From Pseudomonas brassicacearum (GTDB lineage Bacteria; Pseudomonadota; Gammaproteobacteria; Pseudomonadales; Pseudomonadaceae): a DNA stretch of 64,000 nt. Where the stretch lies: positions 496,001 through 560,000 of the forward strand of contig NZ_CP007410.1 of the NCBI RefSeq assembly GCF_000585995.1, read 5' to 3'. Shown here one piece after another: positions 1-64,000 of the stretch. Below the pieces are notes generated by a model. That model was not told the DNA's origin, did not search any database, and saw only the letters and a list, made by a program, of their open reading frames with translations. Made by a program: the position numbers and the translations under genes. The stretch's first letter is position 1. Every line of letters begins with the position of its first letter.

Positions 1-874
1 GACTGGTCTTGAGTGCGTCCAGGCTTGCGTACATTTGCAGTGGATTACCCGGGCTGTAGAGGATCGCGCTTCCGGGATTGTCGGTATTGTCATGCTGTGT
101 CAGCGCAACCGCGCCCGGCATCGGCACACTGGACCACCACCCTTCGGGGGTGACACTCAGGCTATAGACCCCGGGCCGGACACTTTCCGCCATCTTGGCC
201 CGAGACGCGGCATCCAGTGCCGACAGCGCATGCTCCGTCAGCGCTTTGTGCATCGGCAGACCCAGGATTGCGTCCAGCCGATGGAGGTCTGCTTGCGCCT
301 TGAGTTGCCTGCCGAATTCATGAGCCAGCCAGTCGTCAATGCTGCGGTCCGGGCTGAAATCGGACGGTTTGTCCCAGAACTTATCCAGAGCCTCTGTCAG
401 CAGTTGTTCATACGACACCGGTATGAGGCTGATCAGTCGTTTGATTGCTTCCTTTGCGTCACGGCTATTCAAGGTGGCCGGCATATCCGTGACGTTTTCC
501 TGATCGGTGACGACGTTGATGCTGGCCAGATCGATGAAGAATTCCCGCGCATTTACCTTACCGGCGACGGCGCGCCAGAAAAGTGTATTGAGGGGAACTG
601 TCTCGAGCACTGTCCGTTTAACCGTCGATGCATCGGTTGTGTGGGCAGGTTGAGGAATGCGTTCGTCGTGCAGCCGGCACACGAGTATTTCTTTTACGGT
701 CACCTTGTCCGCCATCGCGGGGAAGCTTTTTCTGAACCAGTAATCCAAGTGCCGTGTAGCCACCTTCGAAGGGCGTGGAAGGGTGTCGTTCAGGCGGATC
801 ATCTGCTGCTGCGAGGCCTTGAGTTGGCTTATCAGCAGGGCGCTAGCGGTTTGTAAAGGGTTGTTCTCCAGCAT
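1..874 (-). CDS. DUF6543-type (dermonecrotic-toxin-like) protein, N-terminal part only
   Basis: An open frame runs on the minus strand from an ATG at 874 to the left edge of the window without a stop (about 291 codons), so only the N-terminal part is present. An AGGAAG ribosome site lies about 5 nt upstream. The protein starts MLENNPLQTASALL and has the look of the large Pseudomonas DUF6543 proteins: a helical N-terminus, then a segment ending in SAILYSPGNPLQMYASLDAL, which resembles the 'LLYTPG...SLDAL' segment of that family. There is no signal peptide. Family members are large and suspected of being secreted toxins or effectors, but function is not established. A plus-strand frame over the same bases (35-856) has no recognisable protein character and is treated as a shadow. 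Confidence 0.6.
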   Translation of the reverse strand, partial: MLENNPLQTASALLISQLKASQQQMIRLNDTLPRPSKVATRHLDYWFRKSFPAMADKVTVKEILVCRLHDERIPQPAHTTDASTVKRTVLETVPLNTLFWRAVAGKVNAREFFIDLASINVVTDQENVTDMPATLNSRDAKEAIKRLISLIPVSYEQLLTEALDKFWDKPSDFSPDRSIDDWLAHEFGRQLKAQADLHRLDAILGLPMHKALTEHALSALDAASRAKMAESVRPGVYSLSVTPEGWWSSVPMPGAVALTQHDNTDNPGSAILYSPGNPLQMYASLDALKTS

Positions 875-1087
875 GTTCTCTTCCTGAGAAAATTTTCGGA
901 AGGGATAACCTATTGAAGAAGCGCGAAGAGGGGGCGGTATATAGATACCGCATGTAGCGGCACCGGGCGATGTACACAAGTTGTGAAGACATGATCTATG
1001 TGGGGGCCGCGCTTGCTCATGATGGCCGATAGCTGCTCATGCTTCAGCGCGGACCTCCAGAAGCGGAACGCGGAGCGTCCCTGGCGG

Positions 1088-1113
1088 CGTTCCCACGCGG
1101 GAGCGTGGGAACG
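1088..1113. repeat. Short REP-like palindrome, GTTCCCACGC type
   Basis: A perfect 11-bp inverted repeat (cgttcccacgc / gcgtgggaacg) separated by ggga. It lies between the left-edge toxin-like gene and the last gene of the pigment operon, where it could act as a transcript end or mRNA-stabilising hairpin. The arms differ from the other REP families in the window. Confidence 0.7.
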
Positions 1114-1165
1114 ATCAAAATGGCTGCGCAGCCCAGTGGGAGCGCCACCGGGCCTCTTTAGCGCT

Positions 1166-1612
1166 TTATTGCACCTTCGCCAAATCCCCTTTCAACGCAA
1201 CGCCCGCCATGATCGCGCCGGCGTGGCATTCGTAGGTGGTCGGATCCTTGCGTTCGTTGCTCTTGTAGAAGCTGACGATGTTGGTGACCGCATTGGCGCC
1301 GGCGTTCTTGGCGGCCTGGTGCAAGCTGATCAGTGCCGATTGCAGCACCCATTCGCAGGCCACTTCATCGGATTTGTTGAAGGCATTGGTTTTCTTGTTG
1401 GTCACGGCACCCGGGCTGACGACGGTGACGTTGCCAGCCGGTTTGTTGCCAGCCAGGTAGAACTTCACGCTGCCGTCGATTTTGCCGGTGCGGATGGCTT
1501 CGGCGACGACTTTGTCAAACGGCAGGAACAGCGCGGTATCGCGAGCCTGGCTGATGGCTGGCAGGGTGCTGAGCAAGAGAGCGGCGGTTACGGCGATTTT
1601 CTTCAACGACAT
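1166..1612 (-). CDS. Small secreted 'excinuclease-like' protein of APE clusters
   Basis: A 148-residue protein with a clear Sec signal peptide (MSLKKIAVTAALLLSTLPAI, cleavage near AISQA-RD). The mature part has two cysteines (VACEWV, YECHAG) and a GANAVTNIVSFYKSN segment. The family is often misnamed 'excinuclease ABC subunit A' in databases and recurs at the end of aryl-polyene clusters; its function is unknown. Two ATG codons lie side by side. The second (1612) sits 7 nt from AAGGAG and is preferred over 1615. The gene is the likely last member of the pigment operon, 42 nt after the ketosynthase gene. Confidence 0.65.
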   Translation of the reverse strand: MSLKKIAVTAALLLSTLPAISQARDTALFLPFDKVVAEAIRTGKIDGSVKFYLAGNKPAGNVTVVSPGAVTNKKTNAFNKSDEVACEWVLQSALISLHQAAKNAGANAVTNIVSFYKSNERKDPTTYECHAGAIMAGVALKGDLAKVQ

Positions 1613-1654
1613 CATGAGTCTCCTTGACGAGGGGTAACGGGCATTTGAACCGGT

Positions 1655-2881
1655 TCAGTGCCAGCGGCGGAAGATCAGCGAGGTGTTGACCCCACCAAAG
1701 GCGAAGTTGTTGTTCATCACGTATTCGTTGCTCATCGGCCTGAACTCATTGCGCAGGTAATCGAGCTTGCCGCATTGGGGATCAACCTCGTCGAGGTTGA
1801 AGGTGTGCACGTAGAGGTCGCGGTTCAGCATTTCGATGCTGAACCAGGATTCCAACGCGCCACAGGCGCCCAGGGTATGGCCAAGAAAGCTCTTTTGCGA
1901 GCTGATGGGCATGTGCTCGCCGAACAGGCTGCTGGTGGCCAGGGTTTCGGCGATGTCGCCTTGTTCGGTGGCGGTGCCGTGGCCGTTGACGTAGCCGATG
2001 GCGGCAGGCTCGAGGCCGGCATCTTCCAGGGCCAGTTCCATGGCCCGGCGCATGGTGCTCAGTTCGGGACGGGTGGCGTGCTGGCCGTCGGCGTTGCTGC
2101 CAAAACCGACGATTTCGGCATGGATATGCGCGCCGCGCGCCAACGCATGTTCCAGCTCTTCGAGTACCAACATGCCGGCGCCTTCGCCGATCACCAGCCC
2201 ATCGCGGTCCTTGTCGTAGGGGCGCGGGCTGGTTTGCGGGGCGTCGTTTTTCAGGCTGGTGGCGTAGAGCGCATCGAAGACCATCGCTTCGGTCGGGCAC
2301 AGCTCTTCGGCGCCACCGGCCAGCATCAGCGGCAGGCGCCCGAACTTGATTGCCTCGTAGGCATAGCCGATGCCATGGCTGCCGCTGGTGCAGGCGCTGG
2401 AGGTGGGAATCAGGCGCCCGGTCAGCCCGAAGAAGATGCTGATGTTGGCCGCCGTGGTGTGGGGCATCATCCGCACATAGGAGTTGGCGTTCAGCCCTTC
2501 GGCCACGCTGTTGAGCAGCATGTTGCCAAAGGCCTTGATCTCATCGGTGCTGCCGGTGGACGAACCGCAGGACACGCCCATGCGCCCGTCCTTGATCGAC
2601 TCGTCGCCCAGCAGGCCGGCGTCGGCCAGGGCTTGTTCCGCCGCGCCCACCGCCAGGCGCGAGACCCGGCCCATGCTGCGCAGTTGCTTGCGCGTCCAGT
2701 GAGCCGGGACCTGGAAGTCGTCGATGGGGCCTGCCAGGCGCGTGTTCAGTTCGGTGAAGCGGTCCCATTCGTCCATGCGCCGGATGCCGCTGCGGTTGGC
2801 GGCGAAGTTGGCGGCGATGGTGTCCCAGTCGCTGCCGATGGAGGTGATACCGGCCATGCCGGTGACGACGACGCGCTTCAT
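1655..2881 (-). CDS. Beta-ketoacyl-ACP synthase (KAS II/FabF-like), APE cluster
   Basis: A 408-residue thiolase-fold ketosynthase that condenses malonyl-ACP with the growing aryl-polyene chain. The catalytic residues are present: Cys164 in SSACTSG, His301 in NGHGTATEQ, and Lys330/His335 in SQKSFLGHTLG. The start chosen is the ATG at 2881, which shares one base with the TGA of the ketoreductase (TGATG); a GTG two codons upstream is possible. This is the second complete ketosynthase of the cluster, so it may act at a different step or chain length from the one at 4070-5266. In published APE systems two KS genes and a chain-length factor occur together; which KS pairs with the CLF cannot be read from sequence alone. 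Confidence 0.92.
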   Translation of the reverse strand: MKRVVVTGMAGITSIGSDWDTIAANFAANRSGIRRMDEWDRFTELNTRLAGPIDDFQVPAHWTRKQLRSMGRVSRLAVGAAEQALADAGLLGDESIKDGRMGVSCGSSTGSTDEIKAFGNMLLNSVAEGLNANSYVRMMPHTTAANISIFFGLTGRLIPTSSACTSGSHGIGYAYEAIKFGRLPLMLAGGAEELCPTEAMVFDALYATSLKNDAPQTSPRPYDKDRDGLVIGEGAGMLVLEELEHALARGAHIHAEIVGFGSNADGQHATRPELSTMRRAMELALEDAGLEPAAIGYVNGHGTATEQGDIAETLATSSLFGEHMPISSQKSFLGHTLGACGALESWFSIEMLNRDLYVHTFNLDEVDPQCGKLDYLRNEFRPMSNEYVMNNNFAFGGVNTSLIFRRWH

Positions 2882-3609
2882 CAGCACAGGCCTCCATTGA
2901 CGGCCAGCACCTGTCGGGTGATGTAGCCCGCTTCGGCGGACATCAGGAAATTCACCGCGCCAGCCACCTCTTCTGGGGTGCCCATGCGCTGGGCGGGGAT
3001 CATTTTCATCAGTTCTTCCACGGGCACGTTTTCATCGAGCATGGCGGTGTCGATCAGGCCAGGCGCGACGCAATTGACGGTGATCTTGCGCTTGCCCAAC
3101 TCAATTGCCAACGCCTTGGCCGCGCCGATCAAGCCGGCCTTCGACGCACTGTAGTTGACTTGGCCGCGGTTGCCGATCAGCCCGGAAACCGAGGTGATGC
3201 AGACGATTCGCCCGGCGGCGCGACGACGAATCATCGGCATCATCACCGGGTGCAGCACGTTGTAGAAACCGTCGAGGTTGGTGCGCATCACCGTGTCCCA
3301 GTCGTCCTCGCTCAGCGCCGGGAAGGCGCCGTCGCGGGTCAGGCCGGCGTTGAGCACCACGCCGTAATAGGCGCCGTGGGTGTCGACATCGGCTTCAAGG
3401 ATGGCTTTGCAGGCGGCGCGGTCGGACACGTCGAATTGCAGCACCCGGGCATTGCGACCCAGGGCCTGGATTTGGGCCTGCACGGCTTCGGCCTCGGCGT
3501 GGCCGCTGCGGCAATGCAGCACGATGTCGTGCCCGGCCTGGGCCAGGCGCAGGGCGATAGCGCGGCCGATGCCACGGCTGGAGCCGGTGACCAGTACGGA
3601 TTCAGTCAT
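2881..3609 (-). CDS. 3-oxoacyl-ACP reductase (FabG-like SDR), APE cluster
   Basis: A 242-residue classical short-chain dehydrogenase that reduces the 3-oxoacyl-ACP after each condensation, using NADPH. Visible motifs are the cofactor motif TGSSRGIGRAIA at the N-terminus, the LNAG motif, the catalytic Ser in ITSVSG and YSASKAG (Tyr and Lys). The end (QVLAVNGGLC) matches FabG proteins. The start overlaps the upstream dehydratase stop as ATGA, so the genes are probably translationally coupled. Confidence 0.92.
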   Translation of the reverse strand: MTESVLVTGSSRGIGRAIALRLAQAGHDIVLHCRSGHAEAEAVQAQIQALGRNARVLQFDVSDRAACKAILEADVDTHGAYYGVVLNAGLTRDGAFPALSEDDWDTVMRTNLDGFYNVLHPVMMPMIRRRAAGRIVCITSVSGLIGNRGQVNYSASKAGLIGAAKALAIELGKRKITVNCVAPGLIDTAMLDENVPVEELMKMIPAQRMGTPEEVAGAVNFLMSAEAGYITRQVLAVNGGLC

Positions 3610-4073
3610 GGCGGGGTTCCTGTTGCAGACGGTTCATGAAGGTAATGGGCGCCCTTGGGCGGACGGAACACGTTCAGCCGGGCCATGGCATGGATGCCAG
3701 GGGCGTGGATGTGGCATTCGAACACGCCCATGCCGTTGTCGTCTTCCAGGGAGCGCACACCGTGGATGGTCAGCTCGGCACCGACTGGGAAATACTCGAC
3801 GTTGCATTCGAACTTGCGGGTGCCGAGCAGGAAACCCAGCTCCACGGCATCGCCGCGTCGGCGGGCATGGCAACCGGCAAATGCTGCAACGCTCTGGGCC
3901 ATCAACTCGATGCCAACCCAGGCCGGCAGCGCGCCGTCGTCGCGGTTGAACAAACCGCCAGGCTTGACCGTGGTGCAGGTATGGATCTGCTCGTCATCGA
4001 AGGCCAGGATCCGGTCGATCAGAATCATGTCGCCGGCATGGGGCAGCAGTTCGGCGAGTGGCCAGTCAATCAT
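3606..4073 (-). CDS. Hotdog-fold 3-hydroxyacyl-ACP dehydratase, APE cluster
   Basis: A 155-residue FabA/FabZ-like hotdog protein (MIDWPLAELLPHAGDMILIDRI at the N-terminus, with HAGDM as the likely catalytic-His loop, then GIELMAQSVAAFAG, where Glu is in the central helix). It dehydrates 3-hydroxyacyl-ACP to build the conjugated double bonds. It corresponds to the free-standing dehydratase of APE systems (ApeP type); the other hotdog domain in this cluster is fused to the ligase at 15554-17227. It overlaps both neighbours by 4 bp. Confidence 0.85.
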   Translation of the reverse strand: MIDWPLAELLPHAGDMILIDRILAFDDEQIHTCTTVKPGGLFNRDDGALPAWVGIELMAQSVAAFAGCHARRRGDAVELGFLLGTRKFECNVEYFPVGAELTIHGVRSLEDDNGMGVFECHIHAPGIHAMARLNVFRPPKGAHYLHEPSATGTPP

Positions 4074-5266
4074 GGGGCGTCTCCGATAATCAGGCTGACG
4101 TTGTTGCCGCCGAAGGCGAACGAATTGCTCATCAGGCGGCGCGGCGATGTCGGGTTCAGGCGGGTGCTGGCGTTTACCCAGTCCAGCGCTGGCAGTTCAG
4201 GGTCGGCCTGGCCGTCCCAGACATGCGGTGGCAGACGCTGGTCGGGATTTTCGGCGCTCAGGCTCAACCAGCAGAACGCTGCTTCCAGCGCCCCGGCTGC
4301 CCCAAGGGTATGGCCGGTCATGGGCTTGGTGGACGAACAGGGCACCCCTGTCGGAAACAGCCCGGCCACTGCCTGGCTTTCCATGGCGTCATTGTGTTGC
4401 GTGGCGGTGCCGTGCAGGTTCAGGTAGTCGATCTGGCGGGCCTCGATGCCTGCGCAGTGCAAGGCTTTTTCCATCGCTTGGCGGGCGCCGCGACCACTGG
4501 GTTCAGGGGCGGAAATATGGTGGGCATCGGAGCTGGCGCCGTCGCCCAGCAAGGCAATACGAGTGCCGTCACCTGGCGTCTTGCTCATGAGAAACAGCAC
4601 CGCCGCTTCACCAATATTGATGCCGCTGCGGTTCGCTGAAAACGGATTGCAGCGTTCGCTGGAGACCGCTTCCAGGGCGGAAAAACCATTGAGAGTCAGT
4701 TTGCACAGACTGTCCACTCCGCCACAGAGCACGGCATCGCACAGGCCCAGGTCCAGCAGGCGTCGGGCGCTCATCAAGGCGCGGGCGCTGGATGTGCAGG
4801 CGGTGGAAATCACATAGGAGGGACCGCTCAGGTCGAGCCAGTCGGACAGAAAGTTGGCCGGCGCGCTGAGCTCCTGTTGCTGGTAGTCGTAGCCGTCGGG
4901 GAAGCGCTGCTCGCGCAGGTAATGGGCAATGCCACTGCTCGCCTCATCGATGCCCGAGGTGCTGGTACCGAGCACGATGCCAATACGGGCGCGGCCGTAG
5001 GTGTGGATTGCCTGATCGATCTCGGTGCGGATCTGCAACCCGGCTTCCAGCAGCAGCTGATTATTGCGGCTGCGCTGTGCCACCAACGCTTCGGGGATAG
5101 GCGCGAGTTCACCGGACACCGAGGCCACCGGTAATGCACGCTCAGCCACCCAACCAGCCTCGACACGCACGCCGCCGCAGTCGCCGGCAAACAGATTGCG
5201 CGCAACTGTATGTTTGTCGCGGCCCAGGGCGCAGATCACCCCGAGGGCATTCAAATAGGCGGTCAT
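4070..5266 (-). CDS. Beta-ketoacyl-ACP synthase, APE cluster
   Basis: A 398-residue ketosynthase starting MTAYLNALGVICALG. The triad is complete: Cys157 in STACTSS, His285 in LHGTATQHND, and Lys314/His319 in STKPMTGHTLG, so it is catalytic and not a chain-length factor. An in-frame extension to 5566 would read through the preceding lipoprotein gene and has no protein character. The ATG at 5266 overlaps that gene's stop as ATGA and is the real start. It probably extends the polyene chain with the two ACPs and the CLF-like protein encoded at the head of the operon. Confidence 0.92.
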   Translation of the reverse strand: MTAYLNALGVICALGRDKHTVARNLFAGDCGGVRVEAGWVAERALPVASVSGELAPIPEALVAQRSRNNQLLLEAGLQIRTEIDQAIHTYGRARIGIVLGTSTSGIDEASSGIAHYLREQRFPDGYDYQQQELSAPANFLSDWLDLSGPSYVISTACTSSARALMSARRLLDLGLCDAVLCGGVDSLCKLTLNGFSALEAVSSERCNPFSANRSGINIGEAAVLFLMSKTPGDGTRIALLGDGASSDAHHISAPEPSGRGARQAMEKALHCAGIEARQIDYLNLHGTATQHNDAMESQAVAGLFPTGVPCSSTKPMTGHTLGAAGALEAAFCWLSLSAENPDQRLPPHVWDGQADPELPALDWVNASTRLNPTSPRRLMSNSFAFGGNNVSLIIGDAP

Positions 5267-5745
5267 GGGGCGCTCTCGGTCAACGGTGTGATGCGGTAGT
5301 GCGGGCCTTGGGGCAGGCTCAGTTGAAAGTCCAGCGGTCGCTCGTAGCGCACCTGCCAGCGGGCATCGAGGGTTCGCTGCCCATCCTGGTGTCGGGCGGC
5401 CGGATAGTTGCCCGGCAGTTCGCCTTCGGGTGTGAGGGCAAACAACAGCGCAGCGAACAATTCCCGGGCCTCGGCATTGGGCGGCAGCAGTCCATCGGCC
5501 TGCCAATGGCCATCGATCAGGCGTTGGCGGGCCACCGGAATGCCCAGCGGGTCCATCATCGACCACCGGATACCGGCGTCTTCACGTTGGATGACCAACA
5601 GCCAATCCAGCCGTTGACCGGCCAGTTGTCGCTCGATGTGCAACTGCAATGGCAGCACCAGGGTTGGCGTGCGCTCGGGCAACGGCGCGTGGCTGGCGCA
5701 GGCACTGAGCAGCAACAGGCAGCCAAAAAGCAGGGCGCGCATCAT
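5263..5745 (-). CDS. DUF3261 lipoprotein, APE cluster
   Basis: A 160-residue lipoprotein: signal peptide MMRALLFGCLLLL followed by the lipobox LSAC, so it should be lipidated and sorted to a membrane. The rest is a globular domain typical of DUF3261 proteins, which occur in APE clusters beside the LolA-like and MMPL proteins. It is presumably part of the machinery that moves or seats the pigment lipid in the outer membrane. Adjacent ATG codons lie at 5745 and 5742; the stop of the methyltransferase overlaps them. Confidence 0.78.
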   Translation of the reverse strand: MMRALLFGCLLLLSACASHAPLPERTPTLVLPLQLHIERQLAGQRLDWLLVIQREDAGIRWSMMDPLGIPVARQRLIDGHWQADGLLPPNAEARELFAALLFALTPEGELPGNYPAARHQDGQRTLDARWQVRYERPLDFQLSLPQGPHYRITPLTESAP

Positions 5746-6470
5746 TCGATGACCCCTTCGACGGGCTTGCGGGCCACCACATTGACCAGGGTTTCCTCCC
5801 GTTCGCCGAACGGCTTGGCGCGGCGCAAGCCAAAGCGTTCCAGCAAGCCGAAATCCTTGGAGCGGCTCCACCACAGGTACGGATAGGAGACGTTGCGGGC
5901 CTCGAACTCGAACCCCTGGCTGCGGATCATTTCCAAGTACTGGGCAGCACTTTTTTGCACGTGCATCGGATGACGGAACAGCCAGCGGATCACCCAGGTA
6001 TCGATGTAGGCCTCGGTGGATTCGGCGAACATCAGGTAACCGCCGGGCTTGAGCACGCGATAGAACTCGGCGAGGGCTTTTTCCTGCTCCACCAGATGAT
6101 GGAAGGTCTGGTGGCAGAACAACAGGTCGACACTGGCATCCGGCACCGCCAGCGTCGCGCAGTCGCTGCCGATCAATTCCACGGTCATGCCTTGGCGCGC
6201 GGCTTCCTCCTGGCTCAGGTCCAGGCTATGGGGGTCGGCGTCCACCCCGATCAGGCGTTGCGGCGCGAACACCTGGCGCAGGTACTGGAACGACTTGCCC
6301 TGGCCGCAACCGGCGTCCAGCAGCACCGGGTTGGCCGGCAGCGGGGCGCTGAACAGGCTGCGCAGGTCATTGATCGCCACCCGCAGCACATGGTGCTGCC
6401 AGGTGTGGCTGCGCAGGAACCAGAAGCCGAAGCGCGTCTCTTCGACGTAGTTGTCGCTCAGGTAGCTCAT
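5742..6470 (-). CDS. Class I SAM-dependent methyltransferase, APE cluster
   Basis: A 242-residue Rossmann-fold methyltransferase. Motif I is LLDAGCGQGKSF, the acidic residue after beta-2 is in GVDADP, and a DLLFCHQTFHHL segment and LKPGGYLMFAE follow. In APE pathways a methyltransferase modifies the aryl head group, and this is the obvious candidate; the position methylated is not readable. The gene lies 10 bp after the flavoprotein gene and overlaps the lipoprotein gene. Confidence 0.85.
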   Translation of the reverse strand: MSYLSDNYVEETRFGFWFLRSHTWQHHVLRVAINDLRSLFSAPLPANPVLLDAGCGQGKSFQYLRQVFAPQRLIGVDADPHSLDLSQEEAARQGMTVELIGSDCATLAVPDASVDLLFCHQTFHHLVEQEKALAEFYRVLKPGGYLMFAESTEAYIDTWVIRWLFRHPMHVQKSAAQYLEMIRSQGFEFEARNVSYPYLWWSRSKDFGLLERFGLRRAKPFGEREETLVNVVARKPVEGVIE

Positions 6471-6480
6471 TGTACTTCAC

Positions 6481-7713
6481 TCATGGTGCGGGGCTCGCAC
6501 AGATTTCCGAGAGCATGCGCAGGCGCCGTTTCGGTTCGCTGACAAACGGGTTGCGCTGATCCCAGGCGTAACCGGCCAGGATCGAGCTGATCATGCGGCG
6601 GATGTCGTCCGAGCCTTCGGTGTAGAAAATCACGTCCTGGAAGGTGCCGGCGTACCAGCCCTCGACGTAGCAGCGGAAGGTATCGACGCCGCGCTTGAGT
6701 GGCTCGGCGAATTCGCTTTGCCAATCCACGCTTTCGCCTTGCAACTGACGATGCAGCACACCGGCGGCCATGCTCGCCGAGCGCATGGCAATGGTCACGC
6801 CGGAAGAGAACACCGGGTCGAGGAATTCGGCAGCGTTGCCCAGCAGGGCAAAGCCCGGGCCATGCAGGGTCTTGACGTTGGCCGAGTAGCCACCGATGGT
6901 CCGCGCCGGAGTGTCCCACACGGCATTCTTCAACACGTCGGCCAGGCTTGGGGTTTCGGCGATGAAACCGCGCAGGCACGCGTCGAGGTCGTCGGTACGT
7001 TCCGCGAAATGTTCCGCTGCCGCGACCACGCCCACGGAGCAGCGCCCGCCACTGAACGGAATGGTCCAGAACCACACGTCGCGTTTGCTCGGGTGGGTGG
7101 TGATCAGGATTTTTTCCCGGTCGAAGGTCGGCGCGTCGATGCGATCTTCAATATGGGTAAACACCGCTTGGCGTACCGGGAAATTCGACGGTGCCTCAAG
7201 GTCCAGCAGGCGCGGCAGGACCCGGCCGTAGCCGCTGGCGTCGAGCACGAAATCGGCCTCGACCCGGTACTCGCTGCCGTCTTCGCGCTGCACGCCCAGT
7301 TGTGGTTTGGCGAGGCTGAAATCGGCGCTGGTTATGGCTTGGCCATAACGAATCTCCACGCCTTGCAGCGCGGCCTGGTCGGCCAGCAATTTATCGAAGT
7401 CGGCGCGTTGCACCTGGAAAGTCGTGGGCTTGCCGTTGCTGAAGGTATCGCCGAAATCGAAGGCGCTGTAGCGCTCGCCCCAGGCGAACGCCGCACCGTT
7501 CTTGCGTTGGAACCCGGCGGCATTCACTGCGTCGAGCATGCCGGCTTCTTCGACGAAGTCCAGGCAATGGGACAACAGGCTCTCGCCGATGGAGAACCGG
7601 GGGAAGTGCTGGCGTTCAATGACCAGCACATCGTGGCCCTTGCGCTTGAGCAGCGCGGCCGCGATGGCGCCCGAGGGACCCGCGCCGATGATGACGACCT
7701 GGCGACATTCCAT
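6481..7713 (-). CDS. FAD-dependent oxidoreductase, flavin-halogenase-like, APE cluster
   Basis: A 410-residue flavoprotein. The N-terminal dinucleotide motif is IIGAGPSGAIAAALL (8-22), ending in VIER. PRFSIGESLL (38-47) is typical of the halogenase/monooxygenase family. Two marks of flavin-dependent halogenases are visible: a lysine in QRKNGAAFAWG (Lys71) and the motif WFWTIP (214-219), which fits WxWxIP. Homologues in aryl-polyene and xanthomonadin clusters are variously called halogenase or monooxygenase. The role here could be halogenation or hydroxylation of the aryl ring. The start at 7713 follows the previous stop by 1 nt; upstream extension only overlaps the antiporter gene. Confidence 0.82.
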   Translation of the reverse strand: MECRQVVIIGAGPSGAIAAALLKRKGHDVLVIERQHFPRFSIGESLLSHCLDFVEEAGMLDAVNAAGFQRKNGAAFAWGERYSAFDFGDTFSNGKPTTFQVQRADFDKLLADQAALQGVEIRYGQAITSADFSLAKPQLGVQREDGSEYRVEADFVLDASGYGRVLPRLLDLEAPSNFPVRQAVFTHIEDRIDAPTFDREKILITTHPSKRDVWFWTIPFSGGRCSVGVVAAAEHFAERTDDLDACLRGFIAETPSLADVLKNAVWDTPARTIGGYSANVKTLHGPGFALLGNAAEFLDPVFSSGVTIAMRSASMAAGVLHRQLQGESVDWQSEFAEPLKRGVDTFRCYVEGWYAGTFQDVIFYTEGSDDIRRMISSILAGYAWDQRNPFVSEPKRRLRMLSEICASPAP

Positions 7714-7714
7714 T

Positions 7715-8872
7715 TCAACTCTTGGCACTTGAGCTCCTGGCCGGGACGGCAAACGAGGGAATACGGTGGAAACCGGCCACGGCCGGCAGCAATGTGGCGA
7801 TCAGGCCCATCAGCATCAGCGTGAAGTACAACGCCGGGCTGATGAGCTGTTGTTGCAAGAGCAGGTTGAGGAACACGATTTCACTCAAGCCGCGGATGTT
7901 CAGCAAGACACTTTCGCGCCAGCGACTGGCACCGGCAAAGGGTGTATCGGCCCATCCCAGCCCCAGCCAGTTGCCCAGCAGTTTGCTGGCGATCGGCAAT
8001 AGCAGCAACGCCCCTATCTGTAGCCAATCGAGGTTGTTCATGGCGCTGTGGACGTTGATTTGCACTATGCCGAAGGTGAGGATCAGCGGGATCGCCAGGT
8101 AGGTCTGCAAACCTTGCATCCAGCTCGCATTGAGCGGCAACACCAACGGCACCTTGAGCGCGGCCATGCACAGCAGATAACCAATGCCGACAATCAGTGC
8201 GTTGAGCCGATAGTGTTCGGCCACCACCAGCAGGGCAAAAAAGATCCCGCTGTGCAACAGCGGTTGGCGCAGGCCAAACAGTCGCAACAGCAGCGGCATA
8301 CAGGCACCGGCCAACGGCAGTAACAAACTGTTCAGGTGCAGGCTGCCCTGGGCCAGGCCGAACAGGCTCCAGCACATCAGGTCGATCAGAATCGCGGTTT
8401 GCACCAGGCGCCGGGTGGCGGCGGGTGGGTAGTCGATGTGGCGCAGGTACAGGTACAGCACCGGTATCGCGGTAATTGCAAACAGCAGCCCCACCGCCAG
8501 GGAACTGATCCAGGGCTGGGGCGGCAGCAACCAGAGCGCGGTGGCCAGACCGCAGGCGAACGGAATGCCGAAGCTCGGCAGGGCGATCTTCACGCTCTGG
8601 CGGTCCAGGCGCAGGTCAATCACGTCGCTGAGGATGTGTCCCAGCAATAGCGCGAACGCGAGGCTGTAGAGATTCTTCAGCCACACCGGCGACACCAGTT
8701 GCGCGCCGCTGAGGGACCAGCCGGGCTCGATCCAGAAGTACATCAGCAGGGGCAAGCCGAACGTCGCCAGCAGCAATTGGCTGACAATCGGAATCAGCCC
8801 GAAGCGACGGCCGATGCGCGTTGCGGCCGCGAATAGCCCCAGGGCCATGAGCCAGAACACCAGGATCATCAT
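7715..8872 (-). CDS. CPA2-type cation/proton antiporter-like membrane protein in the APE operon
   Basis: A 385-residue integral membrane protein with about 11-12 hydrophobic segments and no soluble domain. The C-terminal stretch NIRGLSEIVFLNLLLQQ followed by an ISPALYFTLMLMGLIATLLP segment resembles the 'TRGLVELIVLNIG...ISPxLF' region of CPA2 Na+/K+:H+ exchangers, and FAITAIPVLYLYL fits the family's central helix. It is co-directional and overlaps the MMPL gene by 4 bp (ATGATGA), so it belongs to the operon. A transporter of this kind is not a standard APE gene; its substrate is unknown. It could supply proton or cation balance to the MMPL exporter or carry out another step in export. Confidence 0.65.
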   Translation of the reverse strand: MMILVFWLMALGLFAAATRIGRRFGLIPIVSQLLLATFGLPLLMYFWIEPGWSLSGAQLVSPVWLKNLYSLAFALLLGHILSDVIDLRLDRQSVKIALPSFGIPFACGLATALWLLPPQPWISSLAVGLLFAITAIPVLYLYLRHIDYPPAATRRLVQTAILIDLMCWSLFGLAQGSLHLNSLLLPLAGACMPLLLRLFGLRQPLLHSGIFFALLVVAEHYRLNALIVGIGYLLCMAALKVPLVLPLNASWMQGLQTYLAIPLILTFGIVQINVHSAMNNLDWLQIGALLLLPIASKLLGNWLGLGWADTPFAGASRWRESVLLNIRGLSEIVFLNLLLQQQLISPALYFTLMLMGLIATLLPAVAGFHRIPSFAVPARSSSAKS

Positions 8873-11208
8873 TGGGCTGGCTCCGCAACGGCAGCCGCGT
8901 GGGCCTGATGCCCGGCCCACGGCGCCAGCATAAAGCTGAACGCCAGCCCCAGGCTTACCGCCAGGCCGAAATTACTCACCGCCGGTGTGCTGGAAAGCGC
9001 CAGCAGGCCGAACGACAGCCAGGTGGTGACCGCCGCCAGGAAGGTGCCCAGCAGACTCACCGCCGCGCCACCGATTTGCTCACGCATCAGGATCGCGTAG
9101 TCGACGCCGATGGCCGTTACCAACAACAGGCCGAACAGGCTGAACAGCGTCAACGGTTGTCCCAGCCAGCCGAGGCTCGCCAGGCTGCACAGTGCGGCCA
9201 GCAACGGCAGGGCAACGATGCGCAAGGCGCCGCCGACGCCGAACGGCCAGATCAACACCAGCACGATCAGCACGCAGGAAGCCAATTTCAACTCGGCGGC
9301 GCTGATCTGCGTGGCGGCGAAGACCCGGTTCAGGTCTCCCAGGCGATCCACCAGTTGCACACCGGGCAAGTCCACGGCCTGCACCCGCAGCAACGCGGCA
9401 TCGTTCAGGCCTTGCAGGCTGACGACTGCCGCTACGCCTTGCGCCGTCTGTCCGAGCCAGAGCGTGCGGTACGGCTCGGCCAGCGGGCCGGTCAGCGCGG
9501 CATCGATGTCGGTCACGGGCAGGGCCTGCAATTGCGCGAGCTCCGCTTGCAGCGTGGCGAGCGGTACGCCCAGATCCAGCAGCGGTTGCCAGAAGTCCGG
9601 TAGCCGGGCCAGGGCCTCACGGACTTTTTGCTGTTCAGCGGGCGGACTGACCAATTGGTTCAGCGACAGGTAACCCTGGAGTTTTTCCAGGCCGATCAAT
9701 TGCTCCAGCCGTTCGTTGAGGGCGGTCTGGCGCTCCAGCAACTGTGGCTGATCATCGGCGCGAATCAGGAAAAACTGGCTGGTGGGTTGGAAACCGGTGA
9801 TGCGGGCGATATCGCGGGCTTCGTCGGTCAGGTGCTGGGGCGTACCGATCCATTGGCGGATGTCGTTTTTCGTGGTCAGTTGCCACAGACCACCCGCGCA
9901 GAATGTCAGCAGCAGCGCCAGCAGGACCGGTGTGCGCACCCGCGCCAGCAGGGCTTGGCGGGCCTTGAGCAGGTACTCGCAGAGCCGCAGCGGCCATTGG
10001 GCCGGACGTAGCTCAACACCCTTGAGCAGCGCCGGCAGCAGGCAGACCGCGCTCAGGTAGGCGCCGACCAGGCCAGCGGCGGAAAATATCGCGATCTGGG
10101 TCAGGGCCGGGAACGGTGTCCAGGCCAGGGCCAGGTAACCGATGCAGGTGGTCGCCAGGCTCAGGCTCAGCCCCGGCAGGGTCAGGCGCAAGGCCGGCCA
10201 GCTGCGCCACGGCTTGAGGCTCCAGCTTTTGGACAGATAGTGCAGCGGGTAATCCACGGCCACGCCGATCAGGCTGGAGCCGAGCACCAGGGTCATGACG
10301 TGCATGCGCCCAAACAGCGCCACGCAAGCCACCGCCCCAAACAGCATGCCCACCAGTACCGGTACGAACGCCAGCCACACCCGAAAACGGCGGAAGGCCA
10401 GCAACAGCAGCAACAGAATGCCGAGTGTCGCACCACCGCCGACCCAGGTGATTTCCCGCGATGCCTGCTGCTGGCCGCTGGCGGCGTACAGCAGGCCGCT
10501 GGCCGCCAGTAGTTGGGCTTGGCCCTGGCCGACCTGATCACGGCTGTGCTGCAGCAACTCGGCCACTTTCAGCGGCAGGTCCATGTCGAAAGCGTTGCCA
10601 TGGGTACGGGCCCGCAGCATCACCCAATGTTTGCCATCGGCTTCGGCGATCAGCGCACCGCTGCCCACGTCCAGTTGGATCGCGCCACGTTGAGGTTGGC
10701 TGTTCTGGATGCGTCCGGTCAGGCCCAGCCAGTCGTCCTGGCTCGGCACCAGGCTGAAGCCAGTGAACGGGTCGAACAGCGCCTGCCCCCGTTGTTGGAT
10801 GAACGCCTGGGGCTGGTCGATCAATTGCTGCCGGTCGGGTGCCGAGAGCATCGCCAGCCGTCCGTTCAGCAATTGCGTGCGCAACGCCGGTAGGTCGGCC
10901 TGCAACGTCCATTGGACCTTGTCGAACAGACCGCTGGCTTGCCATTGCTCGCCCAGGGTTTGCGCCAGGGCGATGGCTTGTTGGCGATCCGCATGACCGA
11001 CCAGCACCAGCACCTCGCGATTGAGCGGTTCCTGCATGCGCTGCTCGGCGACGAGCTCCAGGGCGTCGGGAGAAGTGCCCGGCACCAACTCCATGAGATT
11101 GGCCGACAGCGGCGCACCGTTGCGCCATTGCCAACCGGCGAGCGCCAGCACTGCCAGTAGCAGGATCAGGAACAGCCGTGGCAGCATCCGTTCACTCGGC
11201 AAAATCAT
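8869..11208 (-). CDS. MMPL/RND-family exporter, APE cluster
   Basis: A 779-residue membrane transporter of the MMPL type: one N-terminal helix, a periplasmic domain, a bundle of about five helices, a second periplasmic domain and a second bundle. The conserved charged region of the bundles is visible in SLIGVAVDYPLHYLS and ATAIGVDYAILMRE (the GxxxDY pattern of RND and MMPL pumps). Together with the LolA-like and DUF3261 proteins it probably moves the aryl-polyene lipid from the inner to the outer membrane. The first ATG (11208) has GGAG 5 nt upstream and overlaps the LolA-like gene by 17 bp; an internal ATG at 11187 is less well supported. Confidence 0.87.
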   Translation of the reverse strand: MILPSERMLPRLFLILLLAVLALAGWQWRNGAPLSANLMELVPGTSPDALELVAEQRMQEPLNREVLVLVGHADRQQAIALAQTLGEQWQASGLFDKVQWTLQADLPALRTQLLNGRLAMLSAPDRQQLIDQPQAFIQQRGQALFDPFTGFSLVPSQDDWLGLTGRIQNSQPQRGAIQLDVGSGALIAEADGKHWVMLRARTHGNAFDMDLPLKVAELLQHSRDQVGQGQAQLLAASGLLYAASGQQQASREITWVGGGATLGILLLLLLAFRRFRVWLAFVPVLVGMLFGAVACVALFGRMHVMTLVLGSSLIGVAVDYPLHYLSKSWSLKPWRSWPALRLTLPGLSLSLATTCIGYLALAWTPFPALTQIAIFSAAGLVGAYLSAVCLLPALLKGVELRPAQWPLRLCEYLLKARQALLARVRTPVLLALLLTFCAGGLWQLTTKNDIRQWIGTPQHLTDEARDIARITGFQPTSQFFLIRADDQPQLLERQTALNERLEQLIGLEKLQGYLSLNQLVSPPAEQQKVREALARLPDFWQPLLDLGVPLATLQAELAQLQALPVTDIDAALTGPLAEPYRTLWLGQTAQGVAAVVSLQGLNDAALLRVQAVDLPGVQLVDRLGDLNRVFAATQISAAELKLASCVLIVLVLIWPFGVGGALRIVALPLLAALCSLASLGWLGQPLTLFSLFGLLLVTAIGVDYAILMREQIGGAAVSLLGTFLAAVTTWLSFGLLALSSTPAVSNFGLAVSLGLAFSFMLAPWAGHQAHAAAVAEPAQ

Positions 11209-11785
11209 GTTGCTCCGCTTCGCTCAAGGGTTGCGCGCGGGTAGCGTCCTGCATGCGCAGCACCGTGCTGTCGCCCTGGGTTTCCAGCAATTCGATGCGT
11301 TGCACCAGTTCACCGCCGTCGATGTTGATCTGGTTGAAGACCTGTTTGAGCAGCACCGAGCGTGGGGTCAGGGTGAGTTTCCACTGCTGCGGCTCACCCG
11401 ACAGGCTCAGTTCGAAATCCCGTTGCAGGCCACTGCTGTCGCCCTGCAAAACCGCCAGGAACAGCCGGTTCTGCTCGGCACCGGCGCTCTTGTTCGGCAG
11501 CATCTGCCAGGCATTGCCATCCCGTCGGGCGATGCCTTGGGGGGTGATGCGGTAGTCCTGTTGCAATGGGGTTTGCAGCAGCCACAGCAGGCCGTGATTC
11601 TTCGCCAGCACGAAACGGCCCTTGCTGGTGAGGGGCTGGGGCAGGGCGCGCAGGTGTTTTTCCTGGATGAACTGCCCGTGGATCACATCAGGGCGGGCCA
11701 GTTGCTCGCTCAACTGTTGCAAATCGAACGCTTGGGCCAGGGGCGACAGGCAGCACAGCAGCAGCCAGGCGGACAGGCGTTTCAT
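11192..11785 (-). CDS. LolA-like periplasmic outer-membrane carrier protein, APE cluster
   Basis: A 197-residue secreted protein with signal peptide MKRLSAWLLLCCLSPLAQA and then a LolA-fold sequence (FDLQQLSEQLARPDVIHGQF, RFVLAKNHGLLWLLQTPL). LolA proteins carry lipidated cargo across the periplasm. This clustered paralogue is the expected carrier for the pigment lipid and/or for the DUF3261 lipoprotein. It overlaps the thioesterase gene by 4 bp. Confidence 0.82.
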   Translation of the reverse strand: MKRLSAWLLLCCLSPLAQAFDLQQLSEQLARPDVIHGQFIQEKHLRALPQPLTSKGRFVLAKNHGLLWLLQTPLQQDYRITPQGIARRDGNAWQMLPNKSAGAEQNRLFLAVLQGDSSGLQRDFELSLSGEPQQWKLTLTPRSVLLKQVFNQINIDGGELVQRIELLETQGDSTVLRMQDATRAQPLSEAEQHDFAE

Positions 11786-12207
11786 GGCAGCATCCTTTCG
11801 ACGGCGTCGACAAACACCCGGGGCGAGGCCAGCAGCATTTCACGGCTGGCCATGTCCACGGCCACCTGCACGGAGCTGGCCCGGGTCAGGCGTTCGCCGG
11901 TCGCTGTGTCGCTGATCAGGTAGTTGATCTTCAGTCGGTTTTCCCATTCCACCAGGCTGGCGCGCACGGTCAGGGTCTGGCCGAACACGGCGCTGCGCAC
12001 GTAGCGCAGTTGCAGGTCGATGACCGGCCACGCATGGCCGGACTCAAGCATGTCGTTGTAGTTGTGGCCGATCAGGTCGAGCAAGGCGCAGCGGGCCACT
12101 TCCAGGTATTTGACGTAATGGCCGTGCCAGACCACGTTCATCGAATCGACGTCGAAAAACGGCACCACGATCTGTGTGTCGACGTGCAGCATTCCCTTAC
12201 TGCGCAT
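11782..12207 (-). CDS. Acyl-CoA/ACP thioesterase (4-hydroxybenzoyl-CoA thioesterase-like), APE cluster
   Basis: A 141-residue hotdog thioesterase. The signature FFDVDSMNVVWHGHYVKYLE has the conserved Asp and the HGxYVxYxE pattern of the YbgC/4-HBT group. The start MRSKGMLHVDTQ at 12207 has GGAGG 4 nt upstream and overlaps the ammonia-lyase stop by 11 bp; the ATG at 12192 sits directly after the stop with no spaced ribosome site. It may release or edit acyl-ACP intermediates of the pigment. Confidence 0.85.
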   Translation of the reverse strand: MRSKGMLHVDTQIVVPFFDVDSMNVVWHGHYVKYLEVARCALLDLIGHNYNDMLESGHAWPVIDLQLRYVRSAVFGQTLTVRASLVEWENRLKINYLISDTATGERLTRASSVQVAVDMASREMLLASPRVFVDAVERMLP

Positions 12208-13744
12208 GCAGCCTCCAGTGTTGTTCGGCGATGCGTTGCAGGCACAGGCGCAGTTCGCCTTCCAGGGCCCGGTCTTCGATGACTGGCGCGAAGTCTTCGG
12301 CCAGTTGCGCATGCATGGCGGCCAGGGCCGGCGGCAGTGGTCGCGCGTCTTCGGCCCGGCTGCGCAGCCACACGCCCTGGTTGGCGGCCAGCAGCGTCGC
12401 GGCGGCCACTTGCTCGGTCAGCTCCAGCACGCGGATGGCATCCCGGGCGGCGATGGTGCCCATGCTCACCTTGTCCTGGTTGTGGCACTCGGTGGAGCGC
12501 GAGAACACGCTGGCCGGCATGGTGTTTTTCAAGGCTTCGGCGGTCCAGGCGCTGGTGCCGATCTGCACGGCCTTGAAGCCATGGTTGAGCATCGCTCGCT
12601 CGGCGCTGGCGCCGGACAGGTTGCTCGGCAGGCCATGGTTGTAGCGCTCGTCCACCAGCAGCGCGAGTTGCCGATCCAGCAGGTCGGCGACGTTGGCCAC
12701 CAGATTCTTCAGGCTGTCCATGGCGAAGGCGATATGCCCACCGTAGAAATGCCCGCCGTGCAGCACGCGTTCGGCTTCGGCATCGATGATCGGGTTGTCG
12801 TTGGCGCTGTTGAGTTCGATTTCGATGAACGAGCGCAGCCAGTTCAGGCTGTCGGCCAATACGCCGAGCACGTGAGGCGCGCAGCGCAAGGAGTAGCGAT
12901 CCTGCAGGCGATGCAGCGGGGCGGTCGGCGCGTCGATTGCCAGGTCTTTGCGCAGCCACGCGGCGACTTGCATCTGGCCAGGGTGTGGCTTGGCGGCGAA
13001 CAGGCGCTCATCGAAGTGTTCCGGGTTGCCTTGCAGTGCGACGACGTTCAGCGCGGTGATGCGGGTCGCCAGTTGCAGCAGGTAATCGGCGCGGGCGAAG
13101 GCCAGGCAGGCCAGGCCGGTCATCACAGCGGTGCCGTTCATCAGCGCCAGGGCTTCTTTGGGGCGCAGCACCAACGGCGTCCAGCCCAGCTCGCGGTGCA
13201 CGTCGGCGGCCAGGCGGCGCTCGCCTCGGAACATCACTTCCCGTTCGCCGGACAGCGTGGCCGCCACGTAGGACAGCGGCGTCAGGTCACCGCTGGCGCC
13301 TACCGAGCCTTCTTCCGGGATCAGCGGCAGGATGTCGTGTTCAAGAAACGCCTGCAGGCGCTCCAGCAATTCCACCCGCACCCCGGACACGCCGTGGCAC
13401 AGCGACTGCAAACGCGCCGCCAGCACTGCGCGCGTGGCCTGGGCGTCCAACAGTTTGCCCAGGCCGCAGCCGTGGAACGTGTACAAGTGGCGCGGCAGGG
13501 CCTCGACGTGGTGCAACGGCACGGCCACCACGCAGGAGTCGCCATAGCCGGTGGTCACGCCGTAGATCACGCCTTCCTTGTCCAGCAAAGAGTCGAGGAA
13601 TTGCGCACCCTTGGCGATGCGCTGGCGGAACGCCGGGTCATCCTGCAATTGCGTCGGCGCCTGACGGTTGGCCAGGGCCAACACATCTTCGATGCGCAAA
13701 GGGCGTTCGCCGAAGGTTACCGGCTCAAGAGTGGGCATCGTCAT
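12197..13744 (-). CDS. MIO-type aromatic amino acid ammonia-lyase (HAL/TAL family), APE cluster
   Basis: A 515-residue ammonia-lyase that deaminates an aromatic amino acid to an arylacrylate, the likely precursor of the polyene head group. The Ala-Ser-Gly triad that forms the MIO cofactor is at 150-152 (GSVGASGDLTPLSY); the catalytic Tyr is in YGVTTGYG (61-68). The residue pair that sets substrate choice (SH in histidine, HL in tyrosine, FL in phenylalanine lyases) reads Phe90-His91 (TFHGCGLG), which matches none of these. Annotation as histidine ammonia-lyase would therefore be unsafe. The ATG at 13744 has GGAAG upstream and overlaps the acyltransferase gene by 20 bp; a longer frame to 13879 is only overlap. 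Confidence 0.85.
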   Translation of the reverse strand: MTMPTLEPVTFGERPLRIEDVLALANRQAPTQLQDDPAFRQRIAKGAQFLDSLLDKEGVIYGVTTGYGDSCVVAVPLHHVEALPRHLYTFHGCGLGKLLDAQATRAVLAARLQSLCHGVSGVRVELLERLQAFLEHDILPLIPEEGSVGASGDLTPLSYVAATLSGEREVMFRGERRLAADVHRELGWTPLVLRPKEALALMNGTAVMTGLACLAFARADYLLQLATRITALNVVALQGNPEHFDERLFAAKPHPGQMQVAAWLRKDLAIDAPTAPLHRLQDRYSLRCAPHVLGVLADSLNWLRSFIEIELNSANDNPIIDAEAERVLHGGHFYGGHIAFAMDSLKNLVANVADLLDRQLALLVDERYNHGLPSNLSGASAERAMLNHGFKAVQIGTSAWTAEALKNTMPASVFSRSTECHNQDKVSMGTIAARDAIRVLELTEQVAAATLLAANQGVWLRSRAEDARPLPPALAAMHAQLAEDFAPVIEDRALEGELRLCLQRIAEQHWRLHAQ

Positions 13745-14669
13745 CGGTCTTCCAGAAAGGGTAAAAGTTGAACCACTGTTGTGGGCCCTGGAGGCAGTAA
13801 TGCGCCAGGCGCTCGGCGTAAAGGCCGGCCCAATGGGCGATAACCTGCTGGCGGTCGTTGCGTTTCCACACCACGGCATCGGTGAAAGGCTCGAGGGTGA
13901 CTCGATAGCGCCCCTCGTGCTTGAGGCACATCAAAAGGTTGACCGGGCATTTCAACAGGCCGGCCAGCAGCCAGGGCCCTTGGGGGAACGCGGCCCGGTG
14001 GCCCATGAAATCCACGGTCACGCTACGGCCGCCGTGCAGCGGCACGCGGTCGCCGGCAATCGCCAGCCACTCGCCGCGCTCCAGGCGCTCGCTCAGCTGC
14101 AGCATGATCACCGGGTCCAGTTCGCTGACCTGGATCAGCCGCAGGTGCGTGGCGCCGGCTTCACCCAGCAAACGATTGAACTGCTCGGCATGCTTGGTGT
14201 GCACCAGCACGTTCATGGTCACTTTCTCGCCCAGCTCGGCCAGGGCCCGGCACATCTCCAGGTTGCCCAGGTGTGCGCCCACCAGCATCTGCCCACGGGT
14301 ATCGCGTAAATGATTGCGCAGCAGTGCCGGGTCGACGATTTCGATCTGCTCGATGCTCAGCTTGCCGTTCCAGACGTCGAGCTTGTCGAGCAGGGAATCG
14401 GCAAAGGCCATGAACTGCCCGAACACCCGTCGATGGGTCGGACGCAGCTCGGGGCGGTCGCTCCAGTCGGCCAGGCGCTGCTGGTATTGCCAGGCGGCCT
14501 GCCGGGCGGCACGACCGAAAACGAAGAAATACAGGACGATGCCATACAGCAGCGGGCTCAGTAAGCGGCGGCCCAGCACCTTGGCGGCGAGCGCCGTGAA
14601 CTTCATCAGCCAGAAGCTGCCGCGCTCCTGGCGGTCGGCCCAGTGTTGTTTGTCTGCCTGAAGGCTCAT
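13725..14669 (-). CDS. LpxL-like lipid acyltransferase, APE cluster
   Basis: A 314-residue lysophospholipid/lauroyl acyltransferase-like protein: hydrophobic anchor near the N-terminus (LLSPLLYGIVLYFFVFG), then GAHLGNLE, the HX4E form of the LpxL active site, and AGDRVPLHGG. Such genes in APE clusters are thought to help attach the polyene to a lipid anchor. The start MSLQADKQHW (14669) overlaps the glycosyltransferase stop by 4 bp; the longer frame to 14945 has no family similarity. Confidence 0.85.
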   Translation of the reverse strand: MSLQADKQHWADRQERGSFWLMKFTALAAKVLGRRLLSPLLYGIVLYFFVFGRAARQAAWQYQQRLADWSDRPELRPTHRRVFGQFMAFADSLLDKLDVWNGKLSIEQIEIVDPALLRNHLRDTRGQMLVGAHLGNLEMCRALAELGEKVTMNVLVHTKHAEQFNRLLGEAGATHLRLIQVSELDPVIMLQLSERLERGEWLAIAGDRVPLHGGRSVTVDFMGHRAAFPQGPWLLAGLLKCPVNLLMCLKHEGRYRVTLEPFTDAVVWKRNDRQQVIAHWAGLYAERLAHYCLQGPQQWFNFYPFWKTDDDAHS

Positions 14670-15400
14670 GCCCGCCACCGTCGCCAGAGAATCAAGGGAG
14701 AGCGCACCAGCATGCCGAAGAACAGCCGGGTGTGCATGCTGGAGATCAGCACGTTGTCGTGGAACAGACGAAAGTGCGAGACCCCGTCCTGGGGGTAATG
14801 AACCCGGGTGTGCAACCAGTGCATCGGCTGATTGCGCCAGGCCAGGCGCACGAGGATGTCCGAATCGAAATCCATGCGCTTGCCAATATTGGCCGAGTCG
14901 ATCAGTGCCAGGGTCGGCGGCAGGGGATAGACCCGGAAGCCGCACATGGAATCGCGGATCTGTAGGGACAGGCTGTTGATCCAGACCATGACGTGGGTCA
15001 GGTAGCGCGCATAGAGACGGCCTTTCGGCACGCTGGCGTCGTAGTGCGGATAACCACAGATCACCGCGTCCGGGTGGGCACGGGATTGCTCGATGAAGGT
15101 GTTTACGTCGCCAAGGTCGTGCTGGCCATCGGCGTCCACCTGCAAGGCGTGGCTGAAGCCCAGGCGCGAAGCCTCCCGCAAACCGGTCATCACCGCGCCG
15201 CCCTTGCCCTGGTTGACCGCCAGCCTGACCAGATGAACTTGCTCGCCCTCGGCCAGCCGCTCCAGCACAGCCGCGCAGGCCGGGCTGCTGGCGTCATCCA
15301 CCAGCACACAGGGCAGGCCGTTGGCGAGCAGTGTCTGGACCACCGCCGAGATGGCGGTTTCGTGGTTGTAGACCGGAATGACGGCGCAGGGGTTATGCAT
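14666..15400 (-). CDS. Family 2 glycosyltransferase, APE cluster
   Basis: A 244-residue GT2 protein. The nucleotide-sugar region is visible: AVIPVYNHE at the start, LVDDASS, and the metal-binding DADGQHD. The sequence resembles dolichyl-phosphate-type transferases without the long C-terminal membrane domain. The predicted role is adding a sugar or building the lipid-linked anchor of the aryl polyene. The start MHNPCAVIPVYN (15400) is set by the family N-terminus; an upstream frame to 15547 runs through a REP pair and is not coding. The ribosome site is weak, unlike most genes of the operon. Confidence 0.83.
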   Translation of the reverse strand: MHNPCAVIPVYNHETAISAVVQTLLANGLPCVLVDDASSPACAAVLERLAEGEQVHLVRLAVNQGKGGAVMTGLREASRLGFSHALQVDADGQHDLGDVNTFIEQSRAHPDAVICGYPHYDASVPKGRLYARYLTHVMVWINSLSLQIRDSMCGFRVYPLPPTLALIDSANIGKRMDFDSDILVRLAWRNQPMHWLHTRVHYPQDGVSHFRLFHDNVLISSMHTRLFFGMLVRSPLILWRRWRA

Positions 15401-15430
15401 GCGGCATGTCTCGGTGGCTAAGGTGCATTT

Positions 15431-15529
15431 TGTGGAGAGGGAGCTTGCTTCCGCTCGAGTGCGAAACACTCGCTCTTGAAAAACCAAGGGCTGCTTCGCA
15501 GCCCAGCGGGAGCAAGCTCCCTCGCCACA
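15431..15529. repeat. REP pair (BIME), GCGAGGGAGCTTGCTCCC type, inside the APE operon
   Basis: Two inverted copies (gagggagcttgcttccgctcg at the left; agcgggagcaagctccctcgcc at the right) flank a second stem (gctgcttcgcagc). The left copy carries a substitution (ttcc). It fills the only long gap (153 nt) in the otherwise overlapping operon, between the ligase-dehydratase and glycosyltransferase genes. Confidence 0.85.
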
Positions 15530-15553
15530 GGAGGACGGTGTAAGCATTAATCA

Positions 15554-17227
15554 TTAGCCATCCCCCAACACAATCCGCCCACTGGAGCAGGCCGCCGTAG
15601 CGTTGCGGTAGGCAAAGTACAATTTGCCGCGCTCGCGGTCGAAGCGCAGGTGCAACTGGATATGATCGCCGGGGCGGACCAGTTGCTGGAATTTCAGTAC
15701 TTCCATGCCGATGAACCGAGGCGGCAAGTCCAGCAGTTGTCGGCCCAGGTCCATGGCCCAGTCGACCTGTACCACGCCGGGCAGTACCGGCGCGGTGGGA
15801 AAGTGGCCGCTGAAGTAGGCCAGGTCCGGCGGCACGACCAGTTGCAGGTTCCATTCGCCGTCGGTTTCGACGTGTTCCAGGACTTCCGGGGCTTTGGGGC
15901 GCGGCGCCATCAGCAAGGCTTCGACTTCGGCCTGGGGCAACTTGCCCTGGGCGTTGAGCGGCAACTGCCGCAGCCAGCGCCAACGTCGAGGCAAGGCCAA
16001 GGTTTCGCAGTGCTCGCTCAGGTGCCGGCGCAAGCCCTCGGTGATGGCGCGCCGGCCCTGGTTGCGCAGGGCGCGCAGGCCGGTTTCGCTGAGCACCAGC
16101 AGTGCGCCGAGGGAGGCGCGATTCTCCTGCACCACCCCCAGCCGCGCTTCGCTGACCCAGTCGTGGGCTATCAACGCCTGTTCCAGCATCGGCAAGGAAA
16201 TGCGTTTTTCTTCGAGCTTGACGATACGGTCCAGCCGCCCGAGCAGCTCAAAGCGTCCGTCCTCGGCGATCCGCGCCGCGTCGGCGGTGTGTTCGACATG
16301 ACCGGTGGGCAAATAGGGCGAAGCGATGAGCAAGGCGCCGTCGCTATCCTGGCTCAGCTCGACGCCGGCAAAGGGCTGCCACAGTCCACCCCCCTGGCGC
16401 CAGGCGATACCGCCGGTTTCCGAGCTGCCGAAAATTTCCGTCGGCCATTGCCCCAGGCGTTGCTGCAGGCTTTGGGCGGCCTCGGCCGGCAAGGCACCAC
16501 CTGAGGAAAACACCCGGCGCACGCCGCTCAAGGCCGGCCAGTCGAGGTTATCGCCCATGCGTTTGAGCAACGCCGGGCTGGCGACCCAGGCGAAGGCCGG
16601 GTGCTCGCGGCTGGCGCGTTGCAGGTCTTCCGGGAAGGCCAGCTGCCGCCGCACGAACGCCCGCCCGGCGCACAAGGGCCAGAGCACCCGGAACAGCAGG
16701 CCGTAGATGTGCTGGGTGGCGACGCTGCCGATCATGCAGGCCGGGCCCAGGTCTGCGCCCCACAATTGCTCCAGGGCGTGGACTTCATTACTCAACTGTC
16801 GCAGGGTTTTTTCGATGCGCTTGGGCTCGCCGCTGGAGCCGGAAGTGCACAGGCTCAGCCGGCACTGGTCGAGGTCCAGTTCGGCAGGGCTCAGTGGGGC
16901 CTGCCGCAAGTCGCCAAGGTGAGTGTCATCAGGCTGGTCGGTCAGCCACAGTTCGACGTCCGCCGCCCAGCGCTGGCGGGTCTGCGCTTGCAGATCAGCC
17001 GGCAGCAACACGCTGGCCCCAGCGCGCCAGGCGCCCAGCAGCGCCACTGCCAACTCGGCCGCATCTTCCAGATGCACGGCCACGCGTCGCACGCCTCGGG
17101 CCTGCAGCCCGGCGGCCAGGCGCAACGCTTCGTCCTGCAACTGCGAGTGATCCAGCGCCGGATCGACGGTAACCGCACGCTCCGGTTGTGCCCCGAGCAA
17201 CATCTGCTCAAGTGTTATCCAATTCAT
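15554..17227 (-). CDS. Adenylating acyl ligase fused to a FabZ-like dehydratase, APE cluster
   Basis: A 557-residue fusion. Residues 1-450 form an ANL-type acyl-CoA/ACP synthetase: phosphate loop [11 protein letters not shown] (127-137) and the adenylate motif GSSETGGI. Residues 462-557 are a hotdog dehydratase: [14 protein letters not shown] carries the catalytic His475, and the acidic residue of the central helix is Asp489 (QVDWAMD), where FabZ has Glu. The ligase part would load the aryl-acrylate head group onto CoA or ACP; the hotdog part would dehydrate 3-hydroxy intermediates. The start at 17227 overlaps the membrane-protein gene by 4 bp, with the family N-terminus [10 protein letters not shown]. 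Confidence 0.85.
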
Positions 17228-17769
17228 GGGCGGCCTCTTACCCGTTGTCGTATGAGCCATTCAATGGCAAACAGCAGCCCCATCAATCCGTAGGAAATCA
17301 GGCCGGTGTACAACATCCACCAACTCAGCGGCGCCCAGAGGGTCAGGACGGCGGCGAGTAAACCGTTACACAGGAAAAACACACTCCAGGCCACCGTGAC
17401 CTGGCGGGTATACACCACCGCTTTGGCCGGCAGCTGCGGTTCGCGCAGACGGGCCAGGCGTTCGACCATCGGCGGGCCATACTTCAGGCTCAGGGCGAAC
17501 AACCCGAGCATGAAGGCGCTGATCAGCACCGGATACCAACGCAGCAGGAGAGGGCTGTCGAACAGCGCGAGCAATACACAAAACACAATCGCCGTGGCCG
17601 CCATCCAGCGGCTGCCGGCCCCACCCTTGCCGAGCAATGCCCGGGCCAGCCACAGGCTACCCAGCAGCAGCCCGAACTGCCACGGGGCAAAATGCTCCAT
17701 GCCGAAATACACCGCAAAGGGGTACAGCAGGCCTGCCAGCAGCAGGCCGAGGCCAATCAGCCGGCTCAT
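17224..17769 (-). CDS. COG4648-type membrane protein, APE cluster
   Basis: A 181-residue protein with about five or six membrane segments (LIGLGLLLAGLLYPFAVYF, FGLLLGSLWLARALL, AATAIVFCVLLALF, VLISAFMLGLFALSL, and two near the C-terminus). The family is found almost only in APE-type clusters directly after the ACPs; its activity is unknown. It overlaps the ACP gene and the ligase gene by 4 bp each. Confidence 0.78.
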   Translation of the reverse strand: MSRLIGLGLLLAGLLYPFAVYFGMEHFAPWQFGLLLGSLWLARALLGKGGAGSRWMAATAIVFCVLLALFDSPLLLRWYPVLISAFMLGLFALSLKYGPPMVERLARLREPQLPAKAVVYTRQVTVAWSVFFLCNGLLAAVLTLWAPLSWWMLYTGLISYGLMGLLFAIEWLIRQRVRGRP

Positions 17770-18020
17770 GCGGCCGGTTGGACCAGTCGATAGACCGCCT
17801 CGACCACGTCATTGACGGTGCGCACCGACTTGAATTCTTCGGCAGCGATTTTCTTGCCAGTCTGGCGCTTGATGTGATCGATCAGGTCGACCGCGTCGAT
17901 GCTGTCGATTTCCAGATCCTGGTACAGGTTCGATTCCAGTGTTACGCGCTCAGGCTCCAGTTCGAAAAGCTCGACCAGAGCATCGCGCAGGGTGTTGAAA
18001 ATGTCGTCACGAGTTTGCAT
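17766..18020 (-). CDS. Acyl carrier protein, APE cluster (second ACP)
   Basis: An 84-residue ACP. The phosphopantetheine serine is in DLEIDSIDAVDL, which is the classic DSxD context. It carries aryl-polyene intermediates for the ketosynthases, reductase and dehydratases. It lies 9 bp after the first ACP gene, and the two ACPs differ in sequence, so they probably have separate tasks (starter loading versus elongation), as reported for APE systems. Confidence 0.92.
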   Translation of the reverse strand: MQTRDDIFNTLRDALVELFELEPERVTLESNLYQDLEIDSIDAVDLIDHIKRQTGKKIAAEEFKSVRTVNDVVEAVYRLVQPAA

Positions 18021-18029
18021 GGTCTGGTC

Positions 18030-18290
18030 TCAGGCTACGCTTTTTGCAGTGACGAAGGCCGCAAGGCTTGCCACATTGCTGAAGTGGTTACGGGTGTCCT
18101 TGGCGTCGGCATCGATCTTGATGCCGTACTCCTTCTGGATCGCCAGGCCAAGTTCCAGGGCATCCACCGAGTCCAGGCCCAGGCCTTCGCCGAACAGGGT
18201 CTGGTGGTCGCCGATGTCGTCGATGCTGATGTCCTCAAGGCCCAGGGCGTCGATGATCAGCTTTTTGATGTCACGGTGCAGATCGCTCAT
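18030..18290 (-). CDS. Acyl carrier protein, APE cluster (first ACP)
   Basis: An 86-residue ACP with the attachment serine in GLGLDSVDALEL. The N-terminus MSDLHRDIKKLIIDALGL forms the usual first helix. It overlaps the acyltransferase gene by 20 bp. It works with the adjacent ACP in polyene assembly. Confidence 0.92.
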   Translation of the reverse strand: MSDLHRDIKKLIIDALGLEDISIDDIGDHQTLFGEGLGLDSVDALELGLAIQKEYGIKIDADAKDTRNHFSNVASLAAFVTAKSVA

Positions 18291-19080
18291 CTTCGGCGAG
18301 CTCCTTGATGAAATAGTGGTGCAGAAAATCGTTGAGCCTGCGCGAGGCCTGTGGCGGTGGGCCGAGCGCGGCGAAGGCCTGTGGATCTATATCGGCCCCC
18401 ACGCGAAAACTGAAGTGCACGCGGCGTTGGGGGATGCGATACCAGGGTTCGGCCTTGGTCAGGGTAGTGGGGCGGACCTTGATGGTGACGGGGGTGAGGA
18501 TTTTCGCACCGCGCAGGGCGATGGCCGCTGCGCCCCGATGAAAGGCCGGCGCATGGCCTGGTTGGGTGCGCGTCCCTTCGGGGAACACGATCAGGCTCTG
18601 ACCGTCTTGCAGGGCATCGCTGGCGGCGTCGAGCATGTCCATGCTGCCGTCGTTACTAATGTATTGGGTCGAGCGCAGCGGCCCTCGGGTAAAGGGGTTA
18701 TCCCACAGGCTTTGCTTGACCACGCAGTTGGCGTCGGGCACTAGCCCGATCAGGAACACCACGTCGATCAGCGACGGGTGGTTGGCGATGATCATCTGCC
18801 CGGGCCGACCGAGTTTTTCGGCGCCATCGATTTGATAAGTGAGCACGCCGGTGCGGGCCATGAACCGGATAAAGAACCAGAACAACCGTCCGACCGTGCG
18901 ACGGGCCCGTTGTCGGTGGGCATGGGCATCGCCGGGCAGCCAGGCCAGTAACGGAAACACCAGCAACCGCAGACACAGCCCGCCCAGCCCGAACAGGGCG
19001 AAGCTTGCGGCGGTCGCGAGCAGGCGCCAGTAATAGGCGTCGCGATATTTACCGGTCACCGGCTGTGTTGCCAGGTCCAT
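18271..19080 (-). CDS. 1-acylglycerol-3-phosphate acyltransferase-like protein, APE cluster
   Basis: A 269-residue PlsC-type acyltransferase with an N-terminal hydrophobic segment, the HX4D motif in ANHPSLID and the glycerolipid-binding motif FPEGTRT. It would transfer an acyl (possibly polyene) chain to a lipid or sugar acceptor at the inner face of the membrane. It overlaps the chain-length-factor gene by 25 bp and the first ACP gene by 20 bp. Confidence 0.87.
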   Translation of the reverse strand: MDLATQPVTGKYRDAYYWRLLATAASFALFGLGGLCLRLLVFPLLAWLPGDAHAHRQRARRTVGRLFWFFIRFMARTGVLTYQIDGAEKLGRPGQMIIANHPSLIDVVFLIGLVPDANCVVKQSLWDNPFTRGPLRSTQYISNDGSMDMLDAASDALQDGQSLIVFPEGTRTQPGHAPAFHRGAAAIALRGAKILTPVTIKVRPTTLTKAEPWYRIPQRRVHFSFRVGADIDPQAFAALGPPPQASRRLNDFLHHYFIKELAEDERSAP

Positions 19081-19784
19081 ACACGATTCTTCCAGGCATG
19101 TTGGCAGGTGCTCTTGTTGTCCAGCAGCGTACGTAACAAATCCAGGGCATGGGGCCAGTCGCTGCCCGGCATTTGACCGGCCTGGGCAGCCAGGTCCAAT
19201 CGCCAGTCGTCGCCAGGGGTCAGCAGCAGGCCCACCGCATAGGGAAACGGTACGTCGTTGACCCAGGGGGCATACACCTGGGGTGGCTGTTCTTCGGTGA
19301 TCACCAGCAGCACGGCCGGTGCGCCTTCGTTCAACAGCGCGGCGGCTTCCAGCACGCCATGTTCCAGCCCGTCACCCGTGGCGGCCAGGGCGGTCATCTC
19401 GCTGGTTTCGCCGCGCATGATCGACCACAGGCCGATCACCGCGTTGTGCACCGACAGGCTGAACTGGGTGGGCGACAAAGGTTGGTCGGCCGCCAGGTCC
19501 TTGAGAATCTCGAAAGTGCGCGGGGTTTCGCCGTGGCGGGAAATAAAGACCAACGGTAGGTTGGGACGCCCCTCGGCCAGCGGCCAGCCGACACTGAAGG
19601 CCATCCGCGCCAGACGGCTGAGGCGCCGACGCTGCATGGCTGGCAGAAACGATACGTCAGGGGCGGCATCGCTGGCGGCTAGCACGACCGGCTGTCGGCT
19701 CCACGCCTGCCAATCGTCCACGCTTTCGAGCCCCGGGGCCCACGCGCGCCATTGGGCGATATTGAAATTGATCACAAAATTCAT
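19056..19784 (-). CDS. Ketosynthase chain-length-factor-like protein, first gene of the APE operon
   Basis: A 242-residue protein of the short ketoacyl-synthase-like group (PF13723 type) seen at the head of APE clusters. It corresponds to an N-terminal KS half: the segment where KS proteins have the nucleophile (TACxS) reads SLSVHNAVIG with no cysteine, and the C-terminal His-containing half is absent. It therefore cannot condense substrates and is likely a partner of one of the ketosynthases. The ATG at 19784 has AGGGG upstream; a longer frame to 19811 lacks support. Confidence 0.82.
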   Translation of the reverse strand: MNFVINFNIAQWRAWAPGLESVDDWQAWSRQPVVLAASDAAPDVSFLPAMQRRRLSRLARMAFSVGWPLAEGRPNLPLVFISRHGETPRTFEILKDLAADQPLSPTQFSLSVHNAVIGLWSIMRGETSEMTALAATGDGLEHGVLEAAALLNEGAPAVLLVITEEQPPQVYAPWVNDVPFPYAVGLLLTPGDDWRLDLAAQAGQMPGSDWPHALDLLRTLLDNKSTCQHAWKNRVWTWQHSR

Positions 19785-20135
19785 CCCACCCCTGCGGGCT
19801 TTTATTGTCACGGTTCAGTGGTTTGATCCGCGTCCATCCCTGCATGGCCTTGAGACCCAAGTGGCGCGCATTATCCCGGTGCGGCTGGCTTGTAGCAAAT
19901 ATTGGTTACATTTTGCTCAAACGAAATATGCTCGTTGGTCCGCTCAACATCGGCCCGGGATCATTATCGCGATCGTGACGAGCCTGTCTGTCGGTTGTTT
20001 CCGTCATTTTTCAGGCAAATTGACGCCTCATCGAATGAAAAAGCCACAGGCGCTGTGGTCCATCTGCACGGAAGGTAGCGAAGCAGTGTCGTGGCCTACT
20101 ACACTCGGGAATCTTTGATACACGGAGGTTTTGAC
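19785..20135. promoter_or_regulatory. Divergent intergenic region between the APE operon and parA
   Basis: About 350 bp without a gene. It must hold the promoter of the APE operon (minus strand) and of parA (plus strand). An AT-rich stretch near 19890-19930 is a reasonable promoter location for the APE operon, but no clear -35/-10 pair can be assigned by eye. A perfect CCACAG-gcg-CTGTGG palindrome lies at 20044-20058. The parA ribosome site GGAGG is at 20123-20127. Confidence 0.45.
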
Positions 20136-20902
20136 ATGCGGCGTGTGGTGTTCAATCAGAAGGGGGGGTGGGCAAGTCCAGCATCGCCTGTAATCTGGCG
20201 GCGGTCAGCGCCAGCGAGGGTTATCGCACGCTGTTGGTGGACCTGGATGCCCAGGCCAACTCCACTCAATACCTGACGGGCCTGACCGGCGATGACATTC
20301 CCATGGGCATTGCCGAATTCTTCAAGCAAACCCTGTCGTCCGGGCCGTTCTCGAAAAAGAACAAGGTGGATATCTACGAAACGCCGTTCGACAACCTGCA
20401 TGTCATCACCGCCACCGCAGAGCTGACGGATTTGCAGCCCAAGCTTGAGGCAAAACACAAGATCAACAAGCTGCGCAAGCTGCTCGAAGAGTTGGAGGAG
20501 GATTACGACCGGATTTACCTGGACACCCCGCCGTCTCTGAACTTCTATGCGGTTTCAGCGTTGATTGCCGCCGACCGGGTGCTGATCCCCTTCGATTGCG
20601 ACAGCTTCTCCCGTCAGGCGCTGTATGGTTTGCTGGCGGAAATCGAAGAGCTCAAGGACGACCATAACGAAGGCCTGGAAGTCGAAGGCATCGTGGTCAA
20701 CCAGTTCCAGGCCCGCGCCAGCCTGCCACAACAGATTCTTGATGAACTGATTGCCGAAGGCCTGCCGGTATTGCCGGTGTACCTGAGCAGTTCGGTGCGG
20801 ATGCGTGAATCCCACCAGGCAAGCCTGCCGCTGATCCACTTGGACCCGCGGCACAAGCTGACCCAGCAGTTCGTGGAGTTGCATGGATTGCTGGAAAGCT
20901 GA
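20136..20902 (+). CDS. ParA-family ATPase with an apparent frameshift in Walker A
   Basis: The gene starts with ATG at 20136 (GGAGG 8 nt upstream) and reads MRRVVFNQKGG; the frame then shifts by one base within the run of seven G at 20162-20168. The remainder (VGKSSIACNLAAVSASEG onward to 20902) is a complete ParA/MinD-like ATPase: Walker A end GKSS, LLVDLDAQANS, YLDTPPSLNF, and GIVVNQFQARASLPQQ. The expected codons AAG GGC GGG GTG GGC are present minus one C. The alternative is a GTG start at 20168, but that removes the first half of the P-loop, so the product would not bind ATP. It is either a disabled gene or a sequencing error in the G run. No parB follows, so it is an orphan. Confidence 0.75.
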
Positions 20903-20918
20903 GGACGGCCCTTTGCGA

Positions 20919-21920
20919 TCAGCTGATTTTGCTGAGGTAAGGTGGCAAGTCTTGCTCCGGCACGACCGACAGCACCTTGAGGCGTTGCAGCATGCGTTGC
21001 CGGGCGCGGTGCAAATGCTCCTTGAGGTTCAGCGCGGCGGCGTCGAAGGCCCCGTGTAATAGCAGTTCCAGAATCAGGCGGTGCTCGGCCAGCATGGCGG
21101 GGTCCGCGCCGATTCCCAGCAGTCGGGAAAAAATCCGGCTGATGATCATCGGGCTCTGGGCCTGGCGAATCAGTGCTGCCATTTTGCGATTCTGCAGGCC
21201 GCTGAGGCAGTGCTGGTGCAGGTCTTCCTCGATACGCTGGATCGTCTCTTCCGGGCAATGCTCAGCCTGTTGCGCCTGGGTCACCCGTTCCAGCATGGCT
21301 TGCAGTTGCTCACGGCTCAGCCCAGGCGCGCTTTGACGTAGCGCCTCGGGCTCCAGGCAGGCGCGCAATTCATAATCTTCGGTGACTTCACGGGCGGTGA
21401 GCGGGCCGGCCAGCCATTGTGAATAGGGCTCTTTTTCCAGCAGGCCCCGATCCCTCAGGCGCATCAAGGCTTCTCGCACCACGGCCCGGCTCACGCCGTA
21501 ATGCTCGGCGGCGGCTTGTTCATCGAGGCGGTAGTGGCCGAAGGTAATGCAGGTCAGCAGCGCGCTGCCGATTTCCTCGTGGATCCGCTCCCCCAGTGGC
21601 CGCGTGTCCACCAGTTCTTCGCCGCTCGCCAGGCCCAGGTGGGCATGGCTCAAGGGCAGGCGTAGCGGCTCGATATCCAGGCCCAGGGGGTTGATCAAGT
21701 ACCCACGCCCGTCAAAACGACGGATCAACCGCTCTTCGTGCAACAGATCCAGCGCCTTGCGCACCGGCACACGGCTGGTGCCGAACAGCTCGGCCAGCGG
21801 CGCTTCCAGTAAGACCAAACCTTGCAGCGCGGTGCCCTCGGTGATTGCGTCACGCAATACCTGATGAATCATCGCGTAGCGCGACGCGGTGCGTGGGTCT
21901 TGGGCTGGCGCTGCTTTCAT
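20919..21920 (-). CDS. GntR-family regulator with two winged-helix domains and an FCD-like C-terminus
   Basis: A 333-residue regulator. Residues about 14-75 form one GntR winged helix (LAELFGTSRVPVRKALDLLHEE then GRGYLI), and residues about 112-170 form a second (AAEHYGVSRAVVREALMRLRDR). The rest is an all-helical FCD-like effector domain. A normal FadR-type regulator has one winged helix of about 60 residues in about 230 residues; the tandem arrangement is unusual. The start at 21920 has GAGGA about 5 nt upstream. It is divergent from the amidase operon, which it probably controls through the palindromes in the gap. It converges with parA (16 bp apart). Confidence 0.85.
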   Translation of the reverse strand: MKAAPAQDPRTASRYAMIHQVLRDAITEGTALQGLVLLEAPLAELFGTSRVPVRKALDLLHEERLIRRFDGRGYLINPLGLDIEPLRLPLSHAHLGLASGEELVDTRPLGERIHEEIGSALLTCITFGHYRLDEQAAAEHYGVSRAVVREALMRLRDRGLLEKEPYSQWLAGPLTAREVTEDYELRACLEPEALRQSAPGLSREQLQAMLERVTQAQQAEHCPEETIQRIEEDLHQHCLSGLQNRKMAALIRQAQSPMIISRIFSRLLGIGADPAMLAEHRLILELLLHGAFDAAALNLKEHLHRARQRMLQRLKVLSVVPEQDLPPYLSKIS

Positions 21921-22042
21921 CGATTCCTCTGGGCGTGTCGGTGATGGCGGGATTCTCTCACAGTGTCCTGTGTCACTGAGGGTCACATTGGCGCGCCCTT
22001 TCGTGGGGCCCGCTCCATCAAAGCGTTACTTTTCTGCACCTA

Positions 22043-22069
22043 AATGTATCTTTTATAAAAATATACATT
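22043..22069. promoter_or_regulatory. Candidate GntR operator, palindrome 1
   Basis: A 27-bp imperfect palindrome centred at 22056 with 11 of 13 positions paired. The left arm reads AATGTATCTTTTA, the right arm ends ATATACATT. It lies 123 bp upstream of the GntR start and in the gap shared with the amidase operon. TGTAT/ATACA half-sites are common for FCD-type GntR regulators. A 160-bp stretch (22070-22222) with no visible gene separates it from palindrome 2. Confidence 0.6.
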
Positions 22070-22222
22070 AGCTAAGCATCCCATCCAGGTTTTGACCAGC
22101 ACCAGGCTCATCCACCGCATGGACGCCGCTCTAAGCCGGTGATTCCAGGCCGTTGGCAGATAGAAGGAGGCGACGAGTATTCAGCGACGCCAGAATAGCT
22201 GGCATGGAATCTGCTCCGTATA

Positions 22223-22249
22223 AATGTATATTTTAATAATTGATACGTT
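22223..22249. promoter_or_regulatory. Candidate GntR operator, palindrome 2
   Basis: A 27-bp element whose left arm AATGTATATTTTA repeats that of palindrome 1 except for one base; 9 of 13 positions pair with the right arm, which ends TTGATACGTT. It ends 5 bp before the proposed amidase start, so a bound regulator would block transcription or initiation. Confidence 0.55.
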
Positions 22250-22254
22250 TTCGG

Positions 22255-23628
22255 ATGCCCTTGCCCATGAATTCATTTTCCTCGCCCGATGCCATCGCGC
22301 TTGCCGAAGCCTTCGCCTCGGGGCGTACCGACCCGGTCCAAGTGCTGGAGCAAGCGCTGGAGCAAGCCGCGCGTGCCGAACATGTGTTCGTGTCGCTGAC
22401 CGAAGCCCGGGCCCGGCGCGAAGCGCAGGCCTCGGCGGCGCGCTGGCGTGCCGGGCAACCGCTGAGTGGCTTCGATGGCGTGCCGCTGGCTTGGAAGGAC
22501 CTGTTCGACGTGGCCGGCAGTGTCACCACCGCGGCAGCGGCGGTGCGTCGGGATGCACCGCCCGCGCTGTTGGACGCCGCCAGTGTCAGTCTGCTTAGCC
22601 GAGCGGGCATGGTCTGCCTGGGCAAGACCAACCTCAGCGAGTTCGCCTATTCAGGGCTCGGCCTCAACCCGCACTTTGGCACGCCGGTCAACCCGTACAG
22701 CGATGCGCAGCCACGCATCCCCGGCGGCTCCTCCAGCGGTTCGGCGGTGGCGGTCGCGGCGGGCATCGTGCCGATCGCCATGGGCACCGATACCGCCGGT
22801 TCGATCCGCGTCCCGGCGGCTTTCAACGCTCTGGTGGGGTTTCGCGCCAGCTCCCGTCGTTACAGTCGCGACGGGGTGTTTCCCCTGGCCCACAGCATCG
22901 ACAGCGTCGGCCCGTTGACTCGTAGCGTGCGTGACGCCTGGATGATCGACGAACTGCTTCAGGGGCGCGATCCACGACAAACGCCACCGGTGCGCAGCCT
23001 GGCCGGGCAGCGTTTCTGGGTCGAGCAAGCGGTGCTGGAGGATGCCCGTGTCGAGGCTGCGGTGCAGGCCAATGTGCAGGCCGGTATCCAGGCGTTGCGC
23101 ACGGCCGGGGCGCTGGTGGAAATTCGGCCATTGCCCGCTTTCCAGGCCAGCCTCGCGCTGATCCGCGACCACGGCTGGCTGGGGGCGGCCGAAGCATTCG
23201 CCTTGCATGAGGCTCTGCTCGACAGCGCCGATGCCGAACGCCTCGACCCGCGGGTACGCCGACGGCTCGAAGCGGCGCGGCCCATGACCGCCAGCCAGGT
23301 GCTCAAACTCTACGACGCCCGATCGACCTTGCAGCGCCAACTCGTCGAGGAGCTCGACGGCGCGGTGCTGATCACGCCGACCGTGGCCCACGTCGCCCCG
23401 CCGTTGGCGCCTTTGGAAACCGACGACGAACTGTTTATCCGCACCAATCTCGCCACCCTGAGGCTGACGATGCCCGGCAGCTTGCTCGACATGCCCGGCG
23501 TCAACCTGCCCAGCGGCCGTGACCGCCAGGGGCTGCCCACTGGCCTGCTGCTTAGCGTGCCCCAAGGCGAGGATGCCCGGCTCTTGCGGGTCGCGCGCTC
23601 GGTCGAGGCGACGCTGACCAATTCCTGA
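22255..23628 (+). CDS. Amidase-signature (AS) family amidase
   Basis: A 457-residue amidase of the GatA/AS family that hydrolyses a C-N amide bond. The Ser-cisSer-Lys triad is visible: Lys in PLAWKDLFDV, cis-Ser in PGGSSSGSAVAVAAG and the nucleophile Ser in GTDTAGSIRVPAAF. It is cytoplasmic, with no signal peptide. Start: ATG at 22255 or 22267; neither has a strong ribosome site, which is unusual for the operon's first gene. It heads an eight-gene operon with a NodB-fold hydrolase next. If that enzyme opens cyclic imides, this amidase could hydrolyse the resulting half-amide. The true substrate is not known. Confidence 0.85.
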   Translation: MPLPMNSFSSPDAIALAEAFASGRTDPVQVLEQALEQAARAEHVFVSLTEARARREAQASAARWRAGQPLSGFDGVPLAWKDLFDVAGSVTTAAAAVRRDAPPALLDAASVSLLSRAGMVCLGKTNLSEFAYSGLGLNPHFGTPVNPYSDAQPRIPGGSSSGSAVAVAAGIVPIAMGTDTAGSIRVPAAFNALVGFRASSRRYSRDGVFPLAHSIDSVGPLTRSVRDAWMIDELLQGRDPRQTPPVRSLAGQRFWVEQAVLEDARVEAAVQANVQAGIQALRTAGALVEIRPLPAFQASLALIRDHGWLGAAEAFALHEALLDSADAERLDPRVRRRLEAARPMTASQVLKLYDARSTLQRQLVEELDGAVLITPTVAHVAPPLAPLETDDELFIRTNLATLRLTMPGSLLDMPGVNLPSGRDRQGLPTGLLLSVPQGEDARLLRVARSVEATLTNS

Positions 23629-23665
23629 TTGATGTTTAAACAACCACCACAACCGGAGGCCGATC

Positions 23666-24547
23666 ATGGCTAAAGATATTCTTTGTGCATTTGGGGTCGA
23701 TGTAGACGCCGTGGCGGGCTGGCTCGGCTCCTATGGCGGTGAAGATTCGCCCGACGATATTTCCCGGGGCCTGTTTGCCGGTGAAATCGGCGCGCCGCGG
23801 CTGCTCAAACTGTTCGAGCGCTACGGCCTGCGCACTACCTGGTTTATTCCCGGGCATTCCCTGGAGACCTTTCCCGAGCAGATGAAAGCCGTGGCCGACG
23901 CGGGCCACGAGATCGGTGTGCACGGCTATAGCCACGAAAACCCCATCGCAATGACCCCGCAACAGGAAGAAGCGGTGCTCGACAAGTCCATCGAGTTGAT
24001 TACCCAGGTGACCGGCAAGCGGCCTACCGGCTACGTCGCACCCTGGTGGGAATTCAGCAAAGTGACCAACGAGCTGCTGCTCAAGAAAGGCATCAAGTAC
24101 GACCACAGCCTGATGCACAACGACTTCCATCCCTACTACGTTCGCGTTGGCGACAGCTGGACCAAGATCGACTACAGCCAACACCCGGACACCTGGATGA
24201 AGCCGCTGGTGCGTGGCCAGGAAACCGACTTGGTGGAGGTCCCGGCGAACTGGTACCTCGACGATTTGCCACCGATGATGTTCATCAAGAAGTCGCCCAA
24301 CAGCCACGGTTTCGTCAATCCACGGCACCTCGAGGAGATGTGGCGCGATCAGTTCGACTGGGTCTATCGCGAACACGAGCATGCCGTGTTCACCATGACC
24401 ATCCACCCCGACGTCTCCGGGCGTCCCCAGGTGCTGCTGATGCTGGAGCGCCTGATCGAACACATTCAGGGCCATGCCGGCGTGCGCTTCGTCACGTTCG
24501 ATGAAATTGCCGATGACTTCATTCGTCGCAACCCCCGCAGCCGCTGA
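23666..24547 (+). CDS. NodB-fold hydrolase, cyclic-imidase / PgdA-like
   Basis: A 293-residue polysaccharide-deacetylase-fold protein without a signal peptide. The metal site is recognisable: Asp in FGVDVDA (12-14) and the HxxxH motif HGYSHE (His86, His90); IHPDVSG lies near the end. The lack of export signal argues against a cell-wall deacetylase. From general knowledge, PuuE-type allantoinase and bacterial cyclic imide hydrolase share this fold, and the length and N-terminus suit them. I infer a cytoplasmic cyclic amide or imide hydrolase. It is 37 bp after the amidase gene and 27 bp before the transporter gene. Confidence 0.78.
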
Positions 24548-24574
24548 GCCGGCATTTAATCGAGGCGTGTTCTC

Positions 24575-25915
24575 ATGTCCATCTACAACAAACTCGACCT
24601 GACTGGTTGGAAACCCGAGCAATTGACTCCGGCTCAGGTGCGCTTCGCCACCTGGATCGCTTTTTTTGCCTGGGTGTTTGCGGTCTACGACTTCATTCTG
24701 TTCGGCACGTTGTTGCCGGAAATCGGCCGGCACTTCAATTGGAGCGAAGTCGAGCAGGCCGAAATCGCCACCTGGGTGGCGGTCGGCACGGCGGTGGTGG
24801 CGTTGGCCATTGGTCCCCTGGTGGACCGCCTGGGCCGGCGCATGGGGATCATCTTCACTGTCAGCGGCGCAGCGATCTGTTCGGCACTGACGGCCATCGG
24901 CGGTGCCTGGGGCAAGTCGCCGTTGATCCTGATCCGTTCTCTGGGCGGGTTGGGTTATGCGGAGGAGACCGTCAATGCCACCTATCTGAGCGAGCTTTAC
25001 GCCGCCTCCGATGACCCGAGACTGGCCAAACGACGTGGTTTCATCTACAGCCTGGTGCAGGGTGGCTGGCCGGTGGGCGCGCTGACCGCCGCCGGGTTGA
25101 CCGCCGTGCTGCTGCCGACCATCGGCTGGCAGGGCTGTTTTATCTTTGCGGCGATCCCGGCCATCGTCATTGCGATCATGGCGCGCAAGCTCAAGGAAAG
25201 CCCGCAGTTCCAGATCCACCAGCGCATCGGCCAGTTGCGCAAGAGCGGCGCGGTTGCCGATGCCCAAGCGGTGGCGTCCACCTACGGCGTCGATTACGAG
25301 GAACACAGCAAGGCCGGCCTCGCGGCGGCCTTTCGCGGCACATCGCGACGCGCGACGCTGGTGATCGGCGCGGCGATCCTGCTCAACTGGGCGGCGATCC
25401 AGGTGTTCAGCGTGCTCGGCACCACGGTGATCGTCAGCGTGCACCATATCTCCTTCGAAAACTCGTTGATCATCCTGGTGCTCTCCAACCTGGTGGGCTA
25501 CTGCGGTTACCTGAGCCATGGCTGGATGGGCGACAAGATTGGCCGGCGCAATGTCATCGCGTTGGGCTGGATGCTGGGTGGGCTGTCGTTTGCCGGCATG
25601 CTCTACGGTCCGAGCAACCTGCCGATGGTGGTCGGCCTTTACAGTCTGGGCCTGTTCTTCCTGATCGGGCCCTATTCGGCGGCGCTGTTTTTCATCGGTG
25701 AGAGTTTCCCCACCAGCATCCGCGCCACGGGCGGCGCGATTATCCATGCCATGGGGCCGATCGGCGCGGTGCTGGCCGGGTTCGGTGCCACCCAGGTGTT
25801 GTCGGCGGGGGGCAACTGGCAGACCTCGGCGCTGTACTTCGGCGCGCTGCCTTGTTTCCTCTCCGGTGCGCTGATGTTCGCGGCGCGCCACGTCCGTCCG
25901 GAAACCGTGAAGTAA
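24575..25915 (+). CDS. MFS transporter (metabolite:H+ symporter type)
   Basis: A 446-residue major facilitator with 12 predicted helices. The loop 2-3 motif [12 protein letters not shown] and a DKIGRRN repeat in the second half are present, along with an [12 protein letters not shown] segment, as in sugar/aromatic-acid symporters. A cytoplasmic loop of about 50 residues separates the halves. It probably imports the substrate of the amidase and NodB-fold enzymes encoded upstream. Confidence 0.85.
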
Positions 25916-25926
25916 GGAGGCCCCTC

Positions 25927-26688
25927 ATGACCCGTAGAGTTGCATTGATTACCGGTGCCGCCAGCGGCATCGGCCAGGCCCTTGCCGTGGCGTATGCCCG
26001 CCACGGTGTGGCCGTGGCCGCAGGCTACTTGCCGGCGGCCCCCCACGACCCGCAAGACACCCGCCAACAGATCGAGGCGTTGGGTGGCGAATGCCTGATG
26101 CTGCCACTGGACGTGACCGACACTCGCTCGGTGGATAACCTGGCCGAGCAGGCGTTCAGCACCTTCGGGCGTCTCGATTACGCGGTGGCCAACGCTGGCC
26201 TGCTGCGCCGCGCGCCCCTGTTGGAAATGAACGACGAGGCCTGGAACGCCATGCTCGATGTCGATCTGACCGGGGTGATGCGCACCTTCCGCGCCAGCGT
26301 TCGCTACATGACCGAAGGCGGTGCGTTGGTGGCGATTTCTTCGATCGCCGGCGGTGTGTATGGCTGGCAGGACCACTCTCATTACGCCGCGGCCAAGGCC
26401 GGTGTGCCGGGCCTATGCCGTTCTCTGGCGGTCGAGTTGGCCGGGCAGGGCATTCGCTGCAATGCGGTGATCCCGGGCCTGATCGAGACGCCGCAGTCAT
26501 TGGACAGTAAAAACTCCCTCGGGCCCGAAGGCCTGGCCAAGGCGGCCCGGGCGATTCCGCTAGGGCGAGTCGGCCGCGCCGATGAGGTGGCGTCGCTGGT
26601 GCGGTTCTTGACCAGCGACGAGTCCAGCTACCTGACGGGCCAGAGCATCATCATTGATGGCGGCCTGACCGTGCGTTGGCCGGATTGA
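25927..26688 (+). CDS. Short-chain dehydrogenase/reductase
   Basis: A 253-residue classical SDR: cofactor motif [17 protein letters not shown], the Ser in ISSIAGG and the catalytic pair in YAAAKAG. The C-terminus ([19 protein letters not shown]) is typical. The ATG at 25927 follows TAAGGAGG, 11 nt after the transporter stop, so the extended frame upstream is rejected. The substrate is unknown; it may oxidise or reduce a product of the imide/amide pathway. Confidence 0.88.
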
Positions 26689-26758
26689 AGTCGGGCGTCA
26701 CAGTTGTGTTTTCAATGGATGGCCGTCCATGTTTGCCTTGGATCTGGAGGATTTTCCC

Positions 26759-27508
26759 ATGCAACAACTGTTCAACCGCCGCGCCGTGATCACCGGCGCC
26801 GGCAGCGGCATCGGTGCTGCCATCGCGCGGGCTTATGCCGCGCAAGGCGCGCGCCTGGTGCTGGCCGATCGCGATGCAGAACGCTTGTCCACCACCGCAA
26901 AGGACTGTCGCGCGCTGGCGGTCGAGGTGTACGAGTGCGTGGCCGATGTCGGCACGCTCGAAGGGGCCCAGGCTGGGGTCGATGCGTGCGTCGAGCACTT
27001 TGGCGGTATCGATATTCTGGTCAACAACGCCGGTATGCTGACCCAGGCGCGCTGCACCGAGCTGAGCATCGACATGTGGAACGACATGCTCCGGGTCGAC
27101 TTGACCAGCGTGTTCATCGCCAGTCAGCGAGCCTTGCCCCACATGCTGGCGCAGCGCTGGGGACGGATCATCAACGTCGCCTCGCAATTGGGCATCAAAG
27201 GCGGGGCCGAACTCAGTCACTACGCGGCGGCCAAGGCTGGGGTGATCGGTTTTACCAAGTCACTGGCCTTGGAAGTGGCCGCCGACAATGTGTTGGTCAA
27301 CGCCATCGCCCCCGGGCCGATCGAAACACCGCTGGTGGCCGGCATCAGCGAAAGCTGGAAACAGGCCAAGTCCGCCGAGCTGCCGTTGCGACGCTTCGGC
27401 CTGGCCACGGAAGTGGCGCCCACCGCCGTACTGCTGGCCAGTGACCCGGGAGGCAACCTGTTCGTGGGGCAAACCCTGGGACCGAACGCTGGCGACGTCA
27501 TGCCATGA
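26759..27508 (+). CDS. Short-chain dehydrogenase/reductase (second)
   Basis: A 249-residue classical SDR with TGAGSGIGAAIARAYA, LVNNAG, the Ser in NVASQLG and YAAAKAG. The start MQQLFNRRAVITG (26759) has GGAGG 8 nt upstream; the 10-residue upstream extension is rejected. It lies 70 bp after the first SDR and is clearly different from it, so the operon encodes two redox steps or two specificities. Confidence 0.88.
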   Translation: MQQLFNRRAVITGAGSGIGAAIARAYAAQGARLVLADRDAERLSTTAKDCRALAVEVYECVADVGTLEGAQAGVDACVEHFGGIDILVNNAGMLTQARCTELSIDMWNDMLRVDLTSVFIASQRALPHMLAQRWGRIINVASQLGIKGGAELSHYAAAKAGVIGFTKSLALEVAADNVLVNAIAPGPIETPLVAGISESWKQAKSAELPLRRFGLATEVAPTAVLLASDPGGNLFVGQTLGPNAGDVMP

Positions 27509-27522
27509 AGGAGTGCTGAAGC

Positions 27523-27822
27523 ATGTGTGGCTTGTGTGGTTTGCTGGGCGAGGACGTGCATTGGAGTGATCCGCTGGGTGATGAACTGCCCCGGCGTCGT
27601 GAGCGGTTGCGCCGGATTTCGGCGATTAACCGCGTGTTGGCGCCGTTACGGCTCAAGGTCGAGGATTTTCAGGGCACGGCGTATCTGCTGCTGGGCGCCA
27701 CCGGGCGGCAGGAACTGGCCAGCGGGCTCGACCAGTTGTGGAGCCTGGTCGAGTCGATGACGGGCCGTGCGGCGGACCCTCTCGATCCAGCCCTGCTCCA
27801 GTCTTTGGAACAAGCCTCATGA
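27523..27822 (+). CDS. Small 99-aa protein beginning MCGLCG, next to a metallochaperone
   Basis: A 99-residue protein I do not recognise as a named family. It begins MCGLCGLLGED: a Cys at position 2 (as in the N-terminal nucleophile Cys of class II glutamine amidotransferases, MCGI/VxG) that is also part of a CxxC pair. The rest is helical and charged (PRRRERLRRISAINRVLAP), with QGTAYLLLGATGRQ near the middle. It is far too short for a glutaminase domain of about 200 residues. A GAAGGAG site lies 14 bp after the second SDR, and the stop overlaps the GTPase start as ATGA, so the protein is probably made together with the GTPase. Confidence 0.7.
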   Translation: MCGLCGLLGEDVHWSDPLGDELPRRRERLRRISAINRVLAPLRLKVEDFQGTAYLLLGATGRQELASGLDQLWSLVESMTGRAADPLDPALLQSLEQAS

Positions 27823-28823
27823 GCATTGCCCTGAACGTCATCACCGGTTTTCTCGGCAGCGGCAAGACCACCTTGCTCAACCGTCTGCTGCAAGACGAAA
27901 GCCTCGGTGACACCGCGTTGTTGATCAATGAATTCGGCGATATCGGCATCGATCACTTGTTGGTCCAGGAAGTGGCGCCGGACACCGTGTTGTTGCCCAG
28001 TGGATGCGTCTGCTGTTCCATCCGCGGCGAGTTGAAAGACGCGTTGCTCGATCTGCTGGTGCGGCGTGACCGAGGCGAAATCCCGGCTTTTCGACGGGTG
28101 ATCCTGGAGACGACCGGGCTGGCCGATCCGGCGCCGATCCTGGCGACACTCAACAACGACGTGCAATTGCGCGGACGCTTCCATATTGGCTTGGTGGTGA
28201 CGCTGGTAGATGCCTGTCACGCCGAACTGCAGGCGCGCATTCACCCGGAGTGGCTGGCCCAGGTTGCCGCCGCGGACCGCCTGCTGTTGAGCAAGACCGA
28301 CCAGGCCGCTGCGCCGGCTGTCAGCGAGTTGCGCCGACGGCTGCAAGCGCTGAACCCGGGGGCACCGCTGCTCGACACCCACGAAGTGCTCAGTGGCGAT
28401 CAATTATTGTTGGGCGAAGGTCTGCACGGCGCGGCGCCTGAAGTCGAGGTGGCCCGTTGGCAATTGCATCGTCCGCTGGGCCAGGTCACTCAGCATGGTC
28501 AGGCCCAGGTTTGCTGCCTGACCTTCGATCAGCCGCTGGACTGGATCGGCTTCGGGGTCTGGTTGTCGATGCTGCTAAGATGCCACGGCGAACGCATTCT
28601 TCGCGTCAAGGGATTGCTCAACGTGAACAGCCTCCAGGCCCCAGTCGTCATCCATGGCGTGCAGCATTGCCTGCACGCGCCGGTACACCTGCCCCGCTGG
28701 CCCAGTGCCGAGCGCCAATCGCGCTTGGTATTTATCGTCAGGGGCCTGGACCCGGAGCGGTTGCGGCATTCGTTCGATGTCTTTGCTCGTTGCTTCGCAC
28801 CGGCGGCTGAGGTGAGTGCCTGA
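27819..28823 (+). CDS. COG0523 (CobW/ZNG1-like) metal-chaperone GTPase
   Basis: A 334-residue G3E-family GTPase. Walker A is GFLGSGKTT (10-18); NEFGDIG and the metal-binding CxCC motif GCVCCSI (Cys63, 65, 66) follow. LSKTD supplies guanine specificity, and the C-terminal CobW_C domain has FIVRGLDPE. No His-rich loop is seen. Family members hand a metal, often Zn, to a target enzyme. The likely client is the metal-dependent NodB-fold hydrolase in the same operon. The gene overlaps both neighbours (ATGA and TGATG). Confidence 0.88.
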   Translation: MSIALNVITGFLGSGKTTLLNRLLQDESLGDTALLINEFGDIGIDHLLVQEVAPDTVLLPSGCVCCSIRGELKDALLDLLVRRDRGEIPAFRRVILETTGLADPAPILATLNNDVQLRGRFHIGLVVTLVDACHAELQARIHPEWLAQVAAADRLLLSKTDQAAAPAVSELRRRLQALNPGAPLLDTHEVLSGDQLLLGEGLHGAAPEVEVARWQLHRPLGQVTQHGQAQVCCLTFDQPLDWIGFGVWLSMLLRCHGERILRVKGLLNVNSLQAPVVIHGVQHCLHAPVHLPRWPSAERQSRLVFIVRGLDPERLRHSFDVFARCFAPAAEVSA

Positions 28824-30019
28824 TGACCAGCGGCACGCCCATCACGTTGCGGGTACTTGGCACCTCCGTCACGCTCCTAGAATCCCTGCGGGTCCGAGCC
28901 GAACAGGACCTTGGCATTCGCCTGGTCTATCAGGTCCACAGTGTCGAGCAGGCCCAGCGCATTGCGGTGATGCAACCGGACAGCTACGACCTGTACGACC
29001 AGTGGTTTCACAACGTTGATTTCGTCTGGCCGGCCAGAGCGATCCAGCCCATCGACACCCGGCGCATCGCTTTGTGGCATGAGATCAACGACCTGCCCAA
29101 GCGCGGCCGGTTGTCCGCCGCGGATCGCCCGGTCAGCGGCAGCGTGCCCAATGAGCGCCTGTACGTGCAACATGACGGCAGCCTGGGCAGCACCGTCAGC
29201 GACTACATCAGCATGTTGCCGTTGACCCACAACGCCGACAGTTTTGCCTACCGCCCGGAACGCTTGCCGATGGGATTTTCCCGTGACAACGAGAGTTGGG
29301 GCTGGCTGCTCGATCCGGCCTGGAGCGGTCGCACGGCGCTGCAAAGCGACGCGGCGATTGGCGCCATCGATGCGGCGCTGGCGATACAGGGCAAGGGCTT
29401 GGCGTCGTTCAAGGACATCGGCAATCTCAGCATCGAAGAGATCGACAGCCTGGCCGACGTCTTGGTGCGCAAACAGCGCGAAGGCCATTTCGCGGCGTTC
29501 TGGTCAGATGACGAACAGGCGGCGCAACTGATGCTCAGCCCGACCATCGACATCGAGAGCCTCTGGTCCCCGACGCTCATGCGCCTGCATCGGGCCGGGA
29601 TCAAGTACCGCCTTGCCGTGCCCCGTGAGGGTTATCGCGCTTGGTTCGGTGGGCTTTCCGTGTCACGCCATGCCCGGGGAGCGGTGCTGGATGCCGCCTA
29701 TGCGTTTCTTAATTGGTGGCTCTCGGGATGGCCTGGCGCGGTCATGGCGCGCCAGGGTTATTACATCAGCAACCCGCCCCGCAGCCGCGATCATTTGAGC
29801 GATGCCGAATGGGACTATTGGTACGCCGGCAAACCGGCCCGTGAAGTGTTGCCGGGCAGCGATGGCGAACCGCTGATCGACATCGGCGAAATTCGCGACG
29901 GCGGTTCGTATGAGCAACGCATGGGCCATATCGCCGTGTGGAACTCGGTGATGGACGAGCACAATTACCTGGTGCGCCGTTGGGGGGATTTTCTGCGGGC
30001 GGCCAACAAAGGTCGCTGA
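28823..30019 (+). CDS. Extracellular-type solute-binding protein lacking a signal peptide
   Basis: A 398-residue protein of the PotD/PotF-like family 1 binding-protein fold (motifs DLYDQWFHNVDFVWPARAIQPI, FSRDNESWGW, AYAFLNWWLSGWPG). The N-terminus MTSGTPITLRVLGTSVTLLE starts directly in the first beta strand, so no Sec or Tat signal is present. The start overlaps the GTPase stop by one base, so a longer, secreted form is not possible without reading into the GTPase gene. No ABC permease or ATPase gene is nearby. It may act as a cytoplasmic ligand-binding or enzyme-like protein, or be a remnant that lost its leader. Confidence 0.78.
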   Translation: MTSGTPITLRVLGTSVTLLESLRVRAEQDLGIRLVYQVHSVEQAQRIAVMQPDSYDLYDQWFHNVDFVWPARAIQPIDTRRIALWHEINDLPKRGRLSAADRPVSGSVPNERLYVQHDGSLGSTVSDYISMLPLTHNADSFAYRPERLPMGFSRDNESWGWLLDPAWSGRTALQSDAAIGAIDAALAIQGKGLASFKDIGNLSIEEIDSLADVLVRKQREGHFAAFWSDDEQAAQLMLSPTIDIESLWSPTLMRLHRAGIKYRLAVPREGYRAWFGGLSVSRHARGAVLDAAYAFLNWWLSGWPGAVMARQGYYISNPPRSRDHLSDAEWDYWYAGKPAREVLPGSDGEPLIDIGEIRDGGSYEQRMGHIAVWNSVMDEHNYLVRRWGDFLRAANKGR

Positions 30020-30022
30020 ACA

Positions 30023-30445
30023 TCAAATGCCCTGGCTGCGCAACCAGCTCATGAGTTGCGGTAACGGCAATGCACCGCTCTGGCGCGCCACTTCCCGGCC
30101 GTCCTTGAACAGAATCAGGCTGGGAATCGAGCGGATCCCCAACTGCGCCGACAGCTGCTGGTTGGCCTCGCTGTCGAGCTTGGCCAACCGGCATTTGCCC
30201 GTCAGTTGCGCGGCGGCCTGTTCGAACACCGGTGCGAAGGACTTGCACGGCCCACACCAATCGGCCCACACATCCACCAGCAATGGCAGGTCACCCTTGA
30301 TCTGGCTGGCGTAGTCGCCTTGCTTGAGTTCGAACGGTTTGCTCAATAACACCTGGGCTTTGCAGCGCCCGCACTTGGGCTGGTCGCCCAGGCGTTCGGC
30401 GGGGATGCGGTTGAGCCCGTTGCAATGGGGGCAGGGGATCAGCAT
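30023..30445 (-). CDS. trxC: Thioredoxin TrxC (thioredoxin 2)
   Basis: A 140-residue thioredoxin with the N-terminal zinc ribbon typical of TrxC (CPHC and CGRC) and the active site WCGPC. It reduces protein disulfides, especially under oxidative stress, and is cytoplasmic. The start MLIPCPHCNGLNRIP (30445) matches the family; an upstream ATG pair at 30478/30475 would add residues without similarity. It converges with the binding-protein gene, 3 bp apart, so the two terminate against each other. Confidence 0.88.
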   Translation of the reverse strand: MLIPCPHCNGLNRIPAERLGDQPKCGRCKAQVLLSKPFELKQGDYASQIKGDLPLLVDVWADWCGPCKSFAPVFEQAAAQLTGKCRLAKLDSEANQQLSAQLGIRSIPSLILFKDGREVARQSGALPLPQLMSWLRSQGI

Positions 30446-30510
30446 CGGGTCGGTCTCCAGGAAAGTCGTTGGCATCATTGAACACTATATACAGATCACC
30501 GAAAACTCAT

Positions 30511-30597
30511 GTGGGAGCGGGCTTGCTCGCGAAGGCGATGCATCAGACACATAGATGTCGACTGATACACCGCCTTCGCGAGCAAGCCCGCTCCCAC
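30511..30597. repeat. REP pair, GTGGGAGCGGGCTTGCTCGC type
   Basis: Inverted copies at 30511-30533 and 30575-30597 form a long stem with gccttcgcg extensions. It lies between the TrxC and YcaC-like genes, both minus strand. The same type recurs at 42585, 44678 and, in a GAGCGAGC variant, at 42717 and 55311. Confidence 0.88.
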
Positions 30598-30616
30598 ATT
30601 TTGAACGATGTCGCTG

Positions 30617-31243
30617 TTATTTAGCGTTGGTCAGCGTGTTGTAGCTGGTCATCAGGTTGCGATAGTCCGGGATGTGGTTGGAGAACAAGGTCGCCAGCCC
30701 TTCCACATCGTTGCGCCAGTCGCGGTGCAGCTCACAGGCCAGGCCGAACCAGGTCATCAATTGCGCGCCCGAGGAAGACATACGGTCCCAGGCCGATTGA
30801 CGGGTCAGTTCGTTGAACGTGCCGGAAGCATCGGTGACCACGAACACGTCGAAACCTTCGGCCAGGGCCGACAGGGCCGGGAAGGCCACGCAGACTTCGG
30901 TGACCACACCGGCGATGATCAGTTGTTTCTTGCCGGTGGCCTTGATCGCCTTGACGAAGTCTTCGTTGTCCCAGGCGTTGATCTGGCCAGGACGAGCGAT
31001 GTACGGCGCGTCCGGGAACAGGGTCTTGAGTTCCGGCATCAGCGGGCCGTTGGGACCGGTTTCGAAGCTGGTGGTGAGGATAGTCGGCAGCTGGAAGTAC
31101 TTCGCCAGGTCGGCCAGGGCCAGCACGTTGTTCTTGAAGCGGTCCGGGTCGATGTCGCGGACCAGGGAGAGCAGGCCGGCCTGGTGGTCAACCAGCAGAA
31201 CGGCGGCGTTATCTTTGTCGAGACGGTTGTAGGAAGTGGTCAT
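30617..31243 (-). CDS. Isochorismatase-superfamily hydrolase, YcaC-like
   Basis: A 208-residue cysteine hydrolase of the YcaC group. Asp19 (LVDHQAG) and Cys118 (VVTEVCVAF) of the usual Asp-Lys-Cys triad are present; the residue at position 84 is Arg (YIARPGQ), so the basic member of the triad may differ. YcaC proteins have no firmly known physiological substrate. It is divergent from a LysR-type regulator, which probably controls it. Confidence 0.88.
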   Translation of the reverse strand: MTTSYNRLDKDNAAVLLVDHQAGLLSLVRDIDPDRFKNNVLALADLAKYFQLPTILTTSFETGPNGPLMPELKTLFPDAPYIARPGQINAWDNEDFVKAIKATGKKQLIIAGVVTEVCVAFPALSALAEGFDVFVVTDASGTFNELTRQSAWDRMSSSGAQLMTWFGLACELHRDWRNDVEGLATLFSNHIPDYRNLMTSYNTLTNAK

Positions 31244-31446
31244 GGCGTAGTCCTCGTTAAGTTTGGTTGCCGAAGGTCGGCGTGGTTAAGGTTTTCAATG
31301 TCGGTGTAGCGATTGATCGTTGACTCATCCGGTCGAAGCGCCCGGCTTCAATCCGTGTTGCGTTTCGATGGGTGTAGATTAAAACTGGCACCTTTGATGC
31401 GCTAGACTGCGAAAATTAGCCTTAGCGTTCTATTTGGAGAACGATC

Positions 31447-32352
31447 ATCGAAGACCTCAACACGCTTTACTATTTCACCCAGGTGGTCGAGCACCGTGGG
31501 TTCGCCGCTGCGGGCCGCGCGCTGGACATGCCCAAGTCGAAGCTCAGCCGACGCATAGCCCAACTGGAGGAGCGTCTCGGGGTGCGGCTACTCCACCGCA
31601 CCAGTCGCCATTGCACGCTGACGGAGATCGGCCAGGCCTATTACCAGCGCTGCCTGGCGATGCGGGTGGAGGCCGAGAGCGCGGCCGAAGTGATCGAGCG
31701 CAACCGTTCCGAACCCCAGGGGCTGGTGCGCATCAGCTGTCCGACGGCGCTGCTCAACAGTTGGGTCGGGCCGATGCTGACCCGCTACATGCTCAAGTAC
31801 CCGCGGGTGGAGTTGTTCATCGAAAGCACTAACCGTCGGGTCGACCTGATCCATGAAGGTTTTGATATCGCCTTGAGGGTGCGCTTTCCACCGTTGGAAA
31901 ACACCGACATGGTCATGAAGGTGCTGAGCAACAGTACCCAGTGCCTGGTGGGTAGCCCGGATTATCTCGAGCGCTTGTCTTCACCCGCCTCCCCGGCGGA
32001 CCTCAACGGTTTGCCCAGCGTGCATTGGGGCGCGGCGCAGCGCGAATACCAGTGGGAATTGTTCGGCCCCGACGGCACCCGCGCACTCATCCGCCATGAG
32101 CCGCGCATGGTCACCGACGACCTGCTGGCCCTGCGTCACGCGGTGCTGGCCGGCATCGGCGTCGCCCACTTGCCCACCGTGGTGGTGCGTGAAGACATCG
32201 CGGCTGGCCGGCTGGTGGAGCTGGTACCGGGCTGGACGCCCAAGTGCGGGATCGTCCATGCGATCTTTGCCTCACGGCGCGGGTTGCTGCCGTCGGTGCG
32301 TGCGCTGATTGATTTTCTGGCCGAGGAATTCAGCCACAGCGACATGGCGTAG
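31447..32352 (+). CDS. LysR-family transcriptional regulator, apparent ATC start
   Basis: A 301-residue LysR regulator with the N-terminal winged helix (LNTLYYFTQVVEHRGFAAAG, then KSKLSRRIAQLEERLG) and a C-terminal effector-binding domain. The first in-frame canonical start is GTG at 31483, which would delete the first helix of the DNA-binding domain. The family N-terminus (EDLNTLYYF) begins right after an ATC at 31447, which has GGAGA 6 nt upstream, exactly where an ATG is expected. It is divergent from the YcaC-like gene (203-bp gap), the usual arrangement for a LysR target. Confidence 0.85.
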   Translation: MEDLNTLYYFTQVVEHRGFAAAGRALDMPKSKLSRRIAQLEERLGVRLLHRTSRHCTLTEIGQAYYQRCLAMRVEAESAAEVIERNRSEPQGLVRISCPTALLNSWVGPMLTRYMLKYPRVELFIESTNRRVDLIHEGFDIALRVRFPPLENTDMVMKVLSNSTQCLVGSPDYLERLSSPASPADLNGLPSVHWGAAQREYQWELFGPDGTRALIRHEPRMVTDDLLALRHAVLAGIGVAHLPTVVVREDIAAGRLVELVPGWTPKCGIVHAIFASRRGLLPSVRALIDFLAEEFSHSDMA

Positions 32353-32487
32353 GGGCCGGGTCCGTTGGGTTTTTGTCTGTGGCGAAGGGGCAGCCACCCA
32401 GGCTGCCATTCATCAGATGCGTTGCACTGAATGCGCGCCAGGCCCTCAAAAAAACCACAACGCACCTGTTCGCAACCCGGAGGTCCC

Positions 32488-32766
32488 ATGAGCAATCCTC
32501 AAGACCCAACCCTCTCCAAAACATCGGACAACCCCAATGACGACGGCTTCGTCCTGGGCACTGCCGGTCGTGACGAAGACCCCAACGCCGCCCCGGCCTA
32601 CGCCATCGATCGCCGCTACGATCGAGATGAACTGACCCCTGAAGACACCCGCGGCATGCCTGGTTATCCCGAGAAAAAGACCCCGGATAAACCGGCCGAC
32701 AAGGACGATGCCGAAGCCGAGCCTGGGATCGAGACGCCCGAGCAGGGGAACGATAAGGTGGGGTGA
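32488..32766 (+). CDS. Small acidic, probably disordered protein
   Basis: A 92-residue highly charged protein rich in Asp, Glu, Pro and Lys (DGFVLGTAGRDEDPNAAP, TPEKK/DKPADKDDAEAE), with no hydrophobic core, so it is likely to be disordered. GGAGG stands 5 nt before the ATG. Similar short proteins occur in other Pseudomonas, often near stress genes, with no known function. It stands alone between the LysR gene and a remnant region. Confidence 0.7.
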   Translation: MSNPQDPTLSKTSDNPNDDGFVLGTAGRDEDPNAAPAYAIDRRYDRDELTPEDTRGMPGYPEKKTPDKPADKDDAEAEPGIETPEQGNDKVG

Positions 32767-32814
32767 GCTGGGCTCACATCCGTTCACATTTTTTACCGAG
32801 GCCTGAAGCCTTGA

Positions 32815-32973
32815 GCCCGCCTTACTGAACATGGCATGAGCCAGAGCGACTTGCCGGGCGTTGGTACCCAGTCGGTGGTATCGGAGGTATTGAGCGGTAA
32901 GCGTCAGCTCAATTTGAGGCAGATCCGCTGGTTGGCCGAGCGCTTCGGTGTATCGGTGGAAACCTTCATTTGA
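32815..32973 (+). pseudogene. HigA-type antitoxin remnant (C-terminal half)
   Basis: The frame reads ARLTEHGMSQSDLPGVG, then TQSVVSEVLSGKRQLNLRQI and ends RWLAERFGVSVETFI before TGA. This matches the C-terminal helix-turn-helix of HigA/XRE antitoxins ('EEHGLTQSDLP.VG...VVSEVL.GKR'). An in-frame TGA at 32812 and the absence of the N-terminal half and of a higB gene show it is a relic. A start at the internal ATG (32836) would give 45 residues. Confidence 0.65.
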
Positions 32974-33010
32974 TGGTTCGGTGTAGCGCTGTGAAATACC
33001 GACCTGCTTT

Positions 33011-33143
33011 TGTGGCGAGGGAGCTTGCTCCCGCTCGGCGGCGTAGCCGTCGTAAAGCCGGTTGACGCGGTCTGTCTGGAAGACCGCGCCAGTCCATCCT
33101 GGGGCGGCTGCGCCGCCCAGCGGGAGCAAGCTCCCTCGCCACA
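33011..33143. repeat. REP pair, GCGAGGGAGCTTGCTCCC type
   Basis: Inverted copies at 33011-33034 and 33120-33143 surround inner stems (ggcgtagccgtcg; ggcggctgcgccgcc). The rest of the 32974-33207 gap shows no gene. Confidence 0.88.
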
Positions 33144-33207
33144 GGGTTAACCATGCCCCGAACAGTTATGTATTGGGCGGGCGGTTTATTTCAGTCGTGG
33201 CGCCTCG

Positions 33208-34707
<1,500 letters not shown>

Positions 34708-37700
34708 TCAGTCGAGTGTGCCTTGCGGCGGTTCGGGCACCGGCTTGATGCTGGCAACAGCCGAAGGCACGGGCGTGATGGTCTTTTTATCAGGCTCGGC
34801 GGGGACCAGTTTGTACTCCTGACCCTGCATATTCTTCAGATAGATTTCCATCTGCCGGAAGGAGATGTTGATGTGCTCCTTCTTGAACTCACGGTTGATG
34901 AAGCGGTTGATCTCGTCCAGCACCGGATTGCGGTCACCAAGGTCGCGTACGTGCATGCGCAACTCATGGTCGAGGGTACTTTCACCGAAGTTCAGGAAGT
35001 ACACGATCGGTTCCGGTTCCTTCAGCACCCGTGGGTTCTCGCGGGCCGCCTTGAGCAGCAACTCACGCACCAGATCCAGGTCCGAACCGTAGTCCACGCC
35101 CAGCTTCAGGGTTACCCGGGTGACGGTGTCGGTCAACGACCAGTTGATCAGTTGCCCGGTGATGAAGGTTTTGTTTGGGACGATGATGTCCTTGCGGTCG
35201 AAGTCGGTGATGGTGGTCGCGCGAATGCGGATCTTGCTGACCGTGCCCGACAGGTTGCCGATGGTGATGGTGTCGCCGATCCGCACCGGACGCTCGAACA
35301 GGATCATGATCCCGGAGATGAAGTTGGCGAAGATCTCCTGCATGCCGAAGCCAAGGCCCACCGACAGCGCGGCCACCAGCCATTGCAGTTTGTCCCAGCT
35401 CACGCCGAGGGTGGACAGGGTGGTGACGAAACCAAAGCCGGCGATCACATAGGACAGCAGTGTCGTGGTGGCATAGGCACTGCCCTGGGCCAGGTTCAGT
35501 TTCGACAGTACGAACACTTCCAGCAGGCCCGGCAGGTTGCGGGCCAGGGCGAAGGTGATGCCGATGATGATCAGCGCACCGAGCATGTCGCCGATGCTGA
35601 TGGGCACCATGCTCATGTTGGCGCCAGTGCCGCTGGTGTATTCGTAGAGGGTGATGTTGTCCAGGTACGAGAACACGCTGATCAGGTCCGACCAGACCCA
35701 ATACAGCGCGGCGATGAAGCCGCCCAGCAAGGCCAGGCGGATCAGGCGCAGGGACTGTTCGTTGACCTTTTCGATATCCAGCGTCGGTTCCTCGATCACC
35801 GCTTCGCCGTCGCCGGCCTCCTTGGCCGCCTGACGCTTGGCCAGGGCACGCTGGTAGGCCAGGCGCCGCGCCGCGACCGACAGGCCACGGACAAAGGTGG
35901 CCTCGATCACCAGCCAGAACATCAGCAGGTACAGGGTGTTGATCAGCCGGTCGCTGAGCTTCAGCGCGGTGTAGTAGTAGCCGAAGCACACCGCCACGAA
36001 CAGCGCGATAGGCAACGCGGTGAACAGCACCCCGACGGCCTTGCGAAACAGCGACGTGTTCCGGTGCGTCGGGCTGCTCAGCAGCAGGCGACTGAGCAGC
36101 CAGGCCATCAGGGCGTAGCAGGTCAGGACCACCGGCATGCCGAGCACGTCGTCGGCCAGGGCCGAGGGTTGCAATTCAGCCACCGCCACCACGGCCACCA
36201 GCGCCAGTACCACCAACCCGAGCCGACGGATCCAGCCCCGGAGGAATTCGACCTGGGGTTTCTCCCAGCGGAAATGCAACTCGGCGACACCGCCGGGGGC
36301 CAGCACTCGATAGGCCGTGTAGAACACTAGCCAGGCCTGGCCGATCTGCAGCAGCGCCGCGCCGAGGTTGGCGTTTTGGCCGCGTGCGTCGATCTGCAAG
36401 GCATAGCCGCACAGCGCCAGTGCCAACGCTACCGGCATCGCCAGCAGGATATTGATCAGGATCGCCTGGGGCGTGTGCCACTGGCTGTCGCGCTTGAAGT
36501 GCCCCACGTCCTGGTGAACCTTGTTCAGCCGGGCATAAAGACTGTTGCGTCGCCACAGCAGCGCACCGATCAGCAACGCCAAGGGCAGGAACAGCAGCGG
36601 TCGTTGGGTCAGGCCATCGGCCAGTTCAGTGAGGCTCGAGGTCCAGGGCAGTGAATCGACTTGTTTTTCCAGGCGGGTCGGCACGCCACGCATCCACTCG
36701 AAATCCAGCGGTTTGTTGCTGGGGATCCAGAACATCTGTTCTTCGAGGGTCGACCGCAGGTTCTGGGCGGTGCTGAGCAGCTGCTTCTGGTTGAGTTGCA
36801 AGGTGATGGATTCGTTGAGCACCGCGCTCAATTCGCGGTTCAGGCGTTCCAGCAGGTCGACGCGGGTCAGTGCCAGTTCCAGCAAGGTCTTGCGCAGTTG
36901 CGGCGTAACCTGCTCCGACGGCTGGGTGGCCAGCAGGTTGTCGACATAAGCGCTCGGGTTGTTCAGCAATTCGCGCTGTTGGCTGACTTCGAACTGGTAC
37001 AGGCGGATGTCAGCGATCTGGTCGGCCAGGTTCTGGTCCAGCTTCAGGCGCGGCAGGGTCTGGCGCTGTTTGTAGAGAATCTTGGAGAGCAGCAGGCTGC
37101 CCTTGAGCACGCTGATCTGCTCGTCCAGGGCCGCGTCGGTCTGGGTGACGTTGTCCAGCAGTTGCTTGGTCTGCAAGTTCTGCTGGGTCACCTCGTTGAG
37201 GCGGTCGGTGCTTTTGAGCAGGTAGTCGGAGAGCTTCAGGTTGGCCGCGCTTTCGGTCGCCAGCAAGCTGCTGCCACCGGCCTTCTGGGCTTCGATGGAT
37301 TGCTGGGTCACCGTCTCCTGGGACTGGGCCAGGCGCTTCTGGTTGATCAGGTTTTGCAGGTCCTGGATTTCCTGCTCCATGCGGGCGATTTTTTCCATCA
37401 GCAAGTCATGCTGACCATTGCCCAGGTCCTGCAGTTGGCTGTTGCCGGCCAGTTCCTGGCGGCGTAGCGGAATCAGCGCGTTGAGTGCCAGCAGCTCGGC
37501 ATTGAGCTGGTCGCGCTGCTCGGCGCTCAGGGTCTTGCCGGCGTCCCGACCGGCCTTGAGCGTGGCGTTGATCTGCTGGATGCGGGTCTGGCTGTTGGAG
37601 ATTTCGGCCTGGGCCCGCTCTGGCCGGGTCTGGGCGGTGATGATCAGGCTGTTGGCGTCCGCCAGGGCTTTTTGCAGGTCGCCCTGCTGGGTGGAGCGTT

Positions 37701-38070
37701 CCGTCAGCATCTGTTCGAGCTGGGGAATCGGCAGGTTGGCGTAGCGTTGCGCCACCGGCACCACCGTGGTGCCCTTGAGCCGCGCCAGTTCGCGCTGATT
37801 TTCGATGTTCTGCTTGGGGGCGGTTGCCAATTGCTGCTTGAGGGCGAGCAGCTTCTGTTCGTAATCGGCCTTGTTGTTGAGCTGGGTCAGGGTGTTTTGC
37901 AGCACCGCTTGCAAGGCCTTCTGCTCGGCTTCCGGCAGTTTGCGGTCGGCGATCTTGTCCAGGCTGGCCTCTACCGAGGCGCTGGTCAGCGCTTCAGCGG
38001 CTTGCAGCGTGCAGATGGAAAGACTCAGGCCCAGCAGGGCGATGGTGAAAAAGGAGCGCAGGGTAGGCAT
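34708..38070 (-). CDS. mscK: Mechanosensitive channel MscK/KefA-type
   Basis: A 1120-residue channel. A signal peptide (FFTIALLGLSLSICTLQAAEA) is followed by about 430 residues of periplasmic coiled coil (many Gln/Leu-rich helices), then about 11 membrane helices. The C-terminal MscS core has LVAALSVGLGFGMQEIFANF, the pore-lining helix, then the beta domain GDTITIGNLSGTVSKI. It opens under membrane tension to release ions on hypo-osmotic shock. Length and order match MscK. It ends in a short Pro/Lys-rich tail. Confidence 0.87.
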   Translation of the reverse strand: MPTLRSFFTIALLGLSLSICTLQAAEALTSASVEASLDKIADRKLPEAEQKALQAVLQNTLTQLNNKADYEQKLLALKQQLATAPKQNIENQRELARLKGTTVVPVAQRYANLPIPQLEQMLTERSTQQGDLQKALADANSLIITAQTRPERAQAEISNSQTRIQQINATLKAGRDAGKTLSAEQRDQLNAELLALNALIPLRRQELAGNSQLQDLGNGQHDLLMEKIARMEQEIQDLQNLINQKRLAQSQETVTQQSIEAQKAGGSSLLATESAANLKLSDYLLKSTDRLNEVTQQNLQTKQLLDNVTQTDAALDEQISVLKGSLLLSKILYKQRQTLPRLKLDQNLADQIADIRLYQFEVSQQRELLNNPSAYVDNLLATQPSEQVTPQLRKTLLELALTRVDLLERLNRELSAVLNESITLQLNQKQLLSTAQNLRSTLEEQMFWIPSNKPLDFEWMRGVPTRLEKQVDSLPWTSSLTELADGLTQRPLLFLPLALLIGALLWRRNSLYARLNKVHQDVGHFKRDSQWHTPQAILINILLAMPVALALALCGYALQIDARGQNANLGAALLQIGQAWLVFYTAYRVLAPGGVAELHFRWEKPQVEFLRGWIRRLGLVVLALVAVVAVAELQPSALADDVLGMPVVLTCYALMAWLLSRLLLSSPTHRNTSLFRKAVGVLFTALPIALFVAVCFGYYYTALKLSDRLINTLYLLMFWLVIEATFVRGLSVAARRLAYQRALAKRQAAKEAGDGEAVIEEPTLDIEKVNEQSLRLIRLALLGGFIAALYWVWSDLISVFSYLDNITLYEYTSGTGANMSMVPISIGDMLGALIIIGITFALARNLPGLLEVFVLSKLNLAQGSAYATTTLLSYVIAGFGFVTTLSTLGVSWDKLQWLVAALSVGLGFGMQEIFANFISGIMILFERPVRIGDTITIGNLSGTVSKIRIRATTITDFDRKDIIVPNKTFITGQLINWSLTDTVTRVTLKLGVDYGSDLDLVRELLLKAARENPRVLKEPEPIVYFLNFGESTLDHELRMHVRDLGDRNPVLDEINRFINREFKKEHINISFRQMEIYLKNMQGQEYKLVPAEPDKKTITPVPSAVASIKPVPEPPQGTLD

Positions 38071-38104
38071 AGAGACCGGTCAAGCAAGTGAGAGTGGGAG
38101 CAGT

Positions 38105-39847
<1,743 letters not shown>

Positions 39848-39982
39848 AGGCAGTTACTCCGGGAAAACTGAAGGGCGGGCACAGACTGACCATGCAGTCT
39901 GCGTGCCAGCGATTCTAACCTGTTGAAATGTGATGCTGTCAAAAAAGGTTGGGGATTGGGGTACAAGCGCGGCAGCAATACC

Positions 39983-40082
39983 GTGGCGAGGGAGCTTGCT
40001 CCCGCTCGGCTGCGAAGCAGTCGTCGCTTTTGAGATCCTGGGGCCGCTTCGCAGCCCAGCGGGAGCAAGCTCCCTCGCCACA
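39983..40082. repeat. REP pair, GCGAGGGAGCTTGCTCCC type
   Basis: Inverted copies (39983-40007 and 40058-40082) around a gctgcgaagcag / gctgcttcgcagc-type stem in the gap between the chemoreceptor gene and nhaP2. No gene is seen in the gap. Confidence 0.88.
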
Positions 40083-40135
40083 AAAGCTGGAGGGTTGATC
40101 GCTCACGGTCTGTGGACGATCAACCGTTACGCGAA

Positions 40136-41812
40136 TTAAAGGCTGAACCGCCCAACCATGCTGTTCAAATCCACGGCCAGGCGCGACAGTTCGGCGCTGG
40201 CGGCGCTGGTCTGGTTGGCGCCGGTGGCCGATTGCACCGACAGGTCGCGGATGTTCACCAGGTTGCGGTCCACTTCACGGGCCACCTGGGCCTGTTCTTC
40301 GGCGGCGCTGGCGATCACCAGGTTGCGTTCGTTGATCTCGACAATGGCTGTGTTGATGGTGTCCAGGGACATGCCTGCGCCGCGGGCGATGTTCAGGGTC
40401 GACTCGGCGCGCTCGGTGCTGTTGCGCATCGAGTCCACGGCGTGTTCGGTGCCGCTCTGGATGCTGCCGATCATGCGTTCGATCTCGCTGGTCGACTGCT
40501 GGGTGCGATGGGCCAGGGCGCGCACTTCATCCGCCACCACGGCAAAACCACGACCAGCCTCACCGGCACGGGCGGCTTCGATGGCGGCGTTCAGGGCCAG
40601 CAGGTTGGTCTGGTCGGCCAGGCCACGGATCACGTCCAGCACCTTGCCGATGTCACGGGACTCATTGGCCAGGTTGCCGATCAACGCTGCGGTGCCCTGC
40701 ACATCGGCGCTCATGCGTTCGATGGCGCTGACGGTTTCCTGCACCAGGTCCCGGCCGTCGCCAGCCGACGTGGTGGCGTTTTTCGAGGCTTCGGAGGTGC
40801 TGACCGCGTTGCGCGCCACTTCTTCCACGGCGCTGGTCATTTCGTTGACTGCAGTGGCAGCCTGTTCGATTTCGTTGTTCTGTTGGGTCAAGCCACGGGC
40901 GCTTTCGTCGGTGACGCTGTTCAGCTCTTCGGCGGCGGAGGCCAGTTGTGTGGCCGAGCCGGAGATCCGCTGCAGGGTGTCGCGCAGTTTTTCCTGCATG
41001 GTCGACATCGCTCGCAGCAGGCGACCGGCTTCGTCGCTGCCATCCACGGTGATCGGCCGAGTCAGGTTGCCCTTGGCGATTTCTTCGGCAGCGTCCAGGG
41101 CGTTGGCAATCGGCTTGGTGATGCTGTTGGTCAGCAGCCAGGCGAACAGCAGGGTCAGGCCGGTGGCGATGACCAGCAGGGTGACCACCCAGTTGAAGGC
41201 GCTTGAATATTGTTGAGCAGCACTCTGATTGAGGGCCTCGGCTTGTTGGTTGTTGATCTCCACCAGGCGGCCGATCGCGGCATTGATGGCATCTGAGTTG
41301 CTCAGCAGTTCAGTATTGAGCAACGCCCGCAGTTCCTCGACCTGATTGTTGCGCGACAGGGTTTTCATGCGCTCTTCGAGCTGACGGTACTGCCCGAGCA
41401 GCTGCACATACTGTTCGTAGGCGGCCCGTTCGTCCGGCGCGCTGATGAGCTTTTCGTAGGCGGTCTGGGCTGCGCGGATCTGCTGGCTGCGTTGATCGAA
41501 CAGATCGTAGGTTTTCTGCTGGATGTCCGGTTCGCGGTTGACCAGCAGGCGATAGGACAAGACCCGCAGGCGCAGGGTGAGTTGGGTGAACTCATCCAGG
41601 GCCTTGATACTGGGCACGCTGTTCTGGGCGATGCTTTCGCCGGACCCGCGGATTTTGCTCATCTGGGTCAGGGCAAACACCCCAAGGGCCAGCATCAGGG
41701 CGCCGATCAGGGCAAACCCCAGGAACGCCCGCGGCGCGATATTCATATTACGTAGGGACATGGAAAGTACCGGAAGAAAGCGCGTCCGTGCGGAACTGTG
41801 ACGGGTGTTCAT
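40136..41812 (-). CDS. Methyl-accepting chemotaxis protein
   Basis: A 558-residue chemoreceptor: membrane segment near 28-50 ([19 protein letters not shown]), a periplasmic four-helix-bundle sensor of about 150 residues, a second segment near 208-228 ([17 protein letters not shown]), HAMP ([16 protein letters not shown]) and the signalling hairpin with the tip IIGL-type region [19 protein letters not shown]. There is no C-terminal CheR-binding pentapeptide. The ligand cannot be read. The start at 41812 has AGGA upstream; [11 protein letters not shown] at 41761 is the family-like N-terminus but lacks a ribosome site. Confidence 0.9.
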
Positions 41813-42018
41813 GACTTATCGGTCCTACGACTAAAGTCTTGAGGGCGCTGCGTGGTTTTGTCGCAGGGTAGCGGCCATGGCGCGACGAAGGGTCGGAACC
41901 AGATTCCCTATAGGCAGTCTCTACAGCTCATCGGCGAAGCACCGCTGCCGGTAAATCGTGGCATCGGCGGTGACTTTTCTTTATCGTACGCGCCCCTTGA
42001 AAAAGCCTGGAAATCAAT

Positions 42019-42249
42019 ATGTTGGAAACATCCCTCAGCCAGCTGGAGCAACTGGTCAATGACCTGGTGCAACAGAATCGTCACCTCACCAGCCTGAACG
42101 AAACCCTGAGCACGGAGCTTGCCAAGGCCAAGGATGAAAACGAAAGCCTGCAACTGAGCCTGATGGAACAGGAAGAACTGCACGGCACCACCGCCGCCCG
42201 CATCCAGGCCCTGATCGAGCGCGCCAGCGCCGGTCCTGTCAGCGCATGA
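42019..42249 (+). CDS. TIGR02449-family small coiled-coil protein (ZapB-like)
   Basis: A 76-residue all-helical protein with a strong coiled-coil pattern (LEQLVNDLVQQNRHL, LAKAKDENESLQLSLMEQEE). The TIGR02449 family is encoded just upstream of zapA in pseudomonads and probably works in cell division. The stop overlaps the next start by 4 bp. Confidence 0.82.
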   Translation: MLETSLSQLEQLVNDLVQQNRHLTSLNETLSTELAKAKDENESLQLSLMEQEELHGTTAARIQALIERASAGPVSA

Positions 42250-42548
42250 AGCACGGCGCCGATGGGGTGACAGTCATCTCGATCCTGGGAGAGGACTATT
42301 CGATCAAGGCGCCGGCCGGGCAGGAACAGGCCCTGCTGGACGCTGCGTCGATGCTCAAGGCCGCCCTGGCCGACACCAAGAGGAAATACCCGACGCTGAT
42401 CGGTGATCGCCTGCTGGTGCTGGCGGCCATGAATCTGTGTTCGCAGCAGATGGAAATGCAGAAGCAACATCAAGCGGAACTCGACCGTTATCAAGAGCAA
42501 GTCAGCGCCACGGTCGAGGTGATTGCCAAGACGATCCAGCAGGCGTGA
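42246..42548 (+). CDS. ZapA-family cell division protein (divergent)
   Basis: A 100-residue ZapA-like protein: an N-terminal domain (VTVISILGEDYSIKAP) and a C-terminal coiled coil (LLVLAAMNLCSQQMEMQKQHQAEL). ZapA crosslinks FtsZ filaments. The sequence is clearly divergent from the canonical pseudomonad ZapA that I know, and the usual downstream neighbours (6S RNA and 5-formyltetrahydrofolate cyclo-ligase) are absent, so this may be a paralogue. Confidence 0.75.
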   Translation: MKHGADGVTVISILGEDYSIKAPAGQEQALLDAASMLKAALADTKRKYPTLIGDRLLVLAAMNLCSQQMEMQKQHQAELDRYQEQVSATVEVIAKTIQQA

Positions 42549-42584
42549 AGTCTTTTAGGACCCAGGGTTGGCGGTGATCTAATT

Positions 42585-42671
42585 GTGGGAGCGGGCTTGC
42601 TCGCGAAGGCGGTATATCAGTCAGAATTGATTTGTCTGATCCGCCGCTTTCGCGAGCAAGCCCGCTCCCAC
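42585..42671. repeat. REP pair, GTGGGAGCGGGCTTGCTCGC type
   Basis: Inverted copies at each end of an 87-bp element, gcgaaggcgg / ccgctttcgc inside. It follows the zapA-like gene. Confidence 0.88.
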
Positions 42672-42716
42672 AGGATATTTCTGTGGACACGGAGTTGTGT
42701 TCACTGCCGATCAAAT

Positions 42717-42738
42717 GTGGGAGCGAGCTTGCTCGCGA
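42717..42738. repeat. Single REP, GTGGGAGCGAGCTTGCTCGC variant
   Basis: One copy only, with GAGCGAGC in place of GAGCGGGC; no inverted partner is seen before the acyl-CoA dehydrogenase gene. It lies 45 bp after the pair at 42585. Confidence 0.7.
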
Positions 42739-42768
42739 TTGGTTTTCAGCCGCACCGCAAGACCCGCC

Positions 42769-44571
42769 TCAGAACCACTCATCCCGCATCCCCAGGCACG
42801 TATCATCTCCCGCCTCAAGAATCGCCAGTTCATGGTGACAGCCCGGCACTTCCCAGGTCAGAAAGTACCGCGCCGCTTGCAGCTTGCCTTTATAGAAATC
42901 GCTGTCCGCCGCATGCCCCTTGGCCAAGCCTTCCTCGGCACGAATCGCCTGTTCCAGCCAGCGCCAGCCAATCACCATGTGACCGAACACCTTCAGGTAC
43001 AACGCTGAGTTGGCGAGGCTGCTATTGACCTTGCCTTGGGCCAGGTCCGTCAGCAGGCCGAGGGTGACCGTCTGCAGGCGCGCCACCAAGGCTTCCAGTG
43101 GCTCACGCAAGGGCGTCAGTGATTCGTGCGCCTGGGCGCGTTCGGTGGTGTCGGCCACCAGGCGAATCAGTTGCTTGAGCCCGGCGCCGGCGTTTTGCGC
43201 CAGTTTGCGCCCCAGCAGGTCCAGGGACTGGATGCCATGGGTGCCTTCATGGATCGGGTTCAGGCGGTTATCGCGGTAATACTGCTCCACCGGGTATTCG
43301 CGGGTGTAGCCGTGGCCGCCAAGAATCTGGATCGCCAGTTCATTGGCCTTCAGGCAAAACTCCGATGGCCAGGATTTGACGATGGGGGTCAGCAAATCCA
43401 GCAGCTCTTGGGCGCGCCTGCGCTCGACTTCGTTTTCAAGGGTGGTGGTGTCGTCGAACAGCCGTGCCGCGTACAAGCCCAGGTCAAACGAACCTTCAAC
43501 GTAGGCCTTCTGGGTCAGCAGCATGCGGCGCACGTCGGCGTGCTGGATGATCGCCACCGGAGCGGTAGTCGGGTCCTTGCTGTCAGGCACCCGGCCCTGT
43601 GGGCGTTCGCGGGCGTATTCAAGGGAATACAGATAGCCGGCGTAGCCCAGCATCACCGCGCCCATGCCGACGCCGATTCGCGCTTCGTTCATCATCTGGA
43701 ACATGTAGCTCAAGCCGTGGTGCGGTTTGCCTACGAGGTAACCGACACAGTCGCCATTGTCACCGAAGTTCAGCGCCGTGGAGGTGGTGCCGCGCCAGCC
43801 CATCTTGTGGAACAGCCCGGCCAGCAGCACGTCGTTGCGCGGGCCGAGGCTGCCGTCGTCGTTAACCAGGAACTTGGGCACGATAAACAGCGAAATACCC
43901 TTCACCCCCGGCGGCGCGTCCGGCAATTTCGCCAGGACCATGTGCACGATGTTTTCCGACAGCGGATGATCGCCACCGGAGATGAAGATCTTGTTGCCCT
44001 TGACTCGATAGCTGCCGTCGGACGCCGGCTCCGCACGGGTACGAATGTCTGCCAGCGACGAACCTGCGTGGGGCTCGGTCAGGGCCATGGTGCCAAAGAA
44101 GCGACCGTCGATCATCGGTTGCAGGAAGCGTTGCTTCTGCTCCTCGCTGCCGAAGCTTTCGATCAGGTTCGCCGCGCCCATGGTCAGGAACGGATAAGAA
44201 GTGGAAGCGGCGTTGGCCGACTGGAAGTGGGCGAAGCAGGCCTGGGACAGCAACGTTGGCAGCTGCATGCCGCCCGCGTCGAAGCTGCGCGCAGCGTTGA
44301 GGAAACCCGCCTCGAGAAACGCATCCACCGCCGGCTTCACTTCCGGAATCAGAATCGCCTGGCCGTTCTCGTAGCGCGGTTCGTTTTCATCGTTCTTGCG
44401 GTTGTGCGGCGCGAAATATTTCTCGGCGATGTTGCGGGCCGTCGCGAGGGCTGCGTCGAAGGTTTCGCGATTATGTTCGGCGAACCGCTCGCGCTGGGTC
44501 AGGCCCTCGGCATCGAGGACTTCATACAGCTCGAAAGCCAGATTGCGGGAACTGAGCAACGTCTCGGACAT
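42769..44571 (-). CDS. Large acyl-CoA dehydrogenase (DmdC/FadE-like)
   Basis: A 600-residue FAD-dependent acyl-CoA dehydrogenase of the long group with an extra C-terminal domain. Visible are MALTEPHAGSSLADIRT, GGHGYTREYPVEQYYRD and the catalytic Glu in NPIHEGTHGIQ. Homologues include 3-methylmercaptopropionyl-CoA dehydrogenase (DmdC) and related enzymes that desaturate short or unusual acyl-CoAs; the substrate here is unresolved. It stands alone between REP elements. Confidence 0.88.
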   Translation of the reverse strand: MSETLLSSRNLAFELYEVLDAEGLTQRERFAEHNRETFDAALATARNIAEKYFAPHNRKNDENEPRYENGQAILIPEVKPAVDAFLEAGFLNAARSFDAGGMQLPTLLSQACFAHFQSANAASTSYPFLTMGAANLIESFGSEEQKQRFLQPMIDGRFFGTMALTEPHAGSSLADIRTRAEPASDGSYRVKGNKIFISGGDHPLSENIVHMVLAKLPDAPPGVKGISLFIVPKFLVNDDGSLGPRNDVLLAGLFHKMGWRGTTSTALNFGDNGDCVGYLVGKPHHGLSYMFQMMNEARIGVGMGAVMLGYAGYLYSLEYARERPQGRVPDSKDPTTAPVAIIQHADVRRMLLTQKAYVEGSFDLGLYAARLFDDTTTLENEVERRRAQELLDLLTPIVKSWPSEFCLKANELAIQILGGHGYTREYPVEQYYRDNRLNPIHEGTHGIQSLDLLGRKLAQNAGAGLKQLIRLVADTTERAQAHESLTPLREPLEALVARLQTVTLGLLTDLAQGKVNSSLANSALYLKVFGHMVIGWRWLEQAIRAEEGLAKGHAADSDFYKGKLQAARYFLTWEVPGCHHELAILEAGDDTCLGMRDEWF

Positions 44572-44677
44572 GGCGGCCTACCTTTTTTTGGAATGGGCCG
44601 AGTCTAGGTGCGGGAATAGAGGTTGAACAGGATGATTGATGGCAGTGATGGAGGGGCGAGGGCACCACTAATCAAAT

Positions 44678-44764
44678 GTGGGAGCGGGCTTGCTCGCGAA
44701 AGCGGTGGGTCAGGCAAATCAATTGCGACTGATACACCGCTTTCGCGAGCAAGCCCGCTCCCAC
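44678..44764. repeat. REP pair, GTGGGAGCGGGCTTGCTCGC type
   Basis: Inverted copies at 44678-44700 and 44742-44764 form a long stem with cgaaagcgg / ccgctttcg. It lies between the acyl-CoA dehydrogenase gene and putA. Confidence 0.88.
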
Positions 44765-44814
44765 AGGGATTGGATTGCCAGGCACCCATTGCAGGTGCCT
44801 GGTCTACAGCGGGT

Positions 44815-47800
44815 TTAGCCGATGGTCATCAGGCTGGCGTTACCCCCCGCCGCAGCGGTGTTGACGCTCAAGGCCCGCTCGATCACCAAACGCTCCAACG
44901 CAATGTTGGTCTCGCCCTGGGACAAACCATGCACCCCGACGATGGCGCCGGCACGCTTGGCCACTTGCTGGCAAACGCTGCGCAGTTGGTCCGAATCACC
45001 GTGATGCAGGACCGCATCGAACAGCACCTCGTCCTTGGCCCAGTCGGTAACCCGCTGGATGCGTGCCTGAATCTCTTTCGGCAAGCGCGTGAACAAGGCC
45101 TTGCTGGTGTCGGTTTCCGGCCACACGGCCGAGCCGCCTACCGCCAGTACGGCCGCCAGTTGCGTCAGCAGGTCGCCTTCCACGTCCGCCAGGCACAGCA
45201 CGTGCTCGCGGGGCAGGATGGCGTAGCTGTTGCGTTCACCGGTCGGGCCGGTCAACTGGCGGGTAATGCCGCTTTGCGATTGGCCGGCGAACTGCACGCA
45301 CAGGGCGCTCAGTTCAGCGAGCTTCTGGCTGTCGGCCCAGGCTTGCAGGGCGGTGAGCGGTTTGCTCATGGCGTCGCGCAAACGCAGGTCCGGCGCGGTG
45401 AGGGCATCGCCACGCACGAAGGATTGCTGGATCGCATCGGTAGGACGTGTCGACAGCAGGCGGTACAGGTACAGCGGACCGCCGGCCTTGGGACCGGTGC
45501 CCGACAGGCCTTCGCCACCGAATGGCTGCACACCGACCACGGCACCGACAATGTTGCGGTTCACGTAGACGTTACCGGCATGGACGTTGTCGACCACTTT
45601 GGCGATGGTCTCGTCGATGCGAGTGTGTACGCCCAAGGTCAGGCCATAGCCGGAAGCGTTGATCTGGCTGATCAACTGATCCAGTTCCTTGCGCTTGTAG
45701 CGCACTACGTGCAGCACCGGACCGAAAATCTCGCGTTGCAGCTCGTCGAAGCTTTCCAGCTCGATCAGGGTCGGCATCACATAGGTGCCGCGCTTGCACT
45801 CGTCGCTGTCGGCGATTGCCATCTGGTACACGGTGCGACCTTTGTCGCGCATGGCCTGGATGTGTTTCTCGATGCCAGCCTTGGCTTCGGCATCGATCAC
45901 CGGGCCGATGTCTACCGACAGACGCTCAGGGTTGCCGAGACGTGCTTCAGCCATGGCGCCCTTGAGCATTTCGATGACACGGTCGGCGGAATCTTCCTGC
46001 AAGCACAGTACCCGCAAGGCCGAGCAACGCTGGCCAGCGCTGTCGAACGCTGAAGACACCACGTCGATGACCACTTGTTCGGTCAGCGCCGAAGAATCGA
46101 CGATCATCGCGTTCTGGCCGCCGGTTTCGGCGATCAGCGGGATCGGACGACCCTGGTTGTCCAGGCGACCGGCGATGTTGCGCTGCAACAGGCGAGCGAC
46201 TTCGGTGGAGCCGGTGAACATCACGCCCTTGACCCGATCGTCGCCGACCAGGCGGGCGCCAACGGTTTCGCCACGGCCCGGCAGCAGTTGTAGCACGCCT
46301 TCCGGAATGCCGGCTTCGAGCATCAGGCGCACCGCCTGGGCGGCCACCAATGGCGTCTGCTCGGCGGGCTTGGCCAGCACCGGGTTACCGGCGGCCAGGG
46401 CGGCGGCCACTTGGCCACTGAAAATCGCCAGTGGGAAGTTCCACGGGCTGATGCAGACCACCGGACCCAGTGGGCGGTGGGCGTCGTTGGTGAAATCGTT
46501 GCGAGCCTGCACCGCGTAGTAGCGCAGGAAATCCACGGCTTCACGCACTTCGGCGATGGCGTTGGCGAAGGTCTTGCCAGCTTCACGGGCCAGCAGGCCC
46601 ATCAGTGGCTGAATCTCGCCTTCCATCAAATCGGCAGCGCGTTCCAGGATCGCGGCGCGCTCGGCCGGCGGCGTGGCCTGCCAGATCGGTGCCGCATTGA
46701 GGGCACACTGGATGGCATTGTCGACGTCGGTGATCGTGGCTTCCTGCACATGGCCAACCACGTCACGCAGATCGGACGGGTTTAAAACCTGCGCTGGTGT
46801 TTCTTCGCTGGCGGCGCAACCGAGCATCGGCACGGCTTTCCAGTCGTTATGCGCGGTGGCCAGCAGGGCGCAGGACAGCGAAGCCAGGCGATGTTCGTTG
46901 GCCAGGTCGATGCCGGCGGAGTTGGCGCGTTCGCTGCCATACAGGTCACGCGGCAGCGGGATACGCGGGTGCGGCAAGCCGAAGCCGCCTTCCAGCGTCG
47001 CCATCTGCTCGATGCTGGCCACTGGATCGGCCACCAGCTCCTGGATGGAAATGGATTGATCGGCGATGCGGTTGACGAACGAGGTGTTCGCGCCGTTTTC
47101 CAGCAGACGACGCACCAGGTAAGCCAGCAGTGTCTCGTGGGTGCCAACCGGGGCGTACACGCGGCACGGACGGTTCAGCTTGCCTTCGGAAACCTTGCCG
47201 ACAACCTGTTCGTACAGCGGCTCGCCCATGCCGTGCAGGCACTGGAATTCATACTGCCCCGGGTAATAGTTCTGACCGGCGATGTGATAAATGGCCGCCA
47301 GGGTATGGGCGTTGTGCGTGGCAAATTGCGGGTAGATGACTTCCGGCACCGACAACAGTTTGCGCGCGCAGGCAATGTAGGACACATCGGTGTACACCTT
47401 GCGGGTATAGACCGGATAGCCTTCCAGGCCTTCGACCTGGGCGCGTTTGATTTCGCTGTCCCAGTAGGCGCCTTTTACCAGGCGGATCATCAGGCGATGA
47501 CGGCTGCGGCGCGCCAGGTCGATGACGTAGTCGATCACGTATGGGCAACGCTTCTGGTACGCCTGGATCACGAAACCGATGCCGTTCCAGCCGGTCAGTT
47601 GCGGCTCGAAGCACAGGCGCTCGAGCAGATCCAGCGACAGCTCGAGGCGGTCGGCTTCTTCGGCGTCAATGTTCAGGCCGATGTCGTATTGCTTGGCCAG
47701 CAGGGTCAGCGACAGCAGGCGTGGGTACAGCTCTTCCATCACGCGCTCGTACTGGGCGCGGCTGTAACGCGGGTGCAGCGCCGAGAGCTTGATGGAAATG

Positions 47801-48768
47801 CCCGGGCCTTCATAAATCCCACGACCATGGGACGCTTTGCCGATCGAATGGATGGCTTGCTCGTACGAGGCCAGGTACTTCTGGGCATCATGTTCGGTGA
47901 GGGCGGCTTCACCGAGCATGTCGTAGGAATAGCGGAAGCCCTTGGCTTCGAACTTACTGGCGTTGGCCAGGGCTTCGGCGATGGTTTCACCTGTGACGAA
48001 CTGCTCGCCCATCAGGCGCATGGCCATGTCGACGCCCTTGCGGATCATCGGCTCGCCGCTCTTGCCGATGATGCGGCTCAGGGAGGAGGTCAGGCCTGCT
48101 TCATTATGGGTGGCGACCAGTTTTCCGGTCAGCAGCAAGCCCCAAGTGGCGGCGTTGACGAACAGCGACGGGCTGTTGCCCAAGTGTGGATGCCAGTTAC
48201 CGGTGCTGATCTTGTCGCGGATCAGCGCATCGCGGGTGCCCTTGTCCGGGATGCGCAGCAGCGCTTCGGCCAGGCACATCAGCGCCACGCCTTCCTGGGA
48301 CGACAGGGAGAATTCCTGCAACAGCCCCTGGACAATACCGGCACGGCCACCGGCACTCTTCTGGTTACGCAGCTTTTCAGCAATCGAAGCGGCCAGCTTG
48401 TTGGTGGCTTCGGCCATTTCGGCGGGCAGGCGGGCCTGCTCGATCAGCATCGGCACCACTTCCGGCTCCGGGCGACGGTAAGCGGCGGTTATGGAGGCGC
48501 GCAGGACCGATTGCGGCAGGATGCTCTCGGCAAATTCCAGGAAGCATTGGTGGGCGTGGTCGACCTGGATGTCGCCGGCGTCATCGCTGTCGGCGCGGAT
48601 CGCACCGTTCAGCTCGGTCAGGGTTGCACCACCCTCGAGTTTTTCCAGGTAATTGAAAATTGCCTGTTTGATCAGCCAGTGAGGCGTGCGATCAATCGAG
48701 GTTGCGGCCGCCTTGAGGCGTTCGCGGGTTGGGTCATCGAGTTTGACCCCAAGGGTGGTGGTAGCCAT
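44815..48768 (-). CDS. putA: Trifunctional PutA: proline dehydrogenase / P5C dehydrogenase / repressor
   Basis: A 1317-residue PutA that converts proline to glutamate in two steps. Residues 1-50 form a ribbon-helix-helix DNA-binding domain (TTTLGVKLDDPTRERLKAAA, then DRTPHWLIKQAIFNYLEKLE). The FAD-binding proline dehydrogenase barrel spans roughly 200-560 (RLVKGAYWDSEIKRAQ). The aldehyde dehydrogenase spans roughly 640-1110, with the active Cys in SAGQRCSALRV and Glu in ETGGQN. A C-terminal domain of about 200 residues follows. The RHH domain means it also represses put genes when proline is absent. It is divergent from putP. Confidence 0.95.
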   Translation of the reverse strand: MATTTLGVKLDDPTRERLKAAATSIDRTPHWLIKQAIFNYLEKLEGGATLTELNGAIRADSDDAGDIQVDHAHQCFLEFAESILPQSVLRASITAAYRRPEPEVVPMLIEQARLPAEMAEATNKLAASIAEKLRNQKSAGGRAGIVQGLLQEFSLSSQEGVALMCLAEALLRIPDKGTRDALIRDKISTGNWHPHLGNSPSLFVNAATWGLLLTGKLVATHNEAGLTSSLSRIIGKSGEPMIRKGVDMAMRLMGEQFVTGETIAEALANASKFEAKGFRYSYDMLGEAALTEHDAQKYLASYEQAIHSIGKASHGRGIYEGPGISIKLSALHPRYSRAQYERVMEELYPRLLSLTLLAKQYDIGLNIDAEEADRLELSLDLLERLCFEPQLTGWNGIGFVIQAYQKRCPYVIDYVIDLARRSRHRLMIRLVKGAYWDSEIKRAQVEGLEGYPVYTRKVYTDVSYIACARKLLSVPEVIYPQFATHNAHTLAAIYHIAGQNYYPGQYEFQCLHGMGEPLYEQVVGKVSEGKLNRPCRVYAPVGTHETLLAYLVRRLLENGANTSFVNRIADQSISIQELVADPVASIEQMATLEGGFGLPHPRIPLPRDLYGSERANSAGIDLANEHRLASLSCALLATAHNDWKAVPMLGCAASEETPAQVLNPSDLRDVVGHVQEATITDVDNAIQCALNAAPIWQATPPAERAAILERAADLMEGEIQPLMGLLAREAGKTFANAIAEVREAVDFLRYYAVQARNDFTNDAHRPLGPVVCISPWNFPLAIFSGQVAAALAAGNPVLAKPAEQTPLVAAQAVRLMLEAGIPEGVLQLLPGRGETVGARLVGDDRVKGVMFTGSTEVARLLQRNIAGRLDNQGRPIPLIAETGGQNAMIVDSSALTEQVVIDVVSSAFDSAGQRCSALRVLCLQEDSADRVIEMLKGAMAEARLGNPERLSVDIGPVIDAEAKAGIEKHIQAMRDKGRTVYQMAIADSDECKRGTYVMPTLIELESFDELQREIFGPVLHVVRYKRKELDQLISQINASGYGLTLGVHTRIDETIAKVVDNVHAGNVYVNRNIVGAVVGVQPFGGEGLSGTGPKAGGPLYLYRLLSTRPTDAIQQSFVRGDALTAPDLRLRDAMSKPLTALQAWADSQKLAELSALCVQFAGQSQSGITRQLTGPTGERNSYAILPREHVLCLADVEGDLLTQLAAVLAVGGSAVWPETDTSKALFTRLPKEIQARIQRVTDWAKDEVLFDAVLHHGDSDQLRSVCQQVAKRAGAIVGVHGLSQGETNIALERLVIERALSVNTAAAGGNASLMTIG

Positions 48769-49228
48769 ATTTTTATCCTCATGTTTACCACGTATCGCGT
48801 GGCATCAGCTGGCGGCAAGATTAGCTGCGAGCTGATCGGGGTGCAACCGGGTGCAACCCTTTTTTTGTCGAAATAATGAGCAGCTCATCAGGAAATAAAA
48901 TGCGCTGGTGCAATCGTGCATCGCCTTAGTGCTTTGGCTTCTAGCTAAACTGTGCGACTGCACTAAAAGGGAGCAAAAAACACAGTTTTTGCGATAAAAC
49001 CGATCAGGTGCAACTGATTCGACCGAAACTGGTTGCACCTTATTTCATTTCTTGAATAGCATTCGCGCCAAGGTGCAACCGGTTCGAAACCGAGGGGCAT
49101 CGGCTGATGGCTTTCCTGGGGAAACATCAGTCATAAATTCGCGGGACTGCCAATCGTCGCTACAACATCTATGTTGTCGGCGCTTTCAACTGCCACCGCT
49201 ACATAAAAACAAAGCCAGGGCGTAACTC
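48769..49228. promoter_or_regulatory. putA-putP divergent control region with PutA-type operator motifs
   Basis: A 460-bp gap. Five copies of GTTGCA or its complement TGCAAC are visible: 48842-48847, 48852-48857, 49009-49014, 49032-49037 (reverse) and 49074-49079. GTTGCA is the known core of E. coli PutA operators. Three are in extended GGTGCAACC form. The pair at 49009/49032 is an inverted pair (caggtgcaactg ... ggttgcacct). An AT-rich block lies at 48961-49000. The regulator would be PutA itself. Confidence 0.75.
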
Positions 49229-50713
49229 ATGAGTGTTAGCAATCCCACCTTGATCACCTTCGTGATCTATATCGCAGCCATGGTCCTGATCGGGCTGATG
49301 GCTTATCGCTCCACCAATAACCTTTCCGATTACATCCTGGGCGGTCGTAGCCTGGGCAGTGTCGTGACCGCACTGTCTGCCGGTGCCTCCGACATGAGCG
49401 GTTGGTTGTTGATGGGTTTGCCGGGTGCCATCTACATGTCCGGCCTGTCGGAAAGCTGGATCGCCATCGGCCTGATCGTCGGTGCCTACCTGAACTGGCT
49501 GTTCGTGGCCGGTCGCCTGCGGGTGCAGACCGAGCACAACGGCGACGCACTGACGCTGCCGGATTACTTCTCCAGCCGTTTCGAAGATAAGAGCGGCGTG
49601 CTGCGGATCATCTCTGCGGTGGTAATCCTGGTGTTCTTCACCATCTACTGTGCATCCGGCATCGTGGCCGGTGCCCGACTGTTCGAAAGCACCTTCGGCA
49701 TGTCCTACGAGACGGCGCTGTGGGCCGGTGCCGCGGCGACCATTGCCTACACCTTCGTCGGTGGTTTCCTGGCCGTGAGCTGGACCGACACCGTACAGGC
49801 GACCCTGATGATCTTCGCGTTGATTCTCACGCCGATCATCGTGCTGCTGGCCACTGGCGGCGTGGACACCACGTTCCTGGCCATCGAAGCGAAAGACCCT
49901 ACTTCGTTCGATATGCTGAAGAACACCACCTTCATCGGCGTCATCTCGCTGATGGGTTGGGGCCTGGGCTATTTCGGCCAACCGCATATCCTGGCGCGCT
50001 TCATGGCGGCCGATTCGGTCAAGTCCATCGCCAACGCCCGTCGCATCTCCATGACCTGGATGATCCTGTGCCTGGGCGGCACCGTTGCCGTTGGCTTCTT
50101 CGGTATCGCTTACTTCTCGGCGCACCCTGACGTGGCCGGTCCTGTGATCGATAACCCTGAGCGCGTGTTCATCGAGCTGGCAAAGCTGCTGTTCAATCCG
50201 TGGATTGCCGGAGTGCTGCTGTCGGCCATCCTGGCGGCGGTGATGAGTACCTTGAGCTGCCAGTTGCTGGTGTGTTCCAGCGCCTTGACCGAAGACTTCT
50301 ACAAAACCTTCCTGCGCAAGAGCGCTTCCCAGCTGGAACTGGTCTGGGTCGGCCGCGCCATGGTGCTGCTGGTGGCGTTGATCGCCATCGCCCTGGCTGC
50401 CAACCCGAATAACCGTGTACTGGGCCTGGTGAGCTACGCCTGGGCCGGTTTCGGTGCCGCCTTCGGTCCAGTTGTCCTGATCTCCGTGATCTGGAAAAAC
50501 ATGACCCGCAACGGCGCATTGGCCGGCATCCTGGTGGGTGCGATCACCGTGATCGTCTGGAAACACTTCGAACTGCTGGGCCTGTACGAAATCATCCCAG
50601 GCTTTATCTTCGCCAGCCTGGCTATCTACTTCGTCAGCAAGATGGGCTCGCCTACCGCCGGTATGCTGCAGCGCTTCGAAGCGGCCGAAAAAGATTTTCG
50701 TCTGAACCAGTAA
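49229..50713 (+). CDS. putP: Sodium/proline symporter PutP
   Basis: A 494-residue SSS-family transporter with 13 predicted helices: SDYILGGRSLGSVVTALSAG, ASDMSGWLLMGLPG, TYTFVGGFLAVSWTD-like AYTFVGGFLAVSWTD, and SALTEDFYKTFLR. It imports proline with Na+ to feed PutA. Strong synteny with putA supports the call. It is followed by a terminator shared with the convergent DUF2165 gene. Confidence 0.95.
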   Translation: MSVSNPTLITFVIYIAAMVLIGLMAYRSTNNLSDYILGGRSLGSVVTALSAGASDMSGWLLMGLPGAIYMSGLSESWIAIGLIVGAYLNWLFVAGRLRVQTEHNGDALTLPDYFSSRFEDKSGVLRIISAVVILVFFTIYCASGIVAGARLFESTFGMSYETALWAGAAATIAYTFVGGFLAVSWTDTVQATLMIFALILTPIIVLLATGGVDTTFLAIEAKDPTSFDMLKNTTFIGVISLMGWGLGYFGQPHILARFMAADSVKSIANARRISMTWMILCLGGTVAVGFFGIAYFSAHPDVAGPVIDNPERVFIELAKLLFNPWIAGVLLSAILAAVMSTLSCQLLVCSSALTEDFYKTFLRKSASQLELVWVGRAMVLLVALIAIALAANPNNRVLGLVSYAWAGFGAAFGPVVLISVIWKNMTRNGALAGILVGAITVIVWKHFELLGLYEIIPGFIFASLAIYFVSKMGSPTAGMLQRFEAAEKDFRLNQ

Positions 50714-50761
50714 GGCTTTCAGCGAGGCTTGGATGGCTCGCTTGAAGGTTTGACTGAAAAG

Positions 50762-50797
50762 AACGGCCCGTCTCCCATGGAGGCGGGCCGTTTTTTA
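50762..50797. terminator. Rho-independent terminator, putP / DUF2165 (bidirectional)
   Basis: Stem aacggcccg / cgggccgtt with a 14-16-nt loop, followed by a T run on the plus strand (gttttttatg), 48 bp after putP. It is short on the minus side; on that side the A-rich left arm supplies fewer U residues. Confidence 0.8.
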
Positions 50798-50801
50798 TGG
50801 G

Positions 50802-51296
50802 TCAGTCCTGGGTAACGTCGGGTTGGTTGAGGAAGATCAGCACACCCAGGATCGCCATGTAGAACCTGAACGCGGCATCCTGGCCGTTCCAGATTTCTGA
50901 CTGCCACATCAGAAACCATTCGCCGCCGACGACCATGAAGCCGAAAAACCAGACGAAGAAACCCACCGTCAAACCGGCGATGGCCCATCCCTTGGCGCGT
51001 GCGAATACTACACCCTCGGCCTTGCGTGCCTGCCACAGCTTCAGCGCGCCGTAGCCCAGCAGCGCTGCCGTGATCGCTTCACCGAGGATGATCAGCCAAT
51101 AGGCACCGTGCCACATCCAGGGTTGATCGATGGCGCGATAGCGGGCGGCATTGTCGGGGAAGGTGGTATCCATACTCAGCACGTGCTGGACGAAATTGAA
51201 GTTGGAGCTGTAGTCCGTGATGTTGTTGAACACGGTCAGGAAGGCGAATGCGGCGAGTGCCAGGGTCATTGCAATCTTTGCGTAGCGAATGGTCAT
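50802..51296 (-). CDS. DUF2165 membrane protein
   Basis: A 164-residue membrane protein with four helices (IAMTLALAAFAFLTVF, WLIILGEAITAALLG, GWAIAGLTVGFFVWFFGFMVV, FYMAILGVLIFL) and the family-typical GGEWFLMWQSEIWNGQ. DUF2165 proteins have no known activity. It converges with putP. The gap to vgrG (51297-51564) contains only promoter sequence that I can support. Confidence 0.85.
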   Translation of the reverse strand: MTIRYAKIAMTLALAAFAFLTVFNNITDYSSNFNFVQHVLSMDTTFPDNAARYRAIDQPWMWHGAYWLIILGEAITAALLGYGALKLWQARKAEGVVFARAKGWAIAGLTVGFFVWFFGFMVVGGEWFLMWQSEIWNGQDAAFRFYMAILGVLIFLNQPDVTQD

Positions 51297-51564
51297 GCGT
51301 GCGTCCTTTGCTTTTTATAACAGGTAAAAAACGTTATCACGCCAACTTGCAGCCCGAGTCCTGTTGCGTTGTAAGAAGTGGCTGATTCATTCGTGCGACG
51401 GTTTCTGTAGGTCACGATGCAAGGAATGTCTGTCGGAAAGTGCCATACGTTTTGCAGCTTTTAGCTCTGTTTGCGTAAGGCAAATCTGTTTTTTCTGAGC
51501 GTCGATCAACTTTCCGTATGGCTGATGCAGAATCGCCCGCCTTTCATTCCGCAGAGGACATCGG

Positions 51565-53622
51565 ATGTTCGCGCCTGCCAACCAACCGCGTTTCACGCTG
51601 ACGCTCGACAGCGGGCCGAACGGGCTCGAGGTGCTTGAGTTCAAGGGCCAGGAAGCCATCAGCCAGCCCTATCGCTTTGACTTGGAGCTGGTCAGCGAAC
51701 GCCCCGACCTGGCATTGGAGGAGCTCCTGCATTGTCAGGCCTATCTGGGGTTCGATGCGTCGGGCCGTGGCATACATGGCCAGGTCTACAGCGTGGCCCA
51801 GGGTGATTCGGGCAAGCGCCTGACCCGTTACCAGATCAGCCTGGTGCCACGCCTGGCTTACCTGCGTCATCGCATCAACCAGCGGATTTTCCAGCATCTG
51901 AGCGTGCCTTCGATCATCACCAGGGTCTTGAAGGACCATGGCATCCAGAGCGACGCGTTCCAGTTCAGCCTCGGCGGGCAATACCCCGAGCGTGAATACT
52001 GCGTGCAGTACGGTGAGAGCGATCTGGCCTTCATCGAGCGGCTTTGCGCCGAGGTCGGCATCCATTACCACTTCAGGCACAGCCCTGACGGTCACCTGTT
52101 GGTGTTTGGTGACGACCAAACGGTGTTTCCCCGTTTACCTCAGTCAACGATATACCTACCGGGCAGCGGCATGGTCGCCGATGAGCCGGCGATCAAGCGC
52201 TTGGCGGTGCGGCTCCAGGCCCGGACCAACGCGGTGACGTTGCGCGACTACGATTTCCGCAAACCCAGCCTGCTGTTGCAAACCAGCCTCGATAATCAGC
52301 AGCAACCGGTGCTGGAGGACTATCGCTTCCCCGGCCAGTTTTCCGATCGTGAACAGGGTCGCTACCTGAGCCAGCGCGCCCTCGAGCGCCATGGTGCCGA
52401 TTACCGGCTGGCGGAGGGGCGCAGTGATCAAGCAGCCCTCGTCAGTGGGCATTTCATGCAAATCCATGGACATCCTCGAGCGCAGTGGAATGACCTGTGG
52501 CTGCTCACGGAGGTCAGCCACCATGGCCGCCAGCCGCAAGTGCTGGAAGAAACGGCCGGCGACAATCCGGATGAGTTCCAGGGGTACAGCAATACTTTTC
52601 TGGCCACCCCGTGGGACGTTTTCTTCCGTCCTCCCCTGCGTCACGAAAAGCCGCCGGCCCACGGTTATCAGCCGGCGGTGGTGACCGGGCCCGTCGACAG
52701 CGAGATCCATTGCGACGAATTCGGACGGGTCAAGGTGCAACTGATCTGGGATCGCGACGGCCAACGAAACGAGCATTCCAGTTGCTGGCTGCGGGTGGCC
52801 TCCGGTTGGGCTCACGACCGTTACGGCGGTGTGATGATTCCTCGGGTCGGCATGGAAGTACTGGTGGGTTTCATCGATGGCGACGTGGACAAGCCTCTGG
52901 TGGTGGGTTGCCTGCCGAACGGCGCCAACCCGGTGCCGCTGGATCTGCCGGCGGACAAGACCCGCAGCATATTGCGCAGTCAGAGCAGCCCCGGCGGAGG
53001 GGGTTACAACGAGTTGCGCATCGAGGATCGCAAGGGCGCCGAGGAGATCTATCTGCGCGCGCAGCGCAACTGGACCCAGCACGTGCTGCACGACCAGCGG
53101 TTGCAGGTCGATCATGAACGCAGCGTCGTCGTCACCGGCACGGCGCGGCACGAGCTCAAGGCTGATGAACAGCGCCTCACCCACGGGCGGCGCCAGGCCG
53201 AAGTCAGGCAGGACGACCACTTGGTGGTGACCGGCGAGCGGCATATCCGAGTGACCAGCCAGGCCCTCAGCGCAAGCCAGCATTTTCACGTTCGCGCGGG
53301 GCAGCAAGTGGTCCTGGACGGCGGCATCAGTGCGACCATTCAGGCCGGCGGGCATTGGATCAACATTGGTGCGGGAGGGATTTTCAGCAGCGTGCCCATT
53401 GAGGTCGGTGGTGCGCCGATGGCCGCTATGAGCGCGACGCCAATATTGCCCGTCCTGACCGAAAAGCGCGTCGCCGCGATGGCTGCTCCACTTTCTCTCG
53501 CACAAATCCTCAGCCTGCAAGGCCAAGCGCCGTTTTGCGAGGAGTGTGAGCGTTGCAAGCATGGCGTCTGCGCGGTGCCGCCGGCCTTTGGCAAATTTGT
53601 TGATGTCCCGGAGCGTCCATGA
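51565..53622 (+). CDS. vgrG: Type VI secretion tip protein VgrG
   Basis: A 685-residue VgrG. Residues 1 to about 370 are the gp27-like region (FTLTLDSGPNGLEVLEFKGQ, YCVQYGESDLAFIERLCAEV). The gp5-like OB fold follows (CDEFGRVKVQLIWDRDG, MIPRVGMEVLVGFIDGD). A beta-helix/stalk region then ends with ISATIQAGGHWINIGAGGIF, and a C-terminal tail of about 70 residues carries a four-Cys cluster, CEECERCKHGVC. It punctures target cells as the T6SS tip. AGAGGA is 7 nt before the ATG. No other T6SS core gene is nearby, so it is an orphan vgrG island. Confidence 0.92.
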   Translation: MFAPANQPRFTLTLDSGPNGLEVLEFKGQEAISQPYRFDLELVSERPDLALEELLHCQAYLGFDASGRGIHGQVYSVAQGDSGKRLTRYQISLVPRLAYLRHRINQRIFQHLSVPSIITRVLKDHGIQSDAFQFSLGGQYPEREYCVQYGESDLAFIERLCAEVGIHYHFRHSPDGHLLVFGDDQTVFPRLPQSTIYLPGSGMVADEPAIKRLAVRLQARTNAVTLRDYDFRKPSLLLQTSLDNQQQPVLEDYRFPGQFSDREQGRYLSQRALERHGADYRLAEGRSDQAALVSGHFMQIHGHPRAQWNDLWLLTEVSHHGRQPQVLEETAGDNPDEFQGYSNTFLATPWDVFFRPPLRHEKPPAHGYQPAVVTGPVDSEIHCDEFGRVKVQLIWDRDGQRNEHSSCWLRVASGWAHDRYGGVMIPRVGMEVLVGFIDGDVDKPLVVGCLPNGANPVPLDLPADKTRSILRSQSSPGGGGYNELRIEDRKGAEEIYLRAQRNWTQHVLHDQRLQVDHERSVVVTGTARHELKADEQRLTHGRRQAEVRQDDHLVVTGERHIRVTSQALSASQHFHVRAGQQVVLDGGISATIQAGGHWINIGAGGIFSSVPIEVGGAPMAAMSATPILPVLTEKRVAAMAAPLSLAQILSLQGQAPFCEECERCKHGVCAVPPAFGKFVDVPERP

Positions 53623-54350
53623 GCACTGGCCAATCTCCGCACGCCTGGCTGGAGCAACACCCCTTGCAGGCAGGCGAGCAGCTTTTCGTTGTCTTCAGCA
53701 GCGCGTGTGCCGCCGCGCCGTTGACGGCCTGGAGGCGCTCGATGACGTTGGCGCCTAGCCCGATTTGGGCCGATACGCCTTACGCCGAGTGGGAATCGGT
53801 CATGCCCTATGTCGGCGCAGTCGCCATAGACAGTGAGTTCCTTGACTGGGTGGCGGCCACCGACTCGCTCGATTGGGGTTGGCTGGCGGTGTCTTCTGTT
53901 GGCCAGGAAACCCTTGCCGAGCATCTGCGTGGGCTTACACAGGTTCTGTTGCCCGGAGGCAAGTCGGTATTTTTCCGCTTTTGGGATGGGCGGTTCGTGT
54001 GGCCCATCCTGCAGTCCGGCGAGGTGGATGCGGGGCAGTTGCTGCCCGTTGTCAGTCGTTGTCTGATTAACGGCCAATCGCTTGAAATCGTGGGAAACGT
54101 CCAGCGATCGGTTCGGGCTTTTCCCTGGTGGGAGGTTCCTCCTCCATTGCTGGATGAATTGGCCGAAACATCGACGGATTGTCTGCTGAACAACCTGTTC
54201 AAGTGGCTGAGCGAGGAGCATCCGCACCTGTTCGAGCAGGCCGACGAGAGCATTTTGCGCTGCAAGATCGCGCACTTCCTTGAAATGCCTGGGTCGGCTC
54301 GTGCGTCAAAAGCGCAATTGCAGGCGTACTTGAGGCAAGAGCTGGGCTGA
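53619..54350 (+). CDS. DUF4123 T6SS effector chaperone
   Basis: A 243-residue DUF4123-type protein (HAWLEQHPLQAGEQLFVVFSS, PYVGAVAIDSEFLDWVA, FFRFWDGRFVWPIL). Such chaperones load a specific effector onto the VgrG encoded next to them. Here it overlaps vgrG by 4 bp, but the next gene is rlmJ, so the cognate effector is not encoded in its usual position. Confidence 0.85.
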   Translation: MSTGQSPHAWLEQHPLQAGEQLFVVFSSACAAAPLTAWRRSMTLAPSPIWADTPYAEWESVMPYVGAVAIDSEFLDWVAATDSLDWGWLAVSSVGQETLAEHLRGLTQVLLPGGKSVFFRFWDGRFVWPILQSGEVDAGQLLPVVSRCLINGQSLEIVGNVQRSVRAFPWWEVPPPLLDELAETSTDCLLNNLFKWLSEEHPHLFEQADESILRCKIAHFLEMPGSARASKAQLQAYLRQELG

Positions 54351-54446
54351 TGTCAGCGGACCTTCACGCGGCGCGTCCGCTCGGCTGCGAACCCCTGACG
54401 TTCGACGCGCTTCAAGGTAAACTCGTCGCCCTTCGCAGGAGCCGCC

Positions 54447-55283
54447 ATGAATTATCGTCACGCCTTCCACGCCGGCAATCACGCCGACGTGTTCAAACAC
54501 CTGACCTTGACCCGCCTCATCGCGCTGATGTCGCGCAAGGAACAGCCCTTCGCCTACCTCGATACCCATGCGGGCATCGGGCTGTACGACTTGCAGGGCG
54601 ACCAGGCCAATCGTACCGGTGAATACCTGGAAGGCATTGCGCGGTTGTGGGGCCAGGATGATCTGCCGCCGCTGACCGCCGATTACATGAAGGTGCTGCA
54701 CGAGATGAACCCGGATGGGCAACTGCGCTACTACCCGGGTTCACCGGAGCTGGCGCGGCGTCTGACCCGGCCGCAGGATCGGGTGTTGCTCAACGAAAAA
54801 CACCCCGAAGACGGCGTGCTGCTCAAGGACAACATGAAAGGCGACCGTCGCGTGACCGTGCACCTGGGTGAAGGCTGGCACGTGCCCCGGGCGCTGCTGC
54901 CAGTGGCCGAGAAACGTGGCTTGATGCTGATCGATCCGCCGTTCGAACAGCTCGATGAGATGCAGCGTTGCGCTGCCTCCCTCAAGGACGCCATTGGCCG
55001 GATGCGCCAGACGGTGGCCGCGATCTGGTACCCGGTGAAGGACCAGCGGATGCTGCGCCGGTTCTACCAGGACCTGGCCGGCACGGGGGCGCCGAAATTG
55101 TTGCGGGTGGAACTGCTGGTGCATCCGCTGGCCACGCCCAACAGCCTGAACGGCTCCGGCCTGGCGATTGCCAATCCGCCGTGGGGGCTGGAAGAGGAAC
55201 TGCGTGAGTTGCTGCCCTGGCTGTCGAAAAAACTGGGGCAGACCCAGGGTGGCTGGCAGATGGACTGGTTGATCGCTGAGTGA
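54447..55283 (+). CDS. rlmJ: 23S rRNA (adenine(2030)-N6)-methyltransferase RlmJ
   Basis: A 278-residue methyltransferase that makes m6A2030 in 23S rRNA. MNYRHAFHAGNHADVFKH at the N-terminus is the RlmJ signature, and the catalytic motif is DPPFEQ. GGAG is upstream, so the ATG at 54447 is secure. It is 96 bp after the chaperone gene. Confidence 0.93.
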   Translation: MNYRHAFHAGNHADVFKHLTLTRLIALMSRKEQPFAYLDTHAGIGLYDLQGDQANRTGEYLEGIARLWGQDDLPPLTADYMKVLHEMNPDGQLRYYPGSPELARRLTRPQDRVLLNEKHPEDGVLLKDNMKGDRRVTVHLGEGWHVPRALLPVAEKRGLMLIDPPFEQLDEMQRCAASLKDAIGRMRQTVAAIWYPVKDQRMLRRFYQDLAGTGAPKLLRVELLVHPLATPNSLNGSGLAIANPPWGLEEELRELLPWLSKKLGQTQGGWQMDWLIAE

Positions 55284-55310
55284 TGTTTTGCTGGCGTCCG
55301 CAAGGGCGCT

Positions 55311-55400
55311 ATCGCGAGCAAGCTCGCTCCCACATTGGTCTTGGGGGGCAACAACATTTGTGTATGCCACCGGACCTGTGGGAGCGAGCTTGCTCGCGAT
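55311..55400. repeat. REP pair, GAGCGAGC variant
   Basis: Inverted copies atcgcgagcaagctcgctcccac (55311-55333) and gtgggagcgagcttgctcgcgat (55378-55400) around a 44-bp spacer. It lies between convergent rlmJ and msrA. Confidence 0.88.
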
Positions 55401-55460
55401 GACGGCGGCACATTCAACATCACCGCCCCAGGCACACCGCTATCGCGAACAGGTTTTTAG

Positions 55461-56108
55461 TCAGATCGGGCACGTCACGCCGGTTCCGCCAATCCCGCAA
55501 TAGCCTTCCGGGTTCTTCGCCAGGTATTGTTGGTGATAGGCTTCGGCGAAGTAGAACGTCGGTGCTTCTTCGATTTCGGTGGTGATGGCGCCTTTGCCGG
55601 CCTTGGTCAACTCAGCCTGGAAGACTTGCTCGCTGTGTTTGGCCGCCGCCAGTTGGGCCGGGTTGGTGGCATAGATCACCGAACGGTACTGGGTGCCGAT
55701 GTCGTTCCCCTGGCGCATGCCCTGGGTCGGGTTATGCAGTTCCCAGAACATCTTCAGAAGCTGTTCGTAGCTGACTTTCGCGGGCTCGTAGACCACCAGC
55801 ACCACTTCGCTGTGGCCGGTAAGGCCCGAGCAGACTTCTTCGTACGTCGGGTTCGGCGTGAAACCACCGGCGTAACCCACCGCTGTACTGACCACGCCTT
55901 CGCGCTGCCAGAACTTGCGTTCCGCGCCCCAGAAGCAGCCGAGGCCGAAGATCGCGAAATCCACGTCCATGGCAAACGGGCCCAGCAGCGGCGCGTCGAG
56001 GACGAAGTGTTTGTCCGGCACGGTCATCGGGGATTCGCGGCCAGGCAGAGCTTGTTCTTGAGTAGGGAGCACGTTTTTGTTCACCAGAATTTCCGAGCGC
56101 AAGACCAT
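55461..56108 (-). CDS. msrA: Peptide methionine sulfoxide reductase MsrA
   Basis: A 215-residue MsrA that repairs S-methionine sulfoxide in proteins. The catalytic Cys is in [24 protein letters not shown] and GTQYRSVIY follow, and C-terminal Cys residues (GYCGIGG, GVTCPI) serve for resolving. Two ATG codons occur; 56108 lies 6 nt from AGGA and gives the usual length. The order msrA-dipA-aceF-aceE matches other pseudomonads. Confidence 0.94.
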
Positions 56109-56229
56109 CATCAGTCCTCTCAGTCAGATTGAGTTGAGCGAATAAGACCGTCAGTGTGCCTTAGAAAAGCAGGTGCAAGCTATAAGTTGCAAGTGGCTGG
56201 CCACCGCTTGGCGCTTGAAGGGGCTGCCG

Positions 56230-58923
56230 TCAGGTGAGCGGCCCGCGCGGGTAACGCGTGAGCTTCTCGATCAGCTCCGCGCCGGGGATCGGACGGTCGA
56301 ACAGGTAGCCCTGGCCGACATCGCAGCGGTGACGGCGCAGGAACGCCAGCTGCTGGGCGGTTTCGATGCCTTCGGCCACGACCTTGAGTTTCAGGTTGTG
56401 GGCCATGGCGATCACCGCGGAGGTGATTTCCATGTCGTCCTGGTTGTCCGGGATCTCGTGGATGAAGCTGCGATCGATCTTGATGATGTCGATCGGGAAT
56501 TTTTTCAGGTAGCTCAGCGATGAGTAACCGGTGCCGAAGTCGTCCATGGCCAGGGTCAGGCCCAGGCGCTTGAGCTGGTCGAGCTGCAAGTGGGTGTCTT
56601 CGGTGGCTTCCAGCAGCAGGCCTTCGGTCAGTTCCAGCTCCAGCAGGCGGGCCGGCAGCTGTTCCTCCTTGAGGATGCTGGCGATGGAAGCGACCAGGTC
56701 CGGGTCGGAGAACTGCTTGGGCGACAGGTTGATCGCCACTTGCAGGTTGCCCAGGCCGGCGGCGGTCAATTGCTTGCTCATGCGGCAGGCCTGGCGGGCG
56801 ATCCATTTGCCGATGGGAATGATCAGGCCGGTTTCTTCGGCCACGCTGATGAACTGATCCGGGCGGATCATGCCCTTTTCGGGATGGTTCCAGCGCAGCA
56901 GCGCTTCCATGCCCAGCAAACGGCCGCTGCGCAGGCACAACTTGGGCTGGTAGAACACGTCCAGTTCATTCTGGGTCAGGGCGCGGCGCAGGTTGTTTTC
57001 CACAAACAGCTTGTAGCTGGCCTCGGCGTTCAGCGCCTCGGTGAAGACCTGGACCTGGTGCTTGCCGTTGGCCTTGGCCTTGTGCAGGGCGAGCCCGGCG
57101 TTGCGCATCAGGGTCTGCGGATCGCGGCCGTGCAGCGGCGCGCAGGCCAGGCCCACGGAGCCGGTCACGCTGATCAGCTGGTTATCGACGAACATCGGTT
57201 TGTCGAGCGTCATCAGCAACTGACTGGCGACCTGTTGCCCGGCCTCCAGGTCGGTGTCGTCCAGCAGCACGGCGAATTCATTACTGGCGAACCGCGCCAG
57301 GCTACCGCTGGGGCTCAGGCTGTTGCGCAGGCGCCGGGCCAGGCTGATCAGCAGTTTGTCGCCGGTCTGGTGGCCGAGGCTGTCGTTGATACGCTTGAAG
57401 TTGTCGATGTCCACCAGCAGCAGGCTGATGGGCGAGTTGCTGTCCCGGGCGAAGCGTTCATCGAGGTTGCGGATGAACGCCGGACGGTTGCCCAGGTTGG
57501 TCAGGTTGTCGGTGTAGGCCAGGCGCTCGATGCGCTGCTGGGCCAGCTTGGTCTGGGTAATGTCTTCGTAGATGCCGATGTAGTGGGTCAGTTCGCGGTT
57601 GTCGCCGTAGACCTTGGAAATCGACAACTGGCCCCAGTAGGGTTCCAGGTTTTTGCGTCGGCTTTTGAATTCGCCTTGCCAGCTGTTGCTCTGGGCCAGC
57701 GCCGAGGGCGCGTCGAACAGCAATTCGCTGAGGTTCTCCAGGGCCGGCAGCTCTGACAGGCGCTGGCCGTGCACTTCTTCGGTGGAGTATTGGGTGATGG
57801 CGGTGAAGCTCGGGTTGACGTACTCCACCACGCCATCGCAATTGACCAGCAGGAACGCGTTGGCGCTCTGCTCCACGGCGCGCTGGAACAGGTGCAGGGC
57901 GCTGGTGGCGGTGCGTCGGTTGTGGTTGTTGATGACCTGGGCGAACTGGTCGGCCAGTTCACCGGCAAAGGCGATTTCGTCCGATTGCCAGGCGCGGGTG
58001 GCGCCCACCTGTTCCAGGCACAGTACGCCGACCACCTGACCGTCGATACGAATGCTGGCGTCGAGGATGGCGTTGACGTTGCGGGCGCGCAGGTTCTCGG
58101 CCATTTCCCGGGTGCGCGGGTCGCGCATCGCATTGTGGGCGTCGATGGCACGGCAAGTCTGCAACGCTTCCATGTAATCAGGAAATTCGTTGGCGTCGAT
58201 CGCATCCGGCAGAAAGTATTCCTGGGTGATGCGATTGAAGGCCGAAATCGGCACCAGCTTGCCATCTGCCAGATCCCAGATACTGGCGCAGTCGATCTGG
58301 TAGATATCGCAGGCGCTGCGGGTGATGAGTTCGGCGGCTTCGTGCAGCGAATTGCTGGCGCTGTAGCGCTGACGGCTCAGCAGCAGAATCAGGTCTTGTT
58401 GAGCGCGTACCCGGTCCAGATGCTGGAGCTGCTCTTGCTGGGCCCGCTGGTTCAATTCCAGGGCGATTTGCAGGCGCGAGTTCTGGGTTTCCAGATCCAG
58501 GGCCGGTATCGACGGTTCGCTTTGCAGCAAGCTGTCCACCACCAGCAGGAAACCGCGCAGTAGATGGCGATTGTGCTGCTTGTAGGCTTCACCCGTTTCC
58601 AACAGGTTCATGGGCCCCTTGGTGGTATGGAGCGTATAGCGGATCTGGTAATGGGAGGACTGGGCCAGTTGCTGCTGGATGGCGTCATGCAGTTGATAGC
58701 GTGCCTCGGGCTCCATCAGGCTGGCATAGGGCGCGCTGACCAGTGAGCACAGCTCTACTGCCGGCAGGCCGAAGTAACGTTCGCAATTGGGGTCGAGGAA
58801 CAATAGCGCCCAGCTCGCTTCATTCAGCCGTTCGAAACGCAGCATGCCGAGCCGCGAGGGCACCGGTAACTGCGTCACTACCTCGGCCGCCATACGGCTG
58901 GCGGCATCGGGTTGGCTTTTCAT
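56230..58923 (-). CDS. dipA: c-di-GMP phosphodiesterase DipA (PAS-GAF-PAS-GGDEF-EAL)
   Basis: An 897-residue cytoplasmic signalling protein: an N-terminal PAS-like part, a GAF-like part (about 185-330), a PAS domain (about 345-465), GGDEF (about 480-640) and EAL (about 650-895). The cyclase site reads ASNEF instead of GGDEF, so synthesis activity is unlikely. The EAL site is intact: MEALLRW, DDFGTGYSSL, KIDRSFI and EGIET. DipA of P. aeruginosa has this same degenerate motif and neighbourhood, and it lowers c-di-GMP to promote biofilm dispersal. The ATG at 58923 matches the family start. Confidence 0.9.
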   Translation of the reverse strand: MKSQPDAASRMAAEVVTQLPVPSRLGMLRFERLNEASWALLFLDPNCERYFGLPAVELCSLVSAPYASLMEPEARYQLHDAIQQQLAQSSHYQIRYTLHTTKGPMNLLETGEAYKQHNRHLLRGFLLVVDSLLQSEPSIPALDLETQNSRLQIALELNQRAQQEQLQHLDRVRAQQDLILLLSRQRYSASNSLHEAAELITRSACDIYQIDCASIWDLADGKLVPISAFNRITQEYFLPDAIDANEFPDYMEALQTCRAIDAHNAMRDPRTREMAENLRARNVNAILDASIRIDGQVVGVLCLEQVGATRAWQSDEIAFAGELADQFAQVINNHNRRTATSALHLFQRAVEQSANAFLLVNCDGVVEYVNPSFTAITQYSTEEVHGQRLSELPALENLSELLFDAPSALAQSNSWQGEFKSRRKNLEPYWGQLSISKVYGDNRELTHYIGIYEDITQTKLAQQRIERLAYTDNLTNLGNRPAFIRNLDERFARDSNSPISLLLVDIDNFKRINDSLGHQTGDKLLISLARRLRNSLSPSGSLARFASNEFAVLLDDTDLEAGQQVASQLLMTLDKPMFVDNQLISVTGSVGLACAPLHGRDPQTLMRNAGLALHKAKANGKHQVQVFTEALNAEASYKLFVENNLRRALTQNELDVFYQPKLCLRSGRLLGMEALLRWNHPEKGMIRPDQFISVAEETGLIIPIGKWIARQACRMSKQLTAAGLGNLQVAINLSPKQFSDPDLVASIASILKEEQLPARLLELELTEGLLLEATEDTHLQLDQLKRLGLTLAMDDFGTGYSSLSYLKKFPIDIIKIDRSFIHEIPDNQDDMEITSAVIAMAHNLKLKVVAEGIETAQQLAFLRRHRCDVGQGYLFDRPIPGAELIEKLTRYPRGPLT

Positions 58924-59098
58924 GAGGAAACTCGCTTCGAAAATGCTGATCGCGCCGGGCTTACGCCCTTGTAATTACGGATTGCCGCAAGGTTGCATCA
59001 TTGCGGCACTGGCTGACAAGAGAGATGAAGGCCAAGTGCTATAAACCTTTTATCGGCCGGCAGGGGGATTTCTGCAGTTGCCAGCCGATCAGAGGGCA

Positions 59099-59117
59099 CG
59101 GGTGGTTATACCACCCG
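59099..59117. other. Hairpin after the phoD-like gene
   Basis: A perfect 7-bp stem (CGGGTGG / CCACCCG, loop TTATA) begins directly after the phoD-like stop codon. There is no T run on the minus strand, so it may stabilise mRNA or work with other factors. The rest of the 194-bp gap to dipA shows no gene. Confidence 0.5.
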
Positions 59118-60521
59118 TCAGCGCAACGGGATATCGACGGCTTGCAATGGGGTGCCGGCACGGTCGTAAAAGGTGACCTGAACGCTCTGCGCCGTGACAT
59201 GCAGGCGGGCGAAGTTGTCCTGGCTGACCACTTTGCTGGTCAGTGCATAGTGATATTCAGCGTTTTCCGTCTGGGCCATGGGTTGGTCGAAAATAAAATC
59301 CGCGGCTTTTGCAAAAGGCAGCAGTTTGCTGTTGTAGAACGGCGAGGCAACCACGGTGTTGACTTCAAAATCAGGATCCTGGTTGTGACGCAGACAGCTG
59401 GTCATGGAGCCGTGAATGTCACCGGACACGAAAATCACGTTCTTGATCCCATGGCGGCGAATGGTTTCCAGCAAACGCAGGCGTTGTTTCGGGAAGGCCT
59501 GCCAAGCGTCACCGTCGTTACGTTTGCTGTCAGGGAAGAACATGACGCTGGTAACGATGAATTTGACCCGGGCAGGGCTGTTGACGAGCCATTCGAGCAG
59601 GGATTGTTCCTGTTTCTCATCCAGGATGCGCCGATCCTCCGCCGCCAGGTTGCGTTGCGTCCGGCTGTCGGTGACGAACCATTCGATATCGCCGTGGGCA
59701 AATAGATACCAGTACCGCTTTAGCGATTTATTTAATGTTCCGCTGCTTGAAAGTTCATGGGCAGGTCCATGGCTTGCCTGATAAAGCGCGTAAGCGTTCA
59801 TGGCGTTTGCATACAGGATTTCATCGTTGCCGGTTTTATTGGCCGGCCAGTTATCCTCGACTTCATGGTCGTCGAGGATCATGTAGGTTGGTATCCCGGA
59901 CATTAACTTTCTGATATGCGGCTGGGAAAAAGCAGTGCGGTACTTAAATAGAATGTCCTTATAGTTTCGGTCCGGAGCGACAGCGTTCAAGTCATCGAGA
60001 TAAACCTGGTCGCCGGTCATCACGACAGCGCTGATCGGCGGCTCGGCCTGTTCCACAATGCGATTGATGCCGGCGAACGTACGGTCCCCGAGCCCGGGTA
60101 GTAACGGGACGCCACGAGTGATCCGCAGATAACGGCAAGAGCCCACGATGTAAGCGTGTGGTGTGCCGGGTGTACTGGCCGGTGTGCGCAAGCAGTAGGT
60201 TTTCCTGGGCCATTGCAGCGGCAGCTCCTGAATGGTTTCCACGGTATGGGTCGGGCTCAAGGGGCTGAACCAGCCTGCCTGATATTCATAGGCGGTGTCG
60301 GGTTGAAGGTTTTTCAAGACGATGACATCGGACATGTCGCGGTAGGCCTTCAATTGAACAAAATGTCCTTTCGGCCAGGCTGTATCACCCTGGCGCCGAT
60401 GGCGAATACCGGCGAATACCAAGTTGTTATCGTAATCGCCCCGCAGGAATATACGTGCGTGATCCGTTGTTGTATGGCCGACAATGGGGCCAACGGTAGG
60501 TTTTAACATATTCGAATCCAT
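59118..60521 (-). CDS. PhoD-like alkaline phosphatase/phosphodiesterase
   Basis: A 467-residue metallophosphatase of the PhoD family. Metal-binding motifs are MTGDQVYLDD, LDDHEVEDNW and SGDIHGS. There is no Tat or Sec signal peptide (MDSNMLKPTVGPIVGHTT), unlike secreted PhoD, so it probably acts in the cytoplasm. The gene lies between dipA and aceF, which are adjacent in P. aeruginosa, and its sequence is more AT-rich than its neighbours, which suggests a later insertion. Confidence 0.82.
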   Translation of the reverse strand: MDSNMLKPTVGPIVGHTTTDHARIFLRGDYDNNLVFAGIRHRRQGDTAWPKGHFVQLKAYRDMSDVIVLKNLQPDTAYEYQAGWFSPLSPTHTVETIQELPLQWPRKTYCLRTPASTPGTPHAYIVGSCRYLRITRGVPLLPGLGDRTFAGINRIVEQAEPPISAVVMTGDQVYLDDLNAVAPDRNYKDILFKYRTAFSQPHIRKLMSGIPTYMILDDHEVEDNWPANKTGNDEILYANAMNAYALYQASHGPAHELSSSGTLNKSLKRYWYLFAHGDIEWFVTDSRTQRNLAAEDRRILDEKQEQSLLEWLVNSPARVKFIVTSVMFFPDSKRNDGDAWQAFPKQRLRLLETIRRHGIKNVIFVSGDIHGSMTSCLRHNQDPDFEVNTVVASPFYNSKLLPFAKAADFIFDQPMAQTENAEYHYALTSKVVSQDNFARLHVTAQSVQVTFYDRAGTPLQAVDIPLR

Positions 60522-60723
60522 TCGAAATTCAGATTTTTTAGAAAGTTCAGGTGCAAGTCGTTAGTTGGCTCGACGGTCTGATGCTAAAGCGCGGCGCATA
60601 ATAAATAACGATCGGGGAGGGGGCGGAAGTTGTGGGTAATGACCACTAGAGGACGTAGTCTTTTATACGGGGGGAGGTAGGAAGGTTAGTGGCCTGTTCA
60701 TAACGTCGACGTTTACTTCAGGC

Positions 60724-60753
60724 AAAAAAAAGCCCCGCCAAACGGACGGGGTT
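60724..60753 (-). terminator. Rho-independent terminator of aceEF
   Basis: On the minus strand, CCCCGTCC and GGCGGGG form a stem with one bulge, followed by eight T (plus strand: caaaaaaaagccccgcc). It lies about 70 bp after aceF. The gap to the phoD-like start (60522-60723) shows no gene. Confidence 0.82.
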
Positions 60754-60821
60754 GAGGTACGAGCGTGGCGCTCGGAAAACAGTGCTCCGAATGGCCCTTC
60801 GCGAGGAAGGGCCGTCCGGTG

Positions 60822-62462
60822 TTACAGCAGGATGGTGCGGATGTCGCCCAGCAGGTCGCTCAGACGCTTGGTGAAGCGTGCGGCGGCGGCGCCGTTGATT
60901 ACACGGTGATCGTAGGACAGCGACAGCGGCAGCATCAGCTTCGGCTGGAAGGCTTTGCCGTCCCAGACCGGCTGGATGGTGGCCTTGGAAACACCCAGGA
61001 TCGCCACTTCCGGCGCGTTGACGATCGGCGTGAAGCCGGTGCCGCCAATGTGACCGAGGCTGGAGATGGTGAAGCAGGCGCCCTGCATGTCGTCGGCAGT
61101 GAGCTTCTTGTTCCGGGCCTTTTCGGCCAGGGCAGCAGCTTCGGCAGCCAGTTGCAGCAGGCTCTTCTGGTCGACGTTGCGGATGACCGGTACCAGCAGG
61201 CCTTCCGGGGTGTCGACGGCAAAGCCGATGTGCACGTATTTCTTGCGGATCACAGCCTTGCCGCTTGGGGCCAGGGAGCTGTTGAAGTCCGGCAGTTCCT
61301 TGAGCAGGTGCGCACAGGCCTTGAGCAACAGCGGCAGTACGGTCAGCTTCACGCCGGCCTTTTCTGCCACGGCTTTCTGCGCTACACGGAAGGCTTCCAG
61401 CTCGGTGATGTCAGCCTGGTCGAACTGAGTCACGTGGGGAATGTTCAGCCAGCTGCGATGCAGGCTCGACGCGCCGATTTGCATCAGGCGAGTCATCGCC
61501 ACTTCTTCGGTTTCGCCGAAGCGGCTGAAGTCCACCGCCGGAATCGGCGGGATACCCGCGCCGCCGGTGGCGCCTTCGGCCGGTGCGTTCTTGGCCTTCT
61601 GCATCATGGCCTTGACGTAGGCCTGCACGTCTTCCTTCAGCACGCGACCGTGCGGGCCGCTCGGGCCGACGGCCGACAGCTCGACGCCGAATTCACGGGC
61701 CAGCTGACGCACCGCAGGACCAGCGTGCACCTTGGCACCGCTAGGCGCAGGCGCGGCGGCAGGGGCGGGCGCTGCTTCGGCCTTGGCGGCAGGCGCGGCG
61801 GCAGCCGGAGCCGGAGCCGATTCGGTCTTGGCAGCTGGTGCAGCGGCCTGGGCTGGCGCGGCAGGTGCGGCGGCACCGGCTACTTTCAGCTTCAGGATCA
61901 GGTCACCGGTACCCACTTCGTCTTCCAGCTTGATCTCGACGCTTTCCACCACACCGGCGGCTGGCGACGGGATTTCCATGCTGGCCTTGTCGGATTCCAG
62001 GGTGATCAGCGACTGGTCGGCTTCGACGGTGTCGCCGACCTTGACCAGTACTTCGATGATCTTGGCCTTGCCCGACGAACCGATGTCCGGAACATGAATG
62101 TCCTGGACCGTGGCAGCAGCTGGCGCGGCAGATGGGGCGGGAGCGGCCTCGGCAGCGGGAGCCGCGGCAGGCTTTTCAGCCGCCGCCGGAGCCGCTGCAG
62201 GTGCGGCCGCCTCAGGCGCCGCAGCGGCGCCCTCGACTTCCAGCTCCAGCAGTTCGTCGCCTTCTTTCAGACGATCACCCAGCTTCACTTTCAGGCTCTT
62301 GATGATACCGGCCTTCGGCGCAGGCACTTCCATGCTGGCCTTGTCCGATTCAAGCGTCAGGATGCTCTGGTCGGCTTCGATACGGTCGCCGACCTTCACA
62401 AACAGTTCAATTACTTCACCTTCACCGCTGCCGATGTCAGGTACGCGAATGAGTTCGCTCAC
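60822..62462 (-). CDS. aceF: Pyruvate dehydrogenase E2, dihydrolipoyl acetyltransferase
   Basis: A 546-residue E2 of the pyruvate dehydrogenase complex. Two lipoyl domains carry the lysine in LTLESDKASMEVP and LITLESDKASMEIP. Ala/Pro-rich linkers, a peripheral subunit-binding domain (VRQLAREFGVELSAVGPSG) and the catalytic domain with the active His in LSYDHRVINGA follow. It transfers acetyl groups to CoA. It is 11 bp after aceE. Confidence 0.96.
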   Translation of the reverse strand: MSELIRVPDIGSGEGEVIELFVKVGDRIEADQSILTLESDKASMEVPAPKAGIIKSLKVKLGDRLKEGDELLELEVEGAAAAPEAAAPAAAPAAAEKPAAAPAAEAAPAPSAAPAAATVQDIHVPDIGSSGKAKIIEVLVKVGDTVEADQSLITLESDKASMEIPSPAAGVVESVEIKLEDEVGTGDLILKLKVAGAAAPAAPAQAAAPAAKTESAPAPAAAAPAAKAEAAPAPAAAPAPSGAKVHAGPAVRQLAREFGVELSAVGPSGPHGRVLKEDVQAYVKAMMQKAKNAPAEGATGGAGIPPIPAVDFSRFGETEEVAMTRLMQIGASSLHRSWLNIPHVTQFDQADITELEAFRVAQKAVAEKAGVKLTVLPLLLKACAHLLKELPDFNSSLAPSGKAVIRKKYVHIGFAVDTPEGLLVPVIRNVDQKSLLQLAAEAAALAEKARNKKLTADDMQGACFTISSLGHIGGTGFTPIVNAPEVAILGVSKATIQPVWDGKAFQPKLMLPLSLSYDHRVINGAAAARFTKRLSDLLGDIRTILL

Positions 62463-62473
62463 GAAAATTCTCC

Positions 62474-64000
62474 TCAGCAGTCCAGTGGGTTGCGTTTTTC
62501 TGGATCGATGCCGAACTTGGCGATGGCTTCGGCCACCACTTTAGGTTCGATATCGCCACGGTCAGCCAGGGCTTCCAGGGCTGCCAACACAACGAACTTA
62601 CGGTCGACTTCGAAGAAGTGACGCAGCTTCTTGCGGCTGTCGCTACGGCCGAAACCGTCGGTGCCTAGCACCTTGAACTCCTTGGAAGGAACCCACTGGC
62701 GGATCTGCTCGGCGAACAGCTTCATGTAGTCGGTAGAGGCGATGACCGGACCCTTACGGCCGTTCAGGCACTCTTCGACGTAGCTCAGCTTAGGCTTCTG
62801 GCCCGGGTGCAGACGGTTGCTGCGCTCCACGGCCAGGCCGTCGCGACGCAGTTCGTTGAAGCTGGTGACGCTCCAGACGTCGGCGCCGACGTTGAACTCT
62901 TCACGCAGGATCTTCGCGGCTTCACGCACTTCGCGCAGGATGGTGCCGGAGCCCATCAGCTGGACGTGGTGCGCCGCTTCGCGGGTGTCTTCCTCGAGCA
63001 GGTACATGCCCTTGACAATGCCCGCTTCCACGCCGGCCGGCATGGCTGGCTGCTGGTAGGACTCGTTCATCACGGTGATGTAGTAGAAGACGTCCTGTTG
63101 CTCTTCGGTCATCTTCTTCATGCCGTCCTGGATGATCACCGCCAGCTCGTAGCCGTAGGTTGGATCATAGGTGCGGCAGTTCGGGATGGTCCCGGCCAGC
63201 ATGTGGCTGTGGCCGTCTTCGTGCTGCAGGCCTTCACCGTTCAGCGTGGTCCGGCCGGCGGTACCGCCGATCAGGAAGCCACGGGTACGGCTGTCGCCGG
63301 CGGCCCAGGCCAGGTCGCCGATACGCTGGAAGCCGAACATCGAGTAGAAGATGTAGAACGGCAGCATCGGCTGGTTGTGGCTGGAGTACGAAGTACCGGC
63401 GGCAATGAAGGAGCTCATGGCGCCCGCTTCGTTGATGCCTTCTTCGAGGATCTGGCCCTTCTTGTCTTCGCGGTAGAACATCACCTGGTCTTTATCGACT
63501 GGCTCGTAGAGCTGGCCGACGGACGAGTAGATGCCCAACTGACGGAACATGCCTTCCATACCGAAGGTACGGGCTTCGTCCGGGATGATCGGGACGATGC
63601 GTTGGCCGACTTCCTTGTCCTTGACCAGCTGCGCGAGGATCCGCACGAAGGCCATGGTGGTGGAAATTTCACGGTCGCCCGAGCCGTCGAGGATCGCCTT
63701 GAGGGTCTCGAGTGGCGGCGTCGGGAGGCTGAAGCTCTTGGCGCGGCGCTGCGGTACGAAACCGCCCAGTGCGGCACGCCGCTCGGCCAGGTAACGGGCT
63801 TCGGCGCTGCCTTCTTCGGGCTTGAAGAACGGCAGGTTTTCCAGCTCGCTGTCCTTGACCGGAATGTCGAAGCGATCGCGGAACAGCTTCAGGCTGTCGA
63901 CATCGACCTTCTTGGTGTTGTGCGCGGTGTTCTTCGCTTCGCCGGCACCGGTGCCATAACCCTTGATGGTCTTGGCCAGGATGACGGTCGGCTGCTCTTT
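62474..64000 (-). CDS. aceE: Pyruvate dehydrogenase E1 (AceE), C-terminal part
   Basis: The minus-strand frame is open from the right edge (first residues KEQPTVILAKTIKGYGTG) to the stop at 62474, giving 508 residues of AceE, roughly the C-terminal 57%. The homodimeric E1 uses thiamine diphosphate to decarboxylate pyruvate. GLQHEDGHSHMLAGTIPNC and FGRSDSRKKLRHFFEVD are typical. An internal ATG at 63655 is not the start. Upstream aceE lies beyond the window. Confidence 0.96.
   Translation of the reverse strand, partial: KEQPTVILAKTIKGYGTGAGEAKNTAHNTKKVDVDSLKLFRDRFDIPVKDSELENLPFFKPEEGSAEARYLAERRAALGGFVPQRRAKSFSLPTPPLETLKAILDGSGDREISTTMAFVRILAQLVKDKEVGQRIVPIIPDEARTFGMEGMFRQLGIYSSVGQLYEPVDKDQVMFYREDKKGQILEEGINEAGAMSSFIAAGTSYSSHNQPMLPFYIFYSMFGFQRIGDLAWAAGDSRTRGFLIGGTAGRTTLNGEGLQHEDGHSHMLAGTIPNCRTYDPTYGYELAVIIQDGMKKMTEEQQDVFYYITVMNESYQQPAMPAGVEAGIVKGMYLLEEDTREAAHHVQLMGSGTILREVREAAKILREEFNVGADVWSVTSFNELRRDGLAVERSNRLHPGQKPKLSYVEECLNGRKGPVIASTDYMKLFAEQIRQWVPSKEFKVLGTDGFGRSDSRKKLRHFFEVDRKFVVLAALEALADRGDIEPKVVAEAIAKFGIDPEKRNPLDC

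Follow-up and report, generated by a model that had tools for sequence, protein, structure and literature searches.

Organization and conservation of the locus

The window, meaning the whole 64,000-nucleotide stretch of Pseudomonas brassicacearum DNA that was analyzed, contains nine genes of interest, each confirmed on its strand by gene reading: eight co-directional genes spanning 22255 to 30019 and a divergent gene for a GntR-family regulator. The original prediction had described this layout, and its claim of short gaps and overlapping genes also holds, with the 99-aa and COG0523 genes overlapping by 4 bases and the COG0523 and binding-protein-like genes by 1 base. The features are as follows.

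20919..21920, minus strand: GntR-family regulator; Pfam GntR (two stretches) and FCD
22041..22069, no strand: palindromic candidate operator 1, AATGTAT-N-ATACATT type
22221..22249, no strand: palindromic candidate operator 2, a 76% identical copy 180 bases from the first, shortly ahead of the amidase start
22255 (or 22267)..23628, plus strand: amidase-signature amidase; Pfam Amidase 1.8e-75; NCBIfam PRK06102 693.2 bits, cut-off 559
23666..24547, plus strand: NodB-fold hydrolase of the cyclic imide hydrolase (CIH) type, cytoplasmic; 546.7 bits over 1-292 against HP0310/PgdA 3qbu
24575..25915, plus strand: MFS transporter; Pfam MFS_1 and Sugar_tr
25927..26688, plus strand: SDR oxidoreductase 1; Pfam adh_short_C2 2.9e-65
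26759..27508, plus strand: SDR oxidoreductase 2; Pfam adh_short 1.2e-58
27523..27822, plus strand: CIH-linked protein of 99 aa (P99); MCxxCG...HW at its N-terminus; matches no Pfam family
27819..28823, plus strand: COG0523 (CobW/YjiA-like) GTPase; Pfam cobW 143.5 bits and CobW_C 79.1 bits, above cut-off; CVCC
28823..30019, plus strand: PotD/PotF-fold solute-binding protein, leaderless; SBP_bac_8; Foldseek to PotD 2.6e-17

Among the best 80 of 271 related loci, 79 of them named Pseudomonas, the gene arrangement is conserved beyond chance expectation. All nine genes are present in 70, a contig end truncates seven (L021, L026, L033, L037, L040, L055 and L087), and the amidase is the sole absentee in three (L045, L060 and L065). 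The GntR gene adjoins the operon in 73 of these 80 loci, contig ends cutting the remaining 7. Its product combines two GntR-type winged helix-turn-helix (wHTH) stretches with an FCD ligand domain. At least one palindrome site occurs in 69 of 71 intergenic regions versus 36 of 355 mononucleotide-shuffled ones, for a pattern that was chosen after the site had been seen. For the MFS protein, the best NCBIfam model describes aromatic acid/H+ symport, with a score far below the cut-off.

The NodB-fold hydrolase and its relatives

By homology, the NodB-fold protein is grouped with HP0310 of Helicobacter pylori (HpPgdA; PDB 3qbu/4ly4) and the cyclic imide hydrolases. It shares with HP0310 a full-length match, the metal ligands and a leaderless start, but differs from it in name, HP0310 being called a peptidoglycan deacetylase. 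Its metal and catalytic residues, the ligands D14, H86 and H90 with D12 and H247 close by, are invariant in 39 of 39 aligned rows, an alignment that takes in 39 of 101 hydrolase rows, with L020-L087 omitted as near-copies and two places counted twice. Since Asp12 and Asp14 already fall among the first 14 residues, and the open frame is 304 aa for a protein of 293 aa, the hydrolase has no export signal. Homology, conserved ligands and the missing leader all agree with its earlier description as a cytoplasmic enzyme of the metal-binding type. The cyclic imide hydrolase of P. putida (AAY98498) is likewise 293 aa long.

Comparisons with known systems draw on PMC9304392, PMC8478523, PMC3084791, PMC3688963, PMC2770081 and PMC7048289. 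The structural study of HpPgdA (PMC3084791) describes a leaderless protein in which a heavy ion, taken as Zn, is held by D14, H86 and H90, and a closed active site suggesting a small substrate. This closed site is a feature of the relative HpPgdA and differs from the open groove expected of a polysaccharide deacetylase.

The closest pathway precedent lies in the nicotinate pathway of Aspergillus nidulans, where a NodB-fold imide hydrolase (HxnM), an amidase (HxnN) and an SDR (HxnW) likewise serve one ring compound. HxnM has 64.2% identity to AAY98498, with HpPgdA as the closest structure; it is through HxnM, rather than by direct alignment, that AAY98498 is placed in the same family as the window hydrolase. 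From the metabolites of deletion strains, HxnM was proposed to open 3-hydroxypiperidine-2,6-dione, with HxnN acting next, and the pair to convert a cyclic imide to a half-amide and then an acid. This order of imide hydrolase, then amidase, provides the precedent, while HxnW acts ahead of ring opening. Compared with Hxn, as known from its published description, the window operon adds its own MFS transporter, GntR regulator, 99-aa protein, COG0523 GTPase, cytosolic binding protein and second SDR but lacks the upstream nicotinate enzymes. The solved structure closest to HxnW is 3awd, and SDR1 matches it only low down in a long series of SDRs.

A triad of hydrolase, 99-aa protein and COG0523 GTPase

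A new observation is that the hydrolase, the 99-aa protein with its CxxC and no Pfam family, and the COG0523 GTPase form a triad, which recurs in many bacteria. The hydrolase (E 1e-60) and the 99-aa protein (E 1e-5) occur in an identical set of 10 of 398 genomes. Across 23 triad rows, counting the window and two pairs of rows that are the same places fetched twice (L135/L188 and L147/L187), 17 have no more than 160 bases between the end of the hydrolase gene and the 99-aa gene downstream; in the other 6 the hydrolase lies about 3 kb (five rows) or 5.3 kb (L216) upstream. Hydrolase relatives without the adjacent pair are also found, namely L211 (79% identical), L210 (52%), L214 (42%) and L215 (39%). 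Because 4 of the 17 plasmid regions picked by hydrolase lack the pair, it is not required by every member of the hydrolase family.

The phylogeny of the GTPase follows this linkage. In a tree rooted for drawing only, a branch supported at 97/95 separates the 24 hydrolase-linked COG0523 rows, picked from 102 loci, from 23 paralogue rows of seven genomes. The paralogues derive from 38 family matches in those genomes, 30 with loci, of which 4 are themselves hydrolase-linked; 23 remain once L242 and L246, which yielded no frame that could be used, and L243, a duplicate of L186, are left out. The CxCC motif is present in 24 of 24 CIH-linked rows, as CVCC in the window, whose COG0523 protein scores below the cut-off of every NCBIfam model matched. 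The tight linkage in related loci and in the tree supports the earlier claim that the COG0523 gene belongs with the hydrolase operon.

Established COG0523 metallochaperones (YjiA, CobW, the nitrile-hydratase activator Nha3 and ZigA) share the cobW and CobW_C domains and the CxCC motif with the window GTPase, which differs from them in forming a separate group linked to a NodB-fold hydrolase and a 99-aa protein. Nha3, like the window protein, is associated with a single enzyme; for most COG0523 GTPases, PMC2770081 states, metal and client are not obvious. Judging from sequence and linkage, the small protein and the COG0523 GTPase probably load the metal of the hydrolase, and the metal-loading set proposed earlier should include the 99-aa protein besides the GTPase. 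A more tentative proposal, held at slightly less than even odds, is that the 99-aa protein is the first member of a hitherto undescribed family of maturation factors, each specific to an enzyme: together with its own COG0523 GTPase it would hand metal, through the N-terminal CxxC...H, to a single client, a NodB-fold ring-opening hydrolase. If true, this would define a new client class for COG0523.

Membership in a zinc-starvation regulon was considered and rejected: a Zur-like pattern, allowed up to 3 mismatches, had no match in the window.

A binding protein without a leader

The last gene was described in the original prediction as binding-protein-like, and its PotD/PotF fold (TM by target 0.79 versus 7xjn_B; model pLDDT 83.7) and SBP_bac_8 domain bear this out, but a periplasmic importer it is not, as it has no leader. 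A single-sequence search gave no solved relative and a profile search gave weak ones. Four in-frame codons (GECL) separate the upstream stop from the start, so that the open frame of 402 aa for a protein of 398 aa leaves no possible signal peptide. The protein resembles the polyamine-binding proteins PotD and PotF in fold and domain but differs from them in being leaderless and without an ABC partner in the operon, where no linked permease or ATPase gene was found and the MFS protein is the sole transporter.

Relatives of the binding protein elsewhere carry Tat-like leaders. A noisy automatic classifier sorted 135 rows into 81 adjacent to COG0523 without a leader, 38 elsewhere with a leader, and 8 and 8 crosswise. 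Viewed by eye, the 8 adjacent rows with a leader are shadow-frame COG0523 translation ahead of the real start; among those elsewhere without one, L155, L140, L169 and L170 do carry leaders, of RR or KR type, whereas L062, L199, L202 and L208 are truly leaderless and belong to hydrolase loci. The corrected tally is 93 leaderless and 42 with a leader (40 places), the 42 having been viewed by eye and the 81 leaderless only partly. Rows whose match starts after profile position 10 (e.g. L143, L171 and one in L212) were left out, and L135/L188 and L147/L187 are doubled.

A role as an importer component was rejected: a leader is impossible, and L135, L200, L203 and L208 have, in addition to the leaderless copy, another binding protein that carries a Tat-like leader and adjoins ABC genes, of which L135 showed a recognizable ATPase only. 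L212 has a second binding protein, which is ABC-linked. A literature search on cytosolic binding-protein terms returned no matching paper. If the assignment is true, the leaderless PotD-type protein would represent a transport receptor that has moved to the cytosol and taken on a different task within its pathway.

Hydrolase neighborhoods in other bacteria

The comparison of gene neighborhoods proposed with the original prediction has been run, and it points to cyclic imide or ureide nitrogen compounds. An asparaginase takes the place of the amidase in L205, L206, L208 and L212, and the MFS transporter is replaced by an NCS1 transporter in L204 and by ABC genes in L200, L203 and L212. A dihydropyrimidinase adjoins the hydrolase in L205, L208 and L209, at least one of which also has adjoining N-carbamoyl-D-amino-acid hydrolase and hydantoinase/oxoprolinase genes, and a urea amidolyase adjoins it in L213. 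Within the fetched regions, an amidase of the window type is absent from L201 and L202, and a linked SDR of the window type from L204, L206, L207, L209 and L213. The exchange of asparaginase for amidase and of one transporter for another suggests that the same chemistry is kept.

Proposed pathway and alternative readings

Taken together, the locus is best read, with a probability of roughly 60%, as an operon that serves the catabolism of a small cyclic imide, or of a hydroxylactam oxidized to one, with a helper-loaded hydrolase. The MFS protein would import the ring compound, and one or both SDRs would oxidize a ring or side-chain hydroxyl, possibly yielding the imide as HxnW does. As a mononuclear metal hydrolase related to CIH and HxnM, the NodB-fold enzyme would open the imide to a half-amide; the amidase, by inference a half-amide hydrolase with HxnN as precedent, would then free ammonia and leave a dicarboxylic acid for central metabolism. 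Linkage, the CxxC motif and general knowledge of COG0523 suggest that the 99-aa protein and the GTPase are a dedicated pair that supplies or inserts the hydrolase metal. The double-HTH GntR protein may repress the operon from the two palindromes, spaced 180 bases apart, and release it when its FCD domain binds the ring compound or a product. In the weakest part of the scheme, the cytosolic PotD-fold protein probably holds a substrate or intermediate inside the cell. The original prediction had a cyclic imide or related lactam or ureide opened, ammonia removed and the product oxidized. Homology and the HxnM-HxnN precedent favor the first two steps; the third may be placed in the wrong order, as the HxnW step precedes ring opening, and the reading as a whole is partly supported.

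A ring of the ureide or hydantoin kind, such as allantoin, a dihydropyrimidine or hydantoin, would account for the NCS1 transporter and for the dihydropyrimidinase, carbamoyl hydrolase and hydantoinase/oxoprolinase neighbors. As a substrate it is nevertheless unlikely: its product would require a carbamoylase and the window has an amidase, a dihydropyrimidinase would be redundant beside a ureide-opening hydrolase, HpPgdA was inactive on allantoin in PMC3084791, and identity with the PuuE allantoinase was rejected at 86.7 bits against a cut-off of 424.6 (NCBIfam TIGR03212). Still less probable is the annotated activity, removal of acetyl groups from some acetylated compound by a deacetylase or acetyl-esterase, for which the Pfam assignment (Polysacc_deac_1) speaks, as do the acetyl-ester activity of HP0310 on chitin, chitosan, acetylated xylan and pNP-acetate (PMC3688963) and the work by others, cited in PMC3084791, in which HP0310 deacetylates crude H. 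pylori peptidoglycan extract, with supporting mutant data. The same study found HpPgdA, with its closed site, inactive on the pure polysaccharide components (GlcNAc-type compounds) and acetylated amines (polyamines) tested; the window protein is leaderless, and partner amidase or asparaginase and urea or hydantoin genes fit C-N ring chemistry better. An exported peptidoglycan deacetylase was itself rejected, as the protein has no leader and falls below the cut-offs of all 11 NCBIfam models matched.

The 99-aa protein and COG0523 might serve another step, such as the cytosolic binding protein or survival in low zinc, rather than hydrolase loading. The pair does stay together where the hydrolase is 3-5 kb off, and some hydrolase regions do without it. 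This minority possibility is countered by the identical genome sets of hydrolase and 99-aa protein, by the missing Zur-like box, and by fetched stretches that hold the triad without a leaderless binding protein (L185, L186, L187, L205, L206, L207, L209, L213 and L216).

The cyclic imide reading would place in a pathway a large family whose members, HP0310 included, are annotated as 'polysaccharide' or 'peptidoglycan' deacetylases, and it adds two new components to that pathway, the Pfam-less small protein and the cytosolic binding protein. With one plain metalloenzyme in a unit of just three genes, the question of COG0523 client and metal also becomes directly testable.

Among the papers covered by keyword searches, on which the newness of the triad is judged, none joined a polysaccharide deacetylase/CobW/amidase operon, or COG0523 with an imide hydrolase. 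One paper names both COG0523 and a polysaccharide deacetylase, under distant locus tags.

Operon composition and distribution in Pseudomonas

From homology and gene context, the cluster is best read as a putative nitrogen operon for a cyclic imide or an imide-forming hydroxylactam. The original prediction of eight co-directional genes and a divergent GntR gene was borne out by an ORF listing together with Pfam and NCBIfam scans, which gave an amidase, a NodB-fold hydrolase, an MFS transporter, two SDRs, a 99-aa protein, a COG0523 GTPase and a solute-binding-like protein. In the ORF listing, the 99-aa and COG0523 genes overlap by 4 bases and the COG0523 and binding-like genes by 1 base. The host genome is a single contig of 6.65 Mb whose nearest named relatives are Pseudomonas. 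When the binding-protein alignment was scanned against genome contigs, 271 encoding stretches were returned, the best 80 of which served as the conservation sample. In this sample, 79 of 80 are named Pseudomonas and 70 of 80 loci have all nine genes; contig ends truncate seven (L021, L026, L033, L037, L040, L055, L087) and the amidase was not detectable in three (L045, L060, L065). Among 57 sampled genomes, the host's among them, the distribution of the operon is patchy: a binding-protein match at E 0.001 occurs in 15, consisting of eight same-genus matches of at least 70% identity (the host's own included), two at 46% in other families, and five weak ones. Directly past the operon on the opposite strand (30617-31243, minus) is a gene for a YcaC-type isochorismatase-family hydrolase, scoring 404.2 bits against an NCBIfam cut-off of 310, with no sign of operon membership.

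The NodB-fold hydrolase and its precedents

By sequence, the closest solved relative of the hydrolase is HP0310/PgdA of H. pylori (HpPgdA; 546.7 bits over residues 1-292). HpPgdA is described as a tetramer in which a heavy ion, taken as Zn, is bound by Asp14, His86 and His90, with Asp12 and His247 near the metal; its active site is poorly accessible, a signal peptide is absent, and it showed no activity with the compounds tried in that work, namely pure polysaccharide components, acetylated polyamines, acetylated dipeptides and allantoin (PMC3084791). All five residues are invariant in 39 of 39 aligned hydrolase rows (35 with a linked 99-aa gene and four without; the near-copies L020-L087 were left out). 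As counter-evidence, PMC3084791 itself refers to earlier findings that HP0310 deacetylates crude peptidoglycan extract and to supporting mutant data, and a second paper reports that HP0310 acts as an acetyl-esterase, with chitin, chitosan, acetylated xylan and pNP-acetate as substrates (PMC3688963). The name cyclic imide hydrolase is already attached to a few family members (4 among the 120 database matches listed).

A fungal precedent is provided by HxnM, which is reported to share 64.2% identity with AAY98498, the cyclic imide hydrolase of P. putida, and to have HpPgdA as its nearest structural relative. The hxnM deletion strain accumulates 3-hydroxypiperidine-2,6-dione, a ring that the authors propose is opened by HxnM; the imide is made by HxnW, an SDR, and ammonia is removed from the half-amide by HxnN, an amidase (PMC9304392). 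The gene pairing of the Hxn enzymes is treated in PMC8478523.

A conserved pair of putative helpers

What is new is a conserved pair, the 99-aa protein and the COG0523 GTPase, which we read as putative maturation factors for the hydrolase. This reading is supported by linkage and by CxxC/CxCC motifs, but is held back by exceptions in which the pair is missing. Searched in one set of 398 genomes from the phylum, the hydrolase (E 1e-60) and the 99-aa profile (E 1e-5) each occur in 10, and the genome lists are identical; the hydrolase cut-off was our choice, and the counts cover those NodB proteins that are close enough to pass it. By genus, each occurs in 6 of 212, a coincidence that our arithmetic puts at about 1 in 1e11 by chance if genera are independent, which they are not fully.

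Across 23 rows with hydrolase, 99-aa and COG0523 genes, fewer than 65 bases separate the 99-aa match from the COG0523 match in 22, and 744 bases do so in L185. The hydrolase lies at most 160 bases upstream of the 99-aa gene in 17 of these, about 3 kb off in the window, L137, L138, L199 and L201, and 5.3 kb off in L216. In a COG0523 tree of 48 rows, a branch with support 97/95 separates the 24 hydrolase-linked rows, together with L243 (the L186 gene again), from 23 paralogue rows that come from seven genomes. The N-terminal CxxC of the 99-aa protein is present in all 102 loci inspected and the exact MCxxC...HW expression in 99, the exceptions being L137 and L201, where Q replaces H, and L206, where V replaces the first M. 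The 99-aa protein matched no Pfam or NCBIfam family and had no confident match to a solved fold.

Of the 17 plasmid regions picked for their hydrolase, 13 (L199-L209, L212, L213) hold both genes of the pair and four (L210, L211, L214, L215) lack them. The L211 hydrolase is 79% identical to that of the window yet has no pair, so a close relative can dispense with it at that place. In L211 (Rhizobium sp. ACO-34A pRACO34Ac, 8001-8879), L210 and L214, the hydrolase lies near an asparaginase gene, an arrangement also seen in haloarchaea; such loci offer natural controls for the proposed maturation role.

Neighborhoods elsewhere

A hydrolase match at E 1e-40 was found in 102 plasmid records, with identities of 80-90% in 17, 60-80% in 55 and below 60% in 30, and a 99-aa match at E 1e-3 in 67. 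The annotated regions inspected numbered 18: the 17 picked for their hydrolase and a single one picked for its 99-aa protein. L199 keeps the entire operon, its GntR gene placed at the opposite end, and L201 keeps it minus the amidase. The MFS transporter is replaced by an ABC transporter in L200, L203 and L212, loci that L135 resembles, since it has an ATPase gene along with a Tat-like binding protein. The replacement in L204 is an NCS1 transporter, and no SDR is linked there. An asparaginase adjoins the hydrolase in L205, L206, L208 and L212, a dihydropyrimidinase is nearby in L205, L208 and L209, and urea amidolyase genes come next in L213. These neighbor swaps preserve a common chemistry, in which a ring C-N bond is opened and ammonia set free, but do not single out a substrate.

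Plasmids are one vehicle for the operon, as those of Klebsiella (NZ_CP147633, NZ_CP099405, NZ_CP151188) have its hydrolase, 99-aa and binding-protein genes inside a stretch of about 6.4 kb. Near the operon, 5-oxoprolinase genes (pxpA and carboxyltransferase) are annotated in L202 (Acidiphilium, 15332-18867) and a biotin-dependent carboxyltransferase gene in L200 (Shinella, 1-209); frames in L135 (genome G709, 17049-19901) look similar by eye.

Candidate operators

Two AT-rich palindromes, 180 bases apart, lie between the GntR and amidase genes:

22041-22069, AT-rich palindrome, candidate operator
22221-22249, AT-rich palindrome, candidate operator

The palindrome expression, composed after the site had been seen, has five sites within the 64-kb window, including these two, and at least one site in 69 of 71 intergenic regions versus 36 of 355 mononucleotide-shuffled ones. 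As the GntR protein is of the double-HTH type (Pfam), a DNA loop may plausibly form. No Zur-like box was found in the window. A strong Shine-Dalgarno-like AGAAGGAGG (22162-22170) sits about 85 bases ahead of where the amidase begins, and no suitably spaced start codon accompanies it.

A leaderless binding protein

The binding protein has a PotD/PotF fold, and in the window only four in-frame codons precede its start. In hydrolase loci the copies open directly with the first strand or have a short, plain segment ahead of it; RR- or KR-type leaders occur on 42 binding-protein rows, representing 40 places, whose settings are of the ABC type or of other kinds, and L135, L200, L203 and L208 contain both kinds of copy. 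An automatic leader classifier gave noisy calls on these rows. In L208 (353-2597) the last 8 bases of the GntR gene are shared with the leaderless PotD-type gene, and in L199 the GntR gene comes after the leaderless one; the two arrangements hint, no more, at a regulatory tie. The L208 copy is divergent from an ABC operon with its own binding protein bearing a Tat-like leader. The fetched stretches of L185, L186, L187, L205, L206, L207, L209, L213 and L216 showed no leaderless copy, and thus the binding protein is not part of the core.

Two binding-protein fragments, 58% and 71% identical, occur in one locus (L143 of genome G421, 3947-4345 and 9701-10102) and are perhaps the remains of a lost operon. 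A further group of binding proteins, 45-50% identical and with Tat-like leaders, is found in L139-L142, L148, L149, L155, L156, L172 and L173, and in these ten loci a long open reading frame (888-1109 aa) comes next after the binding-protein gene.
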